From positions 32,011-96,010 of the forward strand of contig CASFTM010000009.1 in assembly GCA_949297775.1 (NCBI GenBank): a stretch of DNA of 64,000 nucleotides, given 5' to 3'. The position numbers and the translations under genes are program-made. Below the pieces are notes generated by a model. It was not told where the DNA came from and did no database searches. It was given only the letters and a program-made list of their open reading frames with translations. Within the stretch, counting starts at the first letter, position 1; each line of letters starts with the position of its first letter. Positions 1 through 64,000 of the stretch are shown piece after piece. The stretch comes from an uncultured bacterium (GTDB lineage: Bacteria > Elusimicrobiota > Elusimicrobia > Elusimicrobiales > Elusimicrobiaceae).

Positions 1-893
1 CGATTTTCAATTCCACCGTGCGCGGACAAAACCATTTTACCCAACTGGCCCACATCGCAAAAGCCGATCCGAATTGGTTTTATTCCAACGTGCGCGCAAG
101 CGAGGCGGGCGTATTTACGGCCGAACAGTTAGAGCAAATCAAACAAGAATATATCCGCCGCCGCGGCTACGATATGGGGCTGGGTATGTTTTTGCAAGAG
201 TACGAGAACGACGAAAACGCCTTTGTTAGCACGTACAACTCCGTCTTTGCCCGCGGAGCGGGTGAGAAAATGCGTCAACCCGCCCCGACAAACATACCCA
301 CCGTGGCACGTGTGGCCGGAATTGACCTCGCGCGTTTCGGCGGGGATAACAACGTGGTATTTATTGCCGACCGTTTAGAGGACGGCTCACTTACCGAGGT
401 ATGCGTGGAATCGTGGGCCGGAATGGACGCGGTTTTTACACAAGGAAAGATAGCAGACGTACTCACCCGCAACAAAGTAAATCAATGCATCATGGACGGC
501 GACGGCGTAGGCGGGCCGATTATTGACAATGTACGCGCCCAATGCGACGGACGGGGCATTGTGTTTGAGGAATACCACAATACCGCTACCCCCGGCTCTT
601 ACGGGAATATGACTACGCAAGGATATTTTGACCTTGCGCGCGAGGCCGAGGCCGGAAAAGTGTTTTTACGCGATGAGCGGGTTATCGGCGAACTTGGCGC
701 GCGGCTTTATGAGTTTAACCACAAAGGGCAACTGGTGCTCCAAAACAAAAAAGAGTGGCGCAAAGAATCCGGCACGAGCCCGGACTTTGCCGATGCGGCC
801 GTAATGGCCTCTATGATTTTGCCACTACCGAAAGATTTTCACGGCAAACGCGGACAACCCGCTTTTGCCCGTACAGATTATGACGTTATTTAA
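1..893 (+). CDS. terL: Phage terminase large subunit, C-terminal part (5' end outside window)
   Basis: The reading frame is open from base 3 to the stop at 893, so this is the C-terminal ~296 residues of a longer protein; the GTG at 18 is probably internal. What remains fits the RNase H-like nuclease domain of large terminases. The three acidic positions expected of that fold are visible: AGIDLARFGGD around residue 105 of the visible part, then CIMDGDGVGG, then a late SPDFADAAVMA. The ATPase half with Walker motifs would lie to the left. The protein cuts concatemeric phage DNA and drives it into the prohead. It heads a + strand run of virion genes with short gaps, which fixes the orientation of the phage late region. 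Confidence 0.9.
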   Translation, partial: IFNSTVRGQNHFTQLAHIAKADPNWFYSNVRASEAGVFTAEQLEQIKQEYIRRRGYDMGLGMFLQEYENDENAFVSTYNSVFARGAGEKMRQPAPTNIPTVARVAGIDLARFGGDNNVVFIADRLEDGSLTEVCVESWAGMDAVFTQGKIADVLTRNKVNQCIMDGDGVGGPIIDNVRAQCDGRGIVFEEYHNTATPGSYGNMTTQGYFDLAREAEAGKVFLRDERVIGELGARLYEFNHKGQLVLQNKKEWRKESGTSPDFADAAVMASMILPLPKDFHGKRGQPAFARTDYDVI

Positions 894-908
894 CAGGAGG
901 ACGTAAAA

Positions 909-1241
909 ATGTGCGACCCAGTATCAGCCGTAGTAGGAATTGTAACCGCCGCCGCTAGTATCGGTATGAGTGCCAAAAACGCCCATGACCAACGCAAGGC
1001 GGCACGTGAGCAACAAGAAGTACAAGAACAAACCGAGCGCAAGCAAAAAGCACTTGCAGAGGCCAAGGGTGCGGCACAAACCACCCGTACCGACACCGCC
1101 GCCGCGGACGAGGAACGAAAACGCCGCACGGCCGTGGCCAATAATACCGTGCTCACCAGCCGCACGGGCGCACTTGGAACGCCCAACACGGCCGGAACTT
1201 CACTTAATAATCAGGCCGCAAGCCGTACGACATTGGGGTAA
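909..1241 (+). CDS. Small phage core/virion-associated protein
   Basis: This 110-residue protein follows terL by 15 bases with a strong AGGAGG site seven bases before its ATG. It begins MCDPVSAVVGIV, a short hydrophobic Gly/Ala segment. It continues as a charged Gln/Lys/Glu-rich helix (about residues 25-75) and ends in a Ser/Thr/Asn-rich tail. Small proteins starting MCxP with this layout are common between terminase and portal in T7-like and BPP-1-like podoviruses, where they are annotated as internal core or hypothetical proteins. The start resembles that of the gene at 9609 (MCTANNS). No enzymatic motif is visible, and the role is inferred from position only. Confidence 0.6.
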   Translation: MCDPVSAVVGIVTAAASIGMSAKNAHDQRKAAREQQEVQEQTERKQKALAEAKGAAQTTRTDTAAADEERKRRTAVANNTVLTSRTGALGTPNTAGTSLNNQAASRTTLG

Positions 1242-1243
1242 TT

Positions 1244-2911
1244 ATGAAAATAAGCGACGCAAATAACATTTTTTGCCAACTCAAAAGCGAATACGATTTA
1301 TGGGTAAATGCGTGGAAAGAACTCGCGCGTTTTTTGGCTCCTACCTCCGGCAGTTTTGACGATGATGCTAAAAGCAAACGGGGCCAAAAAATTGACCACA
1401 AAACTATTTTAGACAGTACGGCCGCCCGTGCCGTGGCTATTTTGTCGGCCGGGATGATGAGCGGATTAACGTCGCCCTCGCGCTCTTGGTTTGAACTGAC
1501 CATTGACGGCCCGCAACAAGAACAAACAAACGCCGTAAAACGCTGGCTTGCGGATGTGAAACAAGTGATTGAGCGTGTGTTTGCTAAGTCCAACCTTTAC
1601 GCGTGCCTACGTAATTTCTATGAGGAAATTGCCGTATTTTGCACCGGGGCGTTTGTGGTAGAGGAGGACTACGAAACTGTTATACACTGCCGCCCGCTTA
1701 CTATTGGCGAGTTTATGCTTGCACACGATAGCCGCGGCCGCATTGATACCTACGGCCGGGAGTTTTACATGACCGTGGCGCAACTGGTCGGGGAGTTTGG
1801 AATTGAAAACGTACCGCCCGCCATACGTCAACAGTACAACGATAAAAAATACGCTAACCAGTACAAAGTAAGACATCTCATTATGCCTAACCGGGAACGT
1901 GAGCCCGGAGCCATCGGCAATAAAAATATGCCCTTTGTGTCGGTGTATTGGATGGACGGACAGGAACGCTTTTTACGTGAGTCGGGTTATGAGGATTTCC
2001 CGGTGATTGCAAGCCGATGGGAAGTAAAACGCCCCAACGATACTTACGGCCGCGGGCCGGGCTGGACGGTACTGGGCGACGTGAAAATGCTCCAAAAAAT
2101 GCAAAAGAAAAAGTTAGAGGCCTTAGATAAGAGCATTGACCCGCCGCTGATGGTATCTAACAAAGTGCAAGGCGAAATTAACCTTATGCCCGGCGGGCTT
2201 ACACGCCATAGCGACACAACCGATGCCGCCGTGCGCCCCGTGTATCAAGTACAACCCGACCTCAAAAGTTTGGAATACTCCATAGAGCAAACCCGCCAAC
2301 GTATCAGCGAGCAGTTTTTCGCCGATATGTTTTTAATGATTTCCAACATTGACGCCGGGAAAATGACCGCTACCGAAGTGGCCGAACGTACGCAAGAAAA
2401 AATGATGATGTTAGGGCCAGTTTTGGAACGCCTTAAAAACGAACTACTAGACCCGCTTATTGAGCGTACGTTTAATATCTGCAACCGCGCCGGGATTTTA
2501 CCGCCTCCGCCGGAGGAAATACAGGGCCGCAATATCAACGTGTCTTATATTTCCATGATTGCACAAGCACAAAAAGCAACCGCGCTTAACTCTATCCGGC
2601 AAGGTGCTCAGTTTGCCGCCGAACTGGCGCAAGTGCAAGCCGCCAACGCGCAAGCCGAAGTGTTGGACGTGGTGGACTTTGACGGGGCTTTGCGTGAGGG
2701 ATTAGAGGCCATCGGCGCAACGCCCAAAATGGTGCGCCCGGATGAGGAGGTACAGGCCTCCCGCCAAGCACGGGCCGAACAACAACAGGCCCTCGCCCAG
2801 CAAGCACAAATTGCCGAGGCCGTAAAGAGTGCTAAAACCTTGGCCGATACCCCGCTTAACACGGGCTCAGCATTAGACGTTGTGGCACAACAAGGAGGCG
2901 TAAATGAGTAA
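1244..2911 (+). CDS. Portal (head-to-tail connecting) protein
   Basis: The protein has 555 residues, the usual size for podovirus portals. The N-terminal half carries the family pattern of the phage head-to-tail connecting protein: a YDLWVNAWKELARFLAP-type opening, then DSTAARAVAILSAGMMSGLTSP (two pieces of the same block) and a KMLQKMQKKKLEALDK helix near residue 290. The C-terminal ~100 residues are Gln/Ala-rich and probably project into the capsid as a barrel. A dodecamer of it would form the DNA channel and the terminase dock. It starts two bases after the previous stop and overlaps the next gene by eight bases, indicating translational coupling. Confidence 0.88.
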   Translation: MKISDANNIFCQLKSEYDLWVNAWKELARFLAPTSGSFDDDAKSKRGQKIDHKTILDSTAARAVAILSAGMMSGLTSPSRSWFELTIDGPQQEQTNAVKRWLADVKQVIERVFAKSNLYACLRNFYEEIAVFCTGAFVVEEDYETVIHCRPLTIGEFMLAHDSRGRIDTYGREFYMTVAQLVGEFGIENVPPAIRQQYNDKKYANQYKVRHLIMPNREREPGAIGNKNMPFVSVYWMDGQERFLRESGYEDFPVIASRWEVKRPNDTYGRGPGWTVLGDVKMLQKMQKKKLEALDKSIDPPLMVSNKVQGEINLMPGGLTRHSDTTDAAVRPVYQVQPDLKSLEYSIEQTRQRISEQFFADMFLMISNIDAGKMTATEVAERTQEKMMMLGPVLERLKNELLDPLIERTFNICNRAGILPPPPEEIQGRNINVSYISMIAQAQKATALNSIRQGAQFAAELAQVQAANAQAEVLDVVDFDGALREGLEAIGATPKMVRPDEEVQASRQARAEQQQALAQQAQIAEAVKSAKTLADTPLNTGSALDVVAQQGGVNE

Positions 2912-3224
2912 AGCAGAATTTCAACAAAAGCGCACGCGCGATATTGAAAAGCGCACGATTAACGATTGGCGGCGCGTACTGAATTTAGTAGAGGGCCGCC
3001 GGGTGATTTATTCGCTTTTCTTGGCCACCAATCACCGCCAAAACGCTTTTGTTCCGGGTGATACCCACGCCACGGCGTACAACTGCGCCATGCGCGCCTT
3101 GGGTAACTGGATAGAGGATTTTGTGCGTAAGGCCGATTCCGCCGCTTACGAACAAATGAAACAAGAATACGAGGCGGAAATTAAGCAGTTAGCAACAGAC
3201 CTAAAAAACGTGGAGGATGACTAA
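2904..3224 (+). CDS. Bbp19-like small phage protein
   Basis: This 106-residue protein starts inside the end of the portal gene, with AGGAGG six bases before the ATG. Its centre (LNLVEGRRVIYSLF, then an FVPGDTHATAYNCAMR-like stretch) matches what I know of the Bbp19 family of BPP-1-like phages, in which a GRRV block is followed by an aromatic helix and a TxxxxxxGxRxxG-type motif. The last 35 residues form an acidic helix. The family has no firmly known role; its conserved place between portal and scaffold suggests head assembly. The family match is by eye. Confidence 0.6.
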   Translation: MSKAEFQQKRTRDIEKRTINDWRRVLNLVEGRRVIYSLFLATNHRQNAFVPGDTHATAYNCAMRALGNWIEDFVRKADSAAYEQMKQEYEAEIKQLATDLKNVEDD

Positions 3225-3225
3225 A

Positions 3226-4008
3226 ATGAACAGACACAAACTTATCCGTATGCTGATGGCACAGGCCGGAGGCCCGGCCGATGTGGGTGGAGCCGGAACG
3301 GACACCCCGCCCGCCGATAACAACCCGGACAAAGGTACCGACACCCCGCCAGCCGGAGGGCAAGGCGCGAGCGGTACTGATACCCCGCCCGCCGATAACA
3401 ACCCGGACAAGGGCACAGACACCCCGCCCGCCGGAAAGGACGGCAAGGCGGATGAAAAACACTCTTTGCTTGGGGGAGCCAAAACAGACGACGGCAAAAA
3501 GCCCGGTACTGATGGCTCCGCTGACACCAACCCGGACGGCGGCAAAAAACCCGGCGACGGACAAGACACCCCGCAAGACCCGTACAAGGATTTATCCTTG
3601 CCCGGAGGCGCGGCGGTGGATGCACAAGAACTGGCCAAATACAAAGAATTGGCCAAAACCATCAACTTAAAGCCCGAAGACGCCCAGCGCATTTTGGACT
3701 TTGAGGCAGAACGCTTATCTGCCGGAGCGGCCGCGGCCGCGGCGGCTTGGCAAGAGCAAGTAAAACAGGAACACGGCGACAAATTGCCTATCGTAATGGC
3801 CACGTGCGCACGGGCGATAGATAAATTTGGCGGCGATGAACTGCGCACGCTCTTAGACCAAACGGGCTTGGGAAACCATCCCCTTATGGTTAAAGCGTTC
3901 TTTCAAGCGGGATCACTGCTTAAAGAGGACAAGCAAGTGAACTCTAACGGAGCCGCCAAGGGTAATGTTACGTTTACACAAGCCCTTTACGGGAAACGTT
4001 CAAACTAA
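3226..4008 (+). CDS. Capsid scaffolding protein
   Basis: I use the ATG at 3226 rather than 3217. The GGAGG at 3212-3216 touches the first ATG but is nine bases from the second. The resulting 260-residue protein has a long, disordered, Asp/Pro/Gly-rich N-terminal half (about residues 20-125) containing two copies of a 26-residue repeat. A helical C-terminal part includes QELAKYKELAKTINL, an Ala-rich run and FGGDELRTLLDQ. Acidic, low-complexity, helix-ended proteins immediately before the major capsid gene are typically scaffolds that template prohead assembly and then leave. The sequence has no protease signature. Confidence 0.72.
   Translation: MNRHKLIRMLMAQAGGPADVGGAGTDTPPADNNPDKGTDTPPAGGQGASGTDTPPADNNPDKGTDTPPAGKDGKADEKHSLLGGAKTDDGKKPGTDGSADTNPDGGKKPGDGQDTPQDPYKDLSLPGGAAVDAQELAKYKELAKTINLKPEDAQRILDFEAERLSAGAAAAAAAWQEQVKQEHGDKLPIVMATCARAIDKFGGDELRTLLDQTGLGNHPLMVKAFFQAGSLLKEDKQVNSNGAAKGNVTFTQALYGKRSN
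3301..3436 (+). repeat. Two tandem 78-bp repeats inside the scaffold gene
   Basis: A block of about 58 well-conserved bases beginning at 3301 recurs at 3379, a period of 78 bases or 26 codons. It encodes the motif TDTPPADNNPDKGTDTPPA in each copy. The third-codon differences are few, so the duplication is fairly recent or maintained. It only lengthens a disordered linker. Confidence 0.75.
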
Positions 4009-4025
4009 AAACGAGGTAAAACAAC

Positions 4026-5015
4026 ATGGCAATTATTGCTGACCAGATGTATAACCTCCGCGATGCCGCCGCTCAATTTGCCCCCGATGGGCAAGAGTTA
4101 GCCGTCGCCGAGGTACTGAGCCAAACCAATGACATCATTGGGGATATGCTCATGAAAGAAAGTAACCTAGACAGCGGCCACGAATACGCGGTACGCACTG
4201 GGATTCCCGCCGGAACTTGGCGGCGTGCCTATCAAGGCGTAGATGCGGAAAAAGCCACTCAAAAAGTGGTCTTGGCCCGCCCCGGCACGTTGGGTGCTTA
4301 TTCCGTGGTAGATAAACTCATCGCGGAAAAAGGCGGCCACGTGGATGCGGTACGCGCCGGACAATCCAAAGGCATTATCGCGGGTATGAGCGACACTGTC
4401 GCCTCTGCCTTAATCTACGGCGGTAAAAAGGAATTGGAAAAATGTGTCGGTTTAGCCGAATACTACAATACCACCAAATCGTCCGTAGATACTTCCCGCA
4501 ACGTAGTCAACGCGGGCGGCACTGCCGGAAACGACAAAACCTCCATTTACTTGGTGGTTTGGGATAGCGATAAAGTGTTCGGCTTTTGGCCCAAAGGGTC
4601 TAAGGCGGGTATTTCTCGCGAGGACTTCGGCCTTGTCAACCACTTAGACACCAACACCAACAAAGAATATCCCGCTTACAAGGAATACTTTGAATGGCAA
4701 ATCGGCTTAGCGGTACAGGATTGGCGTTATGCGGCCCGTGTCGCTAACATCAATACGGGCGACTTGGCCAACGTGGACTTGTACGGCCTTATCCAAGACG
4801 CTGAGGAAAGAATCCAAAAAATCGGTGTCGGTAAAGCCGTGCTTTACATGAACAGAACTGTCCGCGCCGCTCTGCGTAAACAGTTAGGTAAAAAAGCCAA
4901 CGTCAACTATGCCCCCGATCAACCGGGCGCAAAGCCGATCTTAACCGTGGACGACATCCCGGTGCATATCTGCGACGCGATTATCAACACGGAATCGCTC
5001 GTTAGCAACAGTTAA
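4026..5015 (+). CDS. Major capsid protein (BPP-1 Bbp17-like)
   Basis: This 329-residue protein follows the scaffold gene by 17 bases with a GAGG ribosome site. It shows the features of the podovirus coat family related to BPP-1 Bbp17. These are an N-terminal LRDAAAQFAPDG helix, an EVLSQTNDIIGDMLMKE block, RTGIPAGTWRRAYQGV, and a late block with YFEWQIGLAVQDWRYAARVANI. The fold is expected to be HK97-like, forming the icosahedral shell. The next gene looks like its cementing partner. Assignment rests on motif recognition and on position after the scaffold. Confidence 0.85.
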   Translation: MAIIADQMYNLRDAAAQFAPDGQELAVAEVLSQTNDIIGDMLMKESNLDSGHEYAVRTGIPAGTWRRAYQGVDAEKATQKVVLARPGTLGAYSVVDKLIAEKGGHVDAVRAGQSKGIIAGMSDTVASALIYGGKKELEKCVGLAEYYNTTKSSVDTSRNVVNAGGTAGNDKTSIYLVVWDSDKVFGFWPKGSKAGISREDFGLVNHLDTNTNKEYPAYKEYFEWQIGLAVQDWRYAARVANINTGDLANVDLYGLIQDAEERIQKIGVGKAVLYMNRTVRAALRKQLGKKANVNYAPDQPGAKPILTVDDIPVHICDAIINTESLVSNS

Positions 5016-5028
5016 GGAGGTACGGAAA

Positions 5029-5409
5029 ATGATTGATAATTCCTTAGTATTTTCCGATAAGCAAGTCGTAACTACTACGGCTGCCAGCACAAACGTCGTT
5101 AAAACAAACGGCGGTGATGTGCCTAACCGCTTGTTCTTGGTAGTGCGTGTAGATACCGCCTTTGCCGGGTGCACGAGCGTAACCCCCTCGGTGGAAACCG
5201 ACGACGCTTCCGCGTTCTCGTCTGCCGAAACGGTGGCAACGTTCCCTACCTATCCCGTGGCCTCTTTGACCGCCGGGATGTTAGGGATTATCCCTCTGCC
5301 GCTGGGGCTCAAGGACTACTTACGTATGAAATATACCGTAGTAGGTACCGCCACTGCCGGGAAAATCAGCGCGTTTATTACTGATAACCCGAACATTGGC
5401 ATTGACTAA
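5029..5409 (+). CDS. Capsid cement protein (Bbp16-like)
   Basis: This 126-residue protein has a strong AAGGAGG site. It is mostly beta-strand in character, with Thr/Val/Ala-rich segments and a YPVASLTAGMLGIIPLPLG block near residue 80 that resembles the Bbp16 cement protein of BPP-1. Such proteins sit as dimers on the capsid surface and lock coat subunits together. The pairing of this gene with a Bbp17-like coat gene immediately upstream supports the call. A strong hairpin follows the stop codon. Confidence 0.7.
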   Translation: MIDNSLVFSDKQVVTTTAASTNVVKTNGGDVPNRLFLVVRVDTAFAGCTSVTPSVETDDASAFSSAETVATFPTYPVASLTAGMLGIIPLPLGLKDYLRMKYTVVGTATAGKISAFITDNPNIGID

Positions 5410-5419
5410 GAGTGAAACC

Positions 5420-5450
5420 AACCCGCCGGGCTATTCTCCCCCGGCGGGTT
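5420..5450 (+). terminator. Strong hairpin between capsid and tail genes
   Basis: Eleven bases, AACCCGCCGGG at 5420-5430, pair perfectly with 5440-5450 around a nine-base loop. No T-run follows, so this is probably a pause, a processing site or a protective 3' end for the capsid transcript rather than a full intrinsic terminator. The next gene starts 14 bases downstream. Confidence 0.6.
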
Positions 5451-5463
5451 ACAAGGGGAATTA

Positions 5464-6062
5464 TGGCAAACGATATTTCTAAAACTTCTATTATCAATTT
5501 GGCCTTGGCTAACCTTGGCCAAAAACTTGTTTCATCGGCAGACGAAAACACGCAAACCGCGCGTACTGCCAAATTGATGTATGACTTTGTGCGTCGTACT
5601 TTACTGCGCGCGCACGATTGGGCTTTTTCTTTACGCTGGGCCGACTTAGCGGCCAGCACTACCGAGAGCCCGTCGGTAAATTTGCCGTATGTGTTTGCGG
5701 TGCCAAGCAACAGTTTATTTATTAAAAAAATCGCTTACGAGGGTGTACCCTTGCACCACCAACTCCCCTACAATCTTTTTAACGATAACCAAGGCAACAA
5801 ACTGGTAGCGTGCCCGTATGAAAACGCAAAGGCCCTTTATGTAGCCGACGAGGAAAACACCGTTTTATTTGACCCCGCTTTTGTGGCGTGTTTTGCCTTG
5901 CTATTGGCCGCCGAACTGGCCGTACCACTTGCCGGGGATAGTGAACTGGCTAAACTTATGCTTTCAAAGTACCAAAGCAAATTAGACGAGGCACGGCAAG
6001 CGAACAAAATTGAACAGTTTGAAGTGCCGGAAAAAACAAGTGCATTTTTGGAGGCGCGCTAA
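5464..6062 (+). CDS. Tail tube / adaptor protein (T7 gp11-like)
   Basis: I place the start at 5464 (MANDISKTSI), eight bases after AAGGGG. The frame runs further up to 5412, but that extension crosses the hairpin and lacks a ribosome site. The protein has 198 residues and carries the family pattern ISKTSIINLALANLGQKLV near the N-terminus, RTLLRAHDWAFSLRWADL (aromatic-rich), and a C-terminal helix that ends each subunit. Members assemble as a ring under the portal and recruit the nozzle. The next gene, overlapping by one base (TAATG), is the nozzle, the usual gp11-gp12 order. Confidence 0.78.
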
Positions 6063-9000
6063 TGCCCGTACATTTATTACAACCCTCTCTCAATGGTGGC
6101 GTTTCTGCCCCCGGATTATGGCACCGCATAGACCAGCAAAAATTTTCTACGTGGCTACGCGAGTGTATCAATTACTATGTGCTCCCGCAAGGCGGCGTTG
6201 CTAACCGCCCCGGTACGCTCATGCTGGCCCCGGTAAAGAAATTTGCTTACACCTACGAGGAGGAAATACCGCTTTATGCGTGGGGCATACCCGGATATGA
6301 GAGCCGGACACTTTACACCGAAACCCCCACGCCGTCGGTAGGTGATACGGTTTATTTGACTACCGCAACAACCCCGTCCACTACCGTGAGTATCACGGGC
6401 GTAGATTTGAACAGCAACCCGCCCACCATTGACTACGCTAACTCGGCTATTCCCTCAACGGGTACGCTACTTAGGCAAACCTCATGGGATACCACCCGCA
6501 CCGTAACAAAAACCGGGTACCGCTCTAAAAAAGCGCGGCTTTTGCCGTTTGTGTTTAGCAAGACACAGGCCTACGCCTTAGAGGTGGGCGCGGGGTATGT
6601 GCGCTTTTATAATTCAAACGGGCAACTGTTAGACGAACATGATTTAGTGTATGAAGTGGAAACCGATTTAGACGAGGGCGAACTGCAAGATTTATATTAC
6701 TGCCAATCGGCCGATGTAATGTATTTTGCGCGCAACGGACACCGCCCTAAACAACTGGAACGCTACGGGCACACCGATTGGAAATTTACTGACTATGTTT
6801 TTATGTACGGCCCGCTTAACCGGGAAAACAAAGATGAGTCGCTTAAAATTTCCGCTTGCTATAACAGCACGGACGGAAAATTTTATTTGACGTGCGAAAA
6901 CGATTTATTCAATGCGGGCGACGTAGGCGCGTGGTGGAAAATCAAACACCGCCTTAAAGCCGTGAACTTTTCCCCGCAATATACGGCACAGAGCAACGTA
7001 ACCTCGGATGCTATGCTAATGACCGGGGAAATGGTAGTACAAACGACAGGCACGTGGGGCGGCAAAGTGGAAATACAATACTCCGCTGACCCAAATGATG
7101 CAAACTCGTGGATGACTTTACACACCGTAAGTAGCATTATGTACCACGACCAAGCCGCCGACCAAGACGTAAATAGTTTTAATGCTAATGACGTGGTATC
7201 TATCCCGGCCGGATTGTGGTGGATAAGAGTAAAACCGACCGTAACAAACGGTCGTTGCTACTTGCGCCTTGATTGCGAGGAACAGGAAGTAGGTATTTTT
7301 TACAAAATTACGGAGTACGTGAGCCCGCTTAAAGTAGCCGCTACACTGGTAAATGATACCAAGAATTTGGAAACCTACTTTTCTACGGGCCGGGAATACA
7401 AGTCGTGCATACCTACCTTTACGAGCGGCACGGCACCGTCCGGCACGTACTCGTCTTTGGAGGCCGACTTTTGGAAAGTGCTTGACGGAAAGAACGATAC
7501 TGTATTTTCTATGGTGAACAACACCGACCAAGACCATGGCGGCTTTTCTTACACGTTCCCGGCGGCGGTGGTGATTACCTCTATTGCTATTTTGGGCCAC
7601 AACATTGAGGGCGCACTCGGCAATAGTACCGCCAACGATAACATTATTTTAAGACCGAACACGAGCGCGGGCGCGTTTAATGTGCGTAGTGTCCAGCGCG
7701 GCAAAGAGGTAACATTCACCGCCGGAGGACAAACCTATAAGGAAACATGGCGTATTTTTAACGTGGCCCCGGTAGTGGCTAGTGAAATAAACTTTTACGT
7801 GTCGGCCGATTCCGCCTCCTCCAACACGTCGCCTAAACACTTAGTACAAATACAAGTGCGCGGTTATGACTACGTGGCCGGGCAAGAAATTACTATTAAC
7901 GCTACGGATAAATGGAGCGAGGGAGCATGGAGCGAAAAAAATGGCTGGCCCTCTTGTGTAGCGCAACACGGCGGCCGTTTGACATGGGGGCAATTAGATA
8001 GTGTGCAAGGTACGCAAATTGGCGGTAGCCATTCGTTTGCCACTTCTACCCCGTTAGAGGATAGCGACGGATTTTCTACCACCTTGCGCGATGATGGTAT
8101 TAACGCTATCAATGCGCTAGTAAGTATGAAAAACTTAGTGGCTTTTACAGCCGGCGGCACGTTTGCCTCTGATTCGGCCGTAATGACCCCCGCCGATTGC
8201 GGTATGCCTAAACAGACCGCTGACGGCGGATCTAATGTGCGCCCGGTAGTGATTGGGAGCCGTGCTATTTATGCCATGCCGAAAGGAACAAAAGTGCGTG
8301 ATGCCGCTTATGATTATAGCGCAGATGTGGTACACGGTGATAATTTGTGTTGGATAGCCGCCCACCTTTTTGACAACGAACAAGTTATTGAGATGGCTTA
8401 CCAGCAAGAGCCCGACGGGCTTTTGTGGGTGCTACTGGCCAGCGGAAAGTTATTGTGCCTTACCTACGTGCACGCCGAAAATGTACTCGCGTGGACGGAA
8501 ATGGAAACCGACGGGTTGGTAGAAAGTATTTGTTGTATTCCCGGCCAAAGCCGCGACGAACTTTTCTTAATCGTCAACCGCGACGGTACGCGTTATGTGG
8601 AAAAAATGGCCGACCGTTTGGCCAGTAAAGACCCCAAAGAGCAGTTTTTCGTAGATTGCGGACGAACGTATAGAGGCCCGGCCGCAACCGTAATTACCGG
8701 GCTTGATTATTTAGAGGGCAAAGAAGTGGCTATTTTGGCCGATGGCCAAGTATGCCAACGACAAACCGTAACAAACGGGCAAATTACACTCACCGCACCC
8801 GCCAGCGTGGTACATGTGGGTTTGCCTTATACGGCGCATTTACGCACGTTAAGCGGTGATTTGAATACCGATAGCGGCTCCGTTATGGCCAAAAAGAAAC
8901 GCTTTGTCGGCGCGCTTGTGTGTTTTGTGGATAGCCGAAACGCGCGTGTGGGAGCCGATGCCGACCTCATGGAAACGTGGAGCCCGGAATACCCGATTAC

Positions 9001-9154
9001 GCTAAACGAGGGAAAGGGGCTTGTTACCGAGGATGTACGCTTTACGTTTGGGGCCAGTTACGAACAAATGCCAAGCGTGATAGTGGAGCAACAAGACCCG
9101 CTCCCGCTTTTAGTTACGGCCATTGTGCCTTGCGCCTCAGTGGGGAACGTATGA
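6062..9154 (+). CDS. Tail nozzle protein (T7 gp12-like)
   Basis: This 1030-residue beta-rich protein begins with the sequence typical of podovirus nozzle or stabilisation proteins: a PSLNGGVSAPGLWHRID opening, then a VLPQGGVANRPGT loop near residue 45. Later blocks such as RLTWGQLDSVQGTQIGGS, and the long repetitive propeller-like middle, match the family. It forms the lower tail tube to which fibres attach. The stop overlaps the next start (ATGA at 9151-9154). The length is in the upper range for the family. Confidence 0.82.
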   Translation: MPVHLLQPSLNGGVSAPGLWHRIDQQKFSTWLRECINYYVLPQGGVANRPGTLMLAPVKKFAYTYEEEIPLYAWGIPGYESRTLYTETPTPSVGDTVYLTTATTPSTTVSITGVDLNSNPPTIDYANSAIPSTGTLLRQTSWDTTRTVTKTGYRSKKARLLPFVFSKTQAYALEVGAGYVRFYNSNGQLLDEHDLVYEVETDLDEGELQDLYYCQSADVMYFARNGHRPKQLERYGHTDWKFTDYVFMYGPLNRENKDESLKISACYNSTDGKFYLTCENDLFNAGDVGAWWKIKHRLKAVNFSPQYTAQSNVTSDAMLMTGEMVVQTTGTWGGKVEIQYSADPNDANSWMTLHTVSSIMYHDQAADQDVNSFNANDVVSIPAGLWWIRVKPTVTNGRCYLRLDCEEQEVGIFYKITEYVSPLKVAATLVNDTKNLETYFSTGREYKSCIPTFTSGTAPSGTYSSLEADFWKVLDGKNDTVFSMVNNTDQDHGGFSYTFPAAVVITSIAILGHNIEGALGNSTANDNIILRPNTSAGAFNVRSVQRGKEVTFTAGGQTYKETWRIFNVAPVVASEINFYVSADSASSNTSPKHLVQIQVRGYDYVAGQEITINATDKWSEGAWSEKNGWPSCVAQHGGRLTWGQLDSVQGTQIGGSHSFATSTPLEDSDGFSTTLRDDGINAINALVSMKNLVAFTAGGTFASDSAVMTPADCGMPKQTADGGSNVRPVVIGSRAIYAMPKGTKVRDAAYDYSADVVHGDNLCWIAAHLFDNEQVIEMAYQQEPDGLLWVLLASGKLLCLTYVHAENVLAWTEMETDGLVESICCIPGQSRDELFLIVNRDGTRYVEKMADRLASKDPKEQFFVDCGRTYRGPAATVITGLDYLEGKEVAILADGQVCQRQTVTNGQITLTAPASVVHVGLPYTAHLRTLSGDLNTDSGSVMAKKKRFVGALVCFVDSRNARVGADADLMETWSPEYPITLNEGKGLVTEDVRFTFGASYEQMPSVIVEQQDPLPLLVTAIVPCASVGNV

Positions 9155-9609
9155 TACATATTGCGCGTACTACGCCGGAACATACAGAATATGTAGCCGC
9201 CCACTTGCGGCCCGGCGATATTGACGAATTAAAACACGCCGGGCGTACCGACTACGCGCAAGCCGTGCGCGAAAGCGTGGAGGTAAGCACGTTTGCTTTT
9301 ACGGCTTTACATGACGGCGTGCCGATGTGTTTATTTGGGCTTAGGCCGGACGGTATTTTATCACCGCGCGCCCGTGTGTGGCTATTGGGTACGCCGGAAA
9401 TTAACACCACTAAAAAAGGATTTATAAAAACGTGCCGGATGGTGGTGGATGGATTACTTGATATTTACCCGGTGCTTTACAACGCGGTGGATGCGCAATA
9501 CCCGCAAGCCCACCGTTTGCTTTGTTTTTTGAAAGCGGATTTTGTGAAAAAGGTTACTTCCCCAAACGGGAGCCCTTTTATTCTATTTGAAATACGGAGG
9601 AAAAAATAA
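9151..9609 (+). CDS. gp13-like internal virion / acetyltransferase-fold protein
   Basis: The frame is open further upstream, but the ATG at 9151 overlaps the nozzle stop and gives 152 residues (MIHIARTTPEHTEYV). The order of elements (an N-terminal HLRPGDIDEL, a central CLFGLRPDG, PRARVWLLGT, then AHRLLCFLKADFV) matches the GNAT-fold gp13 family found between nozzle and internal proteins in T7-like phages. In T7, gp13 is needed for virion morphogenesis; acetyl transfer is not shown. It abuts the next gene through a TAATG junction. Confidence 0.7.
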   Translation: MIHIARTTPEHTEYVAAHLRPGDIDELKHAGRTDYAQAVRESVEVSTFAFTALHDGVPMCLFGLRPDGILSPRARVWLLGTPEINTTKKGFIKTCRMVVDGLLDIYPVLYNAVDAQYPQAHRLLCFLKADFVKKVTSPNGSPFILFEIRRKK

Positions 9610-10217
9610 TGTGTACTGCTAACAATTCCGCCGCCAATGGGGCGGCCGCCACGCAAACAAAAACAGCGTTTTATAAAAACCCGCAATTTTGGCGCGGGGC
9701 CGGAACGGGCCTTGCGATCGGTAGCGGGATTATGAGCGCGTCTAGCGCGATTACCTCCGGCCGCGCCGAACAGGCCAACCTTACCGCGCAAGCCCGCGCG
9801 GTAGAAACGCAAGCCGCCTTAGACGAACTGAGCACTAACCGACAAATTAAATACGACTTACAAAACGCCGCTTTTCAAGTAAGACAGGCCCGCCGTGCCG
9901 GGCGGCAAAACTACGGCAAACAATTAGTAGCCGCGGCCGCCAACGGAACGGATTTGAGTAGCGTTTCCTTTGAGGATGTAGTGCTTGATAGTTTGCGCGC
10001 CGAGCAAGAGGATATAGATTTTATCAAACGCACGGCCTCCGCGCGTGCGGGTGAAATGCAACTGCAAGCCGAACTTAACAAAGTAGGCGCGCATGGCCAA
10101 GCCGAACAAATGCGTATTGCCGGAAAGTACGCAAAGAAAGCCGGACGTATTAACGCCTATTCGTCTATCTTATCCTCTGCCGCCATGGTGGCCGGGATGT
10201 GGGGAGGTGCCAAATGA
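9609..10217 (+). CDS. Internal virion protein (T7 gp14-like)
   Basis: This 202-residue protein has a Gly/Ala-rich hydrophobic segment near residues 33-55, then a long Gln/Ala/Arg helix, then the block RAGRQNYGKQLVAAAANGTD and the SVSFEDVVLDSLRAEQEDI motif characteristic of gp14-type ejection proteins. A second small hydrophobic patch closes the protein. In T7 relatives gp14 leaves the capsid first and forms the outer-membrane pore of the DNA channel. It overlaps the next gene by four bases (ATGA). Confidence 0.78.
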   Translation: MCTANNSAANGAAATQTKTAFYKNPQFWRGAGTGLAIGSGIMSASSAITSGRAEQANLTAQARAVETQAALDELSTNRQIKYDLQNAAFQVRQARRAGRQNYGKQLVAAAANGTDLSSVSFEDVVLDSLRAEQEDIDFIKRTASARAGEMQLQAELNKVGAHGQAEQMRIAGKYAKKAGRINAYSSILSSAAMVAGMWGGAK

Positions 10218-12181
10218 AAGTACCGCAATTAGAAAACCAAGTAGCCCCCGGACAAATTAGCGTGGCCCGGCCGCAAGTAACCGCTCCTGTGAGCGGTGCG
10301 TTTGGCGAAAAACTGGCGCAAGCCGGGGCTAATATGGCCCACGGGTTAGCCGCCATGGCCAAAGAAAACGAGGCCTCCGCCCGGCGGTTTGAAGTGCGCA
10401 ATCGCAATTTGCGCCTAACGTCAGCCCAGTTAAACTGGCAAAAAGATAATGACGAGATTTTGAACGGCAAAATCAGCCCGGACGGAAAGCGCATTGATGG
10501 CGGACTTTTGGCTAAGCAATACAACGACGCGGAGGGTATAGCAACGGATTATTCCAGCCGCAAAAAAGAACTGATGGATAAACACCTTTCTACGGCCGCC
10601 ACGCCGGAGGAATACGAGGAACTGCGCTTATATTTTGAAAAAGATTTTCAAAACAATTATGACCGCGTCGCCCAACACCAACTTAAAGAGCAACGCGCCA
10701 CGGACGACCTCTTAACAAAAGCATTTACCGAGGACGCTATGCAACGTGTGTCCGCCAACCCGGAAACATTAAACGAGCAACTCGGCCTAATGACCGAAAA
10801 AGCAAAAGCCAACTGGACGCAAAACGGACTACCGCCCGAGGTGCAAGAGGCCAACCAATACGCGCTTAACGGCCAAGCCGTAAGCGTAGCCGTTGGTACA
10901 CTTTTGGAACGAAACCAACCCACACAAGCCGCCGAGGTTTTGAAAGAAAACCGCGACAAAATAGACGTAAAGACAGGCCGTGCACTTGCTAAACAAGTTA
11001 AAACCGCCGTCGTCAACAACCTTAAAACAGAACTGTGGGCCGAGGCGGGTAAGGTACGCACCGCCACGGGCGAGGTAGATTTGAACTACGCTAAGCGCGT
11101 GATCGCCGCCACCGGGTACGAACAGAGTGTACAGGACGATTTACTCAAAGACCTAGAAGCGCGTATGAGCGACGAAAAGCGTTTTAAGGAACAACGCAAC
11201 CGCACGCGCGATGAAAACTTTTACAGCGAGGCCGACAAACTGGTAAATAACGGCGGCTCTTTGGAACAAGGCCTCAAACTGGCCGGGCAATTTGCTAATG
11301 ATAGCAAAGATAAATTTACCAAAGAGAAATTTATTGAATCGCTTTTCAAAGAGTATCAAAACCGCGGGCGCGCTACCCATAGCGACCCGGAGGAATACTT
11401 GCGCTTGTGGAAAGGGATAACCGACGGAACGGTTACGGAGGATGACGTAAAGGCCTCCTTTGAAAATAGCCGCCTTAATGCAAGCGACTACCGCGGCCTT
11501 ATTAAAGAGTGCTACAAAAGCACCGACGAAAAACAGGGTACCTCGTTTGTGCTTAAACAAATTGAGGCCGACGCAAAAAAGAAAATCGCCGACCCGGCCG
11601 ACCGTGCTATGTTTATGCTGGAAGTCAAACGGCAAAGCCAAGGTAAAAAGCCGGAGGAAATGGTAAGCATCGCCAACAGTTTATTACAAAAAACAGGCGG
11701 CTGGTTTAGCAAAGAAAGATACCTTGCCTCCTCCTCTTTGAATATGGAGCAACAGCGCGTAATGGGCGACTATATGCGCGCTTATCCTAATGGCGGAAAC
11801 TATGCAAAACTAATTTCCCAAGCCGTGCGCCAAGAGAAAGCAGACCCTAGTTATGAATGGAGCGAGGCCGACTTAGAGGATTGGACGAAACGCTACGGCG
11901 GGCAAAAACTCTTTACTGAGGGCACGCCGGAAAACGACGCTATTAACTGGATGCTTGAAAATAAAGTAGTACCTACCACGGAGGATATGGACTACGCCGT
12001 AGATTATTTTTATTCCACCCGTGGCGAAAAGAGCCCGCGCACCTTGCGCGAAAGCGTCAAACAACAAAAAGAGGCCCGCGCCGCGGCCGAAAAATTGGCC
12101 GCCCAAAAAATGATAATGCAAGGGGTCAACTTATTTATTAACCCCAGTGAATACGAGGAGAATAATAATGACATTATCTAA
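10214..12181 (+). CDS. Internal virion protein (gp15-like position), coiled-coil rich
   Basis: The start is 10214, since GGGGAGG lies seven bases upstream and the ATGA overlaps the previous stop; the ATG at 10199 lacks this. The 655-residue product is almost wholly helical and charged, with Glu/Lys/Gln-rich heptad-like segments through most of its length (for example residues 60-160 and 290-420). I recognise no domain. Its place between a gp14-like protein and a giant protein in the gp16 position argues that it is a periplasmic ejection protein. The C-terminus overlaps the next start by 14 bases. Confidence 0.65.
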   Translation: MKVPQLENQVAPGQISVARPQVTAPVSGAFGEKLAQAGANMAHGLAAMAKENEASARRFEVRNRNLRLTSAQLNWQKDNDEILNGKISPDGKRIDGGLLAKQYNDAEGIATDYSSRKKELMDKHLSTAATPEEYEELRLYFEKDFQNNYDRVAQHQLKEQRATDDLLTKAFTEDAMQRVSANPETLNEQLGLMTEKAKANWTQNGLPPEVQEANQYALNGQAVSVAVGTLLERNQPTQAAEVLKENRDKIDVKTGRALAKQVKTAVVNNLKTELWAEAGKVRTATGEVDLNYAKRVIAATGYEQSVQDDLLKDLEARMSDEKRFKEQRNRTRDENFYSEADKLVNNGGSLEQGLKLAGQFANDSKDKFTKEKFIESLFKEYQNRGRATHSDPEEYLRLWKGITDGTVTEDDVKASFENSRLNASDYRGLIKECYKSTDEKQGTSFVLKQIEADAKKKIADPADRAMFMLEVKRQSQGKKPEEMVSIANSLLQKTGGWFSKERYLASSSLNMEQQRVMGDYMRAYPNGGNYAKLISQAVRQEKADPSYEWSEADLEDWTKRYGGQKLFTEGTPENDAINWMLENKVVPTTEDMDYAVDYFYSTRGEKSPRTLRESVKQQKEARAAAEKLAAQKMIMQGVNLFINPSEYEENNNDII

Positions 12182-15100
12182 AAATGATTTACCGAGTGCA
12201 CAACAGCCGCAAACCAACTTTGACACGGAGGCAACCGGGGCTCCTACATACGGCCGCCTCTTAGTGGATAATTTGCCCTCGCGCCGCCATGCAAGCGTTA
12301 CGGATAACTTAGAAACCGCAAGCCAAATAAACCCCGACCGGGAGGCCACTGTACAACGCCTTAGCAAACAAACCGGGTACGCGCCGGAGTTTATTAACGC
12401 TAATTTTGAGGACTTCCAAAAACGCCAAGCACTTCCCGGCAATAAAGAACTGGACGAACTGCGCGCTACTGCGCCGGAAACGTACTCGCTCCTTAACAAC
12501 AAAGAAACCGTGCCGCTTATCCAAGATGAATATAAGAAAATGGGATTTTTTGAGCGCAATTTCAAAATGGTACTCAATGCTTTTAAGAAGTCATGGAAAC
12601 AGGACACGCTGGCCGATTTGCGCATTAAACAGCGCGAAAACGATTTGCAAACCAAAACCTACGGCACGGAGTATGACGACGAAATTACCTTATTACAACG
12701 TGAAATAGAGGAACTTGCGGCCCCTACCGGGAGCGTATTTGCACGCGCCCCGTATCACGCGACGGAATTTGCTACGCAAATTTTACTTAGTCAACCCGAT
12801 GCTATTTCCGGCGCGGCCGGAGGCGCGGCGGTAGGTGCCGGGGTGGGAGCCGCGGCCGGAGCGGCCGGATTAGGTGCCGGAGCCGTGCCGGGTGCTATTA
12901 CCGGGGCTACGTGGGGCGCGCGGGGCGGATATATTGCCGGGATGGCCAAGTATGCTAACGACATGGAGGGTGGTCTTGCTTATGGTGATTTGCGCAATTT
13001 GCGCGACGCAAACGGCAACCCGGTACCCGTGGAACTGGCCGACAAAGCAAGCCGTACGGTTGGCTATATTAACGCGGCCTTAGAAACGGCCGGGGATTTA
13101 ATCTTTATTGGAGGCGTATTAAAACCCGCCGGGAAACTGGCCGGGAAAGTAGGAAGTAAATTTGTAGGTAAATCCTTGTCCGGCGCGCTTGGAAAAACGC
13201 TTGCTAAGGTGCCGGGAGCCGAGGGGCTTATTAAAATCATTGAGGGAAACCCCGCCGCCTTTGAGGGGTTGACCTTACGCCAAACTTTTGCCAAAGCCGC
13301 TAAGCAGTGGGCTATTACTACCGCGAGCGAAACCTCTACCGAGTATATGCAAAACGTAGTACAACTTACCGCCGAGGAGGCCGCCAAAGCCGCGAGCGAA
13401 CAACCTTTTGAACGTCGCACGTTTGGTGGTGTAATGGGCGAAAGTTTAGAGGGTATGGATGAGGTAGCCGTCGGCTCCGGCGCGTTGGGGCTTATTGGTT
13501 TTGGGGGCAACTTTCACCAACACATGAGAGCCACACAAGAGGCCGCCCGTGTAGGCCAGTTATACAAACAACTGGGCGAGGGTGTAAAGGAGTTAAAACT
13601 TACTGAACGTGCCCCGGATAAGGCGATCGCTTTTTTAGCGAGCCAAACCAACGGCACACCGATAGAAAACGTATATATTCCTATTACGGCCATTGACCGC
13701 GTAGCCGAGGAAAACAACATAGACCCGCGCGAATTTTTACAGGCCATCGGCCCGGAGGCCGCCGGACAATATGACGAGGCAAAAGCCACGGGCGGCGATA
13801 TTGAAATCAAAACCGCCTCATGGGCCGTACAAAGCCAGTTATATAGCAAACTGACCGGGAAACCTATGTATGAGGCCTTAGAGCGGGATATTAAAATTAG
13901 CCCGGAGGGCCGCACGCAAAACGAACTTGCCGCCGAGGAACAGGAAGTAGCAAAAATCGTCAACGAGCAAGCCGAACAAATGCTCAAAGAGGGGCAGATA
14001 AAACAAGACGAATTAGATACCGCCACGCAAACTTGGACTAATGTTTTGGCCCAGTCCGTTCCCCCGGCCGGAATTGAGGCCGACGAGTGGCAAAAGCAAG
14101 TAGAGGCAAACGCGCAACTGATGGCGCGTATGTCGGTGGTGGAGGCAAAAAAACGCGGCCAAGATTTTGCCGAATTTGCCGAACACTTGAACTTGCCGAC
14201 CGTGCAAACAAAACTTACGCCGGAACAAAAACAGGCCTTTGACCAAGCCAAAGAAGTGTACGCTAAAATCAAAGACGCACTCACTCAAAACGAGGAAACT
14301 TTAACCGCTCAAGAAAAAGGCGGTGCTACGCCGATTATTGACTATTTGCTCAAACGCGGCGGTGTAGCAACGGAAAATACCGATTGGGCCGGGGAAACGG
14401 AAAATTGGCGGCGCAAAGAAAGCAACATTTACGGGCTTGTGAATAACAAAAACGGGATGAAACTTTACGAGGCCGCGCTTGCCGTACAGGAATACTTAGA
14501 GGAAAACGGCTACGGCTCACTTATTGACTTAGGCGACGTAGGGGCCACTACGGCCGACGTGCCGGATTTAATCGCGGCCGTAAATGAGGAAATGGGTAAA
14601 TACATTCCTCTTACTAAACGCGACCGCTACAATAAACGGCTTAATGAAATTTTGAATGTCAACAGCGGACAATTTAAGACACTTTTTGAAAAAGAGTTTG
14701 GCGAAAAACTACCCGACCGCGGTACCCGCGCGCTTAAAAACTTGCATTACTTTTTACTGCGTGAGGCCGTCAAAGACGGTATGATGCCGAGCGAAACCGT
14801 GCTTGCCGAGCATAACATTAACGCCGAGGCACTCTCGGCCGGAAGTTTTGATTTGGCCTCCGCAGATGGAAACGCGCTTTTCCAGCAAGCCCCGGAACGT
14901 GATTTATTCGCCGCGCATAATATGAGTTTGGCCGGAGCGTTGCAAGCCGTTAAAATGGGCGGCCTTGCCATGCCTAGTATGGCCGTGCGGCGCACTTCCA
15001 CTAACGATATAGGCGAATTTGGCGAAGTGTCTTTTGTTGCCGATGAACGTTTGGCCGCGCCATCGCGTAGCACCGAAGTATATGATCGCGACGCGTGGAC

Positions 15101-18100
15101 GCCGTCTATTTACGACAATGTTAAATACAGTTTAAGTACAACCTCTAAAAAGCGTATTGCGCAGATACTTAAAAAAACCGGGGAAGAAAAAAAACTTTCC
15201 ATGTATGTGTATAACATTGAGGAAAGTTTAGCAGACGGAACACGTAACGAACTGGCCCTAGATTTATTTTTGAAAGAAAAAGGTTTGCCGGAAAGTAAGC
15301 GGTACGATTATTACAATAACCCGGAATACCATAATTGGTATAACGAAACTTTTTTTAATGATGCTACCCCCTACTTATTTACCGAAAACGACGACAATAC
15401 GGATATGGTAATGCGTAAATTTACGCTAGGTAACATTATGAAAGTATTGCGCCGCAAAGAACGCAACGCCGGAGGGTATATCGGCGAGCATATTTTTAGC
15501 GTGCAAGAGTTAGTTAAATTTTTCCCGCAAAAATTTAGAAACTTAAAACATTTGCGCGGTAAAAAAGAAAACCTAACCGACCGAGATAAAATTTACAAAA
15601 AAATAGAAAAACTGGATAAAGATTTTAACAACTTGGCCGCCTCTTTGCGTACCGAGGGAAAAGAAAAAGAATATGGCAAAGATCGTTATGCGTTAGGGGT
15701 TGCCATTGTAAATAGCGGTAAGCGCGAAAACCAACTGCACTTTTTGCAAAGTGCTGGCTTGCGCACGGATGATAAAGCAATAGCCGCTATTGATAAGTTT
15801 GCCGAACGGCTGAAAAACGAAATACCTACCGACTACTTTGAGGCCAAGCCCCGCCGGGTGGTAAAGTTTAACGAGTTTTCCGGCGTGATTATGCCAAACA
15901 CACAAGAGTATGACACGCTGGCCAACATATTAGAAAGCCAGTACAATTTGCCCGTTTTCCGTATTGAAAAAAGAAATGCGGAACAGTATAAAGCGGCTCT
16001 AAATAAATTACAAGAAATGCGCCCTACGACGTTTTTTCAAGCCGCGTATCATGGCTCGCCGCACCTATTTGACGAATTTGTATTGTCTGCTATTGGCACA
16101 GGTGAGGGCGCGCAGGCTCATGGCTGGGGGTTGTATTTTGCCGGAAACAGACAAACCGCTGAAAAATACCGTGAGAAACTTTCCCGCGGTATTCCCCGGC
16201 CGGATGATGTTTTAATTTATGATGGAAAAGAATACTTGCCCGGTGATAAAAGCGTTATGCGCGAGGCGTTGGATTATATCCATGACCGCGGTAGCAAAGA
16301 TAAGGCTGTCCGGGTGTTAAAAACACTGAAAGACGATAGCGAATTTTACGCTAAGTTTTGGAAAGATAGTAAAGAATACGAAGCAGAAAATAGGAAATCT
16401 GCTGAGCATTATGCGGAACTCTTACGCATAGTAGAAGGACTAGACCCCCAAAAATTTACTTTCAAAAAAGGCAAACTTTACAAGGTGGAAATCCCAGAGA
16501 GCGATGTGCTTTTGGATGAACAAAAATCGTTTGATAAACAGCCGCAAAAGGTACAAACCGCGCTTAAACGGTTAGCCAAAGACCGTGCCGAACTTTTACG
16601 CGACTATTCCTTACAGGAGGCCATAGATGAAAATAACACGGGCGGCAGTATGTATGATTTGCTGGTTTTACGCCTAAAAGACCAGTGGCAACAACTGGGC
16701 GATAAAAGCGGAGCCAACCCGCAAGAATTTATTTCAAAAGAATTAAACCAATACGGCATTAAAGGTATTACCTATAACGGTCAACAAGACGGGCGGTGTT
16801 TTGTTATCTTTGACGACAAGGCCATAGATATATTGGATAAATACTACCAACGTGCCGCCGGACGTGCACGTGGTATGTTTAACAAAACCACAAACACAAT
16901 TACCATTATGCCGGATGCTAATGCCTCCACGCTTACGCACGAACTGGCGCACTATTGGCTTAATGAACGGTGGCAATTTCTAAACAGCGGGCTTGCGAGT
17001 GATGAGTATAAAAAGGACTTCGCGCCGCTTGCTAAGTACCTTGAAATTGCGGACGACCAAAAAGAACTTACCCGCGCGCAACATGAGAAATTTGCGAAAA
17101 GTTTTGAGGCCTATTTGCGTGAGGGCAAGTCGCCTAGTTTGGAAATGGAGCGGCTTTTTGGCCGCTTGCGCCGCTGGATGCTCCGTGTGTATAAGGACGT
17201 TAAAAAGCAACTTGGCGTAGAACTTAACGACGACATCCGCCGCGTATTTGACCGCATGCTGGCAACCGAGGAGGAAATTGTCGCCGCGGAGCGCGAACGC
17301 ACCTACGAGCCATTTACCAAAACACCCGGACTTTCTGCCGAGGACGTAGCCCGTTTGGAACGTCTGCGCGAGGACGCGCACAATAAGGCCGTTATGCAAA
17401 TTATGAAAGAGGAGGCCGACGAGTGGGAATATACGAATAAACAAAAGGAACTTTACGCTTATGAGCGGGAATATGAAACCGTAGAAAAAGAACTCGCCGC
17501 CCGGAGCGATTACCAACTGGCCAACATAGTAGAGTCGCACTTTATAGATAGCCAATACGCCAAAGACCACAACAAAACGGACGCTAACAATTTGACCTCC
17601 GCTAAGGAATTGGCGCACGCTTTTCACGCTAACTTACTGAGCGAGGCGGATCGCACTTTATGGACGGTGCTTGCCGAAAGCAACGGAAAAACGGCCGCGC
17701 AAATGGCCGAGGAACTGGTAACCTTAAAACCGTTTAGAGAGGCCGTAGATGATGAAACCGACCGCCGGATGGAAAAATACAAACTCAATAAGGATATGCG
17801 CGATTTGCGCCGTGCGCAAGCCGAGGCCTTATCAAACGACCGCGCGCTTGATGTGCTGGCCTTAGAGCGTGATTTGTTCTTAAATTTCAAACGCACGGCC
17901 AGCGTCCAACGCGCACAGGAAACTAAGGCCTTGGCCAAAAAGGCCGCCCGTGAGTGGTTGCACTCTAAACCCGCCCGGATAGCCGCCCGTTTCTCGCCTT
18001 ATTACACGGCACAAAAACGCGCCGCCACACGCGCCGCGCGTGCCTTAGCGCGACAGGATTACGAGGCCGCCGCACAAGCAAAAATGGAGGAACTTTTTAA

Positions 18101-20672
18101 CGCCGCCGCGGCCGCCGAAAGCGTGCGTATTAGTAAGCGACTGCGCCGCTTGCAAGAAAGTATGAAATACTTTCAACGCAAAAAAATACAACTGCTTAAA
18201 AAACAGGAGCATTACTTGCAAATGGCCGACTTGCTTTTTCGCCTCGGCTACGCCCGCAACGATTATGAGCCGTCTATGAAAATGGAAAGTTTGGCCGAGT
18301 GGTCTAAACGCTACAAAGAATTGGGTTATGACGGTGTAATGATACCCGATTGGATTACAAACGAGAGCCGTAATTTAGATTGGCGGCGGTTGCCTATTGA
18401 CAGTTTGCAACAAGTGGTAGATGCAATTAAAAACATTAACCACACGGCCAACTTTGAAAACCGCTTATTTAGTATGCACCGCCGTAAAACGATTAGCGAT
18501 TTGGCTTTTATGGTGGCGCAACATCTCAGCAAAACCGTTTCGCAAAAAACACGCGAAAAATTCAAAGACCAAGTGGAGCCGGAAAAAGACAATTTTGGTA
18601 GCGGCGTGGCAAAATACTTTTACTCCATGACCAAGTTAGACACGCTTCTACATAAAGCCGACGGATTTCACGATTTCGGTTTTATGTGGGATTTATTCGG
18701 CCAACCGACAAAAGACGCGGCCGATAAAGAAAGCGTGCATATCCGTACGTTTAAGGACGCTTATAAAAAACTCATTAACGAGCATTATACGCAAGACGAG
18801 TTACAGGAAATTTTTAACACAAAAAAATATCACCCGGAACTTGGCGATGAGTGTACCAAGGAACGCTTACTTGCTATGGCCCTAAACATGGGAAACGAAC
18901 AAAACCGCAAACGCTTATTTGATAATCCACCCGTCGGCCATAGATACATTAAAAACCCGGACGGCACCACAAACGAGTGGACGCAAGAAAGCGTAGAGCG
19001 TTTATTGCGTAACAATCTCACCGTAAAGGATTGGGATTTTGTGCAAGGCGTGTGGGATTTAATCAATGAGCCATGGGGAGCCGTGAGCGAAATGCACCAA
19101 CGCTTAACGGGTTTTACGCCCGGAAAAGTGGAGGCCTTATCGTTTGCTATTGCAACCGCCGACGGCAAAACGGCGCAACTGCGCGGCGGGTATTACCCGA
19201 TTAAATACGATTGGCGCGGTAGCCGCTGGGCCGAGCGTGAGGAGTATTTAGCCCAACCGCTCTATACGGAAAGCAACCAAGCATGGGCGGCCACTACTAA
19301 GCAAGGACACACAAAGGCCCGCGCTAAGGAAGTGCGCCAACCCTTAGCCCTTAACCTCAACCTAGTAGAGCGGCACATGACCGAAGTTATACACGACTTG
19401 TATTTCCGCCCGGTAGTGGTGGATTTGCGCCGCTTGTTAGATAACGATTATATGCGCGAAACGCTTATTAAAAACCTCGGCCGCAACAGGTACGGCTTAC
19501 TCAAAGCGCACCTTAACATGATAGCAACGGGCGGCCAAGAAACAAGCGGTATCGGCGTGATTAACAAAACAGTAGAGTGGTTACGCAAACATACCACTAT
19601 TGCCGTGCTGGCCGGGAAGTCAAGCGTAATTATTGAAAACTTGGCCAACCCATGGCTATTTACTAATGCCGTGGAGGGATTTACGGGTAAAGACGTGCTT
19701 AAAGGCGTAGCCCTTGCGCTAAGCGAATACGGCCCGCAAAGTTTATTAGGGATGGAAAAGGCCAAACAACTGCAAGAATACGTGTTTAGTAAATCCTCCT
19801 TAATGAAAGACAAAAGTGAAAACTACGATGTTACTATGCGCCAACTGCGCAAGGCAAACATTTTCGGCGAGGATAGTATGCTTTTGGAATTTACCAACGC
19901 CGCCATGGTGGCAACGGATGATTTCTTTGCTATTCCTATGTGGGTAACGGCCTATAATAAATGGTTTGACCTTGCTATTAAAGAGGGCAAAAAAGATAAA
20001 GAGGCCGACCGTATCGCCATTGACCGCGCGGATATGCTGATTAACCGCGTGCTTGGCTCCGGCCGCCGCTACGATGCGGCCGAGATTATGCGCAACCGTA
20101 ACGCTATTGTGCGTTGTCTTACGATGTTCGCTACGTTTATGAACAACGAATTTAACCGTTGGAGCCGCGAAACGGGCCTACTGTTGGAGGAACACGACGC
20201 TATCCGCTACGCCGGATTTGTGGGCGGTCGCTTGTTAGTGTGGTACACCATGAGCCAACTGCTTGCCGGAAAATGGCCGGACGATTTAAGCCCGGATGAA
20301 CTCCTCAAATGGTGGTTTAGCGGCCTTGTGGATAACGTGAGCGGTATGTTTGTTGGTGTGCGTGATATTTTGCCCGTACTACTAGCCAAAGTAATGGGAT
20401 GGCAAACTTTCGGCTATCGGCCGACACCGATTTCCGGCACGTTAGAGGAAATGATTTTGCGCCCGGCCGAGGCCGTGAGCGGCTACGTGCGCGGTAAGAA
20501 GTCCGGCCAAGACACAAGCGAAACGTTGGCCAAGGCGGCCAGTTATTTGGCACCTTACCCCAACCAATTAAATACGTGGTTTTTCAATGCGTATGACTAC
20601 GTTTTCAATGGGAGCACGCCGCGCCCGCGTGATTTGTATAGACGGCGGCCTAAGAAAGAGAGAGGTAATTAA
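12168..20672 (+). CDS. Giant polyvalent ejection protein with ART-like and HExxH domains
   Basis: The ATG at 12168 is preceded by GAGGAG; an upstream in-frame ATG at 12147 is less likely. The 2834-residue product is the largest of the phage. Visible parts, in order, are an N-terminal charged region, Gly/Ala-rich membrane-like stretches near residues 210-265 and 310-345, and an SLAGALQAVKMGGLAMPS block near residue 920 as seen in polyvalent proteins. An ADP-ribosyltransferase-like domain starts near 1293 (YHGSP, HGWGLYFA, then YGIKGITY and CFVIFDD). A metallopeptidase-like HELAHYW lies near 1590. A very long helical C-terminal half follows. It occupies the gp16 position, so it is probably ejected with the DNA and may modify host targets. 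The activities are inferred. Confidence 0.8.
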   Translation: MTLSKNDLPSAQQPQTNFDTEATGAPTYGRLLVDNLPSRRHASVTDNLETASQINPDREATVQRLSKQTGYAPEFINANFEDFQKRQALPGNKELDELRATAPETYSLLNNKETVPLIQDEYKKMGFFERNFKMVLNAFKKSWKQDTLADLRIKQRENDLQTKTYGTEYDDEITLLQREIEELAAPTGSVFARAPYHATEFATQILLSQPDAISGAAGGAAVGAGVGAAAGAAGLGAGAVPGAITGATWGARGGYIAGMAKYANDMEGGLAYGDLRNLRDANGNPVPVELADKASRTVGYINAALETAGDLIFIGGVLKPAGKLAGKVGSKFVGKSLSGALGKTLAKVPGAEGLIKIIEGNPAAFEGLTLRQTFAKAAKQWAITTASETSTEYMQNVVQLTAEEAAKAASEQPFERRTFGGVMGESLEGMDEVAVGSGALGLIGFGGNFHQHMRATQEAARVGQLYKQLGEGVKELKLTERAPDKAIAFLASQTNGTPIENVYIPITAIDRVAEENNIDPREFLQAIGPEAAGQYDEAKATGGDIEIKTASWAVQSQLYSKLTGKPMYEALERDIKISPEGRTQNELAAEEQEVAKIVNEQAEQMLKEGQIKQDELDTATQTWTNVLAQSVPPAGIEADEWQKQVEANAQLMARMSVVEAKKRGQDFAEFAEHLNLPTVQTKLTPEQKQAFDQAKEVYAKIKDALTQNEETLTAQEKGGATPIIDYLLKRGGVATENTDWAGETENWRRKESNIYGLVNNKNGMKLYEAALAVQEYLEENGYGSLIDLGDVGATTADVPDLIAAVNEEMGKYIPLTKRDRYNKRLNEILNVNSGQFKTLFEKEFGEKLPDRGTRALKNLHYFLLREAVKDGMMPSETVLAEHNINAEALSAGSFDLASADGNALFQQAPERDLFAAHNMSLAGALQAVKMGGLAMPSMAVRRTSTNDIGEFGEVSFVADERLAAPSRSTEVYDRDAWTPSIYDNVKYSLSTTSKKRIAQILKKTGEEKKLSMYVYNIEESLADGTRNELALDLFLKEKGLPESKRYDYYNNPEYHNWYNETFFNDATPYLFTENDDNTDMVMRKFTLGNIMKVLRRKERNAGGYIGEHIFSVQELVKFFPQKFRNLKHLRGKKENLTDRDKIYKKIEKLDKDFNNLAASLRTEGKEKEYGKDRYALGVAIVNSGKRENQLHFLQSAGLRTDDKAIAAIDKFAERLKNEIPTDYFEAKPRRVVKFNEFSGVIMPNTQEYDTLANILESQYNLPVFRIEKRNAEQYKAALNKLQEMRPTTFFQAAYHGSPHLFDEFVLSAIGTGEGAQAHGWGLYFAGNRQTAEKYREKLSRGIPRPDDVLIYDGKEYLPGDKSVMREALDYIHDRGSKDKAVRVLKTLKDDSEFYAKFWKDSKEYEAENRKSAEHYAELLRIVEGLDPQKFTFKKGKLYKVEIPESDVLLDEQKSFDKQPQKVQTALKRLAKDRAELLRDYSLQEAIDENNTGGSMYDLLVLRLKDQWQQLGDKSGANPQEFISKELNQYGIKGITYNGQQDGRCFVIFDDKAIDILDKYYQRAAGRARGMFNKTTNTITIMPDANASTLTHELAHYWLNERWQFLNSGLASDEYKKDFAPLAKYLEIADDQKELTRAQHEKFAKSFEAYLREGKSPSLEMERLFGRLRRWMLRVYKDVKKQLGVELNDDIRRVFDRMLATEEEIVAAERERTYEPFTKTPGLSAEDVARLERLREDAHNKAVMQIMKEEADEWEYTNKQKELYAYEREYETVEKELAARSDYQLANIVESHFIDSQYAKDHNKTDANNLTSAKELAHAFHANLLSEADRTLWTVLAESNGKTAAQMAEELVTLKPFREAVDDETDRRMEKYKLNKDMRDLRRAQAEALSNDRALDVLALERDLFLNFKRTASVQRAQETKALAKKAAREWLHSKPARIAARFSPYYTAQKRAATRAARALARQDYEAAAQAKMEELFNAAAAAESVRISKRLRRLQESMKYFQRKKIQLLKKQEHYLQMADLLFRLGYARNDYEPSMKMESLAEWSKRYKELGYDGVMIPDWITNESRNLDWRRLPIDSLQQVVDAIKNINHTANFENRLFSMHRRKTISDLAFMVAQHLSKTVSQKTREKFKDQVEPEKDNFGSGVAKYFYSMTKLDTLLHKADGFHDFGFMWDLFGQPTKDAADKESVHIRTFKDAYKKLINEHYTQDELQEIFNTKKYHPELGDECTKERLLAMALNMGNEQNRKRLFDNPPVGHRYIKNPDGTTNEWTQESVERLLRNNLTVKDWDFVQGVWDLINEPWGAVSEMHQRLTGFTPGKVEALSFAIATADGKTAQLRGGYYPIKYDWRGSRWAEREEYLAQPLYTESNQAWAATTKQGHTKARAKEVRQPLALNLNLVERHMTEVIHDLYFRPVVVDLRRLLDNDYMRETLIKNLGRNRYGLLKAHLNMIATGGQETSGIGVINKTVEWLRKHTTIAVLAGKSSVIIENLANPWLFTNAVEGFTGKDVLKGVALALSEYGPQSLLGMEKAKQLQEYVFSKSSLMKDKSENYDVTMRQLRKANIFGEDSMLLEFTNAAMVATDDFFAIPMWVTAYNKWFDLAIKEGKKDKEADRIAIDRADMLINRVLGSGRRYDAAEIMRNRNAIVRCLTMFATFMNNEFNRWSRETGLLLEEHDAIRYAGFVGGRLLVWYTMSQLLAGKWPDDLSPDELLKWWFSGLVDNVSGMFVGVRDILPVLLAKVMGWQTFGYRPTPISGTLEEMILRPAEAVSGYVRGKKSGQDTSETLAKAASYLAPYPNQLNTWFFNAYDYVFNGSTPRPRDLYRRRPKKERGN

Positions 20673-20674
20673 CC

Positions 20675-20830
20675 ATGACAGTATCAAACACAAACACAAA
20701 ATTGACGTACACCGGGAACGGCTCCACCCGTACTTTTGGGATCACGTTTCCTTTGTTGTCGGCCGCACATCTGCGTATTATTGTAACGGATGACGACGGA
20801 ACGGAAAGCGAAGTTACAAACCGCCCATGA
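20675..20830 (+). CDS. Tail fibre N-terminal piece (split gene, first part)
   Basis: A 51-residue frame starts two bases after the giant gene, with AGAGGT as ribosome site. It encodes LTYTGNGSTRTFGITFPLL followed by LRIIVTDDDGTESEV, the start of a T7-type tail fibre virion-attachment domain (compare T7 gp17, which opens with a similar LTYxxxGSxRxFxIPFxYL pattern). The frame then stops at a TGA that overlaps the ATG of the next frame (ATGA, 20827-20830). In intact relatives about 30 more residues of beta structure would follow before the RP(M)TQEID-like sequence that opens the next gene, so this looks like a deletion with frame change. Confidence 0.65.
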   Translation: MTVSNTNTKLTYTGNGSTRTFGITFPLLSAAHLRIIVTDDDGTESEVTNRP

Positions 20831-22197
20831 CCCAAGAAATTGACTTGCAAAGCGGTCATACGTTAGATGCAGCCGAATTAGAGGGCGGCTACGACAAACT
20901 AACCTACTTGTTACAAGAAATTAAAGAGCAAGTGGCCCGGTGTATTAAATACGCCGTAGCCCAAACCGATATTGCTACGGCCGAAAAGTTTTTAAGCGAT
21001 ATTATAACCGCCAGTGAGGCGGCGCAAACATCCGCTACGTCCGCCGCCTCATCTGCGACAAGGGCCAGTAATAAAGCAAGCGAGGCCTCTACTAGCCAAG
21101 TATTAGCGGCCGGATATGCTACTGACGCCTCCAACTATGCCGCGTCCGCAAGCGAGAGCGCGGCGGCGGCTCTTGCCAGTAAAAACGCCGCTAATACTGC
21201 GGCTTTTAATGCGGAACAGGCCGCAACCGCGGCCGAGAGTGCCAAAGAGGACGCGGAAGCCGCCAAGGATGTAGTGGACGGCTACAAAGATGATGCGGCC
21301 GGGTATGCCAGCGAGGCCAGTATTTCGGCTGACAACGCGGCCACTTCCGCAACCGCGGCCAATGATGCAAAGGCCTCCGCGCTTGCCGCCAAAGGCGCGG
21401 CAGAAACCGCGCAAGGAAAAGCAGAAACGGCCGAAAGCAACGCGCAAACCGCGGCCGAAACGGCGCAAGCCGCCGCGGCCGAACTTGCCGCGCATAATAC
21501 CGACACGACGGCGCACGCTGATATGCGCACACTTATTGCCGGAAAACAGGAAAAATTACCAGACGGCGCGGCCGGGCTTTACTTAAAAAAGACGGAAAAC
21601 GGGGTTACGTGGGGCCAGCCCTCCGGCGGAGGTGGTGGCGGTGGATCTGTGGATTGGGGAAGTATTGGCGGCACGTTGGCAGACCAAACCGATTTAATGA
21701 ATATATTAAATAACAAACAAGCCGCCGGGAATTATGCGGCCGCCAGCCACACGCACAATAAAACCGATATTACGGGTATGCCTACTAAACTAAGCGACCT
21801 TATAAACGATAGCGATTTTATTACGGCCGCGGATTTGCCTACCAAGGTGAGCGAATTGGAAAACGACAGCGGTTTTTTGACGAGCGTTTCATGGGGCGAT
21901 ATAGACGATAAGCCAAGCACTTTTACGCCGTCTAGCCATACGCATACCAAAAACCAAGTTACGGATATGCCTACGAAGTTAAGCGACTTTACGGACGATT
22001 TAGGAACTAACCCCACGCACACCCATAGCCAGTATTTGACAAGCGTGCCCGTGGCCTCCACTACCGTCGCCGGGAAAGTAAAGCCGGACGGAACAACTAT
22101 TACATCCGCCGCTGATGGCACTATTTCCGCCGTGGGCGGTGGCGGCAGTATCACGGCCACTTATGATAGTGCCAACAAAATTTTGACGTTAGAGTAA
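20827..22197 (+). CDS. Tail fibre, main part (coiled coil and collagen-like repeats)
   Basis: The 456-residue frame begins MTQEIDLQSGHTLDAAELEGGYDKL, cut here to note that residues 1-25 are the second half of the attachment domain begun at 20675. It continues as an Ala/Ser/Glu coiled coil (about residues 60-225) with heptads interrupted by ASNKASEAS-type repeats. Next come a poly-Gly linker near 270 and repeated MPTKLSDL / ASHTHNKTDI / SSHTHTK modules seen in phage fibre shafts. It is the shaft that links the tail to the distal proteins encoded next. Whether it is made as a separate chain, by re-initiation at ATGA, or by frameshifting is unknown. Confidence 0.75.
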   Translation: MTQEIDLQSGHTLDAAELEGGYDKLTYLLQEIKEQVARCIKYAVAQTDIATAEKFLSDIITASEAAQTSATSAASSATRASNKASEASTSQVLAAGYATDASNYAASASESAAAALASKNAANTAAFNAEQAATAAESAKEDAEAAKDVVDGYKDDAAGYASEASISADNAATSATAANDAKASALAAKGAAETAQGKAETAESNAQTAAETAQAAAAELAAHNTDTTAHADMRTLIAGKQEKLPDGAAGLYLKKTENGVTWGQPSGGGGGGGSVDWGSIGGTLADQTDLMNILNNKQAAGNYAAASHTHNKTDITGMPTKLSDLINDSDFITAADLPTKVSELENDSGFLTSVSWGDIDDKPSTFTPSSHTHTKNQVTDMPTKLSDFTDDLGTNPTHTHSQYLTSVPVASTTVAGKVKPDGTTITSAADGTISAVGGGGSITATYDSANKILTLE

Positions 22198-22209
22198 AGG
22201 AGCGAAAAT

Positions 22210-22965
22210 ATGGCAAACGAACTTTTATATGTACCCGGCGTAGGCACGCGCTATTATTATAATCCTACCACGGCCGGAACGGTAACCATGACCGAAATAG
22301 GATCTGGCACGCTGACTAGCGCGCTTGAAAACGGCCGCCCGGTTATGACTTTTGGCGGCAAGGCGTTAAAGTTTTCTATTGGTAACGGTATGCAAAATAG
22401 CCGCACAATAGAGTATTGGATGACGTTAAGCGGGTGGAACAACGCGGGTACGTCGCACCAGTGGGGCTATTTGGGGAGCCGTTCGGTTGGATTTGTGAAA
22501 TGGTTACCTAAACCCGTAACAGGCACAAACAATGTAAATTTTCAACTTGATTTTGGCGACGGCGACCCCGAGGACACAGTAGTAACATTACCCGACCAAT
22601 CCTCACCCGTGCACGTGGCCCAAGTGTTTGATACGAGCGATAGCAACTACCAATTAAAACTTTATGTCAACGGAACAAAAGTCAAAGAGCATTATTATCA
22701 CAACCCGTGGACGAATGTAATACTTATTGGCGGCTCTATTGCCGAAACAAACGACACCACGCTGACGGACGCCTTTACCGGGAAAATTAGCGATTTCTTA
22801 GTAACCGACAGCGCGAAATACACGGCCAACTTTACGCCCGCCCGGCCAAACGTAAATTTGAAAAGTTTATCAAAGGGCGGAAACCCTATACAAGGTTTTA
22901 CCGCCCCGGAAATGAACTATTTGGAAATTGATGGCATACCGTACAAAATTGCGGTGGCACAATAA
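22210..22965 (+). CDS. LamG/concanavalin-like distal tail protein
   Basis: This 251-residue protein has an AAGGAG site. The pattern GKALKFSIGNGMQNSRTIEYWM, shortened here to residues 50-71, then HVAQVFDTSDSNYQLKLYVNG and FTGKISDFLVTDSAKYT, is that of a LamG-like jelly-roll lectin. Such domains bind sugars or proteins, and in phage they sit at fibre tips. The gene lies between the fibre shaft and the DGR target in one tight run, so it probably belongs to the same adsorption apparatus. Confidence 0.7.
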   Translation: MANELLYVPGVGTRYYYNPTTAGTVTMTEIGSGTLTSALENGRPVMTFGGKALKFSIGNGMQNSRTIEYWMTLSGWNNAGTSHQWGYLGSRSVGFVKWLPKPVTGTNNVNFQLDFGDGDPEDTVVTLPDQSSPVHVAQVFDTSDSNYQLKLYVNGTKVKEHYYHNPWTNVILIGGSIAETNDTTLTDAFTGKISDFLVTDSAKYTANFTPARPNVNLKSLSKGGNPIQGFTAPEMNYLEIDGIPYKIAVAQ

Positions 22966-22976
22966 GGAGGGAAACA

Positions 22977-23276
22977 ATGGAAGTAGCAAAAGTAGTCGTA
23001 ACAGACGAGTGGAAAAAATTGGATGAACTCGTAGCGCAAGCCAAACCCGGCTTTGCGTTTGATAGCGGCAAGACGTACCAACTGCAAGCCGAGGGTGAGT
23101 ACGGTGTGCGGTTGTGTGTGTCTGCTGACACCCCCGGCGAAAAAGACGGGGTACGCATTGTAGGCACTCAAACCGCACATTTCAAAGTAGAAAGCGGTAA
23201 AGACCTCTATGTTAAATCGGTGGGCGGATTATCCAGCGCGGCCCCGCTTTTGGATGTTTCCACCATCGGGGAGTAA
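22977..23276 (+). CDS. Small tail-associated protein of unknown function
   Basis: This 99-residue protein is preceded by AAGGAGG. It has a short N-terminal helix (EWKKLDELVAQAKPG) followed by beta-strand-rich sequence containing YQLQAEGEYGVRLCVSA and ending DVSTIGE. The size and the place between a lectin-like protein and the DGR target suggest an adaptor or chaperone for the receptor-binding protein. It does not resemble the basic, all-helical Avd accessory protein of DGRs. I do not recognise the family. Confidence 0.55.
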   Translation: MEVAKVVVTDEWKKLDELVAQAKPGFAFDSGKTYQLQAEGEYGVRLCVSADTPGEKDGVRIVGTQTAHFKVESGKDLYVKSVGGLSSAAPLLDVSTIGE

Positions 23277-23281
23277 GCACT

Positions 23282-24874
23282 ATGTTAGAACAGCAAGCAG
23301 GTAGCATTGTATATTGTGGAACGGCCGCCCCGGCAAGCGGTACGGCCTCCGGCGGCGGGCTTGCCCCGCAAGCCATCTCTAACCGCAAAATCGTAAAAAG
23401 CGGCACTGCGTACTCTTTGACGTGGACGGATCCGGCCGACACGACCGTGAACGGGCAAGTGTTATGTGCATGGGGCGGTACGAAAATTGTACGTAAAGAG
23501 GGTTCTTTCCCGCAAAGCCCTACCGACGGCGTGGTAGTGTTAGACAACAAAGTACGCAACCAATACGCCTTAGAGCCATTTGTAGATACGGTGGACGATG
23601 CGGATAAGGTTTATAAATACCGCGCGTTTCCGTATTCCGTCAACGGCGTGTATGGTATGCAAACGCAAAATATGTTTGACAGATGGGTTTTTACGTTTAA
23701 GGAACTCATTACCGAAAGCGCGCCGGATTATCGTATTACTTACGACGACGACAACGCCAACTATACACCCGGCCACATGGATTTTACCACCGGGAAATTT
23801 GACTTTGGCGATTGGGCCAACTGTCCGCTTATTGCGTGGGAAAACCTCCGGCCGTGTATGGTTTATAATACTGACGCCGGAAACGACAAAAACGGAACTG
23901 TTGCCTATTATTTAGACCCGAACGACCACTCTAAAAAATACGGTAGCGATGAGGCCAGTGATGTAAGCAACCCGGATTTCCCCGGTAACGCTATGGTAGA
24001 AGTGCGCCGCGTTTTCAAAAAAGTAGTCGTGGACGGAAACTATATTATTAAGTCCTTTTCCAATGAGAAATTGGATGACGGCTACGAATGCTACCCGTGT
24101 AAAAAAGCCGATGGTACGTATGCCGATTTCTTCTACGCGCCTATGTTTATGGCCTCTTTGATTGACGGGAAATTCCGCTCTCTTGCCGGGCAAACGCTCA
24201 ATAAGAGCAAAACGGCCGCGCAAGAAAGAACATACGCACAAGCAAACGGCGACGGTTGGGATGTAGAAACGTGGGCCGACGACCAGTATTTTGAGGATTT
24301 AACAAAACTCATTATTGGTAGCACAAACGCGCAAGCCAAAATCGGCGAGGGCGTTACGTCCGGCGGTGAATCGGCTTTACTTTCCACGGGTACCACGTTG
24401 GATAAAGGTATGATGTACGGCTCTAATACCACCACCGTGGCCGTAAAAGCGTTTTACCGCGAAAACCCATGGGGTAGCCAATGGCGGCGTATGGTAGGTA
24501 TGTTGCTTGTCAACGGCGTGTGGAAAGTGAAAATGACCAAGTCCACCGTGGACGGCTCTACTGCGTCGGATTACAACCATACCGGGGAGGGTTACATTAC
24601 GTTGGAAGTGGCCACTCCGTCCGGCACTTCCGGCGGTTATATTTCCACTATTGAACAAGCCGGACAGTATGGTTGTTTCCCTACTGTAATGAGTGGCACG
24701 GAAAGCACGTACGAATGTGATGGCTGTTGGTTTAACAACAGCATTACGGCAGTCCCGCAGCGCGGCGGGGCCGCGTACTCTGGCCGTGTCTGCGGCCCGT
24801 CGTGCTTGTCTGTGGCCTCCACGGCGACGTATGCGCTCTGGTACGTCTCGGCGGCTCTTTCTTATCACCAATAA
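23282..24874 (+). CDS. DGR target: receptor-binding protein with C-type-lectin-like variable C-terminus
   Basis: This 530-residue protein starts five bases after the previous stop with GGGGAG upstream. The N-terminal ~350 residues are of unknown fold. From about residue 385, ENPWGSQWRRMVGMLLV and later GGYISTIEQAGQYGCFPTVM match the layout of formylglycine-enzyme/C-type-lectin folds used as DGR targets. The last ~39 codons are the variable repeat, coding GGAAYSGRVCGPSCLSVAS. The equivalent template codes GGNANNGRKCGPSYLNVNN, so surface Asn codons have been converted to Ala, Tyr, Ser and Leu. It is the presumed tip adhesin, diversified to bind changing receptors. It ends two codons after the VR region in a TAA, just before a GC hairpin. 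Confidence 0.88.
   Translation: MLEQQAGSIVYCGTAAPASGTASGGGLAPQAISNRKIVKSGTAYSLTWTDPADTTVNGQVLCAWGGTKIVRKEGSFPQSPTDGVVVLDNKVRNQYALEPFVDTVDDADKVYKYRAFPYSVNGVYGMQTQNMFDRWVFTFKELITESAPDYRITYDDDNANYTPGHMDFTTGKFDFGDWANCPLIAWENLRPCMVYNTDAGNDKNGTVAYYLDPNDHSKKYGSDEASDVSNPDFPGNAMVEVRRVFKKVVVDGNYIIKSFSNEKLDDGYECYPCKKADGTYADFFYAPMFMASLIDGKFRSLAGQTLNKSKTAAQERTYAQANGDGWDVETWADDQYFEDLTKLIIGSTNAQAKIGEGVTSGGESALLSTGTTLDKGMMYGSNTTTVAVKAFYRENPWGSQWRRMVGMLLVNGVWKVKMTKSTVDGSTASDYNHTGEGYITLEVATPSGTSGGYISTIEQAGQYGCFPTVMSGTESTYECDGCWFNNSITAVPQRGGAAYSGRVCGPSCLSVASTATYALWYVSAALSYHQ
24751..24863 (+). repeat. DGR variable repeat (VR)
   Basis: These 113 bases align without gaps to the template at 24964-25076 (offset 213). 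I count 23 mismatches, all at positions where the template has A (6 to G, 8 to C, 9 to T). All 83 non-A template bases are identical, and 7 of 30 template adenines are unchanged. The effect is 13 amino-acid changes and one silent change. Identity ends abruptly after CTT at 24863. Such adenine-only divergence is diagnostic of DGR mutagenic retrohoming. Confidence 0.97.
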
Positions 24875-24886
24875 GGGAGGGGGTAA

Positions 24887-24907
24887 AGGGGGGATAACCT
24901 CCCCCCT
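24887..24907 (+). promoter_or_regulatory. GC hairpin downstream of VR (putative homing structure)
   Basis: AGGGGGG at 24887-24893 pairs perfectly with CCCCCCT at 24901-24907 around a seven-base loop. It lies 23 bases after the VR and 12 after the target's stop codon. In BPP-1 and other DGRs a GC-rich hairpin or cruciform just downstream of VR marks the recipient site for homing, and TR lacks it. The same arrangement is seen here: no such hairpin follows TR. It could also serve as a terminator, but no T-run follows. Confidence 0.7.
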
Positions 24908-24963
24908 ACCGCCCATAGTTTTAAGGAGCAAATAACTGGATACGGGGATAAAAGTATAAGCCG

Positions 24964-25076
24964 AGTCCCGCAACGCGGCGGGAACGCGAACAATGGCCGT
25001 AAATGCGGCCCGTCGTACTTGAATGTGAACAACACGGCGACGAATGCGAACTGGAACATCTCGGCGGCTAATTCTT
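24964..25076 (+). repeat. DGR template repeat (TR)
   Basis: Non-coding copy of the VR located between the target gene and the reverse transcriptase. Read in the VR frame it has ten AAC/AAT asparagine codons plus one AAA, the typical template design in which adenine mutagenesis of AAY codons gives many residues but no stop codons. Similarity to VR starts at AGTCCCG and ends at CTT. Upstream of 24964 the two regions are not convincingly alike. The RNA copied from here is the template of the mutagenic cDNA. Confidence 0.96.
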
Positions 25077-25191
25077 GTGAAAAAGAGGTTTTATCAATGT
25101 ATTTTTATTTCCGCGCCCCTAGGCGAAAATTACCGCTAAGGAACGGGTTAGTAAGAAGTTTTGAAAGCCCGTTAGGGAAACAAGAAAGATT
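25077..25191 (+). ncRNA. DGR spacer RNA region between TR and RT
   Basis: 115 bases separate TR from the RT start codon. No frame of note is present. AACGGG at 25142-25147 can pair with CCCGTT at 25168-25173, enclosing a 20-base loop. In BPP-1 the corresponding spacer RNA folds and is bound by the RT-Avd complex to prime cDNA synthesis in TR. The same job is inferred here from position and size. Confidence 0.55.
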
Positions 25192-26331
25192 ATGAAAACA
25201 TATAAGCATTTGTTTGAACAACTTGTTTCAACCGAAAATATATCACGCGCGATATGGCGCGCCTCACACGGCAAACAAAAGCGGCGTGATGTGCGCTACG
25301 TGTTAGAAAACAGAATCTATTACGTGCGTGCTATTCAGTATTTACTCCGTAAGCAACTATGGCACCCGCGCGTCCATGGCGCGGTAGAAATAAATGACGG
25401 CGTGCTACTTAAAAAAAGGATTATTGTAAAGCCGGATTTTATCTATGAGCAGATAATCCATCACGCCCTTGTGCAAGTATTAAAGCCGTTGTTTATGAAC
25501 TCTATGTATGCGCTCTCGTGCGGGAGCGTACCTAAACGCGGCGGCGTGTACGGAAAGAAACATTTAAGTAAATGGATAAAGCGGCACCCCGCCTATGCTA
25601 AATACGCCGCTAAGGGTGATATACGGCATTTCTTTCAAAGCATCCCTATGGAGCGCGTGAAAGAAAAACTAGCGGCCAAGATAAAAGATAAACGCTTTTT
25701 GTGGGTATTATTTGCGGCCATAGGTAACTGTTACGCCTACTATAACGGCGAACTTATCTATATGGGGTTGTGTATCGGTTATTATACGAGCCAATGGATC
25801 GCCAACTGGTACTTGCAAGAAATGGATTATTTTGTCAAACAAACTTTACATATACGTTGCTATTTGCGCTATGTGGATGACTTTGTGCTGGTAGATAACA
25901 ATAAGCGTAAGTTACACCGGGCCGTACGTGCCATAAAAGCATGGCTTATCAAACGCGGGCTCACTCTAAAAGCAAATTGGCAAGTGTTTAAGTTAGCCGT
26001 ATTGCGCGAAAAAGAAAACGGTAAAAATTTACCGCGTATCGGCCGCGCTATTGATTTTATGGGATTTGTATTTTTTAGAAACAAAACGATTTTACGGCGC
26101 AATATCTTTTACCGTGCGTGTAATAAAGCCCGGCGTATTACCCGTAACTTGCCTAACTGGTACACGGCTCAACAGTTACTTTGTTATATGGGCTGGTTTA
26201 AGCATAGCGATACGTTTAATGCATTTAAGCGTTTTGTTACGGATTTGGTGGATGTGGCCGGACTCAAAAAGATGGTATCGGCCCACCAATTAAAACTCAA
26301 TAGGAGGCAAAAGCAGTATGTTAAAAATTGA
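25192..26331 (+). CDS. DGR reverse transcriptase
   Basis: This 379-residue RT has the motifs in order: a basic N-terminal region, RIIVKPDFIYEQIIHHAL (about 76-93), KGDIRHFFQSI with the first catalytic Asp at 143, IGYYTSQ at 195-201, RYVDDFVLVDN with YVDD at 227-230, and GRAIDFMGFVFF near 284-295. IGxxxSQ in motif 4 is the hallmark of DGR RTs, where group II intron and retron enzymes have QGxxxSP-like sequence. No maturase, endonuclease or protease domain is attached. With TR and VR immediately upstream, it makes adenine-mutagenised cDNA for homing into VR. The ribosome site is weak (AAGAAAG), which may keep expression low. Confidence 0.95.
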   Translation: MKTYKHLFEQLVSTENISRAIWRASHGKQKRRDVRYVLENRIYYVRAIQYLLRKQLWHPRVHGAVEINDGVLLKKRIIVKPDFIYEQIIHHALVQVLKPLFMNSMYALSCGSVPKRGGVYGKKHLSKWIKRHPAYAKYAAKGDIRHFFQSIPMERVKEKLAAKIKDKRFLWVLFAAIGNCYAYYNGELIYMGLCIGYYTSQWIANWYLQEMDYFVKQTLHIRCYLRYVDDFVLVDNNKRKLHRAVRAIKAWLIKRGLTLKANWQVFKLAVLREKENGKNLPRIGRAIDFMGFVFFRNKTILRRNIFYRACNKARRITRNLPNWYTAQQLLCYMGWFKHSDTFNAFKRFVTDLVDVAGLKKMVSAHQLKLNRRQKQYVKN

Positions 26332-26566
26332 ATGGAAAGAAAGCGAAAGTATGGAACGCCCGGCCGAAGTGGACGAAACCTCGTCGGCTCACGTGGCATA
26401 TCTACGTAAAGAAATTACCGAGGTGGAAACCCCGGCCACGGATAACCAACCCGCCAGCACGAAGTACGTTTATAAAGAGGCCGTACTCACCAAGGCTGAT
26501 TATGAATTGTACGTCATGGCCAAACAAGTAGCGGCCGAGGTACTGGCGCAAGCGCAAGGAGCGTAG
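26318..26566 (+). CDS. Small acidic phage protein after the RT
   Basis: This 82-residue frame overlaps the RT end by 14 bases and has AGGAGG 11 bases before its ATG, so it is probably translated. It is acidic, with SAHVAYLRKEITEVETPA in the middle and a C-terminal helix YELYVMAKQVAAEVLAQAQ. It is too short and too acidic to be the basic four-helix Avd accessory protein of DGRs. The function is unknown. It could belong to the tail module or open the lysis module that follows. Confidence 0.6.
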   Translation: MLKIEWKESESMERPAEVDETSSAHVAYLRKEITEVETPATDNQPASTKYVYKEAVLTKADYELYVMAKQVAAEVLAQAQGA

Positions 26567-26567
26567 T

Positions 26568-26828
26568 ATGAGCGCATCTGTAATTATTGCGCTTGTTGGG
26601 CTCGTGCTTACTGTTGGTACAACCGTGTTTGCCATCGGTAAAATCATCGGCGCATTTACGGCCAAAATTGCCGCCGAACTGGAAGCGTTAAAGCAGATAG
26701 TAGTTTTTCGTCTTGAAAACTTGGAAAAAAAGCAAGACAAATATAACCATCTGCAAGAGCGCGTAATCGGGTTAGAACGGGATAATAAAACCCTATTCAA
26801 CCTAATCAAAGGGGCTAACAATGGATGA
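26568..26828 (+). CDS. Small membrane protein with coiled coil (lysis module)
   Basis: This 86-residue protein has one N-terminal transmembrane segment (about residues 4-27, SVIIALVGLVLTVGTTVFAI) followed by a charged coiled coil to the end. The topology is that of XhlA-type or holin-accessory proteins, or of an inner-membrane spanin. It starts one base after the previous stop with AAGGAG and overlaps the endolysin gene by eight bases, placing it in the lysis cassette. Confidence 0.6.
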   Translation: MSASVIIALVGLVLTVGTTVFAIGKIIGAFTAKIAAELEALKQIVVFRLENLEKKQDKYNHLQERVIGLERDNKTLFNLIKGANNG

Positions 26829-27252
26829 GGAATTAAAGCAAAAAATCCGGGAGCGTACAAAACGCTTTGAGGGTTTGTCGCTTGTGCCTTATAAGTGCCC
26901 GGTAGGTGAGGACACTATTGGCTACGGGCATCTTATTAAAAACGGTATTACGCAAGCCGGAGCCGAGGTACTATTAGAGGAGGATTTGAAAGCCGCATAT
27001 CGTGCCGCCCGTGGTAATTTTGCGTGGTTTTCAAAACTCAACGGCCCGCGCCAAGCGGTGATTATAGATATGATTTTTAACATCGGTCTAACACGCTTGT
27101 ACGGGTTTAAGAAAATGCGCGCCGCTATTGAGGCGGGCGACTTTGAAACGGCCGCTAAGGAAATGCTGGATAGTAAATACGCCCGGCAAGTAGCATACCG
27201 CGCCCGGCTTAACGCCGAGATACTTAAAACAGGAGAGTGGAACAATGCCTAA
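26821..27252 (+). CDS. Endolysin, GH24 lysozyme (T4-type)
   Basis: This 143-residue phage lysozyme cleaves the glycan strands of peptidoglycan. The active-site region is clear: FEG with the catalytic Glu at 17, Cys at 26 and Thr at 32 in GEDTIGYGHL. The spacing (9 and 15 residues) equals that of the T4 lysozyme triad Glu11-Asp20-Thr26, so the usual Asp is replaced by Cys, a known tolerated variant. A later RQAVIIDMIFNIG block is also typical of the family. There is no N-terminal signal or anchor, so export depends on a holin, for which the gene at 27425 is the candidate. Confidence 0.9.
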   Translation: MDEELKQKIRERTKRFEGLSLVPYKCPVGEDTIGYGHLIKNGITQAGAEVLLEEDLKAAYRAARGNFAWFSKLNGPRQAVIIDMIFNIGLTRLYGFKKMRAAIEAGDFETAAKEMLDSKYARQVAYRARLNAEILKTGEWNNA

Positions 27253-27415
27253 GGTAACTTTCACGGAGGAACAACCCGACGGAAAAACAAAAGAGTGGAC
27301 GGTTATTCATTCTTTTAACTGCACTTATCCCATTAAAAAAGGGGCTAAGTGCTATATCTGCAAAAGTGGCAAGGATTATACCCTTATCACCGAGGCGGGT
27401 AAAACAAAAAAGTGA
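27245..27415 (+). CDS. Small phage protein, 56 residues
   Basis: The frame starts within the end of the endolysin gene (ATG at 27245, AGGAG upstream) and encodes MPKVTFTEEQ followed by a compact, beta-rich sequence with CYICKSGKDYTLI. Two of its three cysteines form a CxxC pair. The overlap and good ribosome site make it a likely real gene. The function is unknown. Confidence 0.55.
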   Translation: MPKVTFTEEQPDGKTKEWTVIHSFNCTYPIKKGAKCYICKSGKDYTLITEAGKTKK

Positions 27416-27424
27416 GGTGTAAAA

Positions 27425-27727
27425 ATGGAAATGCTGTACTTGTGTCTTGCCGCGGTTGCGGTGGTAGGTTTGATTGAATGGCTCAAAAATTTTTTGAAAG
27501 AATTTTTGGCTATTCCCGGATGGGCGTGGTCTTTGGTAGTATTGGCCGCCTCTTTCCTATGCGGCGCGCTGGTTGTTTTTGGCGCAAACGTCGGCCCGAA
27601 AACGCCGCTTATGGCGGTGCTTGCGGGGTTGGTGGTATTGGCCTTTGCGCAAATTGGATATGACAGCATTGTAAAGGCGATTGCCAAAAAAGCCGAGCAC
27701 GTGCTACCCGATGAAAAAACTAATTAA
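27425..27727 (+). CDS. Putative holin
   Basis: This 100-residue protein has about three hydrophobic segments: an N-terminal LYLCLAAVAVVGLIEWL, a WAWSLVVLAASFLCGALVV stretch, and PLMAVLAGLVVLAFAQIG. A charged C-terminal tail follows (KAIAKKAEHVLPDEK). Size, topology and place next to the endolysin fit a class I-like holin that opens the inner membrane at lysis. No family signature is certain. Confidence 0.6.
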   Translation: MEMLYLCLAAVAVVGLIEWLKNFLKEFLAIPGWAWSLVVLAASFLCGALVVFGANVGPKTPLMAVLAGLVVLAFAQIGYDSIVKAIAKKAEHVLPDEKTN

Positions 27728-28232
27728 CATACTGCTTGCTGTTGTGGTGGGAGCGTTGCTTTTAGGAAACTGCCAAAAAGGCCGTAAGATAGACCGCTTG
27801 ACGGAAACCGCGGCTACGCTCCCGGATAACCAACAAGCCGCCGTTGTGGTGGCGGATGGAAAAGTTACATCCACTATCCGCCACGACAATGGAACGGTAA
27901 CGGCGCACGTGCAATATGTGCCGCCGGAGGGCTCTGTGCAAGTGGTGCAACCCACGAACGGCACGGCCGCAACGGTCAAAGTAAAGCGCGCGGGTTTTAC
28001 GTTTCGCCCGGCCGCGCAAGGTTTAGCCGGAAAGGAACTTAAAATCGGCCTAGGCGCACGTTTGGTGTATTTTAATAGGTATGGCGGGGGTATCGGTATT
28101 GCGCACGATATGGAGCCGTATTTGTTCGCCGATAGGCGAATAGACGATTTTGTAGGAATTTTCAAAAATACAACCATCGGTGTGTATGGAGGCCCGCGTA
28201 CGGCCGGGGTAATGATAGGAGTGTATTTTTAA
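27711..28232 (+). CDS. Phage exported or membrane-anchored protein of unknown function
   Basis: I use the ATG at 27711, which starts a signal-like sequence MKKLINILLAVVVGALLLGN and overlaps the putative holin by 17 bases; an upstream in-frame ATG at 27681 would precede the signal. The 173-residue product has a Cys at about 21 just after the hydrophobic core, but LGNC is a poor lipobox. The body is beta-rich, and the C-terminus alternates Gly and aromatic residues, ending GVYF. It may be an outer-membrane-directed lysis factor (spanin-like) or a superinfection-exclusion protein; neither is shown. Confidence 0.5.
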   Translation: MKKLINILLAVVVGALLLGNCQKGRKIDRLTETAATLPDNQQAAVVVADGKVTSTIRHDNGTVTAHVQYVPPEGSVQVVQPTNGTAATVKVKRAGFTFRPAAQGLAGKELKIGLGARLVYFNRYGGGIGIAHDMEPYLFADRRIDDFVGIFKNTTIGVYGGPRTAGVMIGVYF

Positions 28233-28360
28233 TGATTACGTGCAAGTGTATGGACGGCGACGAGTGCCGCAAGTATGGAATGGCTTGGCGTGTTTGTTGT
28301 CCTACTTGCCATGAGCCGGAATACGAAACTAACCCGGCCAAATGGAGGAGTGATTTATGA
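28232..28360 (+). CDS. Mini zinc-ribbon-like phage protein, 42 residues
   Basis: The ATG at 28232 shares its A with the previous TAA stop (TAATG). The frame encodes MITCKCMDGDECRKYG, then VCCPTCHEPEYE, six cysteines and a histidine arranged as CxC, C and CCxxCH, which would suit one metal site. AGGAG lies upstream. The stop overlaps the next ATG (ATGA). The gene is too short for a confident family call, and the function is unknown. Confidence 0.45.
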   Translation: MITCKCMDGDECRKYGMAWRVCCPTCHEPEYETNPAKWRSDL

Positions 28361-28536
28361 AATGCGTCAACGCGGAATTTAATAGTTTTTTCGGTGAAAG
28401 TTTTTGTGCTGTATGTGCAAAGCCGCTCCGGCTTGTTTCTTGCCGGATGTGTCCTTGCGCTATTGCGGCCAAAATAAATTATGTTATAATGAGAGGTGCA
28501 ATATGGCTAACAAAGAAATTTTACAAAAACAAATAA
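28357..28536 (+). CDS. Second Cys-rich mini phage protein, 59 residues
   Basis: It begins at 28357 through an ATGA overlap, with a strong GGAGGAG seven bases upstream. It encodes FCAVCAKPLRLVSCRMCPC, a four-to-five-cysteine ribbon with two CxxC pairs. The last 12 codons overlap the start of the next gene in another frame, so the true functional part may be only the N-terminal ~45 residues. It pairs with the preceding Cys-rich mini-gene. The function is unknown. Confidence 0.42.
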   Translation: MKCVNAEFNSFFGESFCAVCAKPLRLVSCRMCPCAIAAKINYVIMRGAIWLTKKFYKNK

Positions 28537-28712
28537 AAGAAATTAAGGAGCAAATGAAAGACGTACATGGCTCTAAGTGTGAGGTTTATTCCCGGGTGGT
28601 GGGTTACTTGCGCCCGGTGCAAGCATGGAATAAAGGCAAGAAAGAGGAGTACGCCATGCGAAAAACAATGCACATAGAAAACCCAATAAGACCCTGTGGA
28701 ACGTGCGATTAG
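28503..28712 (+). CDS. Stand-alone NrdD glycyl-radical domain (anaerobic RNR C-terminus)
   Basis: I use the ATG at 28503 (MANKEILQKQIKEIKEQ) with AGAGG upstream; the frame is open to 28404 but without a good site there. The 69-residue product has a short N-terminal helix, then CEVYSRVVGYLRPVQAWNKG and KKEEYAMRKTM. This is the glycyl-radical loop of one class of anaerobic ribonucleotide reductase, with the radical Gly in RVVGYL. A CGTC pair is at the end. The catalytic barrel is absent. A stand-alone domain could re-supply the radical loop of an oxygen-cleaved host NrdD, as GrcA does for pyruvate formate-lyase. That role is inferred; it could instead be a gene remnant. Confidence 0.72.
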   Translation: MANKEILQKQIKEIKEQMKDVHGSKCEVYSRVVGYLRPVQAWNKGKKEEYAMRKTMHIENPIRPCGTCD

Positions 28713-28752
28713 TGGGGGTCAAAGTGGGGGCGGTACGACGTAAGTACAACGG

Positions 28753-28767
28753 CCTCCCTCTCCGCCA
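28753..28767 (+). other. tRNA-Ser 3'-end-like segment, copy 1 (possible attachment core)
   Basis: CCTCCCTCTCCGCCA reads as the 3' part of a tRNA: part of the T-stem, seven acceptor bases CCTCTCC, discriminator G and CCA. G73 and this acceptor suit tRNA-Ser. No T-loop or rest of a tRNA precedes it. Many phages integrate into tRNA 3' ends and leave such a copy at the far border. The full gene would be expected at the left border, outside the window. Confidence 0.55.
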
Positions 28768-28770
28768 GTT

Positions 28771-28797
28771 AAAAAGCACCCGCAAGGGTGCTTTTTT
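28771..28797 (+). terminator. Intrinsic terminator in repeat unit 1
   Basis: AAAAAGCACCC pairs with GGGTGCTTTTTT around a GCAA tetraloop and ends in a run of six T. It sits three bases after the tRNA-like 3' end, where a tRNA gene's own terminator would be, and would also end transcription from the phage genes. Confidence 0.88.
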
Positions 28798-28944
28798 ATG
28801 GGCGGCTGGAGCGGCATAAACTGCTTTATGCCGCGTAGGGATTTGAAAGGCGCAGCGATGTTTTGGTTTGCGCCTGCCAGGCGCAAGGCCAAAACCGCGA
28901 GCCCGGCCTGCAGGAAAATTCCGTCAGGAATTTTACCGGAAGGC

Positions 28945-28964
28945 AAATCCCTCCCTCTCCGCCA
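28945..28964 (+). other. tRNA-Ser 3'-end-like segment, copy 2
   Basis: AAATCCCTCCCTCTCCGCCA fits exactly the last 20 bases of a tRNA: T-loop end AAAT, T-stem CCCTC, acceptor CCTCTCC, G, CCA. It is 197 bases after copy 1 and lacks the 5' half of the T-arm, so it is a fragment. It marks the junction of the two repeat units. Confidence 0.55.
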
Positions 28965-29146
28965 GTTAAAAAGCACCCGCAAGGGTGCTTTTTTATGGGT
29001 GGTTGGAGCGGCATAAACTGCTTTATGCCGCGTAGGGATTTGAAAGGCGCAGCGATGTTTTTGTTTGCGCCCGCCAGGCGCAAGGCCAAAACCGCGAGCC
29101 CGGCCTGCAGGAAAATTCCGTCAGGAATTTTACCGGAAGGCAAATT
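28950..29146 (+). repeat. 197-bp tandem repeat, unit 2
   Basis: Second copy of the unit, with the same terminator and nested hairpins as unit 1. After it, a degenerate start of a third unit (29142-29161) leads into a different terminator. Together units 1 and 2 fill the gap between the phage genes and the bacterial DUF4491 gene. Confidence 0.85.
28968..28994 (+). terminator. Intrinsic terminator in repeat unit 2
   Basis: Identical to the terminator at 28771-28797, one repeat period downstream: GCACCC and GGGTGC stem, GCAA loop, six T. It gives a second stop against read-through from the phage. Confidence 0.88.
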
Positions 29147-29161
29147 CCTCTCTCTCCGTGG
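29142..29161 (+). other. Degenerate tRNA-3'-end-like segment, copy 3
   Basis: AAATTCCTCTCTCTCCGTGG differs from copy 2 at only a few positions and has lost the CCA end. It stands exactly one 197-base period after copy 2, which suggests an older member of the same series. Confidence 0.45.
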
Positions 29162-29167
29162 AAATTT

Positions 29168-29192
29168 AAAGTCCCGCTTTGGCGGGGTTTTT
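29168..29192 (+). terminator. Intrinsic terminator after the repeats
   Basis: CCCGC and GCGGG pair around TTTG, extended by A-T and G-T pairs, followed by TTTTT. It is different in sequence from the two repeat terminators and faces the + direction, towards the 3' end of the minus-strand DUF4491 gene. Confidence 0.75.
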
Positions 29193-29228
29193 ATTTGCAC
29201 GCCTGGAGCAGTGCAAACTACTTTGCTC

Positions 29229-29519
29229 TTATTTGTTTTTGCGGTTAGGGTTTGCCGGGAACCACCCCTTTTTCACGCGTTGTTCTTGCTCAAACAATTC
29301 CAAAATACTCCACCAACACGTAAAACCCGTCACGCTAAGCGCACTGGAAACAATCCGTCCGGGTACCAGCAGCGCCTCCCACAAACATAAAATCCCCGCT
29401 GCCAAAAATACCGGCCATACTTTTTTGGAAAAATAATACTCCGCCTTAATTACAATGGGATGAAACAATCCAATAATCAAAAACGCCAACGCCCCCACGG
29501 CCAGACTTTGCCAATTCAT
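29229..29519 (-). CDS. DUF4491 family membrane protein
   Basis: This 96-residue protein matches the DUF4491 pattern I know: a hydrophobic N-terminal segment with LIIGLFHPIVIKAEYYF, then KKVWPVFLAAGIL, and a C-terminal WWSILELFEQEQRVKKGWFP. About three transmembrane helices are visible. The function of the family is unknown. It is the first clearly bacterial gene to the right of the phage; its ATG at 29519 has AAGGGGG upstream. It is divergent from fmt, with 47 bases between them. Confidence 0.85.
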   Translation of the reverse strand: MNWQSLAVGALAFLIIGLFHPIVIKAEYYFSKKVWPVFLAAGILCLWEALLVPGRIVSSALSVTGFTCWWSILELFEQEQRVKKGWFPANPNRKNK

Positions 29520-29555
29520 ACGCCCCCTTTTTCCTCGGTTATTTAAATTTGTTAA

Positions 29556-29566
29556 TATTATAGTAT
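29556..29566 (+). promoter_or_regulatory. -10-like box abutting the fmt start codon
   Basis: TATTAT at 29556-29561 ends five bases before the fmt ATG, and there is no Shine-Dalgarno sequence. A start site 6-7 bases after a -10 box would fall on the A of ATG, giving a leaderless mRNA. No clear -35 is seen. The same arrangement recurs before wecA, rnhB and the gene at 38009. Confidence 0.45.
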
Positions 29567-30520
29567 ATGGCTAAACTCAAAACGATATTTTTCGGAACGC
29601 CGGCTTTGTCCGTTCCCTATTTAGATTTGCTCCACCAATTAACCGATGTGCAGTTGGTCGTTACCCAGGCCGATAAACCGCGCGGACGCGGAATGGAAGT
29701 ATCCCCCTGCCCGGTCAAACAGCGCGCGCGGGAACTTCATTTGCCCGTTTTATCCCCCGAAAAACTTAAAGACGATTTTGACAAAATTGCCGCCGTCCCG
29801 TTTGATTTGGGCGTAGCGGTGGCTTACGGTAAAATTTTCCGTCCTAATTTTTTGGCCCTTCCCAAACTGGGAATTTTGAACGTTCATTTTTCCCTCTTGC
29901 CGCACCTGCGCGGCGCGGCCCCCGTGCAGCAGGCGCTTATCCAAGGCTATACGCAAACGGGCATATCCGTTTTTTGGATCCGCCCCAGTATGGACGACGG
30001 CCCGCTTTTTCTGCAAAAAGAGGCCCCCATTCTGCCGCAGGACAACGCTCAAACCCTGTTTGAAAAACTCATCCCGCTGGGACTGGAAGGGCTAAAAGAA
30101 ACTTTGAGCCAAATAGAGGCCGGGCGGCTCATCCAAACGCCACAGCCGGGCGAACCGACCCTGGCGCCAATGCTTCAAAAAGAAGACGCCCTGCTGCGCC
30201 CGACGGAATTAACCTCCGCCGAACTGCACAACCGCGTGCGCGGGCTGGCCTGCGGCCCAAAACCCAAAGTGCCGTTTACCCACGCCGGCAAAACCGAATG
30301 GCTGCAAGTGGTGCGGACCGCACCCGCCGATACCGATACGCCAACCGCCGTACCGGGCACGGTGCTTTGCATTGAAAGGAACCGGGGAATTTTAGTAAAA
30401 TGTAAAGAAGGAAGCCTCTGGTTAAATGAGGTCCATCCCGCCGGCAAAAAAGCCATGCCCGCTGAAGCCTTTGCCAACGGACGCGGCTTAAAACCGGGCG
30501 ACGGAGCGTTTAGAGAATAA
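29567..30520 (+). CDS. fmt: Methionyl-tRNA formyltransferase
   Basis: This 317-residue enzyme formylates Met-tRNAfMet with 10-formyltetrahydrofolate so that translation can initiate. It shows IFFGTPALSVPYLD at the N-terminus, TQADKPRGRGMEV, and the formyltransferase signature NVHFSLLPHLRGAAPVQ around residues 105-121 with the conserved Asn and His. A C-terminal OB-like domain contains RGLACGPKPKVPF and later LWLNEVHPAGKKAM. It starts a tight run with the PASTA protein and rpe (TAATG overlaps). Confidence 0.95.
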   Translation: MAKLKTIFFGTPALSVPYLDLLHQLTDVQLVVTQADKPRGRGMEVSPCPVKQRARELHLPVLSPEKLKDDFDKIAAVPFDLGVAVAYGKIFRPNFLALPKLGILNVHFSLLPHLRGAAPVQQALIQGYTQTGISVFWIRPSMDDGPLFLQKEAPILPQDNAQTLFEKLIPLGLEGLKETLSQIEAGRLIQTPQPGEPTLAPMLQKEDALLRPTELTSAELHNRVRGLACGPKPKVPFTHAGKTEWLQVVRTAPADTDTPTAVPGTVLCIERNRGILVKCKEGSLWLNEVHPAGKKAMPAEAFANGRGLKPGDGAFRE

Positions 30521-31521
30521 TGCCTTTTAACAACGACCAAAGTTTTGAAGATTTCTTAAACAAAGCCAAATCGCACGCCAACAACAAATGGGTAATGATT
30601 GGGCTTATTGTGTTATTTTTCGCCGCACTCATTTTAGTATCTATAGATTGGGTGTTCGGCGCTTTGGTGCATACCCGCAAAGAAGTTACCGTCCCGGATA
30701 TCACCAAAAAATCCGTTACCCAAGCGCTGGATATGCTGGCTGCAAACAATTTGGCTATCAAACAGGCGGGGGTGGAGTTTGCCCAAGATGTGCCTTCCGG
30801 CTCCGTACTGCGCCAAATTCCGTCCGCCGGGTCCACCGTGCGTGAAGGGCGCGTCATCCGGGTGTGGATCAGCCAAGGGGACGAAATGGTATTTGTCCCC
30901 AACACCATCGGGTCCGATTTACGAAGCGCCCAACTGGCGGTCCGCCAGGCGGGGTTATTGGTGGACAAAGTAGACAATGCCTACTCTCTCACCTACGAAA
31001 AAGGCCTTATTGTGGCCCAAAACCCCAAACCGGACAGCATGGTACAAAAAGGTGAAAAAGTTTCGCTCGTACTGTCCAACGGCGCGCCGCCGGCCAGCGT
31101 GGTGCTGGTGCCCAACTTTAAGAGCAAAAAGCTGGCGGAAGCCACCCTGTGGGCCAGTGCACAGAATATCAATTTAATCATTAAAGAAGATGCCGGCTCC
31201 GTGTTCCCCAATGGAACCATCGCCGAGCAACGCCCGGCGGCGGACAGCCAAATCGCCCCCGGCACCAACCTGGAAGTCATCGTCAGCCGGCGTGAATCTT
31301 CCGAAGACGAAAAGAGCTACCACCTGCATTACGAAATGCCGCAGGGCAAAAACGCCAGCCGCGTGCGCGTAGTGCTGGAAGACGACACCGGGGAAACCGA
31401 AATTTTAAACGAAACCAAACAGCCCGGCTCCAAGATTGACCTGGAAGTTCCGTATATGGGCCGCGCCGCGGTGCGTGTGTTTGTAGACGGTATTTTAGTG
31501 CGCGAGAGAGAAATTGAATAA
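30520..31521 (+). CDS. Membrane protein with PASTA domains
   Basis: This 333-residue protein has a cytoplasmic N-terminus of ~23 residues, one transmembrane helix (about 24-50, VMIGLIVLFFAALILVSIDW) and three external PASTA repeats. They begin near 59 (VTVPDITKKSVTQAL), 128 (FVPNTIGSDLRSAQLAV) and 199 (VLVPNFKSKKLAEATL). The C-terminal 80 residues form a beta-rich domain. PASTA repeats bind peptidoglycan fragments. Here no kinase or transpeptidase domain is attached, so it may be a wall sensor or structural anchor. It overlaps fmt and rpe by one base each. Confidence 0.85.
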   Translation: MPFNNDQSFEDFLNKAKSHANNKWVMIGLIVLFFAALILVSIDWVFGALVHTRKEVTVPDITKKSVTQALDMLAANNLAIKQAGVEFAQDVPSGSVLRQIPSAGSTVREGRVIRVWISQGDEMVFVPNTIGSDLRSAQLAVRQAGLLVDKVDNAYSLTYEKGLIVAQNPKPDSMVQKGEKVSLVLSNGAPPASVVLVPNFKSKKLAEATLWASAQNINLIIKEDAGSVFPNGTIAEQRPAADSQIAPGTNLEVIVSRRESSEDEKSYHLHYEMPQGKNASRVRVVLEDDTGETEILNETKQPGSKIDLEVPYMGRAAVRVFVDGILVREREIE

Positions 31522-32213
31522 TGACCCCTTCCAAAATGCCTGCCGCAAATGGTAAAATATGTGTTGCGCCTTCCATTTTGTCGGCTGATTTATGGCGTTT
31601 GGGAGAAGAAGTAAAAGCCGTGGAACAGGCCGGTGCGGATTGGCTGCACGTGGACGTGATGGACGGGCACTTTGTGCCGAATTTAAGTTTTGGTCCGTCT
31701 GTCGTAAGTTCTTTGAACGGAAAAACCGATTTACCTTTAGACGTACACTTGATGGTGGAAAAGCCGTTGCTGTTTATAGAGTCTTTCGCCCGCGCGGGAG
31801 CGGACCTGCTGACCGTGCATATAGAAGCAAAGGACGATGTAGCTGAAACGCTTAGCCAAATTAAACGGCTGGGCGTCAAGACCGGCGTTTCCATCAAGCC
31901 CGACACGGACCCGGAAGTTCTCCGGCCGCTGGCGGATGAACTGGATTTAATATTAGTGATGAGCGTGTACCCGGGCTTTGGCGGGCAGGCGTTTCTGCCG
32001 GAAAGCGAAAGCCAAATCAAACGGGTGCGGGAAATCATCCAGGCTTCCGGCCGGAAAATTTGGCTGGAAGTAGACGGCGGAATCAATGCCCAAACAGCCC
32101 CGCTGGCAGTTAGCGCAGGGGCAGACGCATTGGTAGCCGGCAGTGCAATTTTTAAAGCCGCGGACCCTGTATTGGCCCTCAAGCAAATCAGACAGGCGGC
32201 CCCGGATATTTAA
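31521..32213 (+). CDS. rpe: Ribulose-phosphate 3-epimerase
   Basis: This 230-residue TIM-barrel enzyme interconverts ribulose-5-phosphate and xylulose-5-phosphate in the pentose phosphate pathway. Signatures are VAPSILSADLWRLGEE, WLHVDVMDGHFVPNLSFGP (metal-binding His and catalytic Asp), DVHLMVEKP, VMSVYPGFGGQAF, LEVDGGI with the second catalytic Asp, and ADALVAGSAIF for phosphate binding. It carries ~12 extra residues before the usual start. It ends the fmt run; the rpsP operon follows after 48 bases. Confidence 0.95.
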   Translation: MTPSKMPAANGKICVAPSILSADLWRLGEEVKAVEQAGADWLHVDVMDGHFVPNLSFGPSVVSSLNGKTDLPLDVHLMVEKPLLFIESFARAGADLLTVHIEAKDDVAETLSQIKRLGVKTGVSIKPDTDPEVLRPLADELDLILVMSVYPGFGGQAFLPESESQIKRVREIIQASGRKIWLEVDGGINAQTAPLAVSAGADALVAGSAIFKAADPVLALKQIRQAAPDI

Positions 32214-32221
32214 TTAAAAGT

Positions 32222-32243
32222 CTTTTACCGCAAAGGGTAAAAG
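32222..32243 (+). promoter_or_regulatory. Leader hairpin before rpsP
   Basis: CTTTTACC at 32222-32229 pairs with GGTAAAAG at 32236-32243 around a six-base loop in the 48-base gap between rpe and rpsP. No T-run follows, so it is not a standard terminator. It may be a processing or attenuation element of the ribosomal operon. Confidence 0.4.
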
Positions 32244-32261
32244 CACACAAGGAGAGTCATA

Positions 32262-32510
32262 ATGGCAGTAGTTATCAGATTACAAAGAGTCGGCAAAAAA
32301 ACCCAACCCCAGTACAGAGTGGTCGCGATTGAAAAATCCGCCGCGGTGGGCAAAGAAGCCAAAGAAGTGTTGGGCCAGTATCATCCCTGCAACCCGAACG
32401 CAGCCGAACAAGTCAAACTGAATATGCCCAGAGTGGAATATTGGATGAAGGTGGGTGCGAAACCTTCCGAAACGGTTGCGAGCTTGATTAAAAAAGCCAG
32501 CGCCAAATAA
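32262..32510 (+). CDS. rpsP: 30S ribosomal protein S16
   Basis: This 82-residue protein starts MAVVIRLQRVGKKTQPQYRV, the S16 signature, followed by VAIEKSAAVGKEAKEVLGQY and a C-terminal VEYWMKVGAKPSETVASLIKK. The length is typical. It has an AAGGAG site nine bases upstream. It leads rpsP-khpA-trmD-rplS, the classic trmD operon order except that rimM is missing and khpA sits in its usual neighbour position. Confidence 0.96.
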   Translation: MAVVIRLQRVGKKTQPQYRVVAIEKSAAVGKEAKEVLGQYHPCNPNAAEQVKLNMPRVEYWMKVGAKPSETVASLIKKASAK

Positions 32511-32525
32511 CAGCGCGGGGCACTT

Positions 32526-32756
32526 ATGAAAGAACTTGCCACGCTGCTTTTAAAATCGCTTTCTTCCGCGCCGGAAAATGTAGTAGTGGAAGAAAAGATA
32601 GAGCAGAACAAAGTTTATCTGTCCACCAAAGTGGACGCCGCCGACAAAGGTAAAGTAATTGGCAAAGACGGCTGCATTATTAAAGCGGTCCGCACGGTTT
32701 TAAATGCCGCCGCCGCCAAGCAGGACAAAAAGGTTACCTTAAAGTTGGAAGATTAA
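32526..32756 (+). CDS. khpA: KH-domain RNA-binding protein KhpA
   Basis: This 76-residue protein is a single KH domain with the RNA-binding loop VIGKDGCIIKAVRTVL (IGKDG at about 46-50). KhpA proteins bind RNA with KhpB in many bacteria and influence division and translation. It sits between rpsP and trmD, its usual place, and its stop overlaps the trmD start (TAATG). Confidence 0.9.
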   Translation: MKELATLLLKSLSSAPENVVVEEKIEQNKVYLSTKVDAADKGKVIGKDGCIIKAVRTVLNAAAAKQDKKVTLKLED

Positions 32757-33472
32757 TGAAAATAGACGTTATCACCGCTTTTGAAGAAATGGTAGACCAA
32801 ACGCTCAGCCACAGTATCGTGGGGCGGGCGCGCAAAGCGGGGATAATCAAACTGGGCACGCTTAGCCCGCGGCAGTTTGCCGCGGACAAGCACAAAACGA
32901 TTGACGACCGCCCTTACGGCGGCGGCCCGGGGATGCTGATGAAAGCCGAGCCGCTTTATCAGGCCATTACCCGGCTGCGCAAACGGGGCTCGTACGTGAT
33001 ATTAACCAGCCCGCGGGGCCAAGTATTCAGCCAGGAACTGGCTAAAAAATTGGCCAAAAAACGCCACCTGATTTTTGTGTGCGGGCACTACGAAGGGATA
33101 GACGCCCGGATATATCCCGAGGTGGACTTGGAAGTATCGCTGGGGGATTTTATCCTGACCGGCGGGGAATTGGCGGCTTGTGTGATGATAGACGCTATCA
33201 CGCGGCTGCAGCCCGGTACTTTCAAGAAAGAAGACGTGACGTCTTCGGAGTCGTTTGAAGGCAACTTGCTGGAAGCTCCGCAATATACGCGCCCAGAAGT
33301 ATGGCGCGGGCGGAAAGTGCCGGCGGTGCTGCTAAACGGCAACCATAAAGAAATAGAAGCGTGGAAACACGAACAAGCTTTATTATTAACAAAACAGTTA
33401 AGACCCGATTTGCTTGAAAACGCCTCTCAAAAGCCAAAAAAGGTCCAACAGAAAAAGATTCGGAGGAAGTAA
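32756..33472 (+). CDS. trmD: tRNA (guanine-37-N1)-methyltransferase
   Basis: This 238-residue SPOUT methyltransferase uses SAM to methylate G37 of tRNAs and prevents frameshifting. It shows [14 protein letters not shown] at the start, [39 protein letters not shown], and [17 protein letters not shown] (the trefoil knot), then the linker and a helical C-terminal domain beginning near YTRPEVW. rimM, normally adjacent, is not in the operon here. Confidence 0.96.
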
Positions 33473-33477
33473 GTTTT

Positions 33478-33876
33478 ATGAACATCAACGAAATTAAACA
33501 CAATCTCAAAACCAATGTGCCGGTTTTCAAAGCCGGGGACACCGTCAGAGTCAAAGTGAAAGTCGTGGAAGGCGACAACGAAAGACTCCAAGCCTTTGAC
33601 GGCGTAGTCATCGCCCGCAGAGGGAGCGGCATCAGCGAAACGTTCACCGTACGCAAAATTTCTTTCGGCGTCGGCGTGGAACGCATTTTCCCGATTCACT
33701 CCCCCCGTGTGGACAGCATTGAAGTATTGAAAGTCGGCAAGGTCAGAAGAGCCAAACTGAATTACTTGACCAAACTCTCCGGTAAAGCCGCCCGCTTGCA
33801 GGAACTCAAAAAAGTAGTGCCTGCCACGGGTGCAGCAGAAGCTCCGGCCGCCGAAGCCGCACAAGAGGCGAAATAA
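33478..33876 (+). CDS. rplS: 50S ribosomal protein L19
   Basis: This 132-residue protein has the L19 signature: [45 protein letters not shown] and [27 protein letters not shown] (pieces of residues 17-100). An Ala/Glu/Pro-rich tail of ~20 residues extends past the usual end. It begins five bases after trmD with CGGAGGAAG. A strong terminator follows. Confidence 0.96.
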
Positions 33877-33905
33877 TTCAAGCGGAATAACGAACTCCGA
33901 ACATA

Positions 33906-33937
33906 CCCCCGCGGTTACTAGTGCCGCGGGGGTTTTT
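33906..33937 (+). terminator. Intrinsic terminator of the rpsP-rplS operon
   Basis: CCCCCGCGG (33906-33914) pairs with CCGCGGGGG (33924-33932) around a nine-base loop, followed by TTTTT. The next ~185 bases to 34124 hold no gene, only the upstream element of the first secreted paralogue. Confidence 0.92.
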
Positions 33938-34079
33938 GTTGTACTTATCAGCGTAATTAAAAAGTCCGTCCCCGGATATACTGCAGTAAAATCTTCTTTT
34001 AAGAAATATATTTTTGTTGCGCTGTTGTGTTATTTTATGTAAGGTATGAATTAGAAGTTAATGGTCAGTCCTACGGTCG

Positions 34080-34125
34080 CATAGGTCTTTTGGCCCTTTT
34101 TCTTACAACTGTTTCTTTTTAGAAT
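34080..34125 (+). promoter_or_regulatory. Conserved upstream element of secreted paralogue 1
   Basis: ATAGGTCTTTTGGCCC, with TTGGCC at 34090-34095, is followed after 24 bases by a -10-like TAGAAT at 34120-34125, seven bases before the ATG at 34133. Elements of the same design and the same 24-base spacing precede the genes at 35451 and 38009. No Shine-Dalgarno is present. Confidence 0.5.
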
Positions 34126-34132
34126 GTTTAGT

Positions 34133-35362
34133 ATGAAAACACCGCGCTTGCTGAAAATTATTTATGTGATATTTATTTTCCTCTTGCTCGCACCTCACTC
34201 GCTGCAAGCGCAAAAAAATTCGCTTAAAATTCTAAAATCCGTCCGCGCGCAACAACTTTCATCCGCCGGGGTTTCTGCTTCCAAAACTGCCGCTTCTTTG
34301 TCCAGGAAAGCAGCCGCCGCCGCTCAAACGGCAGCAGCTGCCTCGCGCCAGAGTTTCGCCCACCAGCTGCGCAGAGAGGCGGAGTCCTTATCTCAAGCGG
34401 ACGCCAAACAGCTGGAAAGCCTCATCCGGGAACGCCAAACAGCCACATCCCCTCTTTATAAAAAGAACTGGATGCAGGAAAGCCCTCGGGAAAAAGTAGA
34501 AGAAATTTTAGATAAAAACAAACATCCTGTGGCCGCCTTGCGCGCGCTGTGGCGGTTGGAAGACCAATACCAAAACAAGCATTTCTTTTCTTTTTTGGCA
34601 ACTGCCTACTACAAACGGAACTTTTCCACCCACACCCCCCATCTGCGGGAATTTTTTAAAAAGGTGGAAAGCCTGCACAGCCGCAGCTTGGAAGAAAAAG
34701 TCATCAAACGAATGTATTTTATCATCCAAAACAAAGCGCATTTCCGCGCCTATTTTTCGCCGAACATTCCCAAATCCGGTCTGCGTATCCGCTACACCAA
34801 AGATATTGGCAAATTGACGCCGGATTCTTTCCAGCCAGGCAATTTGGTCCTTTCCTTTGAACGAAAGCTGAACCCCGGCCAGGCCAACGCTTCCATCCGG
34901 CACGTAACACGCAAAAGCGTGTTCCAGGTAGGAGAAAAAGCGAAATACCCGGTATACCTGTACAATGGGCCCATGGATTTCATCCCCAACTTATATCTAT
35001 ATTTAATCAATGGTTCTCATCCCAAAAATCCCATCACGATTATTTTTGACGAAAAAACCCGTTCCATGGCTATTTACAACGAGGACCGCTCCCTCTGGCT
35101 GCGCATTACTCCGCACGAATACGCCACGCCGGAAAACCTGCACTTGCATTTAAACGAAACCCGTACCGCTTCCTTTCCGGACGCCAGCGGGCAGGAAATC
35201 CGGGAAACGGTCAATTTTAATTTGTTCATTCCGCTCTCTACCCCGGCAACCTTGCCAAAATACAAACAAGCGGACTATCTATACGAAATGATGATTTTGC
35301 GCCCGATACGCTACTTCCAAGGCAATGCGCACGTAAAGATTATCAAAAAAGACATCTTTTGA
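34133..35362 (+). CDS. Secreted protein, tandem paralogue 1 (unrecognised family)
   Basis: The frame also has an ATG at 34124, but 34133 gives the better signal peptide: MKTPRLLKIIYVIFIFLLL then SLQAQ as likely cleavage region, 409 residues in all. A low-complexity Ala/Ser linker spans ~25-80. The conserved body contains ALWRLEDQYQNKHFFSFLA, TPHLREFFKKVESLHSRSLEE, YPVYLYNGPMDFIPNLYLYLING, and DRSLWLRITPHEYATPENLH with a LHLNETR sequence after it. The His-rich HEYATPENLHLHLNE region is the best conserved part of the family and could bind metal. I do not recognise the family. Three relatives follow in tandem. Confidence 0.75.
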   Translation: MKTPRLLKIIYVIFIFLLLAPHSLQAQKNSLKILKSVRAQQLSSAGVSASKTAASLSRKAAAAAQTAAAASRQSFAHQLRREAESLSQADAKQLESLIRERQTATSPLYKKNWMQESPREKVEEILDKNKHPVAALRALWRLEDQYQNKHFFSFLATAYYKRNFSTHTPHLREFFKKVESLHSRSLEEKVIKRMYFIIQNKAHFRAYFSPNIPKSGLRIRYTKDIGKLTPDSFQPGNLVLSFERKLNPGQANASIRHVTRKSVFQVGEKAKYPVYLYNGPMDFIPNLYLYLINGSHPKNPITIIFDEKTRSMAIYNEDRSLWLRITPHEYATPENLHLHLNETRTASFPDASGQEIRETVNFNLFIPLSTPATLPKYKQADYLYEMMILRPIRYFQGNAHVKIIKKDIF

Positions 35363-35375
35363 TGGTGAAACTCTT

Positions 35376-35425
35376 TCCCTGCAGGGCCCAAAGGGCACTA
35401 GGCCTTTTGACCCTGTTTTTTTCTA
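35376..35425 (+). promoter_or_regulatory. Element between paralogues 1 and 2 (terminator-like and upstream motif)
   Basis: AGGGCCCAAAGG and CCTTTTGACCCT can pair imperfectly, followed by TTTTTTT, so this may end transcription of paralogue 1. The same sequence contains TAGGCCTTTTGACCC, with TTGACC at 35407-35412 and a TAAGAT -10-like box at 35437-35442, exactly 24 bases apart as in the other copies. Both roles may be served at once. Confidence 0.45.
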
Positions 35426-35450
35426 GAGTGATGTTTTAAGATATAGATAT

Positions 35451-36650
35451 ATGAAGATCCTTTCGCTGTCAAAAATATTTTTGTTAGCCCTGCTTCTTTC
35501 TTGGCCAGGCGCAGTTTACGCACAGAAGAAGGACGCTTTTTCCCGTGCTTTTCAGGCGTTTCGGACAAAATATACTCCCCAAACAAAAGAGAAAATTCTG
35601 CAGCTCCCTATCAACGTCAAAAACACGGCAGTGCTCTCCCCGGTTCTTTTTCCCAGTCTGAAAACTGCAGCCCAACAATCTGTCCGTTCCGCAAAGCCTC
35701 TTTTGAATGAAACAGCCCTTACCCAAGCTTTGCAAGCGAAAACTTCCCAGGGAAAAAGAAAAGAGGTGTTTTTTAAAGCTCTGTGGGAAAAAGCGGAAGA
35801 AATCTTATCCCAATACCCCCGCCCAATGGAAGCGCTCCAAGCTTTTTGGGATTTTGAAGACGCCAACGGCTCCAAACAATTTTTCGCTTTCCTGGCGGCG
35901 GCCTACCATACCAAGTATATCAGCGTCTCCAACCCGCATTTATGGCGATTTTTAAAACAAGTAGAACACCAGCACAACCGCAGCTTGGAAGAAAAAGTGT
36001 TGAAGCGTATGTCCTTCATCGCCCGGCACCGGTTGGAACTGCGTTCCTATTTTGCGCCCAATGTGCCGCTTTCTGCCCTGCATATTCGGTATATGAAGAA
36101 TATCAGCATGATGACAGCTGACTCTTTCCGCTCCAGTGATTTGATTCTTTCCTTTGAACAAGCCTTGTCTGCGCAAGCGGCGCTGCGCCATATCAATATG
36201 CGAAGTACTTTCCGGGCCGGGAATGCGGATTATCCCGTCTACCAGTATAACGGACCGGCCAATTTGCTGCCGCAGTTATACCTCTATTTAATCAACGGAC
36301 AAACGCCCAACGCGCTCGTAACTGTAGTGTTTGACCCAAAGTCCCGCGCAATGGCGCTGTACCACGAAGACAAGCATTTTTGGCTGCGCATTACCTCGCA
36401 CGAATACGCCAACCCGGATAATTTACATTTGCATTTAAACGAAAGAAGGTCGTCTATGCTCATGCTAAATAAACAAGCGACCTTGGAAAGAATAAACTAT
36501 AATTTATCCATTCCGCTGAATCTGCCGGTTCCATCCGTGTTAACGGGGACCAAGCGCACGGACTATGGTTATAAAATAATGGTATTGGAACCGTTGCGCA
36601 TCCTGCGCAATATGCCCAATGTGCGCGTACGGCAAGGCCATATTTCCTAG
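35451..36650 (+). CDS. Secreted protein, tandem paralogue 2 (unrecognised family)
   Basis: 399 residues, with a signal peptide MKILSLSKIFLLALLLSWPG then VYAQ. It aligns through its length with the neighbour at 34133: AFWDFEDANGSKQFFAFLAA, NPHLWRFLKQVEHQHNRSLEE, YPVYQYNGPANLLPQLYLYL, and HFWLRITSHEYANPDNLHLH. The C-terminus ends HIS where the others end IF. No Shine-Dalgarno precedes the ATG. The broken paralogue starts three bases after its stop, so the two are probably co-transcribed. The function is unknown; an envelope or surface role is inferred from the signal peptide. Confidence 0.75.
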   Translation: MKILSLSKIFLLALLLSWPGAVYAQKKDAFSRAFQAFRTKYTPQTKEKILQLPINVKNTAVLSPVLFPSLKTAAQQSVRSAKPLLNETALTQALQAKTSQGKRKEVFFKALWEKAEEILSQYPRPMEALQAFWDFEDANGSKQFFAFLAAAYHTKYISVSNPHLWRFLKQVEHQHNRSLEEKVLKRMSFIARHRLELRSYFAPNVPLSALHIRYMKNISMMTADSFRSSDLILSFEQALSAQAALRHINMRSTFRAGNADYPVYQYNGPANLLPQLYLYLINGQTPNALVTVVFDPKSRAMALYHEDKHFWLRITSHEYANPDNLHLHLNERRSSMLMLNKQATLERINYNLSIPLNLPVPSVLTGTKRTDYGYKIMVLEPLRILRNMPNVRVRQGHIS

Positions 36651-36653
36651 CCA

Positions 36654-37863
36654 ATGAGCATTAAAAAGAGATGCTTTGTTATCTTTTCGCTGTTGGCAAT
36701 TTTTGCTGTGCAGCCGGTAGTTTATGGCCAAAAAATCTCTCCCAAAAAGCTGAAACAGTTCCGTCGGCAGCGGGTTGAAGGCATTGCGCAAGATGTTTTG
36801 CAAGCCGGGCGCGCGCATACGTCCAACGCGGCGAAGCACGGGCGGCCTTGGTACGCCGCGGCCCACCCAAACGGTCGCTTTGCATTCAACCGTCTCTCCC
36901 AAATAGACACCCAAAAACTGCAAGGCCTTTTGGAACCCCAGGCGCATACACGGGCGGCCACATTCAAAAGTCTTTTTTGCACCAGAGGCTATTAGATATT
37001 TCCAAATTGCTGCTGGCCCGGCATTCCTGCCCAATTGATGCCCTGCATGCCCTTTGGCAGGCAGAAAGCCAAAACCCGAACCTGCCCTTCTTTGCCGTTT
37101 TTGCCACTCTGTTTTACAAGCAGCATTTCATCAGCTATACGCCGCACTTGTGGGATTTTTTTGAACAAGCCGCCCAGTTGCAAAGCCATTCTTTGGAAGA
37201 ACAAATCATCACACGGATTTCTTTTTAGCGGAATACTGTCATTTCTTCCGCGAACGGCTGGCCCCGCATATTCCCCAAATGGGTCTGCGGCTCCGCTACA
37301 CTAAAGACATTGCCCTGCTGTCGCCCCAGACTTTCCAACCAAAAGATTTAGTCCTTTCGTTTGAACAAAAAATGAAACCCGGGCAGGGCCACACGCTCAT
37401 TACGCAGCTAGGCGGGAACAGCCGGTTTACAGCCAAAGGCGAAACCTATCCAGTGTATCATTATGACGGCCCGCCGGAATATTTAGCCCAACTGTATCTA
37501 TATTTAATTAATGGTAAAGAAACCACCCGCCCGGTTACCGCCGTGTGGGACCCGGAAACCCGTTCCTTGGCGATGTATAACCACGACAAAACACGCTGGC
37601 TGCGCATTACTCCGCACGAATACGCCAATCCGCGCAACTTGCATATTCATTTAAACGAAACCCGTCCTGTCCAAATCTCTCTGCCGGGCGGAAATAAAAT
37701 CCAGGAACAAGTCAATTTTAATCTGTTTATTCCTTTAAGCCGTCCAGCCGGCCTGCGAAATAAAAACAGTGAAGATTATCTGTACCGCATAATGATTACA
37801 ACCCCTTTAGGCGTATTAAAAAAAACCCGGCACGTCACACTTATCAAGCAATCTATTTTTTAA
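36654..37863 (+). pseudogene. Secreted protein paralogue 3, broken by two frameshifts
   Basis: The N-terminal frame (MSIKKRCFVIFSLLAIFAV, signal peptide) runs to a stop at 36995. The homology then continues in a second frame (LDISKLLLARHSCPIDALHALW) to 37228, and in a third (GLRLRYTKDIALLSPQTFQP onward) to 37863. Each break can be repaired by one extra T: in T6 at 36973-36978 and in T5 at 37222-37226. The repaired product would be full length and would keep LWLRITPHEYANP-type sequence (here RWLRITPHEYANPRNLHIHL). It is either a real pseudogene, a phase-variable gene or an assembly error in homopolymers. Confidence 0.8.
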
Positions 37864-37940
37864 CCGGGGAAATAACCGCTTGCGCTGGACGCCGCCCGTT
37901 AAGGGTGGGGCCAAAAGTTTACTCTCATACCACGCTGCGC

Positions 37941-37980
37941 TAAAGGCCTAACACGTATTAGGCCCTTTGACCCTTTTTCC
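37941..37980 (+). promoter_or_regulatory. Element between paralogues 3 and 4 (hairpin plus upstream motif)
   Basis: AAAGGCCTAA pairs with TTAGGCCCTTT (one bulge) around CACGTA, then GACCCTTTTT follows, consistent with a terminator. It also contains TAGGCCCTTTGACCC with TTGACC at 37967-37972. A TATTAT box at 37997-38002 lies 24 bases downstream and six bases before the ATG of paralogue 4. Confidence 0.5.
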
Positions 37981-38008
37981 ACACGGATGATTTTTCTATT
38001 ATATATTT

Positions 38009-39217
38009 ATGACAAGCCGCATTCACCAACTACTATACCCGTTTTTATGTGCATTTATCCTGTTGGGGCACGTTCCTATTTATGCTCAAAAAGTTCCCAA
38101 AAATTTAAAAGCGCTCCACGCGCAGCGTATGGGGCCGGCTAAAAATGCCGTTCCCAAAACGCCAGCCGCTTTGACTGCCAAACGAATTCTTCCGCCCAGC
38201 GTATCGGCTTCGTCCGTTGCCACGGCCCACTCTCTGGTTCCCGTTTCTTCCTGCGGGCCGGACCCGGAACGCCTGGAGAAAGAAATCCTCTCCCAACAAC
38301 CTGCGGATCCTTCCCCCCTGAAAAAAGATTGGATGTCTGAAGATTTATGGGACATTTCCGCCCGGTTGCTGGACCAACACCCCAAACCGCGGTATGCACT
38401 GCGCGCTTTATGGGAAATGGAAAACAATTATAACCATAAACACTTTTTTTCTTATTTGGCGCTTACATATTACAAACAACATTTTCACGATTTTACCCCT
38501 CATCTGTGGGATTTTTTCAAAAGGATAGGAAGCAAATATAACTTTCTGCTGGAAGAAACCGTCATCCAGCGTATGCATTTTCTGGCATTAAACAAAAAAT
38601 TTCTTACAGAAGCCGCCGCCCCCGGCACGCCGGACTCTGCCGTCCGGCTGCGCTATTTGCACAACACCGGCTATTTAAAACCGACATTATTTAAAGCCTA
38701 TCACCTGGTGCTTTCTATAGAGCAAAATCTCCACCCAGCAAACCGCCGCGCGGCAGTGCGGCACGTAAATGCAAAAAGCCAATTCTCTGTCGGGAAAAAC
38801 AATTATCCTGTATATCAATATAATGGTCCGCTGGAATTTCTGCCCAATTTGTACCTATACTTAATAAACGGCGGACAAACCAAAAATCCTGTTACGATTT
38901 TTTTTGACCCCAACGCCCGCACCCTCATTATGCTGAATGAGGACCGTTCTCTTTGGTTAAGGCTGACTCCGCACGAATATTCGGCCTTCAATCCGCATAT
39001 ACATCTAAACGAAGCGCGTTCGGTTTCCGCCACCAACGAACTGGGGATGGAAATTCACGAAACCGTCAACTACAACCTAATTATCCCGCTGGCACAGCCT
39101 GCGTGGCTGCCGCCGGACCACCACGAAGAATATCTTTATGAAATGATGGTATTAAAGCCGCTCCGTCATTTTAGCGGAAACCCGCATATAAAAATCATTC
39201 AAAAAACTATTTTTTAG
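38009..39217 (+). CDS. Secreted protein, tandem paralogue 4 (unrecognised family)
   Basis: 402 residues with a signal peptide: MTSRIHQLLYPFLCAFILLG then PIYAQ. The body follows the family pattern: ALRALWEMENNYNHKHFFSY, TPHLWDFFKRIGSKYNFLLEE, YPVYQYNGPLEFLPNLYLYL, SLWLRLTPHEYSAFNPHIHL. It ends QKTIF. One difference is SAFNPHIHLNEA where the other members have xxPxNLHLHLNE. There is no Shine-Dalgarno; a TATTAT box six bases before the ATG suggests a leaderless mRNA. rnhB follows after 34 bases. Confidence 0.75.
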   Translation: MTSRIHQLLYPFLCAFILLGHVPIYAQKVPKNLKALHAQRMGPAKNAVPKTPAALTAKRILPPSVSASSVATAHSLVPVSSCGPDPERLEKEILSQQPADPSPLKKDWMSEDLWDISARLLDQHPKPRYALRALWEMENNYNHKHFFSYLALTYYKQHFHDFTPHLWDFFKRIGSKYNFLLEETVIQRMHFLALNKKFLTEAAAPGTPDSAVRLRYLHNTGYLKPTLFKAYHLVLSIEQNLHPANRRAAVRHVNAKSQFSVGKNNYPVYQYNGPLEFLPNLYLYLINGGQTKNPVTIFFDPNARTLIMLNEDRSLWLRLTPHEYSAFNPHIHLNEARSVSATNELGMEIHETVNYNLIIPLAQPAWLPPDHHEEYLYEMMVLKPLRHFSGNPHIKIIQKTIF

Positions 39218-39239
39218 TTTCCATTCCGGCAAAATTGTT

Positions 39240-39251
39240 TATAATAGAAGT
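39240..39251 (+). promoter_or_regulatory. -10 box abutting the rnhB start codon
   Basis: TATAAT at 39240-39245 matches the consensus exactly and ends six bases before the rnhB ATG, with no Shine-Dalgarno sequence. A weak TTTCCA lies 16 bases upstream. The spacing predicts transcription starting at or next to the start codon. Confidence 0.5.
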
Positions 39252-39893
39252 ATGTCTACCCCACTCCAGGATTTTGACAAGCAACAAGCTATCCGTCTGG
39301 AATCCAATTTTATCGTTGGTATAGACGAGGCCGGGCGCGGCCCGCTGGCCGGTCCGGTGGTGGCCTGTGCATGCTTTATTCCCCCCGCGTTGGCGGCGGA
39401 ATTTTCAGACGTAAACGACAGCAAAAAACTAACCGAAAAAAAAAGAGAGGCCATTTATAACCGTCTGGTGGAGTCGGAAGTGGCATACGGAATCGGTTTC
39501 GCCTCCGCGGCGGAAATAGACCAGCTTAATATTCTGCAAGCTACCTTTTTAGCTATGCGGCGTGCTTCCCAAAAATTTATCAAGTTACCGCAATCTGTTG
39601 CACTTATAGATGGCCCATATCCAGCGGCGGGGCTATCCCTGCGGCAAATGCCCGTTGTTGACGGGGACGCCAAATCTCTGGCGATTGCCGCCGCCAGCAT
39701 TATCGCCAAAGTCACGCGGGACCGGTATATGAATTTGCTGGATAAACTATACCCCGGCTATGGTTTTGCCGGGCATAAAGGTTACGGTACCGCCAAACAT
39801 ATGCAGGCGCTGCGCACGCTGGGCCCCTGCCGCGAACACCGCCGAACCTTTGGCCCTGTGCGCAAACTGATTGCCCCGCACATTTTGCCATGA
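39252..39893 (+). CDS. rnhB: Ribonuclease HII
   Basis: 213 residues. It removes RNA from RNA-DNA hybrids and misincorporated ribonucleotides. The catalytic pattern is present: IVGIDEAGRGPLAGPVVAC (DEAG, residues ~18-36), then a DSKKL motif as VNDSKKLTEKKRE, LIDGPYPAAGLSL with the third Asp, and AAASIIAKVTRDRYM. The length is normal. It overlaps yraN by four bases (ATGA). Confidence 0.96.
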   Translation: MSTPLQDFDKQQAIRLESNFIVGIDEAGRGPLAGPVVACACFIPPALAAEFSDVNDSKKLTEKKREAIYNRLVESEVAYGIGFASAAEIDQLNILQATFLAMRRASQKFIKLPQSVALIDGPYPAAGLSLRQMPVVDGDAKSLAIAAASIIAKVTRDRYMNLLDKLYPGYGFAGHKGYGTAKHMQALRTLGPCREHRRTFGPVRKLIAPHILP

Positions 39894-40249
39894 CGAGTAC
39901 TTCCGCAGGAAAAGCCGGCGAAGAACGCGCCGCCCGTTTTTTGCAAGACGCCGGATACCGCATTTTGGCGCGCAATTTTCTGCGCCGCGGCGGCGAAATA
40001 GATCTAATTGCTTCTATCGGCAAAACATTGGTGTTTGCCGAAGTCAAAGCCCGCTCCTACAACGCTTTTGGCGGGCCGTTGGGCGCCGTTACACCCGCCA
40101 AACAAAAGCGCATCGCGCAAACCGCTGCGCTGTATATACAAGAAAACGGCTTAAAATTTGATAGTATAAGATTTGATGTACTGTGCGTCCTGCCGGACAA
40201 GATAGAACACATTCCCAATGCGTTCACCCCGGCGCGGACGACGTTATAA
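39890..40249 (+). CDS. yraN: YraN/UPF0102 family nuclease-fold protein
   Basis: This 119-residue protein has the UPF0102 pattern: GKAGEERAARFLQDAGYRIL, ARNFLRRGGEIDLIA with the GEIDLI motif, FAEVKARSYNAFGGPLGAV (EVKxR), and TPAKQKRIAQTAALY. The fold is restriction-endonuclease-like, with Asp, Glu and Lys in the expected positions. The cellular role is not settled. Its pairing with rnhB is a very common arrangement. Confidence 0.93.
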   Translation: MTSTSAGKAGEERAARFLQDAGYRILARNFLRRGGEIDLIASIGKTLVFAEVKARSYNAFGGPLGAVTPAKQKRIAQTAALYIQENGLKFDSIRFDVLCVLPDKIEHIPNAFTPARTTL

Positions 40250-40264
40250 CCCACGGAGGCACTT

Positions 40265-41086
40265 ATGACCCAACTGGCGCAAGTTAAAAAAGCAGCGGCT
40301 TTTTTAAATAAAAAGACGAAAAACTTCAAACCCGAAATCGCCCTCATTACCGGTTCCGGGCTGGCCGGCTCCATTCCGCCTTTGGAAAAAGAAATAAAAA
40401 TTCCGTATACGTCTATTCCCGGCTTTCTGCAAAGCACCGTGCCGGGGCACAGCGGCAATTTGATTTTCGGTATTTATAAAGGGCGGCGCATTGTGGTCAT
40501 GCAGGGGCGCTTTCACTATTACGAAGGGCACCCGATGAAAGATTTGGCCATTTCCATCCGTACCCTTAAACTGTTGGGGGTGGAAAAACTCCTGGTGTCT
40601 GCGGCAGTCGGGTCTATGGATTTGAAGCTCAAACCGGGCTCTCTGTGCGTGCTTAAAGACCATATCAATTTTATGTGTAACAACCCCTTAATCGGAAACC
40701 ACGACCCGGCCTTCGGCCCGATGTTCTTTGATTTGTCGGAAGCATACGACAAAACAATGCGCAAAACCGCCCTCGCCGCCGCGAAAAAAGCGGGCATCAC
40801 AGCGGGCGAAGGCGTGTACCTAGCCACCACGGGCCCGAACTTTGAAACCCCGGCCGAAATCCAAATGTTCAAAAAATGGGGCGCTACGGTGGTGGGGATG
40901 TCCGTCGTGCCGGAAGTGCTGGCGGCGCGCCAGTGCGGGATTTTGGTGCTGGGGCTGGCGTGGGTGAGCAATATGGGCTGCGGGATTGAAAAGAAACCGC
41001 TTTCCCATGCGCAGACCATCAGCGAAACCAAAAAGATTGAAGGAAAATTTAAAAAATTGTTGGAAATTCTGTTCGTAAAATTATAA
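40265..41086 (+). CDS. punA: Purine nucleoside phosphorylase
   Basis: 273 residues. The enzyme splits inosine and guanosine with phosphate for purine salvage. The trimeric PNP signatures are ALITGSGLAGSI (phosphate loop), GRFHYYEGHPMKDLAISIRT, LVSAAVGSMDLKLKPGSLCV, DHINFMCNNPLIG, GVYLATTGPNFETPAEI, and VGMSVVPEVLAARQCGILVL. A CGGAGG site precedes the ATG. A hairpin follows the stop. Confidence 0.93.
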   Translation: MTQLAQVKKAAAFLNKKTKNFKPEIALITGSGLAGSIPPLEKEIKIPYTSIPGFLQSTVPGHSGNLIFGIYKGRRIVVMQGRFHYYEGHPMKDLAISIRTLKLLGVEKLLVSAAVGSMDLKLKPGSLCVLKDHINFMCNNPLIGNHDPAFGPMFFDLSEAYDKTMRKTALAAAKKAGITAGEGVYLATTGPNFETPAEIQMFKKWGATVVGMSVVPEVLAARQCGILVLGLAWVSNMGCGIEKKPLSHAQTISETKKIEGKFKKLLEILFVKL

Positions 41087-41095
41087 GGACTGTTC

Positions 41096-41136
41096 CCGCG
41101 CGGAGGCCGGTTTTCCACGGCTCCGCGCGGATTTTT
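41096..41136 (+). terminator. Intrinsic terminator after punA
   Basis: CCGCGCGGAG (41096-41105) pairs with CTCCGCGCGG (41121-41130), with an inner CCG/CGG extension, followed by ATTTTT. The flippase gene starts only eight bases further on, so read-through or an internal promoter must serve that gene. Confidence 0.8.
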
Positions 41137-41143
41137 GCGTATT

Positions 41144-42571
41144 ATGGCAAACCTCAAACGGCTGGGCAAAGAAACGCTGGTCTACGGTACTTCCACGGTG
41201 CTGGCGCGGCTGCTTAATTTTTGTCTGGTTCCTTTTTACACTTATTATCTGATTCCCGGCGAATACGGCGTTATCGCCACGACGTTTGCCGTCGTGGCGT
41301 TGCTAAACGTCGTCTTTTTGTTCGGAATGGACCAAAGCTACCTGCGTTTTGCAAGCGACCGCGAAAACAAAACAGAAGTTTTTCAACATTGTTTTTACGG
41401 CGTACTGGCCAACGGGGTGGTGCTTTCGGTCTTGCTGTGGGCGTTCGCCAAGCCGTTTGCGGCGGCAATTGGCATTGGAACCCAAAACGCAAACATCGTG
41501 CACCTGGCGGTGTGGGTGCTGTTGCTGGACGTGCTGAATATGATCCCGTTTACCAAGCTGCGCCTGGAACGGCGGCCTTGGTATTTTGCCGGAGTACGCA
41601 CCATCTCCATTATTGTAAATGTCCTTTGCAACATTTTGTTTATTGCCGTACTGCACAAAGGAATAGCATCCATTTTATGGGCAAACATTTTTGCTTCCTT
41701 AGCGTCGCTTGTACTACTCTCTCCCGTGGTGTATAAGGAATTGCGCGGGGGCGCATTTACGCCTAGCCGGGCGCTGTATAAAGAAATGCTGCGCTTTGCC
41801 TGGCCGTTTGTGCCGGCGGGGCTGGCAAGCCTGCTTGTCAGCGTGGTGGACAAGCCTATTTTGGTGCACCTGGCGGGGCTGGAGCAGGTGGGGGTATATC
41901 AGGCCAATTTTAAAATCGGCGTATTTATGATGTTGCTCGTGTCTATGTTTGACCAAGCGTGGCGTCCGTTTTTCTTAGCGCACGCCAAAGACCCCGACGC
42001 CAAGGAAACCTTCGCCAAAGTATTTTCGGCGTTTGCGGCGCTGGGCAGCTGGTTTTTGCTGGGACTTTCGCTGTTAATGCCGCCGATTATCCAGAGCAAT
42101 TTATTCGGCAATTTCCATTTAATCAGCCCGGCCTATTGGGGCGGGCTTAAAATTATTCCGCTGGTGTTGACGGGGTATTTCTTTTACGGGCTTTACATCA
42201 ATTTTATGGTGGCCCCGGTGCTGACCAAAAAAACGCGGATTTTGGTGTGGATTACGCTTTTGGGGGCGGCAGTAAGCATTACCACCAACCTGGCGCTGGT
42301 GCCGCATATCGGCATTATGGGCGCCGGCTGGGCCGTGGCGCTTAGCTATGGGACAATGGCTTTGGCTCTGTTTATTTTTACGCAAAAAGTATACCCCATC
42401 CCATACGAATACAAAAAACTGTCGGCTATAGCGGGCGCGTGTGCCGCCACCGCCCTCTTGTGCCAGGTTTGCGGCAGCTGGGAGGCAAACATACTGCTGG
42501 GAATCAAAGTGATTTTGCTCACGCTCTACCCGTTATGGATGTGGCTTATCTTACGTCCGCGGGCCCGCTAA
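41144..42571 (+). CDS. Polysaccharide flippase (Wzx/MATE-like)
   Basis: I use the ATG at 41144 (MANLKRLGKETLVYGTSTVL); a TTG nine bases upstream is also in frame. The 475-residue product has about 12-14 hydrophobic helices throughout. The N-terminal LARLLNFCLVPFYTYYLIPG with GEYGVIAT is the pattern of lipid-linked oligosaccharide flippases. It would carry undecaprenyl-linked sugars across the inner membrane. The WecA-like transferase and an FAD oxidoreductase encoded nearby support an envelope polysaccharide role. Confidence 0.85.
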   Translation: MANLKRLGKETLVYGTSTVLARLLNFCLVPFYTYYLIPGEYGVIATTFAVVALLNVVFLFGMDQSYLRFASDRENKTEVFQHCFYGVLANGVVLSVLLWAFAKPFAAAIGIGTQNANIVHLAVWVLLLDVLNMIPFTKLRLERRPWYFAGVRTISIIVNVLCNILFIAVLHKGIASILWANIFASLASLVLLSPVVYKELRGGAFTPSRALYKEMLRFAWPFVPAGLASLLVSVVDKPILVHLAGLEQVGVYQANFKIGVFMMLLVSMFDQAWRPFFLAHAKDPDAKETFAKVFSAFAALGSWFLLGLSLLMPPIIQSNLFGNFHLISPAYWGGLKIIPLVLTGYFFYGLYINFMVAPVLTKKTRILVWITLLGAAVSITTNLALVPHIGIMGAGWAVALSYGTMALALFIFTQKVYPIPYEYKKLSAIAGACAATALLCQVCGSWEANILLGIKVILLTLYPLWMWLILRPRAR

Positions 42572-42583
42572 GTTTTTCCAAAC

Positions 42584-42612
42584 AAAAAAGAGCTCCCGCG
42601 GGAGCTCTTTTT
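42584..42612. terminator. Bidirectional terminator between convergent genes
   Basis: AAAAAGAGCTCCC and GGGAGCTCTTTTT form a near-perfect palindrome with A-run on one side and T-run on the other. It can end transcription of the + strand flippase and of the minus-strand lipoprotein. Confidence 0.92.
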
Positions 42613-42627
42613 ATAGGCAAATTTCCA

Positions 42628-43257
42628 TTACCGCAAACTGATAAGCGTTAAATCCAGCGTAATGCTTCCGTCCTTATACACCAGCAGATGGGGTACATTT
42701 TCGGTGCCGGAAGCGTCAAACGGGGCGTATTCGTTATAAGACAGGTCCGCCGTATTAAGCAAGGTGCTGGTTTGGGCTGCATACGGATAAAATTCGCCCG
42801 GGTGATAGAAAAACTTGGCTTTGGCGTCTTTCCCCTGATAGGTAATGCTGACTTCGTCTTTTTTGATGCGGCGGCTTTGGTACAGCCCGGGGTCGGACAC
42901 CAACAAATTCAAAAACTGCGTAATCCGCGCCCGCACCGGGGCGGAATCGGCATCTTTAAATAAATAGCGGTAGGCCACGCCTTCCGGACTGACGGCGGCG
43001 TGAAGCACGCGGTAAGCCGCGCCGGTCATCAGCACTACGTCATAATCAGAAGTCCCGATTTTTTTAATGCGCAGCACGCCCTCCATATAATTATCATCCA
43101 TCTGCCCCATTACTTTAAATGCGGCCTGGGTGCGCCCTTGGGTAAAAAAATCTACCCGTTTGTAATCCCGCACATCCGCCGGGATTTCCTTTACGCGTCC
43201 CCCCGCGCAGGCAGCCAGCCAAACGGCTAGGGAAAATGTTAAAATTCTTTTAAACAT
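42628..43257 (-). CDS. Lipoprotein of unknown function
   Basis: 209 residues. The N-terminus MFKRILTFSLAVWLAACAGG is a lipoprotein signal with lipobox LAAC and modified Cys at 17. The mature part is mixed alpha/beta, with DYDVVLMTGAAYRVLHAAV and KFFYHPGEFYPYA. I recognise no domain, though the size and pattern (a beta-sandwich-like C-terminus) resemble outer-membrane lipoproteins of LolB/LptE type only loosely. Its ATG has AAGGAG, and its promoter overlaps that of the divergent wecA-like gene. Confidence 0.75.
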   Translation of the reverse strand: MFKRILTFSLAVWLAACAGGRVKEIPADVRDYKRVDFFTQGRTQAAFKVMGQMDDNYMEGVLRIKKIGTSDYDVVLMTGAAYRVLHAAVSPEGVAYRYLFKDADSAPVRARITQFLNLLVSDPGLYQSRRIKKDEVSITYQGKDAKAKFFYHPGEFYPYAAQTSTLLNTADLSYNEYAPFDASGTENVPHLLVYKDGSITLDLTLISLR

Positions 43258-43278
43258 AGGTTTATCTCCTTATTTTAA

Positions 43279-43285
43279 TATTATA
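43279..43285. promoter_or_regulatory. Overlapping divergent -10 boxes
   Basis: TATTATA contains TATTAT for the + strand gene at 43292 and, on the other strand, TATAAT for the lipoprotein gene at 43257. The intergenic gap is only 34 bases. The + strand gene has no Shine-Dalgarno and its -10 ends seven bases before ATG, again suggesting a leaderless mRNA. Confidence 0.45.
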
Positions 43286-43291
43286 GATATT

Positions 43292-44314
43292 ATGAAACCA
43301 TTTGTCCTTTATCTGCAGGCGGCTCTTGCGGCAGGGTTGATGACGGCGGTTTTTCTTCCCTGTCTGCGCCGTTTTGCCGCACCCTTTTTTTTGGATGCCC
43401 CCGGCGGCTTAAAAACCCACTGCGGCGCAGTGCCGGCATTGGGCGGAATTGGTATTTTTACCGGCACGCTGGCCAGTTTAACATTCATCCGCTTTACTAC
43501 GGCGTTTCCCAGCGGGACCTTGCACAGCCTGCGGGGTATTTTTATAGGCGGCACGTTGATTTTTCTGCTGGGGCTGGCGGATGATTTAAAAAAACCGCGC
43601 GGGCTGAGCGTGCCCGTCAAACTGCTGGTGCAGGCGGTGGCGGCGGGTGCGCTGATTTATTACGGCGTTGCCATACACGTGTTTACGTCGCCGTGGCTTT
43701 CCTGGCCGCTTACGTTCCTGTGGGTGGTGGGGCTGACCAATGCGTTTAATTTACTAGACATTATGGACGGGCTGTGCGTCAGCCAGGCGGTGGTGTGCAC
43801 CTTGGGGCTGGCGGTCATAGCGTTGCCGTCAGAATATATTTATGTCAATTTTGCGGCGCTGGCGCTTTTAGGGGCTTGTGCGGCGTTTTGGCCTTTCAAC
43901 CACGCCAAGCGGAAAATTTTCCTGGGCGACAGCGGCTCCACCTTTTTGGGCTTTATGATTGCCGCCTTGTCTATCGGCACTGGATACAGCGAACTGACCA
44001 ACTGGGGTTTTTGGGCGCCGTTGTTTATTTTAGCCGTCCCGCTGTTTGATACGGCATTTGTAGTGCTGGCCCGTCTGCTCAAGGGCAAAAATCCGCTCAA
44101 AGGCAGTAACGACCATATCGCCCTGCGCCTTAAAAAACTCAACTGGCCCCCTGTGCGTATTTTACTGCTGTTTGCCGGGACGGGTATATTTTTTAATATA
44201 TTAGCCTATACGCTTACCCACTGCTGTTGGCAAATGGCGCTGGCTTTATTTATTTTTGCGGCGGTGGCATTGGGGCTGGCGGCTTTGTGGCTGTTACATA
44301 TTAAAACGGAGTAG
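43292..44314 (+). CDS. WecA/TagO-like undecaprenyl-phosphate sugar-1-phosphate transferase
   Basis: 340 residues with about 10-11 transmembrane helices. It moves a sugar-1-phosphate from a UDP-sugar to undecaprenyl phosphate, the first step of many envelope polysaccharides. Signatures are TVPALGGIG-like CGAVPALGGIGIFTG, GLADDLKKPRGLSVPVKLLVQ (DDxx, residues ~93-96), NAFNLLDIMDGLC and FLGDSGSTFLGF. The conserved Asp residues are present. It could be MraY, but the sequence and context (flippase, FAD oxidoreductase) favour the WecA branch. Confidence 0.88.
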   Translation: MKPFVLYLQAALAAGLMTAVFLPCLRRFAAPFFLDAPGGLKTHCGAVPALGGIGIFTGTLASLTFIRFTTAFPSGTLHSLRGIFIGGTLIFLLGLADDLKKPRGLSVPVKLLVQAVAAGALIYYGVAIHVFTSPWLSWPLTFLWVVGLTNAFNLLDIMDGLCVSQAVVCTLGLAVIALPSEYIYVNFAALALLGACAAFWPFNHAKRKIFLGDSGSTFLGFMIAALSIGTGYSELTNWGFWAPLFILAVPLFDTAFVVLARLLKGKNPLKGSNDHIALRLKKLNWPPVRILLLFAGTGIFFNILAYTLTHCCWQMALALFIFAAVALGLAALWLLHIKTE

Positions 44315-44315
44315 T

Positions 44316-45581
44316 ATGCACGTAAAAATTCTGATTTTAGGGGCGGGGCTGACAGGCCTTAGCACCGCTTACCATTTGGAACGCCGCGGCGAAACCGATT
44401 ACCTGGTGCTGGAACGCGAAGTCCGCCCGGGCGGGCTCTGCTCCAGCCGGACGGTACGCGGGTTTACGCTGGACTGCGGCGGACACCTGCTCCATTTGCA
44501 TACGCCTTACGGACAAAAATTGGTCAAGCACCTGCTTAAAGGAAATCTCTTGCGCCGCACACGCCGCGCCTGGGTATATACCGGGTCCAGCCGCGTGCCC
44601 TATCCGTTTCAAGCCAATCTTTACGCGCTGCCCGAGTCCGCCCGCCAAGCCTGCGTGCAAGGTATGCTGAAGGCCGCCCAACAGCCGGGGAAACCCCCGC
44701 GCACATTCAAGCAATGGTGTCTCCGTTCGTTCGGGCGCGGCGTTTACGAACAATTTATGCGCCCCTACAACACCAAGCTGTGGGGCCGCCCGCCGGAAGA
44801 ACTTACCTGCGATTGGTGCGGTCCGTTTGTGCCGCTTCCCACCCCGCGGGAAATTTTGCAAAGCGCCCAGCTCCCGCCGAAAAAAACCTACGGCTATAAC
44901 TCCGTTTTTTATTATCCCAAACGCGGCGGCTGCGGGGCCCTGGTGCAAGCGCTGGCCCGCAACGTAACGAACCTGCGCACCCGCGCCAACGTTACCGGGG
45001 TGGACTTGATACACAAAACCGTCCGCGCAGGCGGGAAAACCATTTCGTATGATACGCTGGTTAACACGCTTCCGTTGCCGGGATTTTTGCGTTTATTACA
45101 AGGCGAAAAACAACTTTCTTCTTTAGCCGAGCGGCTGCAGAACCGCCCGGTTACCGTGTATCACCTGGCAATTGACCGCGCGGTTAAACCGTTCAGCTGG
45201 ATTTACTTCCCGGACGAGACGGACCCCTTTTACCGGGTAGGCCTGCAAAGCGGATTCTCCCCTTATAACGCGCCGGAAGGGACCTCTTTATTCTATATAG
45301 AACTTCCGCCCGATGCTCCCCGCAGCAAGCGGCGCATTTGGAACGCACTCGTCCAAAAAGGTATAATAAAGAAAGACGACAAAGCCTTGCTTTCCCATTG
45401 GCAACCCCTGCCCTACGCCTACGCCGTTTACGATACACACCGTTCACGCACCGTACGCCAAGCCCTGGCGGCTTTGGCAAAGCGGAAGTGTTTTTGCGCG
45501 GGCCGGTACGGAAAGTGGGAATATTCGTTTATGGAAGCCTCGCTGTTAGAAGGCAAAGAATTGGCGGAAAAACTTGTATAA
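44316..45581 (+). CDS. FAD-dependent amine-oxidase-type / UDP-galactopyranose mutase-like oxidoreductase
   Basis: The frame is open from 44256, but 44316 (MHVKILILGAGLTGL) begins one base after the WecA-like stop and gives a correct Rossmann start, 421 residues. GAGLTGLSTAYHLERRG binds FAD. REVRPGGLCSSRTV and DCGGHLLHLHTPYG are typical of the protoporphyrinogen-oxidase and UDP-Gal mutase group. YEQFMRPYNTKLWGRPPEEL is a block found in the sugar-modifying members. Substrate cannot be told from sequence. The neighbours suggest nucleotide-sugar or lipid-linked sugar chemistry. Confidence 0.8.
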   Translation: MHVKILILGAGLTGLSTAYHLERRGETDYLVLEREVRPGGLCSSRTVRGFTLDCGGHLLHLHTPYGQKLVKHLLKGNLLRRTRRAWVYTGSSRVPYPFQANLYALPESARQACVQGMLKAAQQPGKPPRTFKQWCLRSFGRGVYEQFMRPYNTKLWGRPPEELTCDWCGPFVPLPTPREILQSAQLPPKKTYGYNSVFYYPKRGGCGALVQALARNVTNLRTRANVTGVDLIHKTVRAGGKTISYDTLVNTLPLPGFLRLLQGEKQLSSLAERLQNRPVTVYHLAIDRAVKPFSWIYFPDETDPFYRVGLQSGFSPYNAPEGTSLFYIELPPDAPRSKRRIWNALVQKGIIKKDDKALLSHWQPLPYAYAVYDTHRSRTVRQALAALAKRKCFCAGRYGKWEYSFMEASLLEGKELAEKLV

Positions 45582-45590
45582 TGAGGTGTT

Positions 45591-46721
45591 ATGAAAGTTC
45601 TCGTTTTCGGCGGCAGTTTTGACCCGGTCCACAAAGGGCACGTTTCCTTATTTCGGCGCGCACTGAAAGTGATTGCGCCGGATGTAGCACACATCGTGCC
45701 GGCCTACCACTCCCCTTTTAAAGCCAAATCTCCCACGCCTTTCCGCCTGCGGATGAAAATGCTCAAGCAAGCCTTTGCCGGCTTTGGTAAAAATGTGGTG
45801 TTTGACGATTACGAACTCAAACAAGGCGGCAAGACCTACACCTACCAGCTGGTGCAATACCTCAAAAAACGCTATAAAAACCCGGAAATCTATTTGCTGG
45901 TGGGCACGGATTGCCTGAATGATTTGCACAACTGGAAAAACCCGGAATATATTTTTAAAAACGCCGTCGTGGTAGCCGGCAAACGCAAAGGATATAACGA
46001 AAACCCCGCCGCGTTTAAACACCTGTTTTTGCCGGGGTTTTTCCCCAAGCTTTCTTCCAGCCGGGTGCGGGCGCATATTTGGGCCTGCGGGGACATTCCC
46101 AACACGGTGCCACCGCAAATTGCTTCCACCATCCGGGAAAATAAATTGTACGGGCTGTCCGTACACGACTGGCTGAAGGCCCATCTGAAAGTCAACCGCT
46201 ACCTGCACTCCAAAAACGTAGCCGAAATGGCTGCCGCGTTAAGCGATATTTACGACGTAAATGTGGAAGCCGCCGTCAAAGCGGGCATCTTACACGATGC
46301 AGGAAAAGGGTTTTCCGGCCTGGAACTCATCCGCTTTTGCAAAGAACATAAAATTAAGGTTCCGTTCTTTGAAGACATCTGCCGTATGGAACCCAGCCTG
46401 CTGCACAGCTACGCTTCGGCCTGGCTGGCCCAACATTTATTTGACGTGCATGATAAAGATATCCTGTCCGCCATTGCCGAACACACCCTGGGCAGTTTGC
46501 ATATGAGCACGCTGTCTAAAATTCTGTTCGTAGCGGATATTTCCTCCAAAGACCGCAAATATAAGGATGCCTTTGTAATACGCAACCTAGCCTTGCAGGA
46601 TTTGGACGCTGCTCTTCTCTACGCTGCCAACCGCAAGCTTTTATTTACCATTGATTCGCAAAAATGGCTCTGCCCCGTGGGGATTGACTTATGGAACCAT
46701 CTTATCAAACAAGAAAAATAA
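45591..46721 (+). CDS. nadD: NadD-YqeK fusion: nicotinate-mononucleotide adenylyltransferase with HD phosphohydrolase
   Basis: 376 residues. Residues 1-190 are NadD: VLVFGGSFDPVHKGHVSLF, the GSFDPVHxGH nucleotidyltransferase motif, LLVGTDCLNDLHNWKNPEYI, and ISSSxVR-like LSSSRVRAHI. Residues ~195-376 are a YqeK-type HD domain: RYLHSKNVAEMAAAL, AGILHDAGKGF (HD pair), LLHSYASAWLAQ, and SAIAEHTLGS. NadD makes deamido-NAD; YqeK hydrolyses Ap4A. The two are often adjacent genes and are fused here. It overlaps the next gene by 31 bases. Confidence 0.92.
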   Translation: MKVLVFGGSFDPVHKGHVSLFRRALKVIAPDVAHIVPAYHSPFKAKSPTPFRLRMKMLKQAFAGFGKNVVFDDYELKQGGKTYTYQLVQYLKKRYKNPEIYLLVGTDCLNDLHNWKNPEYIFKNAVVVAGKRKGYNENPAAFKHLFLPGFFPKLSSSRVRAHIWACGDIPNTVPPQIASTIRENKLYGLSVHDWLKAHLKVNRYLHSKNVAEMAAALSDIYDVNVEAAVKAGILHDAGKGFSGLELIRFCKEHKIKVPFFEDICRMEPSLLHSYASAWLAQHLFDVHDKDILSAIAEHTLGSLHMSTLSKILFVADISSKDRKYKDAFVIRNLALQDLDAALLYAANRKLLFTIDSQKWLCPVGIDLWNHLIKQEK

Positions 46722-47566
46722 TAGAGCGTTTTTTGCTGTGGGCGCTATTGATTGTGCTGGGGCTGGCCGCCGCGGCGCAGTTTACGTCGCCCCTGGCGCG
46801 GGCATTGGCGGAGCACAAAAGCAGTCCGGTCCGCCTTACAGTACTGACGGCCCCCGCTATGGAATTTACCTATACTCCTTCTTCGCAAAAAGCAACGGTG
46901 CAAGTCAGCGCGGAAAAAGTAACCGCCCAAAACCGCTCCAAGAAACTTCCCCCAAATAACGGACGTTATTTTATCCCCCAACAGCCCGACCGCGAAGACT
47001 ATTGGAATGAATTTAAATACCTGCTTGCTTCCTGGCGCTACAATCCGCTTTTGGTGCTGCGCCCTCTGGGAGGGTATCTTTCCGCTTGGCACGATAAGCG
47101 CACCAATTTGACGCCGGCGGAATTTATCCTGCTTAGTTTGGAACTTTCCAAACTGGACGCGGCGGATTTTGCCGTCCGCCTGCCGGCTGCCTCGCGCGGG
47201 AAAAAGAAGCAAACGCCTTCCCCGCAGGAAACAGTGGAAGATATGGCCCCGCTGGCAGTGAAAGACCGCCCGATTGTGGTGGAAATTTATAATGCCTCGG
47301 GCAAGCGCGGCCTGGCTTTGGCGCTTACGCAGTACCTGCGCGAACAAAACGAAAAAGGCCAGCTGCGGGTGGATGTTTTGCAATACGACAACTATCCATC
47401 GTATCAAGAAGAATCGTTTATTGTAGATTACAGCGGACGGCTGGTGCAGGTAAAACAGCTCAGTCACGCGCTGGGCATTAACAGCGAAGTCAAATCGGAA
47501 TCCTCCCCTAACGCCATTTGCGATACGCGCATTGTGCTGGGGAAGGACTTTGAAATGCCGCTTTAA
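46691..47566 (+). CDS. Membrane protein with LytR_C domain
   Basis: 291 residues with one N-terminal transmembrane helix (about 12-36, FLLWALLIVLGLAAAAQF). A variable region and then the LytR/CpsA/Psr C-terminal domain follow, with PIVVEIYNASGKRGLALALTQYL, shortened here to its first part at about residue 197, and ending DTRIVLGKDF. The catalytic LCP domain is absent. Stand-alone LytR_C proteins are envelope-associated with unclear roles. It starts inside nadD and is followed by rsfS, a frequent trio in this kind of genome. Confidence 0.82.
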   Translation: MEPSYQTRKIIERFLLWALLIVLGLAAAAQFTSPLARALAEHKSSPVRLTVLTAPAMEFTYTPSSQKATVQVSAEKVTAQNRSKKLPPNNGRYFIPQQPDREDYWNEFKYLLASWRYNPLLVLRPLGGYLSAWHDKRTNLTPAEFILLSLELSKLDAADFAVRLPAASRGKKKQTPSPQETVEDMAPLAVKDRPIVVEIYNASGKRGLALALTQYLREQNEKGQLRVDVLQYDNYPSYQEESFIVDYSGRLVQVKQLSHALGINSEVKSESSPNAICDTRIVLGKDFEMPL

Positions 47567-47615
47567 AATGCTAGACTAATTGTATTGTATTAAAACCGTT
47601 TTGCAGAGGTGGTTT

Positions 47616-48200
47616 ATGAACACAAAAGAACTCGTATGCCTGGCGGCCCGGTTGGCCGACAGCAAAAAAGCCGAAGACATCAAAGTGATTGACCTGTGCG
47701 GTCTTTCCTCTTTGTGCGATTATATTTTGATTGTTACCGCCACCTCCAAACCGCATCTGGACGCGGTGGAAGAAGAAATCAGCAAAAAACTGAAAGAACA
47801 AGGCTACTATAAACTTAACCGCGACGGCGGCGACAGCAACCTGTGGCGCGTGAGCGACTACGGCGGCTTTTTGGCCCATATCATGACCCAGGAAGCGCGC
47901 GATTTTTACGCGTTGGATAAAATTTTCAGCTTTGGCAAAGAAATTGATTTCAACAAACCCGTCAAAAAGGCGGTAAAAAAGGTATCCGCTAAAAAACCCG
48001 CAGCTAAAAAGGCGTCTGCAAAAAAACCGACCGCTAAAAAAGCTGGCGCCAAAAAGTCTGCAGTCAAAAAGGCGTCTGCAAAAAAACCGGCCGCTAAGAA
48101 AGCTGCCGCCAAAAAGCCTGCAGTCAAAAAGGCAGCCGCTTCCAAAAAGGCCGCGGCTTCCAAAAAAACTGCCGTCAAAAAGACCGCCAAGAAAAAATAA
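47616..48200 (+). CDS. rsfS: Ribosome silencing factor RsfS with histone-H1-like tail
   Basis: The ATG at 47616 follows CAGAGGTGG; the frame is open further up but without a site. Residues 1-~108 are Rsf[39 protein letters not shown], and [19 protein letters not shown]. It binds L14 and blocks subunit joining in starvation. From about 115 to 194 there is a Lys/Ala-rich tail built of [21 protein letters not shown] repeats, like bacterial histone H1 homologues. Such a tail is not part of ordinary RsfS. It may tether the factor to RNA or DNA. Confidence 0.92.
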
Positions 48201-48206
48201 TTCATC

Positions 48207-49799
48207 ATGTTAGAAAAACTAAAACAAGACATTACCCTTAAACTCTCCAGTGCGGACTACTTTAAAGGCGTTGAATTGCCGGAAGTAGAATTTTCCGCCG
48301 CGCCCGCCCATACCGGGGCGGATATTTCGCTGGTGTGGGCTATGGCCGCCGCCAAAAAAATGCGAAAAAACCCGTTGGAAATCGCCAAAGAAGCGTGCGT
48401 CGTATTGCGGGAAATTACCGCCATTGCCGACGCTTCTGCCCTTCCGCCCGGTTTTATCAACTTAAAATTGGAAGACGGTTTTATCATTAAAACTGCTTCG
48501 GACCGCCGCATCAAAGACCGCGAAGCCGAAAGCTCCAAACACAATATCTTGATTGAGTTTGTATCCGCCAACCCCACCGGCCCCCTGCATGTAGCCAGCG
48601 GCCGCGGGGCCAGCCTAGGTGACAGCTTGGTAAAAATCCACCGGGCGTTGGGCTATTCGTGCGACAGCGAATACTACGTCAACGACGCGGGCAACCAAGC
48701 CGAGCTGTTGGCGGTGTCCGTCAAAGCGCGCAAAGAAGGCAAAGAGCCGCCCGAAAACGGTTACCACGGTTCCTATTTAATTGACCTTGCCAACCGGATG
48801 CCGGCGGACGTAAAAGAAGAAGATTACGGGCGCTGGGCTATGGAAGAACTGATTAAAACCCAGCAGCAGGATATGAAAGATTTTCATGTGGACTTTACCC
48901 GCTGGTTCCGCGAATCGGACCTGCATAAAGAACACGCCCCCCAAAAAGCTTTGGAAAAATTAACCGAACAAGGCTATACCTACGAAAAAGAAGGCGCCGT
49001 TTGGTTCGGCTCCACCCAAGACGCCGAAGCCCAGGACGATAAAGACCGCGTTCTTGTGCGCAAGGACGGACGTCCGACCTATTTTATGGCGGATATCGCC
49101 TATCACCAGAACAAATACGACCGCGGTTACGATACCTTGATTGATATTTTAGGGGCGGACCACCACGGTTACGTGCCGCGCATGAAAGCCGCCGTACACG
49201 CTTTGGGGAAAGAAGAAAGCTCCTTCGTGCCGATTATCCACCAGCTGGTGCATTTAACGGAACACGGCGAACAAGTAAAAATGTCCAAACGCGCCGGGCG
49301 GTTTATCACGCTGCGCGAACTGATGGACGAAGTGGGAACCGACGTATGCCGCTTCTTCTTTGCCAGCCGCACACCCAACGCCCATATGCTTTTTGATATG
49401 GACCTGGCCAAAAAACGTACCAACGAAAACCCCGTTTTCTACGTGCAGTACGTGCATGCGCGCATTCATTCTATTTTTAAAGCCGCGGCGGAAAAAGGAT
49501 TTACCGAATATACCGGCGTCCTAACGCCGCTTGCCCCGCAGGAACGCGCCTTGCTGTTAAAACTGGTTTGGTTTAAGCAAGTGCTGCGCAACTGCGTAGC
49601 TGATTTGAGCCCCCACCACTTAACGACATATCTAATTGAGCTGGCGGGCCTTTTCCACGCCTTCTACGACACCTGCCGCGTGTTGGACGAAAACAACCCG
49701 GAGCTGACAAAGTCCCGCCTGTTTATCTGCCAGCGCGTAGCAGAACGCATTAAAAAAGGTCTGGAATTTATCGGTGTAAGCGCGCCGGAAGCTATGTAG
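48207..49799 (+). CDS. argS: Arginyl-tRNA synthetase
   Basis: 530 residues. Class I synthetase that charges tRNA-Arg. The N-terminal additional domain covers ~1-105. The HIGH-type motif is in [18 protein letters not shown] near residue 125. Later blocks are [27 protein letters not shown], and [20 protein letters not shown] with the KMSK-like motif intact. The anticodon-binding helical domain closes the protein. It starts six bases after rsfS without a Shine-Dalgarno, so it is probably coupled. Confidence 0.95.
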
Positions 49800-49829
49800 C
49801 CCGGCACGCTTGATTTTAAAATAAAGCAT

Positions 49830-49868
49830 AAAAATCTCTATCCCCCACCCTGGCGGACGGAGATTTTT
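49830..49868 (+). terminator. Probable terminator after argS
   Basis: AAAAATCTC (49830-49838) pairs with GAGATTTTT (49860-49868) around a 21-base loop that holds a further weak pairing. The stem ends in a T-run. It lies 30 bases after argS and 31 before the next ATG. Confidence 0.65.
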
Positions 49869-49899
49869 GTTCTACGGAGTTTTATACAAGGGGAACTGT

Positions 49900-52800
49900 A
49901 TGAAGAAAACCATTCGTTTCATTGCAGCATTGTTGTTTTTTCCGCTGGCGGCCGGCGCGCAAAGCCTGCCAAAAGCCGAACAAGCATACGCCCAAGGTGA
50001 CTTTACCCAAGCTCTTGCGCAATATGAACAAATTTTACAAACCGCCACCGGCGAAGACCGCCTGCAGGCCCAGCTGCGCAAAGCGGCCTGCCAGTATGGT
50101 CTGGGCGAATATATGAACGCTGCCCAAACAATGCTCGCTTATGAACTGCCTTCCGATGACTTATGGAAAGCCCGGTTTTTATTGTACCGGGTGCAAACCG
50201 CCGAACGCGTGGCGCAAATGTACCCGTCTTTAATGAACGAAAGCGAAGTGGTTTCCCTCACTGAGATTTCGCCGGAAGAATGGACGGCCGCCCAGTGGAA
50301 CGCCCAAATAGACAAAGACTACCAAACCCTGTGGGCCCTGCGGGCGTCCTTGATTAACGACCCAGTGGAAAAAGAAACCCTCATCTTAAATATAAAAGAC
50401 ACGGACACCCGCCGCATTCCCACCCTGTTTGACGTCGTGGTGCAACGTTGGACCAGCCGGCTTCAAACGCAAAACGCGCCCATTCCCCTGGCACGGGAAA
50501 AAGAAACTGTTTATTTAGAAGGCACCGTCCAACCAGTACCCGCCAAACAAACGCAGGCCGCCCAACTGGCCGATATTTTGGAAACCGCTTATTTATTAGA
50601 CGGCAAGGGCCGCAAAAACGCTAAAACCTTTTGGCGCACCGATTATATTATGCTCCCGTTTGATAATCCCTCCCTGTTTACGCTGAACAACCCGGAGAAA
50701 GCCCGCAAAGCGGCAGTGGAACAGCTGGAACTGATCAGCGGATACACGCCGCAAAAAATGGGTTTTTGGAGCAAGCTCAAAAAATATGTAGCTCCCGATG
50801 GGGCAGAATACGGCCGCGCCTACGCGGCATACCGGGCGGCACTGCTGCTTAACCAATATGACAACCCGGAACAAGCTCTTAGCATCTGCCAATATACCGG
50901 TGAAAAGCTGGGAAGCTCATACTATGTTTCCCTGTGCAGCCAGCTGGCCCGGCAAATCACCCAAAACGAATTGTCATTTCACCCGTTGCCGGACGCACTG
51001 AACCCGACAAAACCGGAACTTACTTTTTCCGTACGCAACGCGCCGGACATTTATGTGCGGGTATATTCTACTTCCTACGAAGAATTGCAAAATCTGTATC
51101 GCAAAAATTATTACAGCAAAACCATCAATTCGTGGGATTTTCTTTACCAGTTAAACAGCAAAAACATTCCTCTCTTTTTGGGCCGCCCCCCCCTTCAAGA
51201 AGTGCACACCGCCGTTTCCTACGAAAAGCCCTACCGCGGGAAGGACGTTTCCGTCCGCCTGCCCGCCTTGGAAAAAGGCTTCTATGTACTGCTTGCCAGC
51301 TGGGACAGCTCCTTTGACGACACAAAAGCGCCCGTCTGGGGCACCGTAGCCAATTTGACGGATTTGGCAATCTTCGTTACCTCCGGCATAGAGGACAATC
51401 CGGATAAATATACCGCTTCTCTTTCTTCCAAAACGCGCACCTACCGTCCGGATGTATTCCGTTTCTATACTGTCAATTTAAAAACGGGTGAACCGGAAGG
51501 AAACGCCGATTTGGACATCATTTCCGCCTGGAACGGTACCCACCAGCGCGGCTTTACACAGCAGGACGGTACCTCCACTTTAGGGCGGGATATTGTAGTG
51601 TCGGCAAAAGATAAATCCAATTCCTATTTCGTCAATGTATTGGCTAAAAAGAACGGGGACACTGCCTTTACCCGCAACGCCGTATATGCCCGTTTTTACA
51701 ACCGTGCCCCGGTTCGTATGTACGCACAAACGGACCGCGCCATTTACCGCCCCGGTCAAAAAGTACAGCTGTCGGTCAACGCTTTTGAAACTTTGCCGCG
51801 CGGCTTAAAAGTGCTTCCTAACAAGCGCGTGCAAATTGAAGTAACCAACGCCTCCGGCGAAAAAGTATTCTCCGCCAATCCGATGTTAAATGAGATGGGC
51901 ACCGCCCAAGCGCAGTTTACCCTGCCGGAAGAAGCGATGCTGGGTTATTTTCAAATCCGCATCTTGCTGAACACGAACGGACGCACTTTCCGCACGTACG
52001 GCAACTTCCGCGTGGAAGATTTCAAACGCCCGGATTACGAAATCACGTTGGCAGACCCGGAAAAAGCCTTGGCCTACGGCAAAAGTGCTTCCATTCCCGG
52101 TCACGCGCAGTATTATGTTGGCGCGCCTTTGCAAAACGCCACGGTAAAATACACCGTTTCGCGCCAGCAGTATGTGCCGCCCTTCTATTGGTGGCGCTAT
52201 CTGCCGCCGGTTCCGCCGCAGCAGGTATCCCAGGGCGAAACCCAAACGGATGAAAATGGCAATTTCCATATTTCTTTCACGCCTCAAACGGCAGAAAAAG
52301 ACGAAGAATTTGCCAAATATCTGGTAAAAGCCGAGGTGTACGATGAAAGCGGACGCGCTATTGACGCTTCGCGCACCTATACCGTCAGCACACAGCCCAA
52401 ACTGTTTAAAGTGGAATTTTCCCAAGGTTTCTATGACGCCCAAACCGAAACTCCCCACTTCGCCCAAATAGACCTTACCAACGCAGACGGCGCTTCGGTT
52501 TCCGGCAAAGTAACGGCGCGGGTGGAACGCCTGAAAAACAAACTTCCCCCGCAGCCGGAAAACAACGTGAATTATAATAATTCATTGGATGTGCTTTATC
52601 AAAAAGCCCGGGCGGAAGAAACCATTTTTACCCGGGAACTGAATTTTAAAAAACCAGGTGTGCAAACGCTTTCCCTCCCGGCCTTGCCGGAAGGCATCTA
52701 CCGGTTGCACCTCCAAGAAAGCAAAGCCTCCCCCCAGCAAATGATCTTTGTGGTGGCACAGCCGGAATCAGCCTTACAGCTGCCCGCTGTTACGCTCGTA

Positions 52801-55800
52801 CAACGTCCGCAGTATTACCCCGGTGAAACCGCCCGCGTGCTTTTGGGTGCGTCTGCTTTAAAAGGCTCCAAACGCGTGGAAGTATTTTGGGGAGACTCTT
52901 TCCTTACGCGCAAAGATTTGCTGCCCGGCGGGGTAAACATTTACGCTTTCCCCGTGGAACAGGAATTCCGCGGAGGTTTAGCAGTTACTTGGTTTGGCGC
53001 AAGCGATTATACCTTCCACAGCTCAAGCGCGGACTTAGTAATCCCTTTTGACAACAAAGAACTGGGCGTAACGGTGGACGTACCCAATACCGTCCGTCCC
53101 GGCGAAGAGGTCAGCTGGAAGCTCTCCGTTAAAGACGCTTCCGGTGCCGCCGTGAACGGGCAAGCCAGCGTCACTGTATACGACAAATCGCTGGATTATT
53201 ATGCCGCCAAGGAAAATCCTTTTGGGTTTTCCACCTTGTTTCCACAGCAGGTACAAGCGGGAGGACGTTCTTCCAGCCAAGGAAACACATACGCCGTCAC
53301 CTACGCCAACCTGCCGCCGCAAAGCTACCCGCAGGAGCCGGCGCTCCCTTCGCTGAATTTGACAATGCCCCGTTTCTTCTACGGGCTGACGAACGCCCGC
53401 AGTATGGCAAAACCGCAGATGAAAGCGGCCTATGCCGTCGGCGGAGCGGTATTAGAATCGGCGGCGGTGGCAATGGATACGGCCGCCAGCACAGATAACA
53501 GCCTTGCCTTTACCGAAGAAGAAACGGCCGCCGTTCCCGCCGCAGCATCGCCAGAACGTGAGGGCACCGCTGCCAATGTACGGACGGATTTTTCCGAAAC
53601 GGCCTACTTCAACGCCGCTTTACCGGTGGTCAACGGGCAGGCCGCCGTCGGTTTTACGCTGCCGCAAAGCGTAACGGCGTGGAACATATTGGGGTTTGTA
53701 TTAACGAAAAATGCCGATTTCGGCACTTTTGAAGCACAAACCGTCACCCGCAAGGACTTTATGATCCGCGCCCAGCTGCCGCGCTTTTACCGTGAGGGCG
53801 ACAAAGGCGTCCTGCAGGCGGCGGTAACGAACCTGACCGATAAAAAGCTGTCCGCGGAAGTGGAAATCACCCTCACACAGGACAAAGCCCCCGCTAACGA
53901 AGCATTTGGTTTAGGCAAAACCAAAAAGACGGTTTCCATTGCTGCCAATGCCACGGAATTTGTATCGTGGGATATTACAGCCCCGTCCGATCCGGCGCTT
54001 TACAATGTTACCGTTACCGCGCGTAGCGGCAGCACCAGCGACGGTGAACAAAAAACATTACCCGTTTACCCGGGGAAAGAACGCTTGCTGGCAACGGCGC
54101 ATAAAGCGCTTGCAAACGGGCAGAACGAACTGGAACTGACCGAACTGAAGGACGTTTCGGACGCGGAACTGCAAACGGCTGCGCTGACCTTGAACCCCAG
54201 CCTGGCGCTTTCGGTGCTTAATTCAATGCCTAATGTTCTTTCGGCCCCCCATAACGACTTGGTTTCCACACTCAACCGTTATGTACCGCTGGCGGTGGTC
54301 AACCAATTCTATACGCAATATCCGCAGCTGAAAGACGCCGTAGCCAAACTGCCCAAACGCACTGGCATCACTCCCTCGTGGAACGAGTCCGACCCGCTGC
54401 GCTTGACGCTGCTCAGCCAAACACCCTGGCTGCGCCAAGCCCAAGGCCAAGCGGCCCATACGGCGGATATCGTTGATTTGTTCAATCCGCAAATCGTGTC
54501 CAAAACGAAAAAGCGGGAATTGGCGCAAATTGCCAAATTTCAAAATAAGAGCGGTGCGTTCGCGTGGTTCCCGGGCGGACAGGATGACGATTATTTAACG
54601 CTTTACGCGCTTAACGCTTTTGCCCAGGCCTTAGCGTATGAAGCCGAAATCCCGCAAGCGTCTGCCCAAAAAGCATTTGCCTATATCGTGCCCCGCATTG
54701 AAAAACGCCTCAAAGAAGATAAATCCGGCTCGGAAACGGCGGTGGCCTATGCGCTGTATGCGGCGTATACGCTTTCGGCCTTCCCGCAGAGCTGGGCTCA
54801 AATGGCTGAGGCCAAGCCCTACATCAAGCGTTGGGCCGATTACGCGGACCAACAGTCCCGCTTTATGACGGCGCTGGGCCAAACGTATGCGGCAGCGGTC
54901 TACCACCGCTTAGGCGATGATGTAAAAGCCAACCGCTACCTGGACTTGGTGCTTTCTCGGATGAAACAAAACGACCTGACCGGCGCTTACTTTGCCCCCG
55001 AAGAACAAAGCTGGGTGTGGTACCGCGATACGCTTTCCACCCAAACGGTTGTTTTGCGCACGCTGTTGGAACTGCGCCCACAGTCGGACAAAATTGACCC
55101 GATGACGCAATGGCTGCTTTTCAACCGCCAGGTAAACAGCTGGTCGGACCCGAAAGCCGCCGCGCAAGCCGTGTTTACGTTATTGGACGTGATGAAACAC
55201 AAAGGCGCGCTTTCACTGCCGGTGGAATACACCGTCAACTGGGCGGGCGAAGAAAAGAAATTCTCGTTTGAACCGATGGACTGGACGGAAGACTTGCAGC
55301 TAGTCCGCCAGGGCAAAGAAATCACGCCCAGTGCGTTCCGGGCAAAGATTGAAAAGAAAGGCGTGCTGACGGATTTCGCTTCGCTTAGCGTGATATATAA
55401 ATCGGCGGAAGCAAAAGAATCTCCCAAAGGAGTGCTTAACGTCACGCGCGAATACTTCACGCGTTTTACACAGGATGGCGTGCAGAAAATACGTCCGGTG
55501 CAGGACTTAGGGGAAGTGAACGTTGCAGATGAAGTGGAAGTTCATTTAACCGTCACGGCAGACAGTGCCTTTGAATATGTGCTCCTTTCAGATCCTAAAC
55601 CTGCCGGGTTTGAAACGGAACAGTTGTTAAGCGGCTGGACGTATGACCCGCTGTACCTCTACCGCGAAAACCGTGACGCCGTTACCAACTTCTTCATTAG
55701 CCGTTTACCAGCTGGCACAGTTACCCTGCGCTATGTATTGCGCCCTACTCTGGGAGGACGCTTTCATTCCTTGCCTGCGCAGGCACAATCCTTATACGCG

Positions 55801-55851
55801 CCAGAATATGGCGCCCATTCAGCGGCGGAAACCTTATCTGTTTCACGATAA
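49900..55851 (+). CDS. Alpha-2-macroglobulin-like secreted protein without thioester
   Basis: The ATG at 49900 follows AAGGGGAA and gives a signal peptide MKKTIRFIAALLFFPLAAG, 1983 residues in total. TPR-like helices follow at ~25-105. From ~600 come the macroglobulin beta-domains: DRAIYRPGQKVQLSVNAFE near 611, then VYDESGRAIDASRTY. An A2M domain lies near 1228-1270 with VNGQAAVGFTLPQSVTAWNI, then a helical toroid with AWFPGGQDDDYLTLYALNAF. At the site where thioester members have YPYGCxEQ, this protein has SMPNVLSAPHNDLVSTLN, so the thioester is absent. It probably traps proteases or supports the envelope non-covalently. It stands alone between two terminators. Confidence 0.88.
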   Translation: MKKTIRFIAALLFFPLAAGAQSLPKAEQAYAQGDFTQALAQYEQILQTATGEDRLQAQLRKAACQYGLGEYMNAAQTMLAYELPSDDLWKARFLLYRVQTAERVAQMYPSLMNESEVVSLTEISPEEWTAAQWNAQIDKDYQTLWALRASLINDPVEKETLILNIKDTDTRRIPTLFDVVVQRWTSRLQTQNAPIPLAREKETVYLEGTVQPVPAKQTQAAQLADILETAYLLDGKGRKNAKTFWRTDYIMLPFDNPSLFTLNNPEKARKAAVEQLELISGYTPQKMGFWSKLKKYVAPDGAEYGRAYAAYRAALLLNQYDNPEQALSICQYTGEKLGSSYYVSLCSQLARQITQNELSFHPLPDALNPTKPELTFSVRNAPDIYVRVYSTSYEELQNLYRKNYYSKTINSWDFLYQLNSKNIPLFLGRPPLQEVHTAVSYEKPYRGKDVSVRLPALEKGFYVLLASWDSSFDDTKAPVWGTVANLTDLAIFVTSGIEDNPDKYTASLSSKTRTYRPDVFRFYTVNLKTGEPEGNADLDIISAWNGTHQRGFTQQDGTSTLGRDIVVSAKDKSNSYFVNVLAKKNGDTAFTRNAVYARFYNRAPVRMYAQTDRAIYRPGQKVQLSVNAFETLPRGLKVLPNKRVQIEVTNASGEKVFSANPMLNEMGTAQAQFTLPEEAMLGYFQIRILLNTNGRTFRTYGNFRVEDFKRPDYEITLADPEKALAYGKSASIPGHAQYYVGAPLQNATVKYTVSRQQYVPPFYWWRYLPPVPPQQVSQGETQTDENGNFHISFTPQTAEKDEEFAKYLVKAEVYDESGRAIDASRTYTVSTQPKLFKVEFSQGFYDAQTETPHFAQIDLTNADGASVSGKVTARVERLKNKLPPQPENNVNYNNSLDVLYQKARAEETIFTRELNFKKPGVQTLSLPALPEGIYRLHLQESKASPQQMIFVVAQPESALQLPAVTLVQRPQYYPGETARVLLGASALKGSKRVEVFWGDSFLTRKDLLPGGVNIYAFPVEQEFRGGLAVTWFGASDYTFHSSSADLVIPFDNKELGVTVDVPNTVRPGEEVSWKLSVKDASGAAVNGQASVTVYDKSLDYYAAKENPFGFSTLFPQQVQAGGRSSSQGNTYAVTYANLPPQSYPQEPALPSLNLTMPRFFYGLTNARSMAKPQMKAAYAVGGAVLESAAVAMDTAASTDNSLAFTEEETAAVPAAASPEREGTAANVRTDFSETAYFNAALPVVNGQAAVGFTLPQSVTAWNILGFVLTKNADFGTFEAQTVTRKDFMIRAQLPRFYREGDKGVLQAAVTNLTDKKLSAEVEITLTQDKAPANEAFGLGKTKKTVSIAANATEFVSWDITAPSDPALYNVTVTARSGSTSDGEQKTLPVYPGKERLLATAHKALANGQNELELTELKDVSDAELQTAALTLNPSLALSVLNSMPNVLSAPHNDLVSTLNRYVPLAVVNQFYTQYPQLKDAVAKLPKRTGITPSWNESDPLRLTLLSQTPWLRQAQGQAAHTADIVDLFNPQIVSKTKKRELAQIAKFQNKSGAFAWFPGGQDDDYLTLYALNAFAQALAYEAEIPQASAQKAFAYIVPRIEKRLKEDKSGSETAVAYALYAAYTLSAFPQSWAQMAEAKPYIKRWADYADQQSRFMTALGQTYAAAVYHRLGDDVKANRYLDLVLSRMKQNDLTGAYFAPEEQSWVWYRDTLSTQTVVLRTLLELRPQSDKIDPMTQWLLFNRQVNSWSDPKAAAQAVFTLLDVMKHKGALSLPVEYTVNWAGEEKKFSFEPMDWTEDLQLVRQGKEITPSAFRAKIEKKGVLTDFASLSVIYKSAEAKESPKGVLNVTREYFTRFTQDGVQKIRPVQDLGEVNVADEVEVHLTVTADSAFEYVLLSDPKPAGFETEQLLSGWTYDPLYLYRENRDAVTNFFISRLPAGTVTLRYVLRPTLGGRFHSLPAQAQSLYAPEYGAHSAAETLSVSR

Positions 55852-55862
55852 ACACCTGTCAC

Positions 55863-55894
55863 CCAAAAGCCCCGGCTCCCGCCGGGGCTTTTGG
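55863..55894 (+). terminator. Strong terminator after the macroglobulin gene
   Basis: CCAAAAGCCCCGG (55863-55875) pairs fully with CCGGGGCTTTTGG (55882-55894) around a six-base loop, with the T-run inside the distal arm. Confidence 0.9.
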
Positions 55895-55953
55895 TACGGC
55901 AGACAGCACTTGTTTGTCCATTCTTTTCCCTTAAAAATTTCCAGATAATATAC

Positions 55954-55959
55954 TATAAT
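55954..55959 (+). promoter_or_regulatory. -10 box of the PTS-nag operon
   Basis: TATAAT at 55954-55959 lies 25 bases before the chosen ATG, leaving room for the AGGAG at 55975-55979. The -35 region (TTAAAA, about 17 bases upstream) is weak, which may indicate activator control. Confidence 0.5.
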
Positions 55960-55984
55960 GGAGATAGCTTTGCTAGGAGTTGCT

Positions 55985-58462
55985 ATGCCACATACATTAA
56001 CTGTTTTTTCCCCTGTACAAGGTGCGGTAGTCCCGCTGGAACAAGTGCCGGACCCGGTATTTAGCGAACATATGCTGGGCGACGGCCTGGCGGTTGACCC
56101 GGGAACCGATACCATATATGCGCCGTTTGACGGGGAAATCGTCAATGTGGCGCCGGGGCTGCATGCGCTGGTCATACGGAGCGGACAGGCCGAAGTGCTC
56201 ATCCACGTAGGGTTAGAAACCGTCGGACTGAAAGGCCAAGGCTTTACGCCGCTTGTCCGCATGGGCGACTCCGTTAAAAAAGGGCAACCGCTTTTACGCT
56301 TCAACCCGCACACCCTGGCGGAAAAAGGGCTGTGCCCGTTTGTAGTGGTATTGCTTACCTCCCCGGCAGATACTACGGTGTTACACAAAGCCGAAGGCGT
56401 GGTGCAAACCAATTCTCCTCTTTTTCAAATTGCTTCTCCCAACCAGGCGGGGCAAGAACAAGGCCAAGGCGTTTTTACAGAATCGGCCCCCCTTACCGTG
56501 ATCAATCCCAATGGGCTGCACGCCCGCCCTGCCGGCGTACTGGCCCAGCTAGCTATGCAATATCCGTATCCTGTACAGATTAGCAAAAACGGGGCGTCCG
56601 TCAATGCTAAGAGCGTGGTCTCCATTATGGCGTTGGCCCTTTCTTATCACGACCAGGTAACCGTCCGCGCCGAAGGCCCGCAGCAGCAGGCCCAAGCTTT
56701 CTTAGCCCAAGTAGAAGCCGGCTTTAAAAACGGTTTTGGGGAAAAGGACGCCGATGCCTCTCTGTCCGCCCCCAAAGCGGCCGCGGCCGAGCGTACAGCG
56801 CTTTGCGCGTGCCCGGGGCTGGCTTGCGGGGAAGCCTTCCTCTACCAACCGGCGGATATCACCATAGACGAAACCGCCGCCGATCCGCAAACAGAAAAGA
56901 AACGCTTGGATGATACCGTCCAATCCGTTATATTGGAAACAGAACTAAAAATTTCGCAGGGAAAAAATCCCGCCGTGCAGGCTATTTTAACCGCTCATTT
57001 GCGTATGCTGCAGGACCCTCTATTATTGCAAACCGCACGCGACTCCGTCGCCAAAGGCAAATCCGCCGCCTATGGGTTGGGGCTGGCTTTGCGCGCAGGC
57101 ATTGGGCTCTTGCAAAAAACCCAGAACAATTTTTTGATGGAACGCGCCGCCGATTTGAAAGACTTACGCCGTACCCTGCTTTTGCGGCTGGGCGCACATG
57201 CGGAACCAGCGCCGTTGCCGCCGCAAGGCTGCATTTGGATAGCGGAAGACTTGCTTCCCTCGGAAGCAGCCGCGCTGGAAGGCCGGGCCGCCGGCGTATT
57301 GCTGGCCTACGGTTCCCCCACGGCGCACGCCAGCATTTTGCTGCGCAATATGAATATTCCGTGTATCGTCCGCGCCGGGAAAGAAGCGCTGGAAATTTCC
57401 TCCGGTGCCACGGTATGTTTGGACGCCACCCGCGCCCAATTTGCGGTAAACCCCGATGACGCCGCCCTGGAAGCCTTTTTATCCCGGCAGGAAGCCACCC
57501 GGCGGGACCAACTCCGCTACCAAAAGGATGCCCTGCAAAAAGCCTGCACCAAAGACGGCGTACAAATTTTGGTGGAAGGCAACGTCTCCTCCGCCAAAGA
57601 AGCGGCTTCGGCTATCGCCAGCGGAGCCGACGGGCTTGGGCTGGTGCGTACGGAATTTTTATTCCAAGGCCGCACCCAGCCGCCCAGCGAAGCGGAACAA
57701 TGCGCCGTTTACCAAGCCATCCTGGACGCCGCCCAAGGCCGCCCGGTAACCCTGCGCACCTTAGACGCCGGCGGTGACAAGCCCTTGCCTTTCTTATATA
57801 TACCGCCGGAAGACAACCCTATTGTGGGCGTGCGCGGGATACGCGCTTTTAAAAAGAACGAGGCCTTTTTCCGTGCCCAGCTGCGCGCTATGCTGCGCGT
57901 GCGCCACAACGGCAATTTGCGCATTATGCTGCCGATGATTGCATTTGCGGAAGAAGTGGATTATTTTAAAAACATTCTCACACAGGAACAACAATCCCTG
58001 GGGCTGGAGGCAAATGTACCCCTGGGAATTATGGTAGAGGTGCCCTCCGCCGCGCTTACCAGCGGGCAAATGGCCGCCCGGGCGGACTTTTTTTCTATTG
58101 GGACCAACGATTTGACCCAATACACGCTCGCAATTGACCGGGGGCACCCGGAGCTTTCCGGTTTATCCGACCCGCTCCACCCGGCGGTGCTGAAACTGAT
58201 TGAACTTACCTGCCAAGGGGCCGCCGCCCACGGCAAACCAACAGCCGTATGCGGGGCTATGGCGGGGGATTTGCTGGCGGTGCCGCTGCTTATTGGGCTG
58301 GGCGTGCGGGAACTGGCTGTTAGTGCCGGGGCCGTGGCGGAAATAAAAGCGTTGGTGCGCACATTGGACACCCAGCAATGCGCCCAAGCCGCCCAAAAAG
58401 CTTTAACTTTAGCCTCCGCACAAGAGGTACGCCTGCTTGCGCAGGAAGTATTTCCTATATAG
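55985..58462 (+). CDS. PTS multiphosphoryl transfer protein: EIIA(Glc)-HPr-EI fusion
   Basis: I use the ATG at 55985 (MPHTLTVFSPVQG), which has AGGAG at the right distance; an in-frame ATG at 55958 overlaps the promoter. 825 residues. Residues 1-150 are EIIA of the glucose family, with ALVIRSGQAEVLIHVGLETV containing the active His. Residues ~170-255 are HPr with NPNGLHARPAGVL (His-15 type). The rest is enzyme I: GSPTAHASILLRNMNIP with the phosphorylated His, GLGLVRTEFLFQGR, and a PEP-binding C-terminal barrel with GIMVEVPSAAL and SIGTNDLTQYTLA. It passes phosphate from PEP to an EIIBC not in this window, presumably for GlcNAc. Confidence 0.93.
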   Translation: MPHTLTVFSPVQGAVVPLEQVPDPVFSEHMLGDGLAVDPGTDTIYAPFDGEIVNVAPGLHALVIRSGQAEVLIHVGLETVGLKGQGFTPLVRMGDSVKKGQPLLRFNPHTLAEKGLCPFVVVLLTSPADTTVLHKAEGVVQTNSPLFQIASPNQAGQEQGQGVFTESAPLTVINPNGLHARPAGVLAQLAMQYPYPVQISKNGASVNAKSVVSIMALALSYHDQVTVRAEGPQQQAQAFLAQVEAGFKNGFGEKDADASLSAPKAAAAERTALCACPGLACGEAFLYQPADITIDETAADPQTEKKRLDDTVQSVILETELKISQGKNPAVQAILTAHLRMLQDPLLLQTARDSVAKGKSAAYGLGLALRAGIGLLQKTQNNFLMERAADLKDLRRTLLLRLGAHAEPAPLPPQGCIWIAEDLLPSEAAALEGRAAGVLLAYGSPTAHASILLRNMNIPCIVRAGKEALEISSGATVCLDATRAQFAVNPDDAALEAFLSRQEATRRDQLRYQKDALQKACTKDGVQILVEGNVSSAKEAASAIASGADGLGLVRTEFLFQGRTQPPSEAEQCAVYQAILDAAQGRPVTLRTLDAGGDKPLPFLYIPPEDNPIVGVRGIRAFKKNEAFFRAQLRAMLRVRHNGNLRIMLPMIAFAEEVDYFKNILTQEQQSLGLEANVPLGIMVEVPSAALTSGQMAARADFFSIGTNDLTQYTLAIDRGHPELSGLSDPLHPAVLKLIELTCQGAAAHGKPTAVCGAMAGDLLAVPLLIGLGVRELAVSAGAVAEIKALVRTLDTQQCAQAAQKALTLASAQEVRLLAQEVFPI

Positions 58463-58494
58463 CCCGCTGAAGGGCCACCGCAGGGAGCGAAGCT

Positions 58495-59316
58495 ATGCGT
58501 TTAGTTGTAACCAAAATGAATTTAGGGCTGTGGGCCGCCGCTTACGTTAAGGAAAAAATAAATGCTTTCCACCCGACAACGGAGCGTCCATTTGTACTGG
58601 GGCTTCCTACGGGCGGGACTGTGGTGGATTTCTACGCCAATCTGCGGCTGTTTTATAAGGAAAAACTGCTCAGCTTTAAACATGTAGTTACGTTTAATAT
58701 GGACGAATATGCCGGCCTGCCCGAAGACCACCCCCAAAGCTACCACAGTTATATGAAACGGCATCTGTTTCAGTCGGTAGACATTCTCCCCGAAAACTGC
58801 CACCTGTTAAACGCTCAAGCGCCTGATTTAGCGCAAGAATGTATCCGTTACGAAAACGCCATCCGGCAGACCGGCGGCATCACGTTGTTTTTGGGCGGTG
58901 TCGGGAAAAACGGACATATTGCATTTAATGAACCTGGCTCTACATTGGACAGCCGCACCCGTTTAGTAGATTTAACGCCTAACACCATTCAAGCCAATTC
59001 CCGTTTTTTCTTTAATGACCAAAACCGCGTTCCCACTCAGGCGCTTTCGGTGGGAATTGCCACCATTTTAGACGCAAAAGAACTCTTGTTTTTAGCCACC
59101 GGAACCGCTAAAGCCGCCGCCGTAGCCCGGCTGGTACGCCCGGGTGTAACAACGGACTGCCCGCTGACGGCACTCAAACTTCATCCGCACGCGACATTGC
59201 TGGCGGACCCGGCGGCCTGTTCGCAGCTTACAGGCACTTGGAAAGAACAACTGGAAGTGCTGATGCGCAAAGCCCCCCGCGCCGAACATTGGACGTTGGA
59301 AGGAATCACCACATGA
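58495..59316 (+). CDS. nagB: Glucosamine-6-phosphate deaminase
   Basis: 273 residues, GGGAG upstream. It converts GlcN-6-P to fructose-6-P and ammonia. Signatures are FVLGLPTGGTVVDFYANL, VVTFNMDEYAGLPEDHPQSY (catalytic Asp and Glu region), GGVGKNGHIAFNEPGS, and a late GTAKAAAVARLV. The stop overlaps the nagA start (ATGA), so the two are translationally coupled. Confidence 0.95.
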   Translation: MRLVVTKMNLGLWAAAYVKEKINAFHPTTERPFVLGLPTGGTVVDFYANLRLFYKEKLLSFKHVVTFNMDEYAGLPEDHPQSYHSYMKRHLFQSVDILPENCHLLNAQAPDLAQECIRYENAIRQTGGITLFLGGVGKNGHIAFNEPGSTLDSRTRLVDLTPNTIQANSRFFFNDQNRVPTQALSVGIATILDAKELLFLATGTAKAAAVARLVRPGVTTDCPLTALKLHPHATLLADPAACSQLTGTWKEQLEVLMRKAPRAEHWTLEGITT

Positions 59317-60485
59317 TTACCGAATTTTTACTCTCGCCCGTATGCGCCGTTACCGGGCAAGACACACTGCCCAATGCCGCTTTGTGGATTAAAGACGGAA
59401 TAATCGCCGGCTGTTTTGCCGAAGGAAATCTCCCCGCCGAAACCGCCCGGCTGCCGCGGGTGGACGGGAAAGGCTGTTTTGCCGTCCCTGGGTTTATAGA
59501 TTTGCATATCCACGGATACGCCGGCTTCGGCCCGGAACTGGCGGACCCGCAGGCGCTTTTGAATATGTCGGCAGTACTGTTGCAAAGCGGGGTAACGGCT
59601 TTTTGCCCTACCCTCTATTGCGCCAAACCGGCGGAAATGGAAGCCCTGCTAAAAAAATTAGTTCCGGCAGTAGGCAAGGAAGCAGGGGCCCAAATTCTTG
59701 GTTTTCACTTGGAAGGACCGTTCATCTCACCTAAAAAACCGGGTGTAATGAAGCCGCAGGATATTGCCCCCGCCGATTTAGCCGTCTTTCAGCGGTTGTA
59801 CGAAGCCGCCGAAGGGCATATTGCCGCCGTCACCTTGGCGCCGGAACTGCCTGGCCTGGAACCCGTTATCGCGTTTGCCAAACAACACGGTATCCGCCTG
59901 CAGGCCGGGCACACCAACGCTACCTATGACGAATTTTTATTGGGAGCCGCGCATGGCGTTACCCACGTAACGCACCTGTTTAATGCCATGAGCCCCTTTA
60001 CCCACCGCGAACCTGGGGCCGCCGGGGCGGCTCTCATGCACCCAGGCATTTCGTGCGAAATTATTGCCGACGGCGTACACGTACATCCGGACGTTATTTC
60101 CTTTTTGCGTACCGTCAAACCGGTGGAAAACATCATAGCCGTTACGGACGCCCTGCTGCCTACCGGGCAGGCAAAAGGTCCGTTTATCGCCAACGGGGAA
60201 GAAGTGGTGTTTGACAGCGGCGTATGGAAACGAAAATCGGACCGCGTGATAGCCGGCTCCGCGCTGACGATGGCCCAAGCTTTTAAAAATTTAGTGGATT
60301 GTGGCTTTACCCTGCCGCAAGCGGTTCAAACCACCAGCACCAATGCAGCGCGCCTGTCTGGCCTGACACAGCAAGGCTGCCTGGAAGCAGGAGCCCGGGC
60401 GGATATTGTCCTGCTGGATGAGCATTTTGCTCCAGTTCGCATATTTAAAAATGGGGAAGGAAACCCCCCCTCTTCTGTTTTATAA
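59313..60485 (+). CDS. nagA: N-acetylglucosamine-6-phosphate deacetylase
   Basis: The frame is open from 59238, but 59313 (MITEFLLSPVCAVTG) overlaps the nagB stop as ATGA and gives 390 residues, the normal length. The amidohydrolase motifs are visible: PGFIDLHIHGYAGFG (HxH), LGFHLEGPFISPKKPG (metal Glu), LQAGHTNATYDEF (His), THLFNAMSPFTHREPG, ITDALLPTG-like VTDALLPTGQ with the catalytic Asp, and GRADIV-like GARADIVLLD. With nagB and the PTS fusion it forms a GlcNAc utilisation unit. Confidence 0.95.
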   Translation: MITEFLLSPVCAVTGQDTLPNAALWIKDGIIAGCFAEGNLPAETARLPRVDGKGCFAVPGFIDLHIHGYAGFGPELADPQALLNMSAVLLQSGVTAFCPTLYCAKPAEMEALLKKLVPAVGKEAGAQILGFHLEGPFISPKKPGVMKPQDIAPADLAVFQRLYEAAEGHIAAVTLAPELPGLEPVIAFAKQHGIRLQAGHTNATYDEFLLGAAHGVTHVTHLFNAMSPFTHREPGAAGAALMHPGISCEIIADGVHVHPDVISFLRTVKPVENIIAVTDALLPTGQAKGPFIANGEEVVFDSGVWKRKSDRVIAGSALTMAQAFKNLVDCGFTLPQAVQTTSTNAARLSGLTQQGCLEAGARADIVLLDEHFAPVRIFKNGEGNPPSSVL

Positions 60486-60515
60486 ATACCTGCCCGGCCC
60501 GAATATCTTCGCAAA

Positions 60516-60550
60516 AAAAGGCTCCGCAGCAACCGCCTGCGGAGCCTTTT
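60516..60550. terminator. Bidirectional terminator between nagA and the pilin gene
   Basis: AAAAGGCTCCGCAG (60516-60529) pairs fully with CTGCGGAGCCTTTT (60537-60550) around a seven-base loop. A/T runs at both ends let it stop transcription from either side. Confidence 0.92.
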
Positions 60551-60562
60551 AAAGGGTTTAGC

Positions 60563-61078
60563 TCAGCCTGCCAACAGATAATAATTGCCATTTTGGTCCG
60601 TGTCTTCTTTTCCGGAAGTTTGGCAAATGGCACGCGCTTTAACCGAAGAGGGGTTATTCTGCACATGGCACCAGTGTTTACCGCGATAGAGGGCAGACCC
60701 TTCATTTAGCATATGGAATTCCAGCGTAGGATAATCCGTCAGCTGCGGGCGGGCATAACAGGTGCGGACAACCGTCCCGGTATCCCCGCTGGTGCATTCA
60801 TAATTAAAATATTTTCCTTCTGTATTTACGCTAATGTCTAAGATGCTTAAATCATCTGTATACTGGCCCATAGCCACATAGTAAATTTCTTGTGCATCCG
60901 TAATAGCTTTTAAAGCCGTAATGGCTTCCGTCAACCGCGCTTTGCCGACAGCTATTTCATACTTAGGAAGCGCCACCGCCGCCAGGATACCAATAATTAA
61001 AACAACCACTAACAGCTCTATCAGCGTAAATCCGGCGTTTTTCCCCGCCGAGAGGGTTCTTTGATAAATTTTGCTCAT
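60563..61078 (-). CDS. Type IV pilin / pseudopilin
   Basis: I use the ATG at 61078 (MSKIYQRTLSAGKNAGFTLI), 171 residues; a TTG six bases upstream is also in frame. The prepilin leader ends in AG, cleavage before FTLIELLVVVLIIGILAAVA, with mature Glu5 present. The following helix is Ala-rich, and YYVAMGQYTDDLSIL and two to four cysteines in the C-terminal half suggest a D-loop disulphide. Similar GFTLIELLVVVLIIGILAAV...KYE(I/K)AV pilins occur in many copies in Elusimicrobium-type genomes. The start codon lies in the loop of a perfect hairpin. The gene is monocistronic. Confidence 0.9.
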   Translation of the reverse strand: MSKIYQRTLSAGKNAGFTLIELLVVVLIIGILAAVALPKYEIAVGKARLTEAITALKAITDAQEIYYVAMGQYTDDLSILDISVNTEGKYFNYECTSGDTGTVVRTCYARPQLTDYPTLEFHMLNEGSALYRGKHWCHVQNNPSSVKARAICQTSGKEDTDQNGNYYLLAG

Positions 61079-61095
61079 ACGCAAAATTTATCAAA
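61060..61095. promoter_or_regulatory. 15-bp perfect inverted repeat with the pilin start codon in its loop
   Basis: TTTGATAAATTTTGC (61060-61074) and GCAAAATTTATCAAA (61081-61095) are exact reverse complements around the six bases TCATAC. On the transcribed strand that loop reads GTATGA and holds the pilin ATG. No Shine-Dalgarno precedes it; a long T-run lies upstream. It could be an operator or an mRNA hairpin that controls translation. Confidence 0.7.
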
Positions 61096-61352
61096 AAAAA
61101 AAAACAAATCAACCCCCTTGCCGGGGGCAGGCATTTTGGCCTTGACCAAGGAAACGCCATGTACGGTACTTACGCATAAGGGAACAACTTGTTGGAGATA
61201 TTTTTGTAAAGGGCCAATGCTCGGCCCCCAATTCTATGCCCGCTAACACGACTGGTTGGGCCACACTATTTGCGCAAAGCCGCGCACTGCCAAAACAGCC
61301 TTGCGGCACGCGGACCCGCGCTTTTTGGTACTTTTTGCGCTCCAAAAGTACA
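61096..61352. other. Intergenic region between rex and the pilin gene, no gene seen
   Basis: No credible coding frame. Visible items are CCCCCTTGCCGGGGG-type pairing near 61115-61130 and an inverted repeat GTACTTTTTG / CAAAAGTAC at about 61328-61351. The pilin promoter should lie in the left part. Nothing else is evident. Confidence 0.5.
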
Positions 61353-61377
61353 AATAAAAAAGCCCCATCGGGGGCTT
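61353..61377 (-). terminator. Terminator of rex
   Basis: AAGCCCC (61360-61366) pairs with GGGGCTT (61371-61377) around a four-base loop. On the minus strand the hairpin is followed by TTTTTATT, as required for termination of the rex transcript, 28 bases after its stop. Confidence 0.85.
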
Positions 61378-61404
61378 GAAAAATTACCGTCAATAAAATA
61401 TCTT

Positions 61405-62043
61405 TTAGCGGCTTTTCAGCTTGGCGCACAGTTCCGCCAGACCAGAAGAAATATCTTCCTTTTGTACAATCACCCCGGCAGGGACCGTCAAATTAACCGG
61501 AGCGAAATTCCAAATAGCCTTAATGCCCGCCTTTACAAGCGTATCGGTAATGCCTTGGGCCGCCGCCGCGGGAACGGTTAAAATGGCGATTTTTAAATTT
61601 TGCTTTTCAATCACGCCCGCCAGCTGGGCCGTGTGATAAACTTGCACGCCGTGCACTTCGCTCCCCACTTTTTCGGGGTGGGTGTCAAACGCCGCTACAA
61701 TTTCCAACCCGTGGTTTTTAAAACCGTCAAATCCCAGCAGCGCCGCGCCTAAATGCCCCACGCCCACCAGGAAAGCTTTATTCAAATTGTTCCAACCCAA
61801 AAATTTTTCAATCACCGCAATCGTGCCCGCCACTTTAAACCCGGCGCGCAATTTACTGGGCGCGCCCACTGCCTGCAAGTCTTTTTTAATGACAATAGGC
61901 AACAGCTGCGTTTCTTCCGCCAGCGCGGTGGAGGAAACCAGATCGCGCCCGTAAGCGTGCAGGTTATAAAAAATGCGCAGGTATTGGGGTAAACGGCGAA
62001 TTGTCTGCGCGCTAATCTCTTTTTTACGGCGAAATAGACTCAT
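61405..62043 (-). CDS. rex: Redox-sensing transcriptional repressor Rex
   Basis: The ATG at 62043 (MSLFRRKKEISAQTIRRLPQ) gives 212 residues, the family length; the frame runs 13 codons further up through the operator. The N-terminal winged helix contains ISAQTIRRLPQYLRIFYNL and STALAEETQLLPIVIKKDL. The NAD(H)-binding Rossmann part begins at AFLVGVGHLGAALLGF (GxGxxG), then VAAFDTHPEKVG, and AWNFAPVNLTVPAGVIV. Rex senses the NADH/NAD ratio and leaves DNA when NADH rises. It is divergent from adhE, the typical Rex target, with a palindrome at each promoter. Confidence 0.95.
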   Translation of the reverse strand: MSLFRRKKEISAQTIRRLPQYLRIFYNLHAYGRDLVSSTALAEETQLLPIVIKKDLQAVGAPSKLRAGFKVAGTIAVIEKFLGWNNLNKAFLVGVGHLGAALLGFDGFKNHGLEIVAAFDTHPEKVGSEVHGVQVYHTAQLAGVIEKQNLKIAILTVPAAAAQGITDTLVKAGIKAIWNFAPVNLTVPAGVIVQKEDISSGLAELCAKLKSR

Positions 62044-62071
62044 AAAACGAAATGCTCCGTCTGAAAATGCT

Positions 62072-62091
62072 GGATATTGCAATATCTATAA
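62072..62091 (-). promoter_or_regulatory. Putative Rex operator 1 (rex side)
   Basis: GGATATTGCAATATCTATAA contains the palindrome GATATTGCAATATC. It overlaps the -10 box of the rex promoter. It matches operator 2 at 17 of 20 positions in the same orientation, so the two probably bind the same protein; autoregulation by Rex is inferred. Confidence 0.7.
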
Positions 62092-62116
62092 TATATTTTT
62101 GCCGGATAGTTGTCAA
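62088..62116 (-). promoter_or_regulatory. rex promoter
   Basis: On the minus strand, TTGACA (62116-62111), a 17-base spacer and TATTAT (62093-62088). Operator 1 begins within the -10 box and covers the start site, about 45 bases before the rex ATG. Confidence 0.75.
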
Positions 62117-62147
62117 GAAAGTATAAAAGTTTGTTTACGAGGTATTA

Positions 62148-62176
62148 TTGACATTATTTTATGCAAAAGATAAAAT
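62148..62176 (+). promoter_or_regulatory. adhE promoter
   Basis: TTGACA (62148-62153), a 17-base spacer and TAAAAT (62171-62176), a near-consensus sigma-70 promoter. Transcription would start at about 62183, inside operator 2. Confidence 0.8.
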
Positions 62177-62178
62177 AT

Positions 62179-62198
62179 GGATATCAAAATATCTATAA
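62179..62198 (+). promoter_or_regulatory. Putative Rex operator 2 (adhE side)
   Basis: GGATATCAAAATATCTATAA with half-sites GATAT and ATATC separated by four bases. It starts three bases after the adhE -10 box and covers the start site, so a bound repressor would block transcription. Confidence 0.7.
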
Positions 62199-62230
62199 GA
62201 TTATTTTGCATATCCAAAGGAGATTATTTT

Positions 62231-64000
62231 ATGGCGGAAAAGAAAACTGCTGCGCCGGCGGTAGCCACCCCGGAAGAATTGGCCCACTTGGACCAAATCG
62301 TTTCCAAGGTTAAAGACGCCCAGCGCATTTATGCCACATATACGCAAGAACAAGTAGACAAAATTTTCCGTGCGGCCGCTATCGCCGCCGCGCAAAACCG
62401 TATCCCGCTTTCCAAAATGGCGGTGGAAGAAACGGGTATGGGGGTAATGGAAGACAAGGTAATTAAAAACCAATTCGCTTCCGAATACATCTATAACCAA
62501 TATAAAGACACCAAAACCTGCGGCGTCCTGTCGGACGACGACGCTTTCGGTTTCCGCCAAGTAGCCGAGCCTATCGGCCTTATCGCCGGTATTATTCCGA
62601 CCACCAACCCTACTTCCACGGCTATTTTTAAGAGCTTGCTGGCCTTAAAAACCCGCAACGGGATTGTGTTTTCTCCGCACCCTCGCGCCAAAAAATGCAC
62701 CATTGAAGCGGCCAAAATCGTGTTAAACGCCGCCGTGGAAGCCGGCGCGCCGGAGGGCATTATCGGCTGGATTGATAACCCGACCATGCCCCTTTCCAAC
62801 GCTTTAATGCATCACAAAGACATTAACCTCATTTTAGCCACCGGCGGCCCCGGTATGGTAAAAGCGGCCTACTCCTCCGGCAAGCCGGCCATCGGCGTAG
62901 GCGCGGGCAATACGCCCGTCGTCATTGACGCTACCGCCAATATCAAAATGGCCGTCAGCTCCGTTATTATGAGCAAAACCTTTGATAACGGGATGATTTG
63001 CGCCAGCGAACAGTCCGTCATCGTGGAAGACCCGATTTACGACGCCGTGAAGGAAGAATTCATCGCCCGCGGCTGCCACTTTGTAACGGGCAAAGACCGC
63101 AAGAAACTCGCCGAAACCATTGTGGTAAACGGCAAACTCAACTCTGCCATCGTGGGCCAAAGTGCGGAAAAAATCGCCGAAATGGCGGGTATTAAAGTTC
63201 CCGCGGGGACCAAAATCCTCATCGCCGAAGCCAAAGAAGTAAGCGACGAAGAACCCTTCGCCCGCGAAAAACTCTCCCCCGTCTTGGGCTTCTACCGTGC
63301 GAAAGATTTCAAATCCGCCGCGGACCTGGCCAAAGACTTAATCCTCTACGGCGGCGCCGGGCACACTTCCGTACTGTACACGGACGAAGCCAACGAGGAT
63401 CATATTGACTACTTTAAAGATATGCCCACCGCCCGCACGCTGATTAATATGCCTTCTTCCCAGGGCGCTATCGGCGACGTGTACAACTTCAAACTCGCGC
63501 CGTCTTTGACGCTGGGCTGCGGTTCCTGGGGCGGCAACTCCGTCAGCGAAAATATTGGGGTGAAACATCTTATGAACGTGAAATCCGTCGCGGAACGCCG
63601 CGAAAATATGTACTGGTACAAAGTACCGTCCAAAATCTACTTCAAACGCGGCGCGCTGTCGCAGGCGTTGGCGGAACTTTCCGACAAGCACCGCGCCTAC
63701 ATCATCACCGATAAAACAATGGAACAGCTGGGCCACGTGCGCGCGGTAGCGGACGTATTGGAAAGCCTCAACATCAAGTTCCGCGTGTTCTCCAACGTGA
63801 TTCCGGATCCGAACATTTCCAACGTACAGGAAGCGCTGAACATTGCCAATTCCTGGCAGCCGGATATGATTATCGCCTTGGGCGGCGGTTCGGCCATTGA
63901 CGAAGGAAAAATGGTGTGGCTGATGTACGAAAACCCGGATACCAGCTTTGAAGATATCGCCATGCGCTTTATGGATATCCGCAAACGCATTTACGCGGCT
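62231..64000 (+). CDS. adhE: Bifunctional aldehyde-alcohol dehydrogenase AdhE (3' end outside window)
   Basis: The ATG at 62231 has AAGGAG nine bases upstream. 590 residues are visible of a family usually ~870 long. Residues ~20-450 are the acetylating aldehyde dehydrogenase: IGLIAGIIPTTNPTSTAIFK, GGPGMVKAAYSSGKPAIGVG, and FDNGMICASEQSVIVEDP with the catalytic Cys. The iron alcohol dehydrogenase domain begins at about 455 and shows IIALGGGSAIDEGKMVWLMY before the window ends; its iron ligands lie beyond. The enzyme reduces acetyl-CoA to ethanol and regenerates NAD in fermentation. Expression is probably repressed by Rex. Confidence 0.96.
   Translation, partial: MAEKKTAAPAVATPEELAHLDQIVSKVKDAQRIYATYTQEQVDKIFRAAAIAAAQNRIPLSKMAVEETGMGVMEDKVIKNQFASEYIYNQYKDTKTCGVLSDDDAFGFRQVAEPIGLIAGIIPTTNPTSTAIFKSLLALKTRNGIVFSPHPRAKKCTIEAAKIVLNAAVEAGAPEGIIGWIDNPTMPLSNALMHHKDINLILATGGPGMVKAAYSSGKPAIGVGAGNTPVVIDATANIKMAVSSVIMSKTFDNGMICASEQSVIVEDPIYDAVKEEFIARGCHFVTGKDRKKLAETIVVNGKLNSAIVGQSAEKIAEMAGIKVPAGTKILIAEAKEVSDEEPFAREKLSPVLGFYRAKDFKSAADLAKDLILYGGAGHTSVLYTDEANEDHIDYFKDMPTARTLINMPSSQGAIGDVYNFKLAPSLTLGCGSWGGNSVSENIGVKHLMNVKSVAERRENMYWYKVPSKIYFKRGALSQALAELSDKHRAYIITDKTMEQLGHVRAVADVLESLNIKFRVFSNVIPDPNISNVQEALNIANSWQPDMIIALGGGSAIDEGKMVWLMYENPDTSFEDIAMRFMDIRKRIYAA

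Follow-up and report, generated by a model that had tools for sequence, protein, structure and literature searches.

A predicted diversity-generating retroelement with a candidate priming helix and no recognisable Avd gene in a BPP-1-like Elusimicrobiaceae prophage

The window analysed, a stretch of 64,000 nucleotides, opens with the right part of a prophage that an Elusimicrobiaceae genome carries within a tRNA-Ser gene; the left part lies upstream on the same contig, from C9:20520 (Table 1). Its structural gene order is common to Bordetella phage BPP-1 (NC_005357): bbp21, 18, 17, 16, 14, 13, 10 and brt were matched, bbp12 and bbp11 weakly, so that the head and tail genes are homologous and colinear, as in a BPP-1-like podovirus. 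Sixteen further BPP-1 proteins, including terminases, replication proteins and the integrase, had no match, and five Bordetella records were found among 91 capsid matches. The BPP-1-order structural genes, an integrase and the 21-bp att repeats agree with the first-pass annotation, which had called the element phage-borne. Its suggestion of an Elusimicrobiota host also holds, since the six named sources among 120 listed fmt homologues were all Elusimicrobia or Elusimicrobiaceae (76-78% identity). The host may also be a gut bacterium, as it suggested.

The succession read in that annotation, a target gene with a variable repeat (VR), a hairpin, a template repeat (TR) and a reverse transcriptase (RT) gene within 1.6 kb, was confirmed at coordinates 23282-26331. 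This is the set that defines a diversity-generating retroelement (DGR).

Table 1. Features of the prophage and the retroelement (window coordinates).
Feature	Position	Strand	Basis or remark
Right part of 40-kb BPP-1-like prophage	1..28964	+	BPP-1 gene order; integrase, att repeats, tRNA-Ser
Head-to-tail connector, bbp21 homologue	1244..2911	+	PF12236 E 1e-160; 41% to bbp21
Major capsid protein, bbp17 homologue	4026..5015	+	PF20911 E 1.5e-97; 35% to bbp17
2841-aa polyvalent protein, bbp10 homologue	12147..20672	+	E 2e-78
DGR target gene, 530-aa predicted tail protein	23282..24874	+	VR at C end; phrog_5302 tail protein E 2.3e-82
VR	24751..24863	+	113 nt, in C end of target gene
Apparently fixed IMH letters CT	24857..24858	+	TR counterpart AA at 25070-25071
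Hairpin downstream of VR, 8-bp stem	24887..24907	+	Fold and shuffle tests
TR	24964..25076	+	No gene assigned here
Closing helix, 5' strand TTCTTGT	25072..25078	+	End of TR/IMH*; predicted
RT-18 RNA (RF03021), TR-RT spacer	25114..25187	+	60.2 bits, E 3.9e-8, gathering 41.3
Closing helix, 3' strand ACAAGAA	25180..25186	+	RT-18 tail; predicted
DGR reverse transcriptase, 379 aa	25192..26331	+	RVT_1; phrog_1423; 8ub7 nearest structure; tree
82-aa acidic protein	26318..26566	+	phrog_20201; overlaps RT by 14 nt
Phage lysozyme (endolysin)	26821..27252	+	PF00959 E 4e-16
Right attachment repeat, 21 bp	28944..28964	.	Identical to 3' end of tRNA-Ser(CGA), C9:20520-20540

VR and TR align without gaps over 113 nt, with 90 identities and 23 mismatches, every one of which faces one of the 30 TR adenines (hypergeometric p = 3.5e-18), in support of the adenine mutagenesis inferred at first pass; from TR to VR they comprise nine A>T, eight A>C and six A>G changes. 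The rule given for DGRs by Roux et al. (PMC8144416) is at least 75% of mismatches at TR adenines. The VR lies 8 nt from the stop codon (24872), at the 3' end of the target gene. Two of the 23 mismatches, where TR has AA and VR has CT, have the appearance of a fixed difference between IMH* and IMH, because leucine stands at the residue coded by the VR CT (L526) in 31 of 32 rows; therefore 21 of the 23 would be attributable to mutagenesis. No third TR/VR copy was found on either strand of the window. In the 1.69-Mb genome, the sole extra match that could be a second VR was 28 bp on contig C4, in an unrelated open frame, and was taken as chance.

The hairpin that had been placed between VR and TR is present, with stem AGGGGGGA/TCCCCCCT and loop TAACC. 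Its single-strand DNA fold gave a z of -1.81, with 11 of 200 shuffles equally good. Strong stems 3' of VR were found in 67 of 79 loci, versus a mean of 2.9 for letter-shuffled segments; a stem-loop at this place is described for BPP-1 (PMC12875486).

The TR-RT spacer contains a full-length match to the RT-18 RNA family, above the Rfam gathering cut-off. A scan gave 415 related stretches, and 80 viral relatives from it (L004 and L034-L112) were used here, 50 of which have RT-18 at gathering score. Our own RNA model matched directly 5' of the RT in all 64 viral relatives given to it, 34 of them outside the model, and the median spacing from TR end to RT-18 was 40 nt (46 loci). The 3' tail of RT-18, unpaired in the Rfam model, is purine-rich and ends 4 nt 5' of the RT start, and part of its conservation may reflect ribosome binding. 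We propose the TR end as its partner. In the literature searched, no mention of the RT-type RNA names and no relevant report of a DGR in Elusimicrobiota were found.

The TR 3' end covaries with the RT-18 tail across 37 loci. A helix of 6-12 bp joins the two in 36 of them, the exception being L091, with no helix of at least 6 bp in the searched stretch. With kinship ignored, the mean helix score was 18.2 versus 12.9 (sd 0.40) when partners were permuted, with 18.2 reached in none of 1000 permutations, and in 29 loci where Rfam made no RT-18 call it was 15.5 versus 13.4 (sd 0.45; 0 of 500 permutations as high). When the two strands were aligned separately, the best single register paired 0.70 of cells, versus 0.60 (sd 0.02) after permutation and 0.42-0.58 after sliding. 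A kinship-aware test on 16 disjoint pairs was modest, the own partner being better in seven, worse in one and tied in eight (one-sided p = 0.035), and class-level co-change on the tree came to two changes in all, too few for a test. Folding of the window sequence alone recovered the helix, without the first hairpin of the Rfam RT-18 inside it.

Mismatch positions counted back from the helix show where the differences stop. In a map of 36 loci, 132 of 209 A cells differ at -28 to -13, versus 4 of 367 other cells; at -12 to -4 only 1 of 324 cells differs; and at -2 and -1 the VR never retains the TR A (18/18 and 28/28). An adenine change at -9 in L079 means that the cDNA start cannot be far upstream of that position. 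BPP-1 has the same order, with adenine changes to 98, none at 99-119 and differences at 120-128. Automated TR/VR calling errs at L014, L029 and L117 (few mismatches at A), all three absent from every count, and at L012, L015, L037, L045, L065 and L107 (smaller share at A). L037, L045 and L065 are included in the spacing set of 46 loci and 734 mismatches; later sets used a 75% filter, which L037 and L065 failed and L045 passed, in a different register.

In BPP-1, the TR end (123-129) pairs with spacer positions 48-54, 2 nt before A56, which we take to be the priming adenine. The pairing strand is in the middle of the BPP-1 spacer, whereas in the Elusimicrobiaceae element it is at the 3' end. 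That position, immediately 5' of the RT start codon, together with the purine-rich tail, could indicate that RT-18 is mainly a leader controlling RT translation, its tail being a ribosome-binding site masked by TR-end pairing, and that the template works without need of the helix. However, the partner strand is the TR end, whose BPP-1 counterpart is the cDNA start region, fixed TR/VR letters directly adjoin the helix, and the strand that pairs best in FP_Epona (L114) is about 26 nt 5' of the RT start. We regard a mainly leader function as unlikely, and a leader role can coexist with the template role that we favour.

The claim that the DGR set is as in BPP-1 stands in part: VR, hairpin, TR and RT are present, but Avd was not found. 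Profiles PF22296 and PF05635 had no match in the 1.69-Mb genome, no recognisable Avd gene was found in the 80 viral relatives, and an iterated Avd profile, run against the 80 viral loci and the contig that carries the window (C9:1-62500), had no match. The search covers known Avd profiles, so that an unrelated helper would escape it; neither Pfam profile matched in 14 control genomes, and BPP-1 was a positive control for PF22296 only. About one quarter of DGRs are described as having no accessory homologue (PMC7290462).

A candidate for an Avd substitute in this DGR lineage is the 82-aa protein encoded right 3' of the RT. Of 83 loci, 81 have an ORF beginning close to the end of the RT; it overlaps the RT in 65 of the 81, and in 60 of the 81 it matches one profile, itself made from 10 of these ORFs. 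A motif scan that made no use of the RT gave 26 loci, each of which was judged by eye to belong to the family; a DGR RT lies just upstream in 24 of them, and on contigs new to the sample the figure was 12 of 14. Two RT-less members (L144 and L146), however, lie directly 3' of a gene homologous to that of the target tail protein, leaving no space for a TR or RT, so the gene appears tied to the tail gene and the substitute reading is lowered. The downstream ORFs are also acidic (median -0.09 charges per residue), unlike an expected RNA-binding helper. The phrog_20201 profile matched in none of 340 genomes, the window's own included, and is therefore uninformative. We consider an Avd substitute rather improbable; the protein probably acts with the tail target and not as a factor for the RT.

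Variation in the target gene is consistent with adenine-directed change. P0121, a tail protein of another record, is 95% identical to the target, with 28 residue differences over 530, of which 11 are within the 37-residue VR, all at TR-adenine codons, and 17 elsewhere. At the nine AAY codons, 279 of 279 residues in 31 homologues (P0121-P0151, of 120 listed) are ones that an NNY codon can encode; in columns 400-489, K, Q, E, M and W account for 381 of 2776 residues. Residue kinds per column number 7-11 at AAY codons versus 1-4 at codons without A. The VR part of the predicted structure has pLDDT < 50, and with this low-confidence model no fold match was found at E <= 0.001 for the VR domain, for which a C-type lectin fold was sought; the target had no match to BPP-1 Mtd. 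The tail protein may be the adhesin proposed at first pass and bind a receptor, and the DGR may be active. The prophage may be defective, and the element could then be a decayed remnant with old VR differences. Against this, the RT and target frames are open, the TR is in place, the integrase, repressor-like and structural genes are open, and P0121 has 11 residue differences in the VR versus only 17 in the rest of the protein, making decay very unlikely.

The RT translation contains the two motifs reported at first pass, IGxxxSQ (as IGYYTSQ) and YVDD. Its closest solved structure, by sequence, by profile and by fold, is the DGR RT 8ub7. In a tree of 91 rows, made by a quick method and with long branches, the RT keeps within the DGR clade, being placed among 88 DGR-type rows, with three group II-type rows split off at 100; L015, a row without Avd, was placed outside the Avd-less set. 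Group II, Drt3a and retron models of NCBIfam do turn up for this RT, all far under their cut-offs, and might hint at a different RT type (group II intron, retron or defence RT) beside an unrelated repeat. That reading is hardly credible, being contradicted by the adenine-only mismatches, the tree and the 8ub7 matches.

Like this element, BPP-1 has a VR at the end of a tail gene, a TR, a structured spacer and an RT. The differences are the Avd gene, an RT of only 23% identity and a spacer that here matches RF03021 and not, unlike BPP-1, RF03022 (Phage_DGR). Butyrivibrio phage Arawn (NC_048848), of a different phage genus and host, likewise has target, TR, spacer and RT without avd; its RT is 40% and its target 32% identical, and its spacer is matched by our RNA model (31 bits), with no Rfam call at gathering score. 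The same target-TR-RT architecture without avd is that of the 'lineage 3' DGRs, of which crAssphage LMMB is given as an example (PMC7290462). The LMMB RT is 29% identical to this one, and the element may belong to lineage 3, which it resembles in architecture.

The first-pass call of a complete phage-borne DGR is upheld by the adenine-only TR/VR difference, the RT placement and the prophage context. Very probably, then, 23282-26331 is a complete DGR of a BPP-1-like Elusimicrobiaceae prophage (VR, hairpin, TR, spacer RNA and RT) with no recognisable Avd gene, predicted to copy its TR with adenine errors into the end of the tail gene. Under the priming model, the TR-spacer transcript would fold so that 25072-25078 pairs with 25180-25186, which would make an adenine immediately 3' of this pairing, at or near 25187, the priming nucleotide. 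By analogy with BPP-1, the cDNA would start in or near 25063-25069. The RT would misread TR adenines during cDNA synthesis, the cDNA would replace the VR upstream of the fixed IMH letters, with the hairpin assisting, and the tail variants could alter the cell surfaces open to phage binding.

The DGR itself belongs to a known kind, and Avd-less DGRs are already known; what is added is a testable priming model for them. Mechanism work in BPP-1 describes Avd as needed (PMC12875486). We lean, with some reserve, towards a wider reading, in which the RT-n RNAs that Rfam places by DGR RTs serve DGR template RNAs as 3' priming domains. For the lineage without Avd, RT-18 would close on the TR end through the covarying helix, fixing the priming adenine and the cDNA start, and RNA and RT alone would replace the Avd-dependent step of BPP-1. 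If RT-18 does act in priming there, an RNA family whose function is not stated gains one, the cDNA start could become readable from sequence for several hundred viral DGRs (the 415 related stretches), and RNA plus RT, as a system of two parts, could be tested in a laboratory strain. An Elusimicrobiota prophage with the structural gene order of BPP-1 is now at hand.

The repeat pair of the first-pass annotation proved exact in its positions: the template repeat (TR) and the variable repeat (VR) at the end of the target gene aligned over 113 nt at an offset of 213, with zero gaps, and all 23 mismatches were opposite TR adenines (A at 30 of 113 positions; p = 3.5e-18). Searches of the window and its genome turned up no additional copy of TR or VR. 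The element is a genuine phage diversity-generating retroelement (DGR) with open genes, and it is probably active.

Features of the DGR and its prophage (C9, coordinates of contig CASFTM010000009.1)
Feature	Window	C9	Remarks
tRNA-Ser(CGA)		20453-20540	
Integrase		20726-21901	minus strand
MT-A70 adenine methyltransferase		25953-26573	L030:13943-14563
Repeat of tRNA terminal 21 bp	28944-28964	60954-60974	
Polyvalent protein, 2841 aa	12147-20672		PBECR5 nuclease-like domain
Concanavalin A-like protein	22210-22965		Laminin_G_3, slightly below Pfam cut-off
DGR target gene, 530 aa	23282-24874		phrog_5302, tail protein
VR	24751-24863		
TR	24964-25076		
Linker	25077-25113		AATG motif
RT-18	25114-25187		Rfam RF03021, 60.2 bits
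DGR reverse transcriptase	25192-26331		RVT_1, phrog_1423
Small acidic protein ORF	26318-26566		phrog_20201; overlaps RT by 14 nt

The proposal that VR variation is confined to TR adenines was borne out at the codon level in P0121, a target homologue from a separate record (ENA source) with 95% identity across all 530 residues. Its 28 residue differences included 11 within the 37-residue VR, all 11 at codons having A in TR and none at A-free codons. Among 31 homologues (P0121-P0151, from 120 listed; 636 found), each column facing one of the nine AAC or AAT codons of TR held between 7 and 11 residue types, all encodable by NNY codons (279/279), against 1 to 4 types at A-free codons. Residue 526 (TR codon AAT) looks like a fixed TR/VR difference, since 31 of the 32 rows carry L there.

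The solved structure closest to the reverse transcriptase (RT) was 8ub7, a DGR ribonucleoprotein RT, by sequence (single-sequence E 1e-11), profile (1.8e-32; next structure 4e-22) and fold (ranked first; predicted model pLDDT 87.7). We take 8ub7 to be the RT of Bordetella phage BPP-1; its length of 328 equals that of brt, the BPP-1 RT gene product. A quick-method tree of 91 RTs (106 gathered minus 15 near-duplicates) placed the window RT with DGR RTs, as first annotated, among 88 DGR-type rows from which three group II-type outgroups split off at 100. Rows lacking the accessory gene Avd formed a set of 82, outside which branched five Avd-bearing rows (support 89) and the Avd-less L015, together with L014, the exact order being unsure because of long branches.

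Only 89 nt separate the target stop codon from TR, and therefore there is no Avd at its BPP-1 position. PF22296, which detects BPP-1's Avd (positive control), found none in the window's genome or in phage Arawn. An iterated Avd profile run on 103 sources matched only BPP-1 (L029), ACA1 (L117), L014 and L016; it found Avd in 0 of 80 viral relatives, where a more distant one could escape because many loci are cut. The window DGR belongs to the already known Avd-less kind, of which PMC7290462 describes the same layout.

The phrog_20201 gene lies downstream of the DGR RT in relatives too, often overlapping it. Its product looked like an Avd substitute, and a motif scan picked out 26 viral loci, of which 24 have a DGR RT directly upstream; in the 14 contigs new to the comparison an RT was present in 12. 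However, in the two RT-less loci (L144 and L146) the gene immediately follows one encoding a target tail-protein homologue, and we therefore read its product as a putative partner of the tail protein rather than an Avd substitute. TR, spacer and RT may then be read as a cassette between the tail target and the phrog_20201 gene. By appearance, L144 and L146 hold the same site minus this cassette.

The window (C9:32011-96010) extends to the contig end in a 1.69-Mb draft genome, and the prophage measures ~40.4 kb. The terminal 21 bp of a tRNA-Ser gene recur in the window, which also holds host genes beyond the prophage (fmt, ribulose-phosphate epimerase, trmD-like and rplS). The suggested Elusimicrobiota-like host was supported by fmt: because all six organism-named homologues among 120 listed were from Elusimicrobia or Elusimicrobiaceae bacterium (76-78% identity), the host is read as a member of the Elusimicrobiaceae. 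RT matches occurred in 8 of 90 genomes of the family, and in 5 of 90, the window's included, at E <1e-19; the other loci at this level were five in four genomes (L018, L019, L020, L021 and L025), each with its own adenine-biased TR/VR. The target gene had no match among the remaining 89 genomes.

Prophage matches kept the BPP-1 order bbp21, bbp18, bbp17, bbp16, bbp14, bbp13, bbp10, brt, with bbp12 and bbp11 matched weakly. Sixteen further BPP-1 proteins, including both terminase subunits, replication proteins, integrase and Avd, had no match; two blastp matches among them (E 0.08-0.1 over 15-18 residues) were taken as chance. The later part of the polyvalent protein is homologous to bbp10, and the protein also gave a weak ADP-ribosyltransferase-like match under the cut-off. 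The MT-A70 gene lies in the prophage early region; BPP-1 likewise has an adenine methylase, to which the prophage enzyme gave no match. The gene for the Concanavalin A-like protein stands upstream of the target, with the tail fibre on one side and the DGR on the other.

The spacer between TR and RT contains an RT-18 match, whereas that of BPP-1 is RF03022 (Phage_DGR). RT-18 was detected at the gathering score in 50 of 80 viral relatives (L004, then batches of 20/20, 8/20, 12/20 and 9/19), and additionally in L005, L006, L007, L018, L113 and L115. RT-4 in FP_Epona (L114, 3358-3474), RT-17 in L019 (1385-1489) and RT-16 in L015 (761-919) take the place of RT-18 and also adjoin DGR-type RTs, suggesting that several RT-n families serve DGR template RNAs as spacer domains. 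Our own RNA model, built from 35 sequences, matched directly before the RT in all 64 viral loci given (34 unused in the model), taken from the 80 after excluding near-duplicates and L004. No match was obtained in BPP-1, ACA1, two group II records, an Acaryochloris DGR with Avd, L014-L016, L025, L114, L116 or L119; matches were weak and partial in L118, and weak and on the other strand only in L020 and L021. TR/VR candidates came from 46 of 57 RT-18 sources; 676 of their 734 mismatches fell at A, and the median distance from TR end to RT-18 start was 40 nt. Of the remaining 11, six offered <450 nt upstream of the RT, two lacked a called RT frame, and L041, L056 and L113 gave no candidate.

The RT-18 tail, unpaired in the Rfam model, is complementary to the TR end (TTCTTGT/ACAAGAA in the window; TTACTAAAA/TTTTAGTAA, ACTAAGTT/AACTTAGT and TTCTTTAAT/ATTAAAGAA in other loci). 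In 37 non-redundant loci, out of 44 with TR, RT-18 and 75% adenine mismatches, the best helix had a mean score of 18.2 versus 12.9 for permuted partners (0/1000 as high; kinship ignored). A further set of 29 loci in which Rfam did not call RT-18, including crAssphage LMMB with an 11-bp helix, gave 15.5 versus 13.4 (0/500 permutations; kinship ignored). A kinship-aware test on 16 phylogenetically disjoint pairs gave 7 for, 1 against and 8 ties (one-sided p = 0.035). With strands aligned separately, the best register, picked for being best, had 70% of cells paired, compared with 60% (sd 2) under permutation and 42-58% when slid. Of the 36 loci whose helix reaches at least 6 bp, 31 carry an AATG motif in the linker from TR to RT-18; neither partner nor role was found for it.

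On a TR/VR map of 36 loci numbered from the helix start, 132 of 209 adenine cells differed from -28 to -13 versus 4 of 367 other cells, and from -12 to -4 a single cell of 324 did (L079, adenine at -9). The TR adenine was replaced in VR in every case at -2 (18/18) and at -1 (28/28), where the VR letter was T (21) or C (7) only. The BPP-1 repeats show the same order, with adenine changes up to 98, none at 99-119, and differences at 120, 124 and 126-128; its helix pairs TR 123-129 with spacer 48-54. We take A56, 2 nt after this helix, to be the BPP-1 priming adenine, and G117, six before it, to be where copying begins. An A stands at +1 or +2 past the helix in 35 of 36 loci. The BPP-1 cDNA primer is an internal adenine of the spacer, according to PMC12875486. 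From the BPP-1 repeat order, the A56/G117 spacing and the recurrent A past the helix, we infer that the window element would prime from an A near 25187 and start its cDNA in or near 25063-25069. The predicted helix between RT-18 and TR is the part of the finding that could be of use to specialists.
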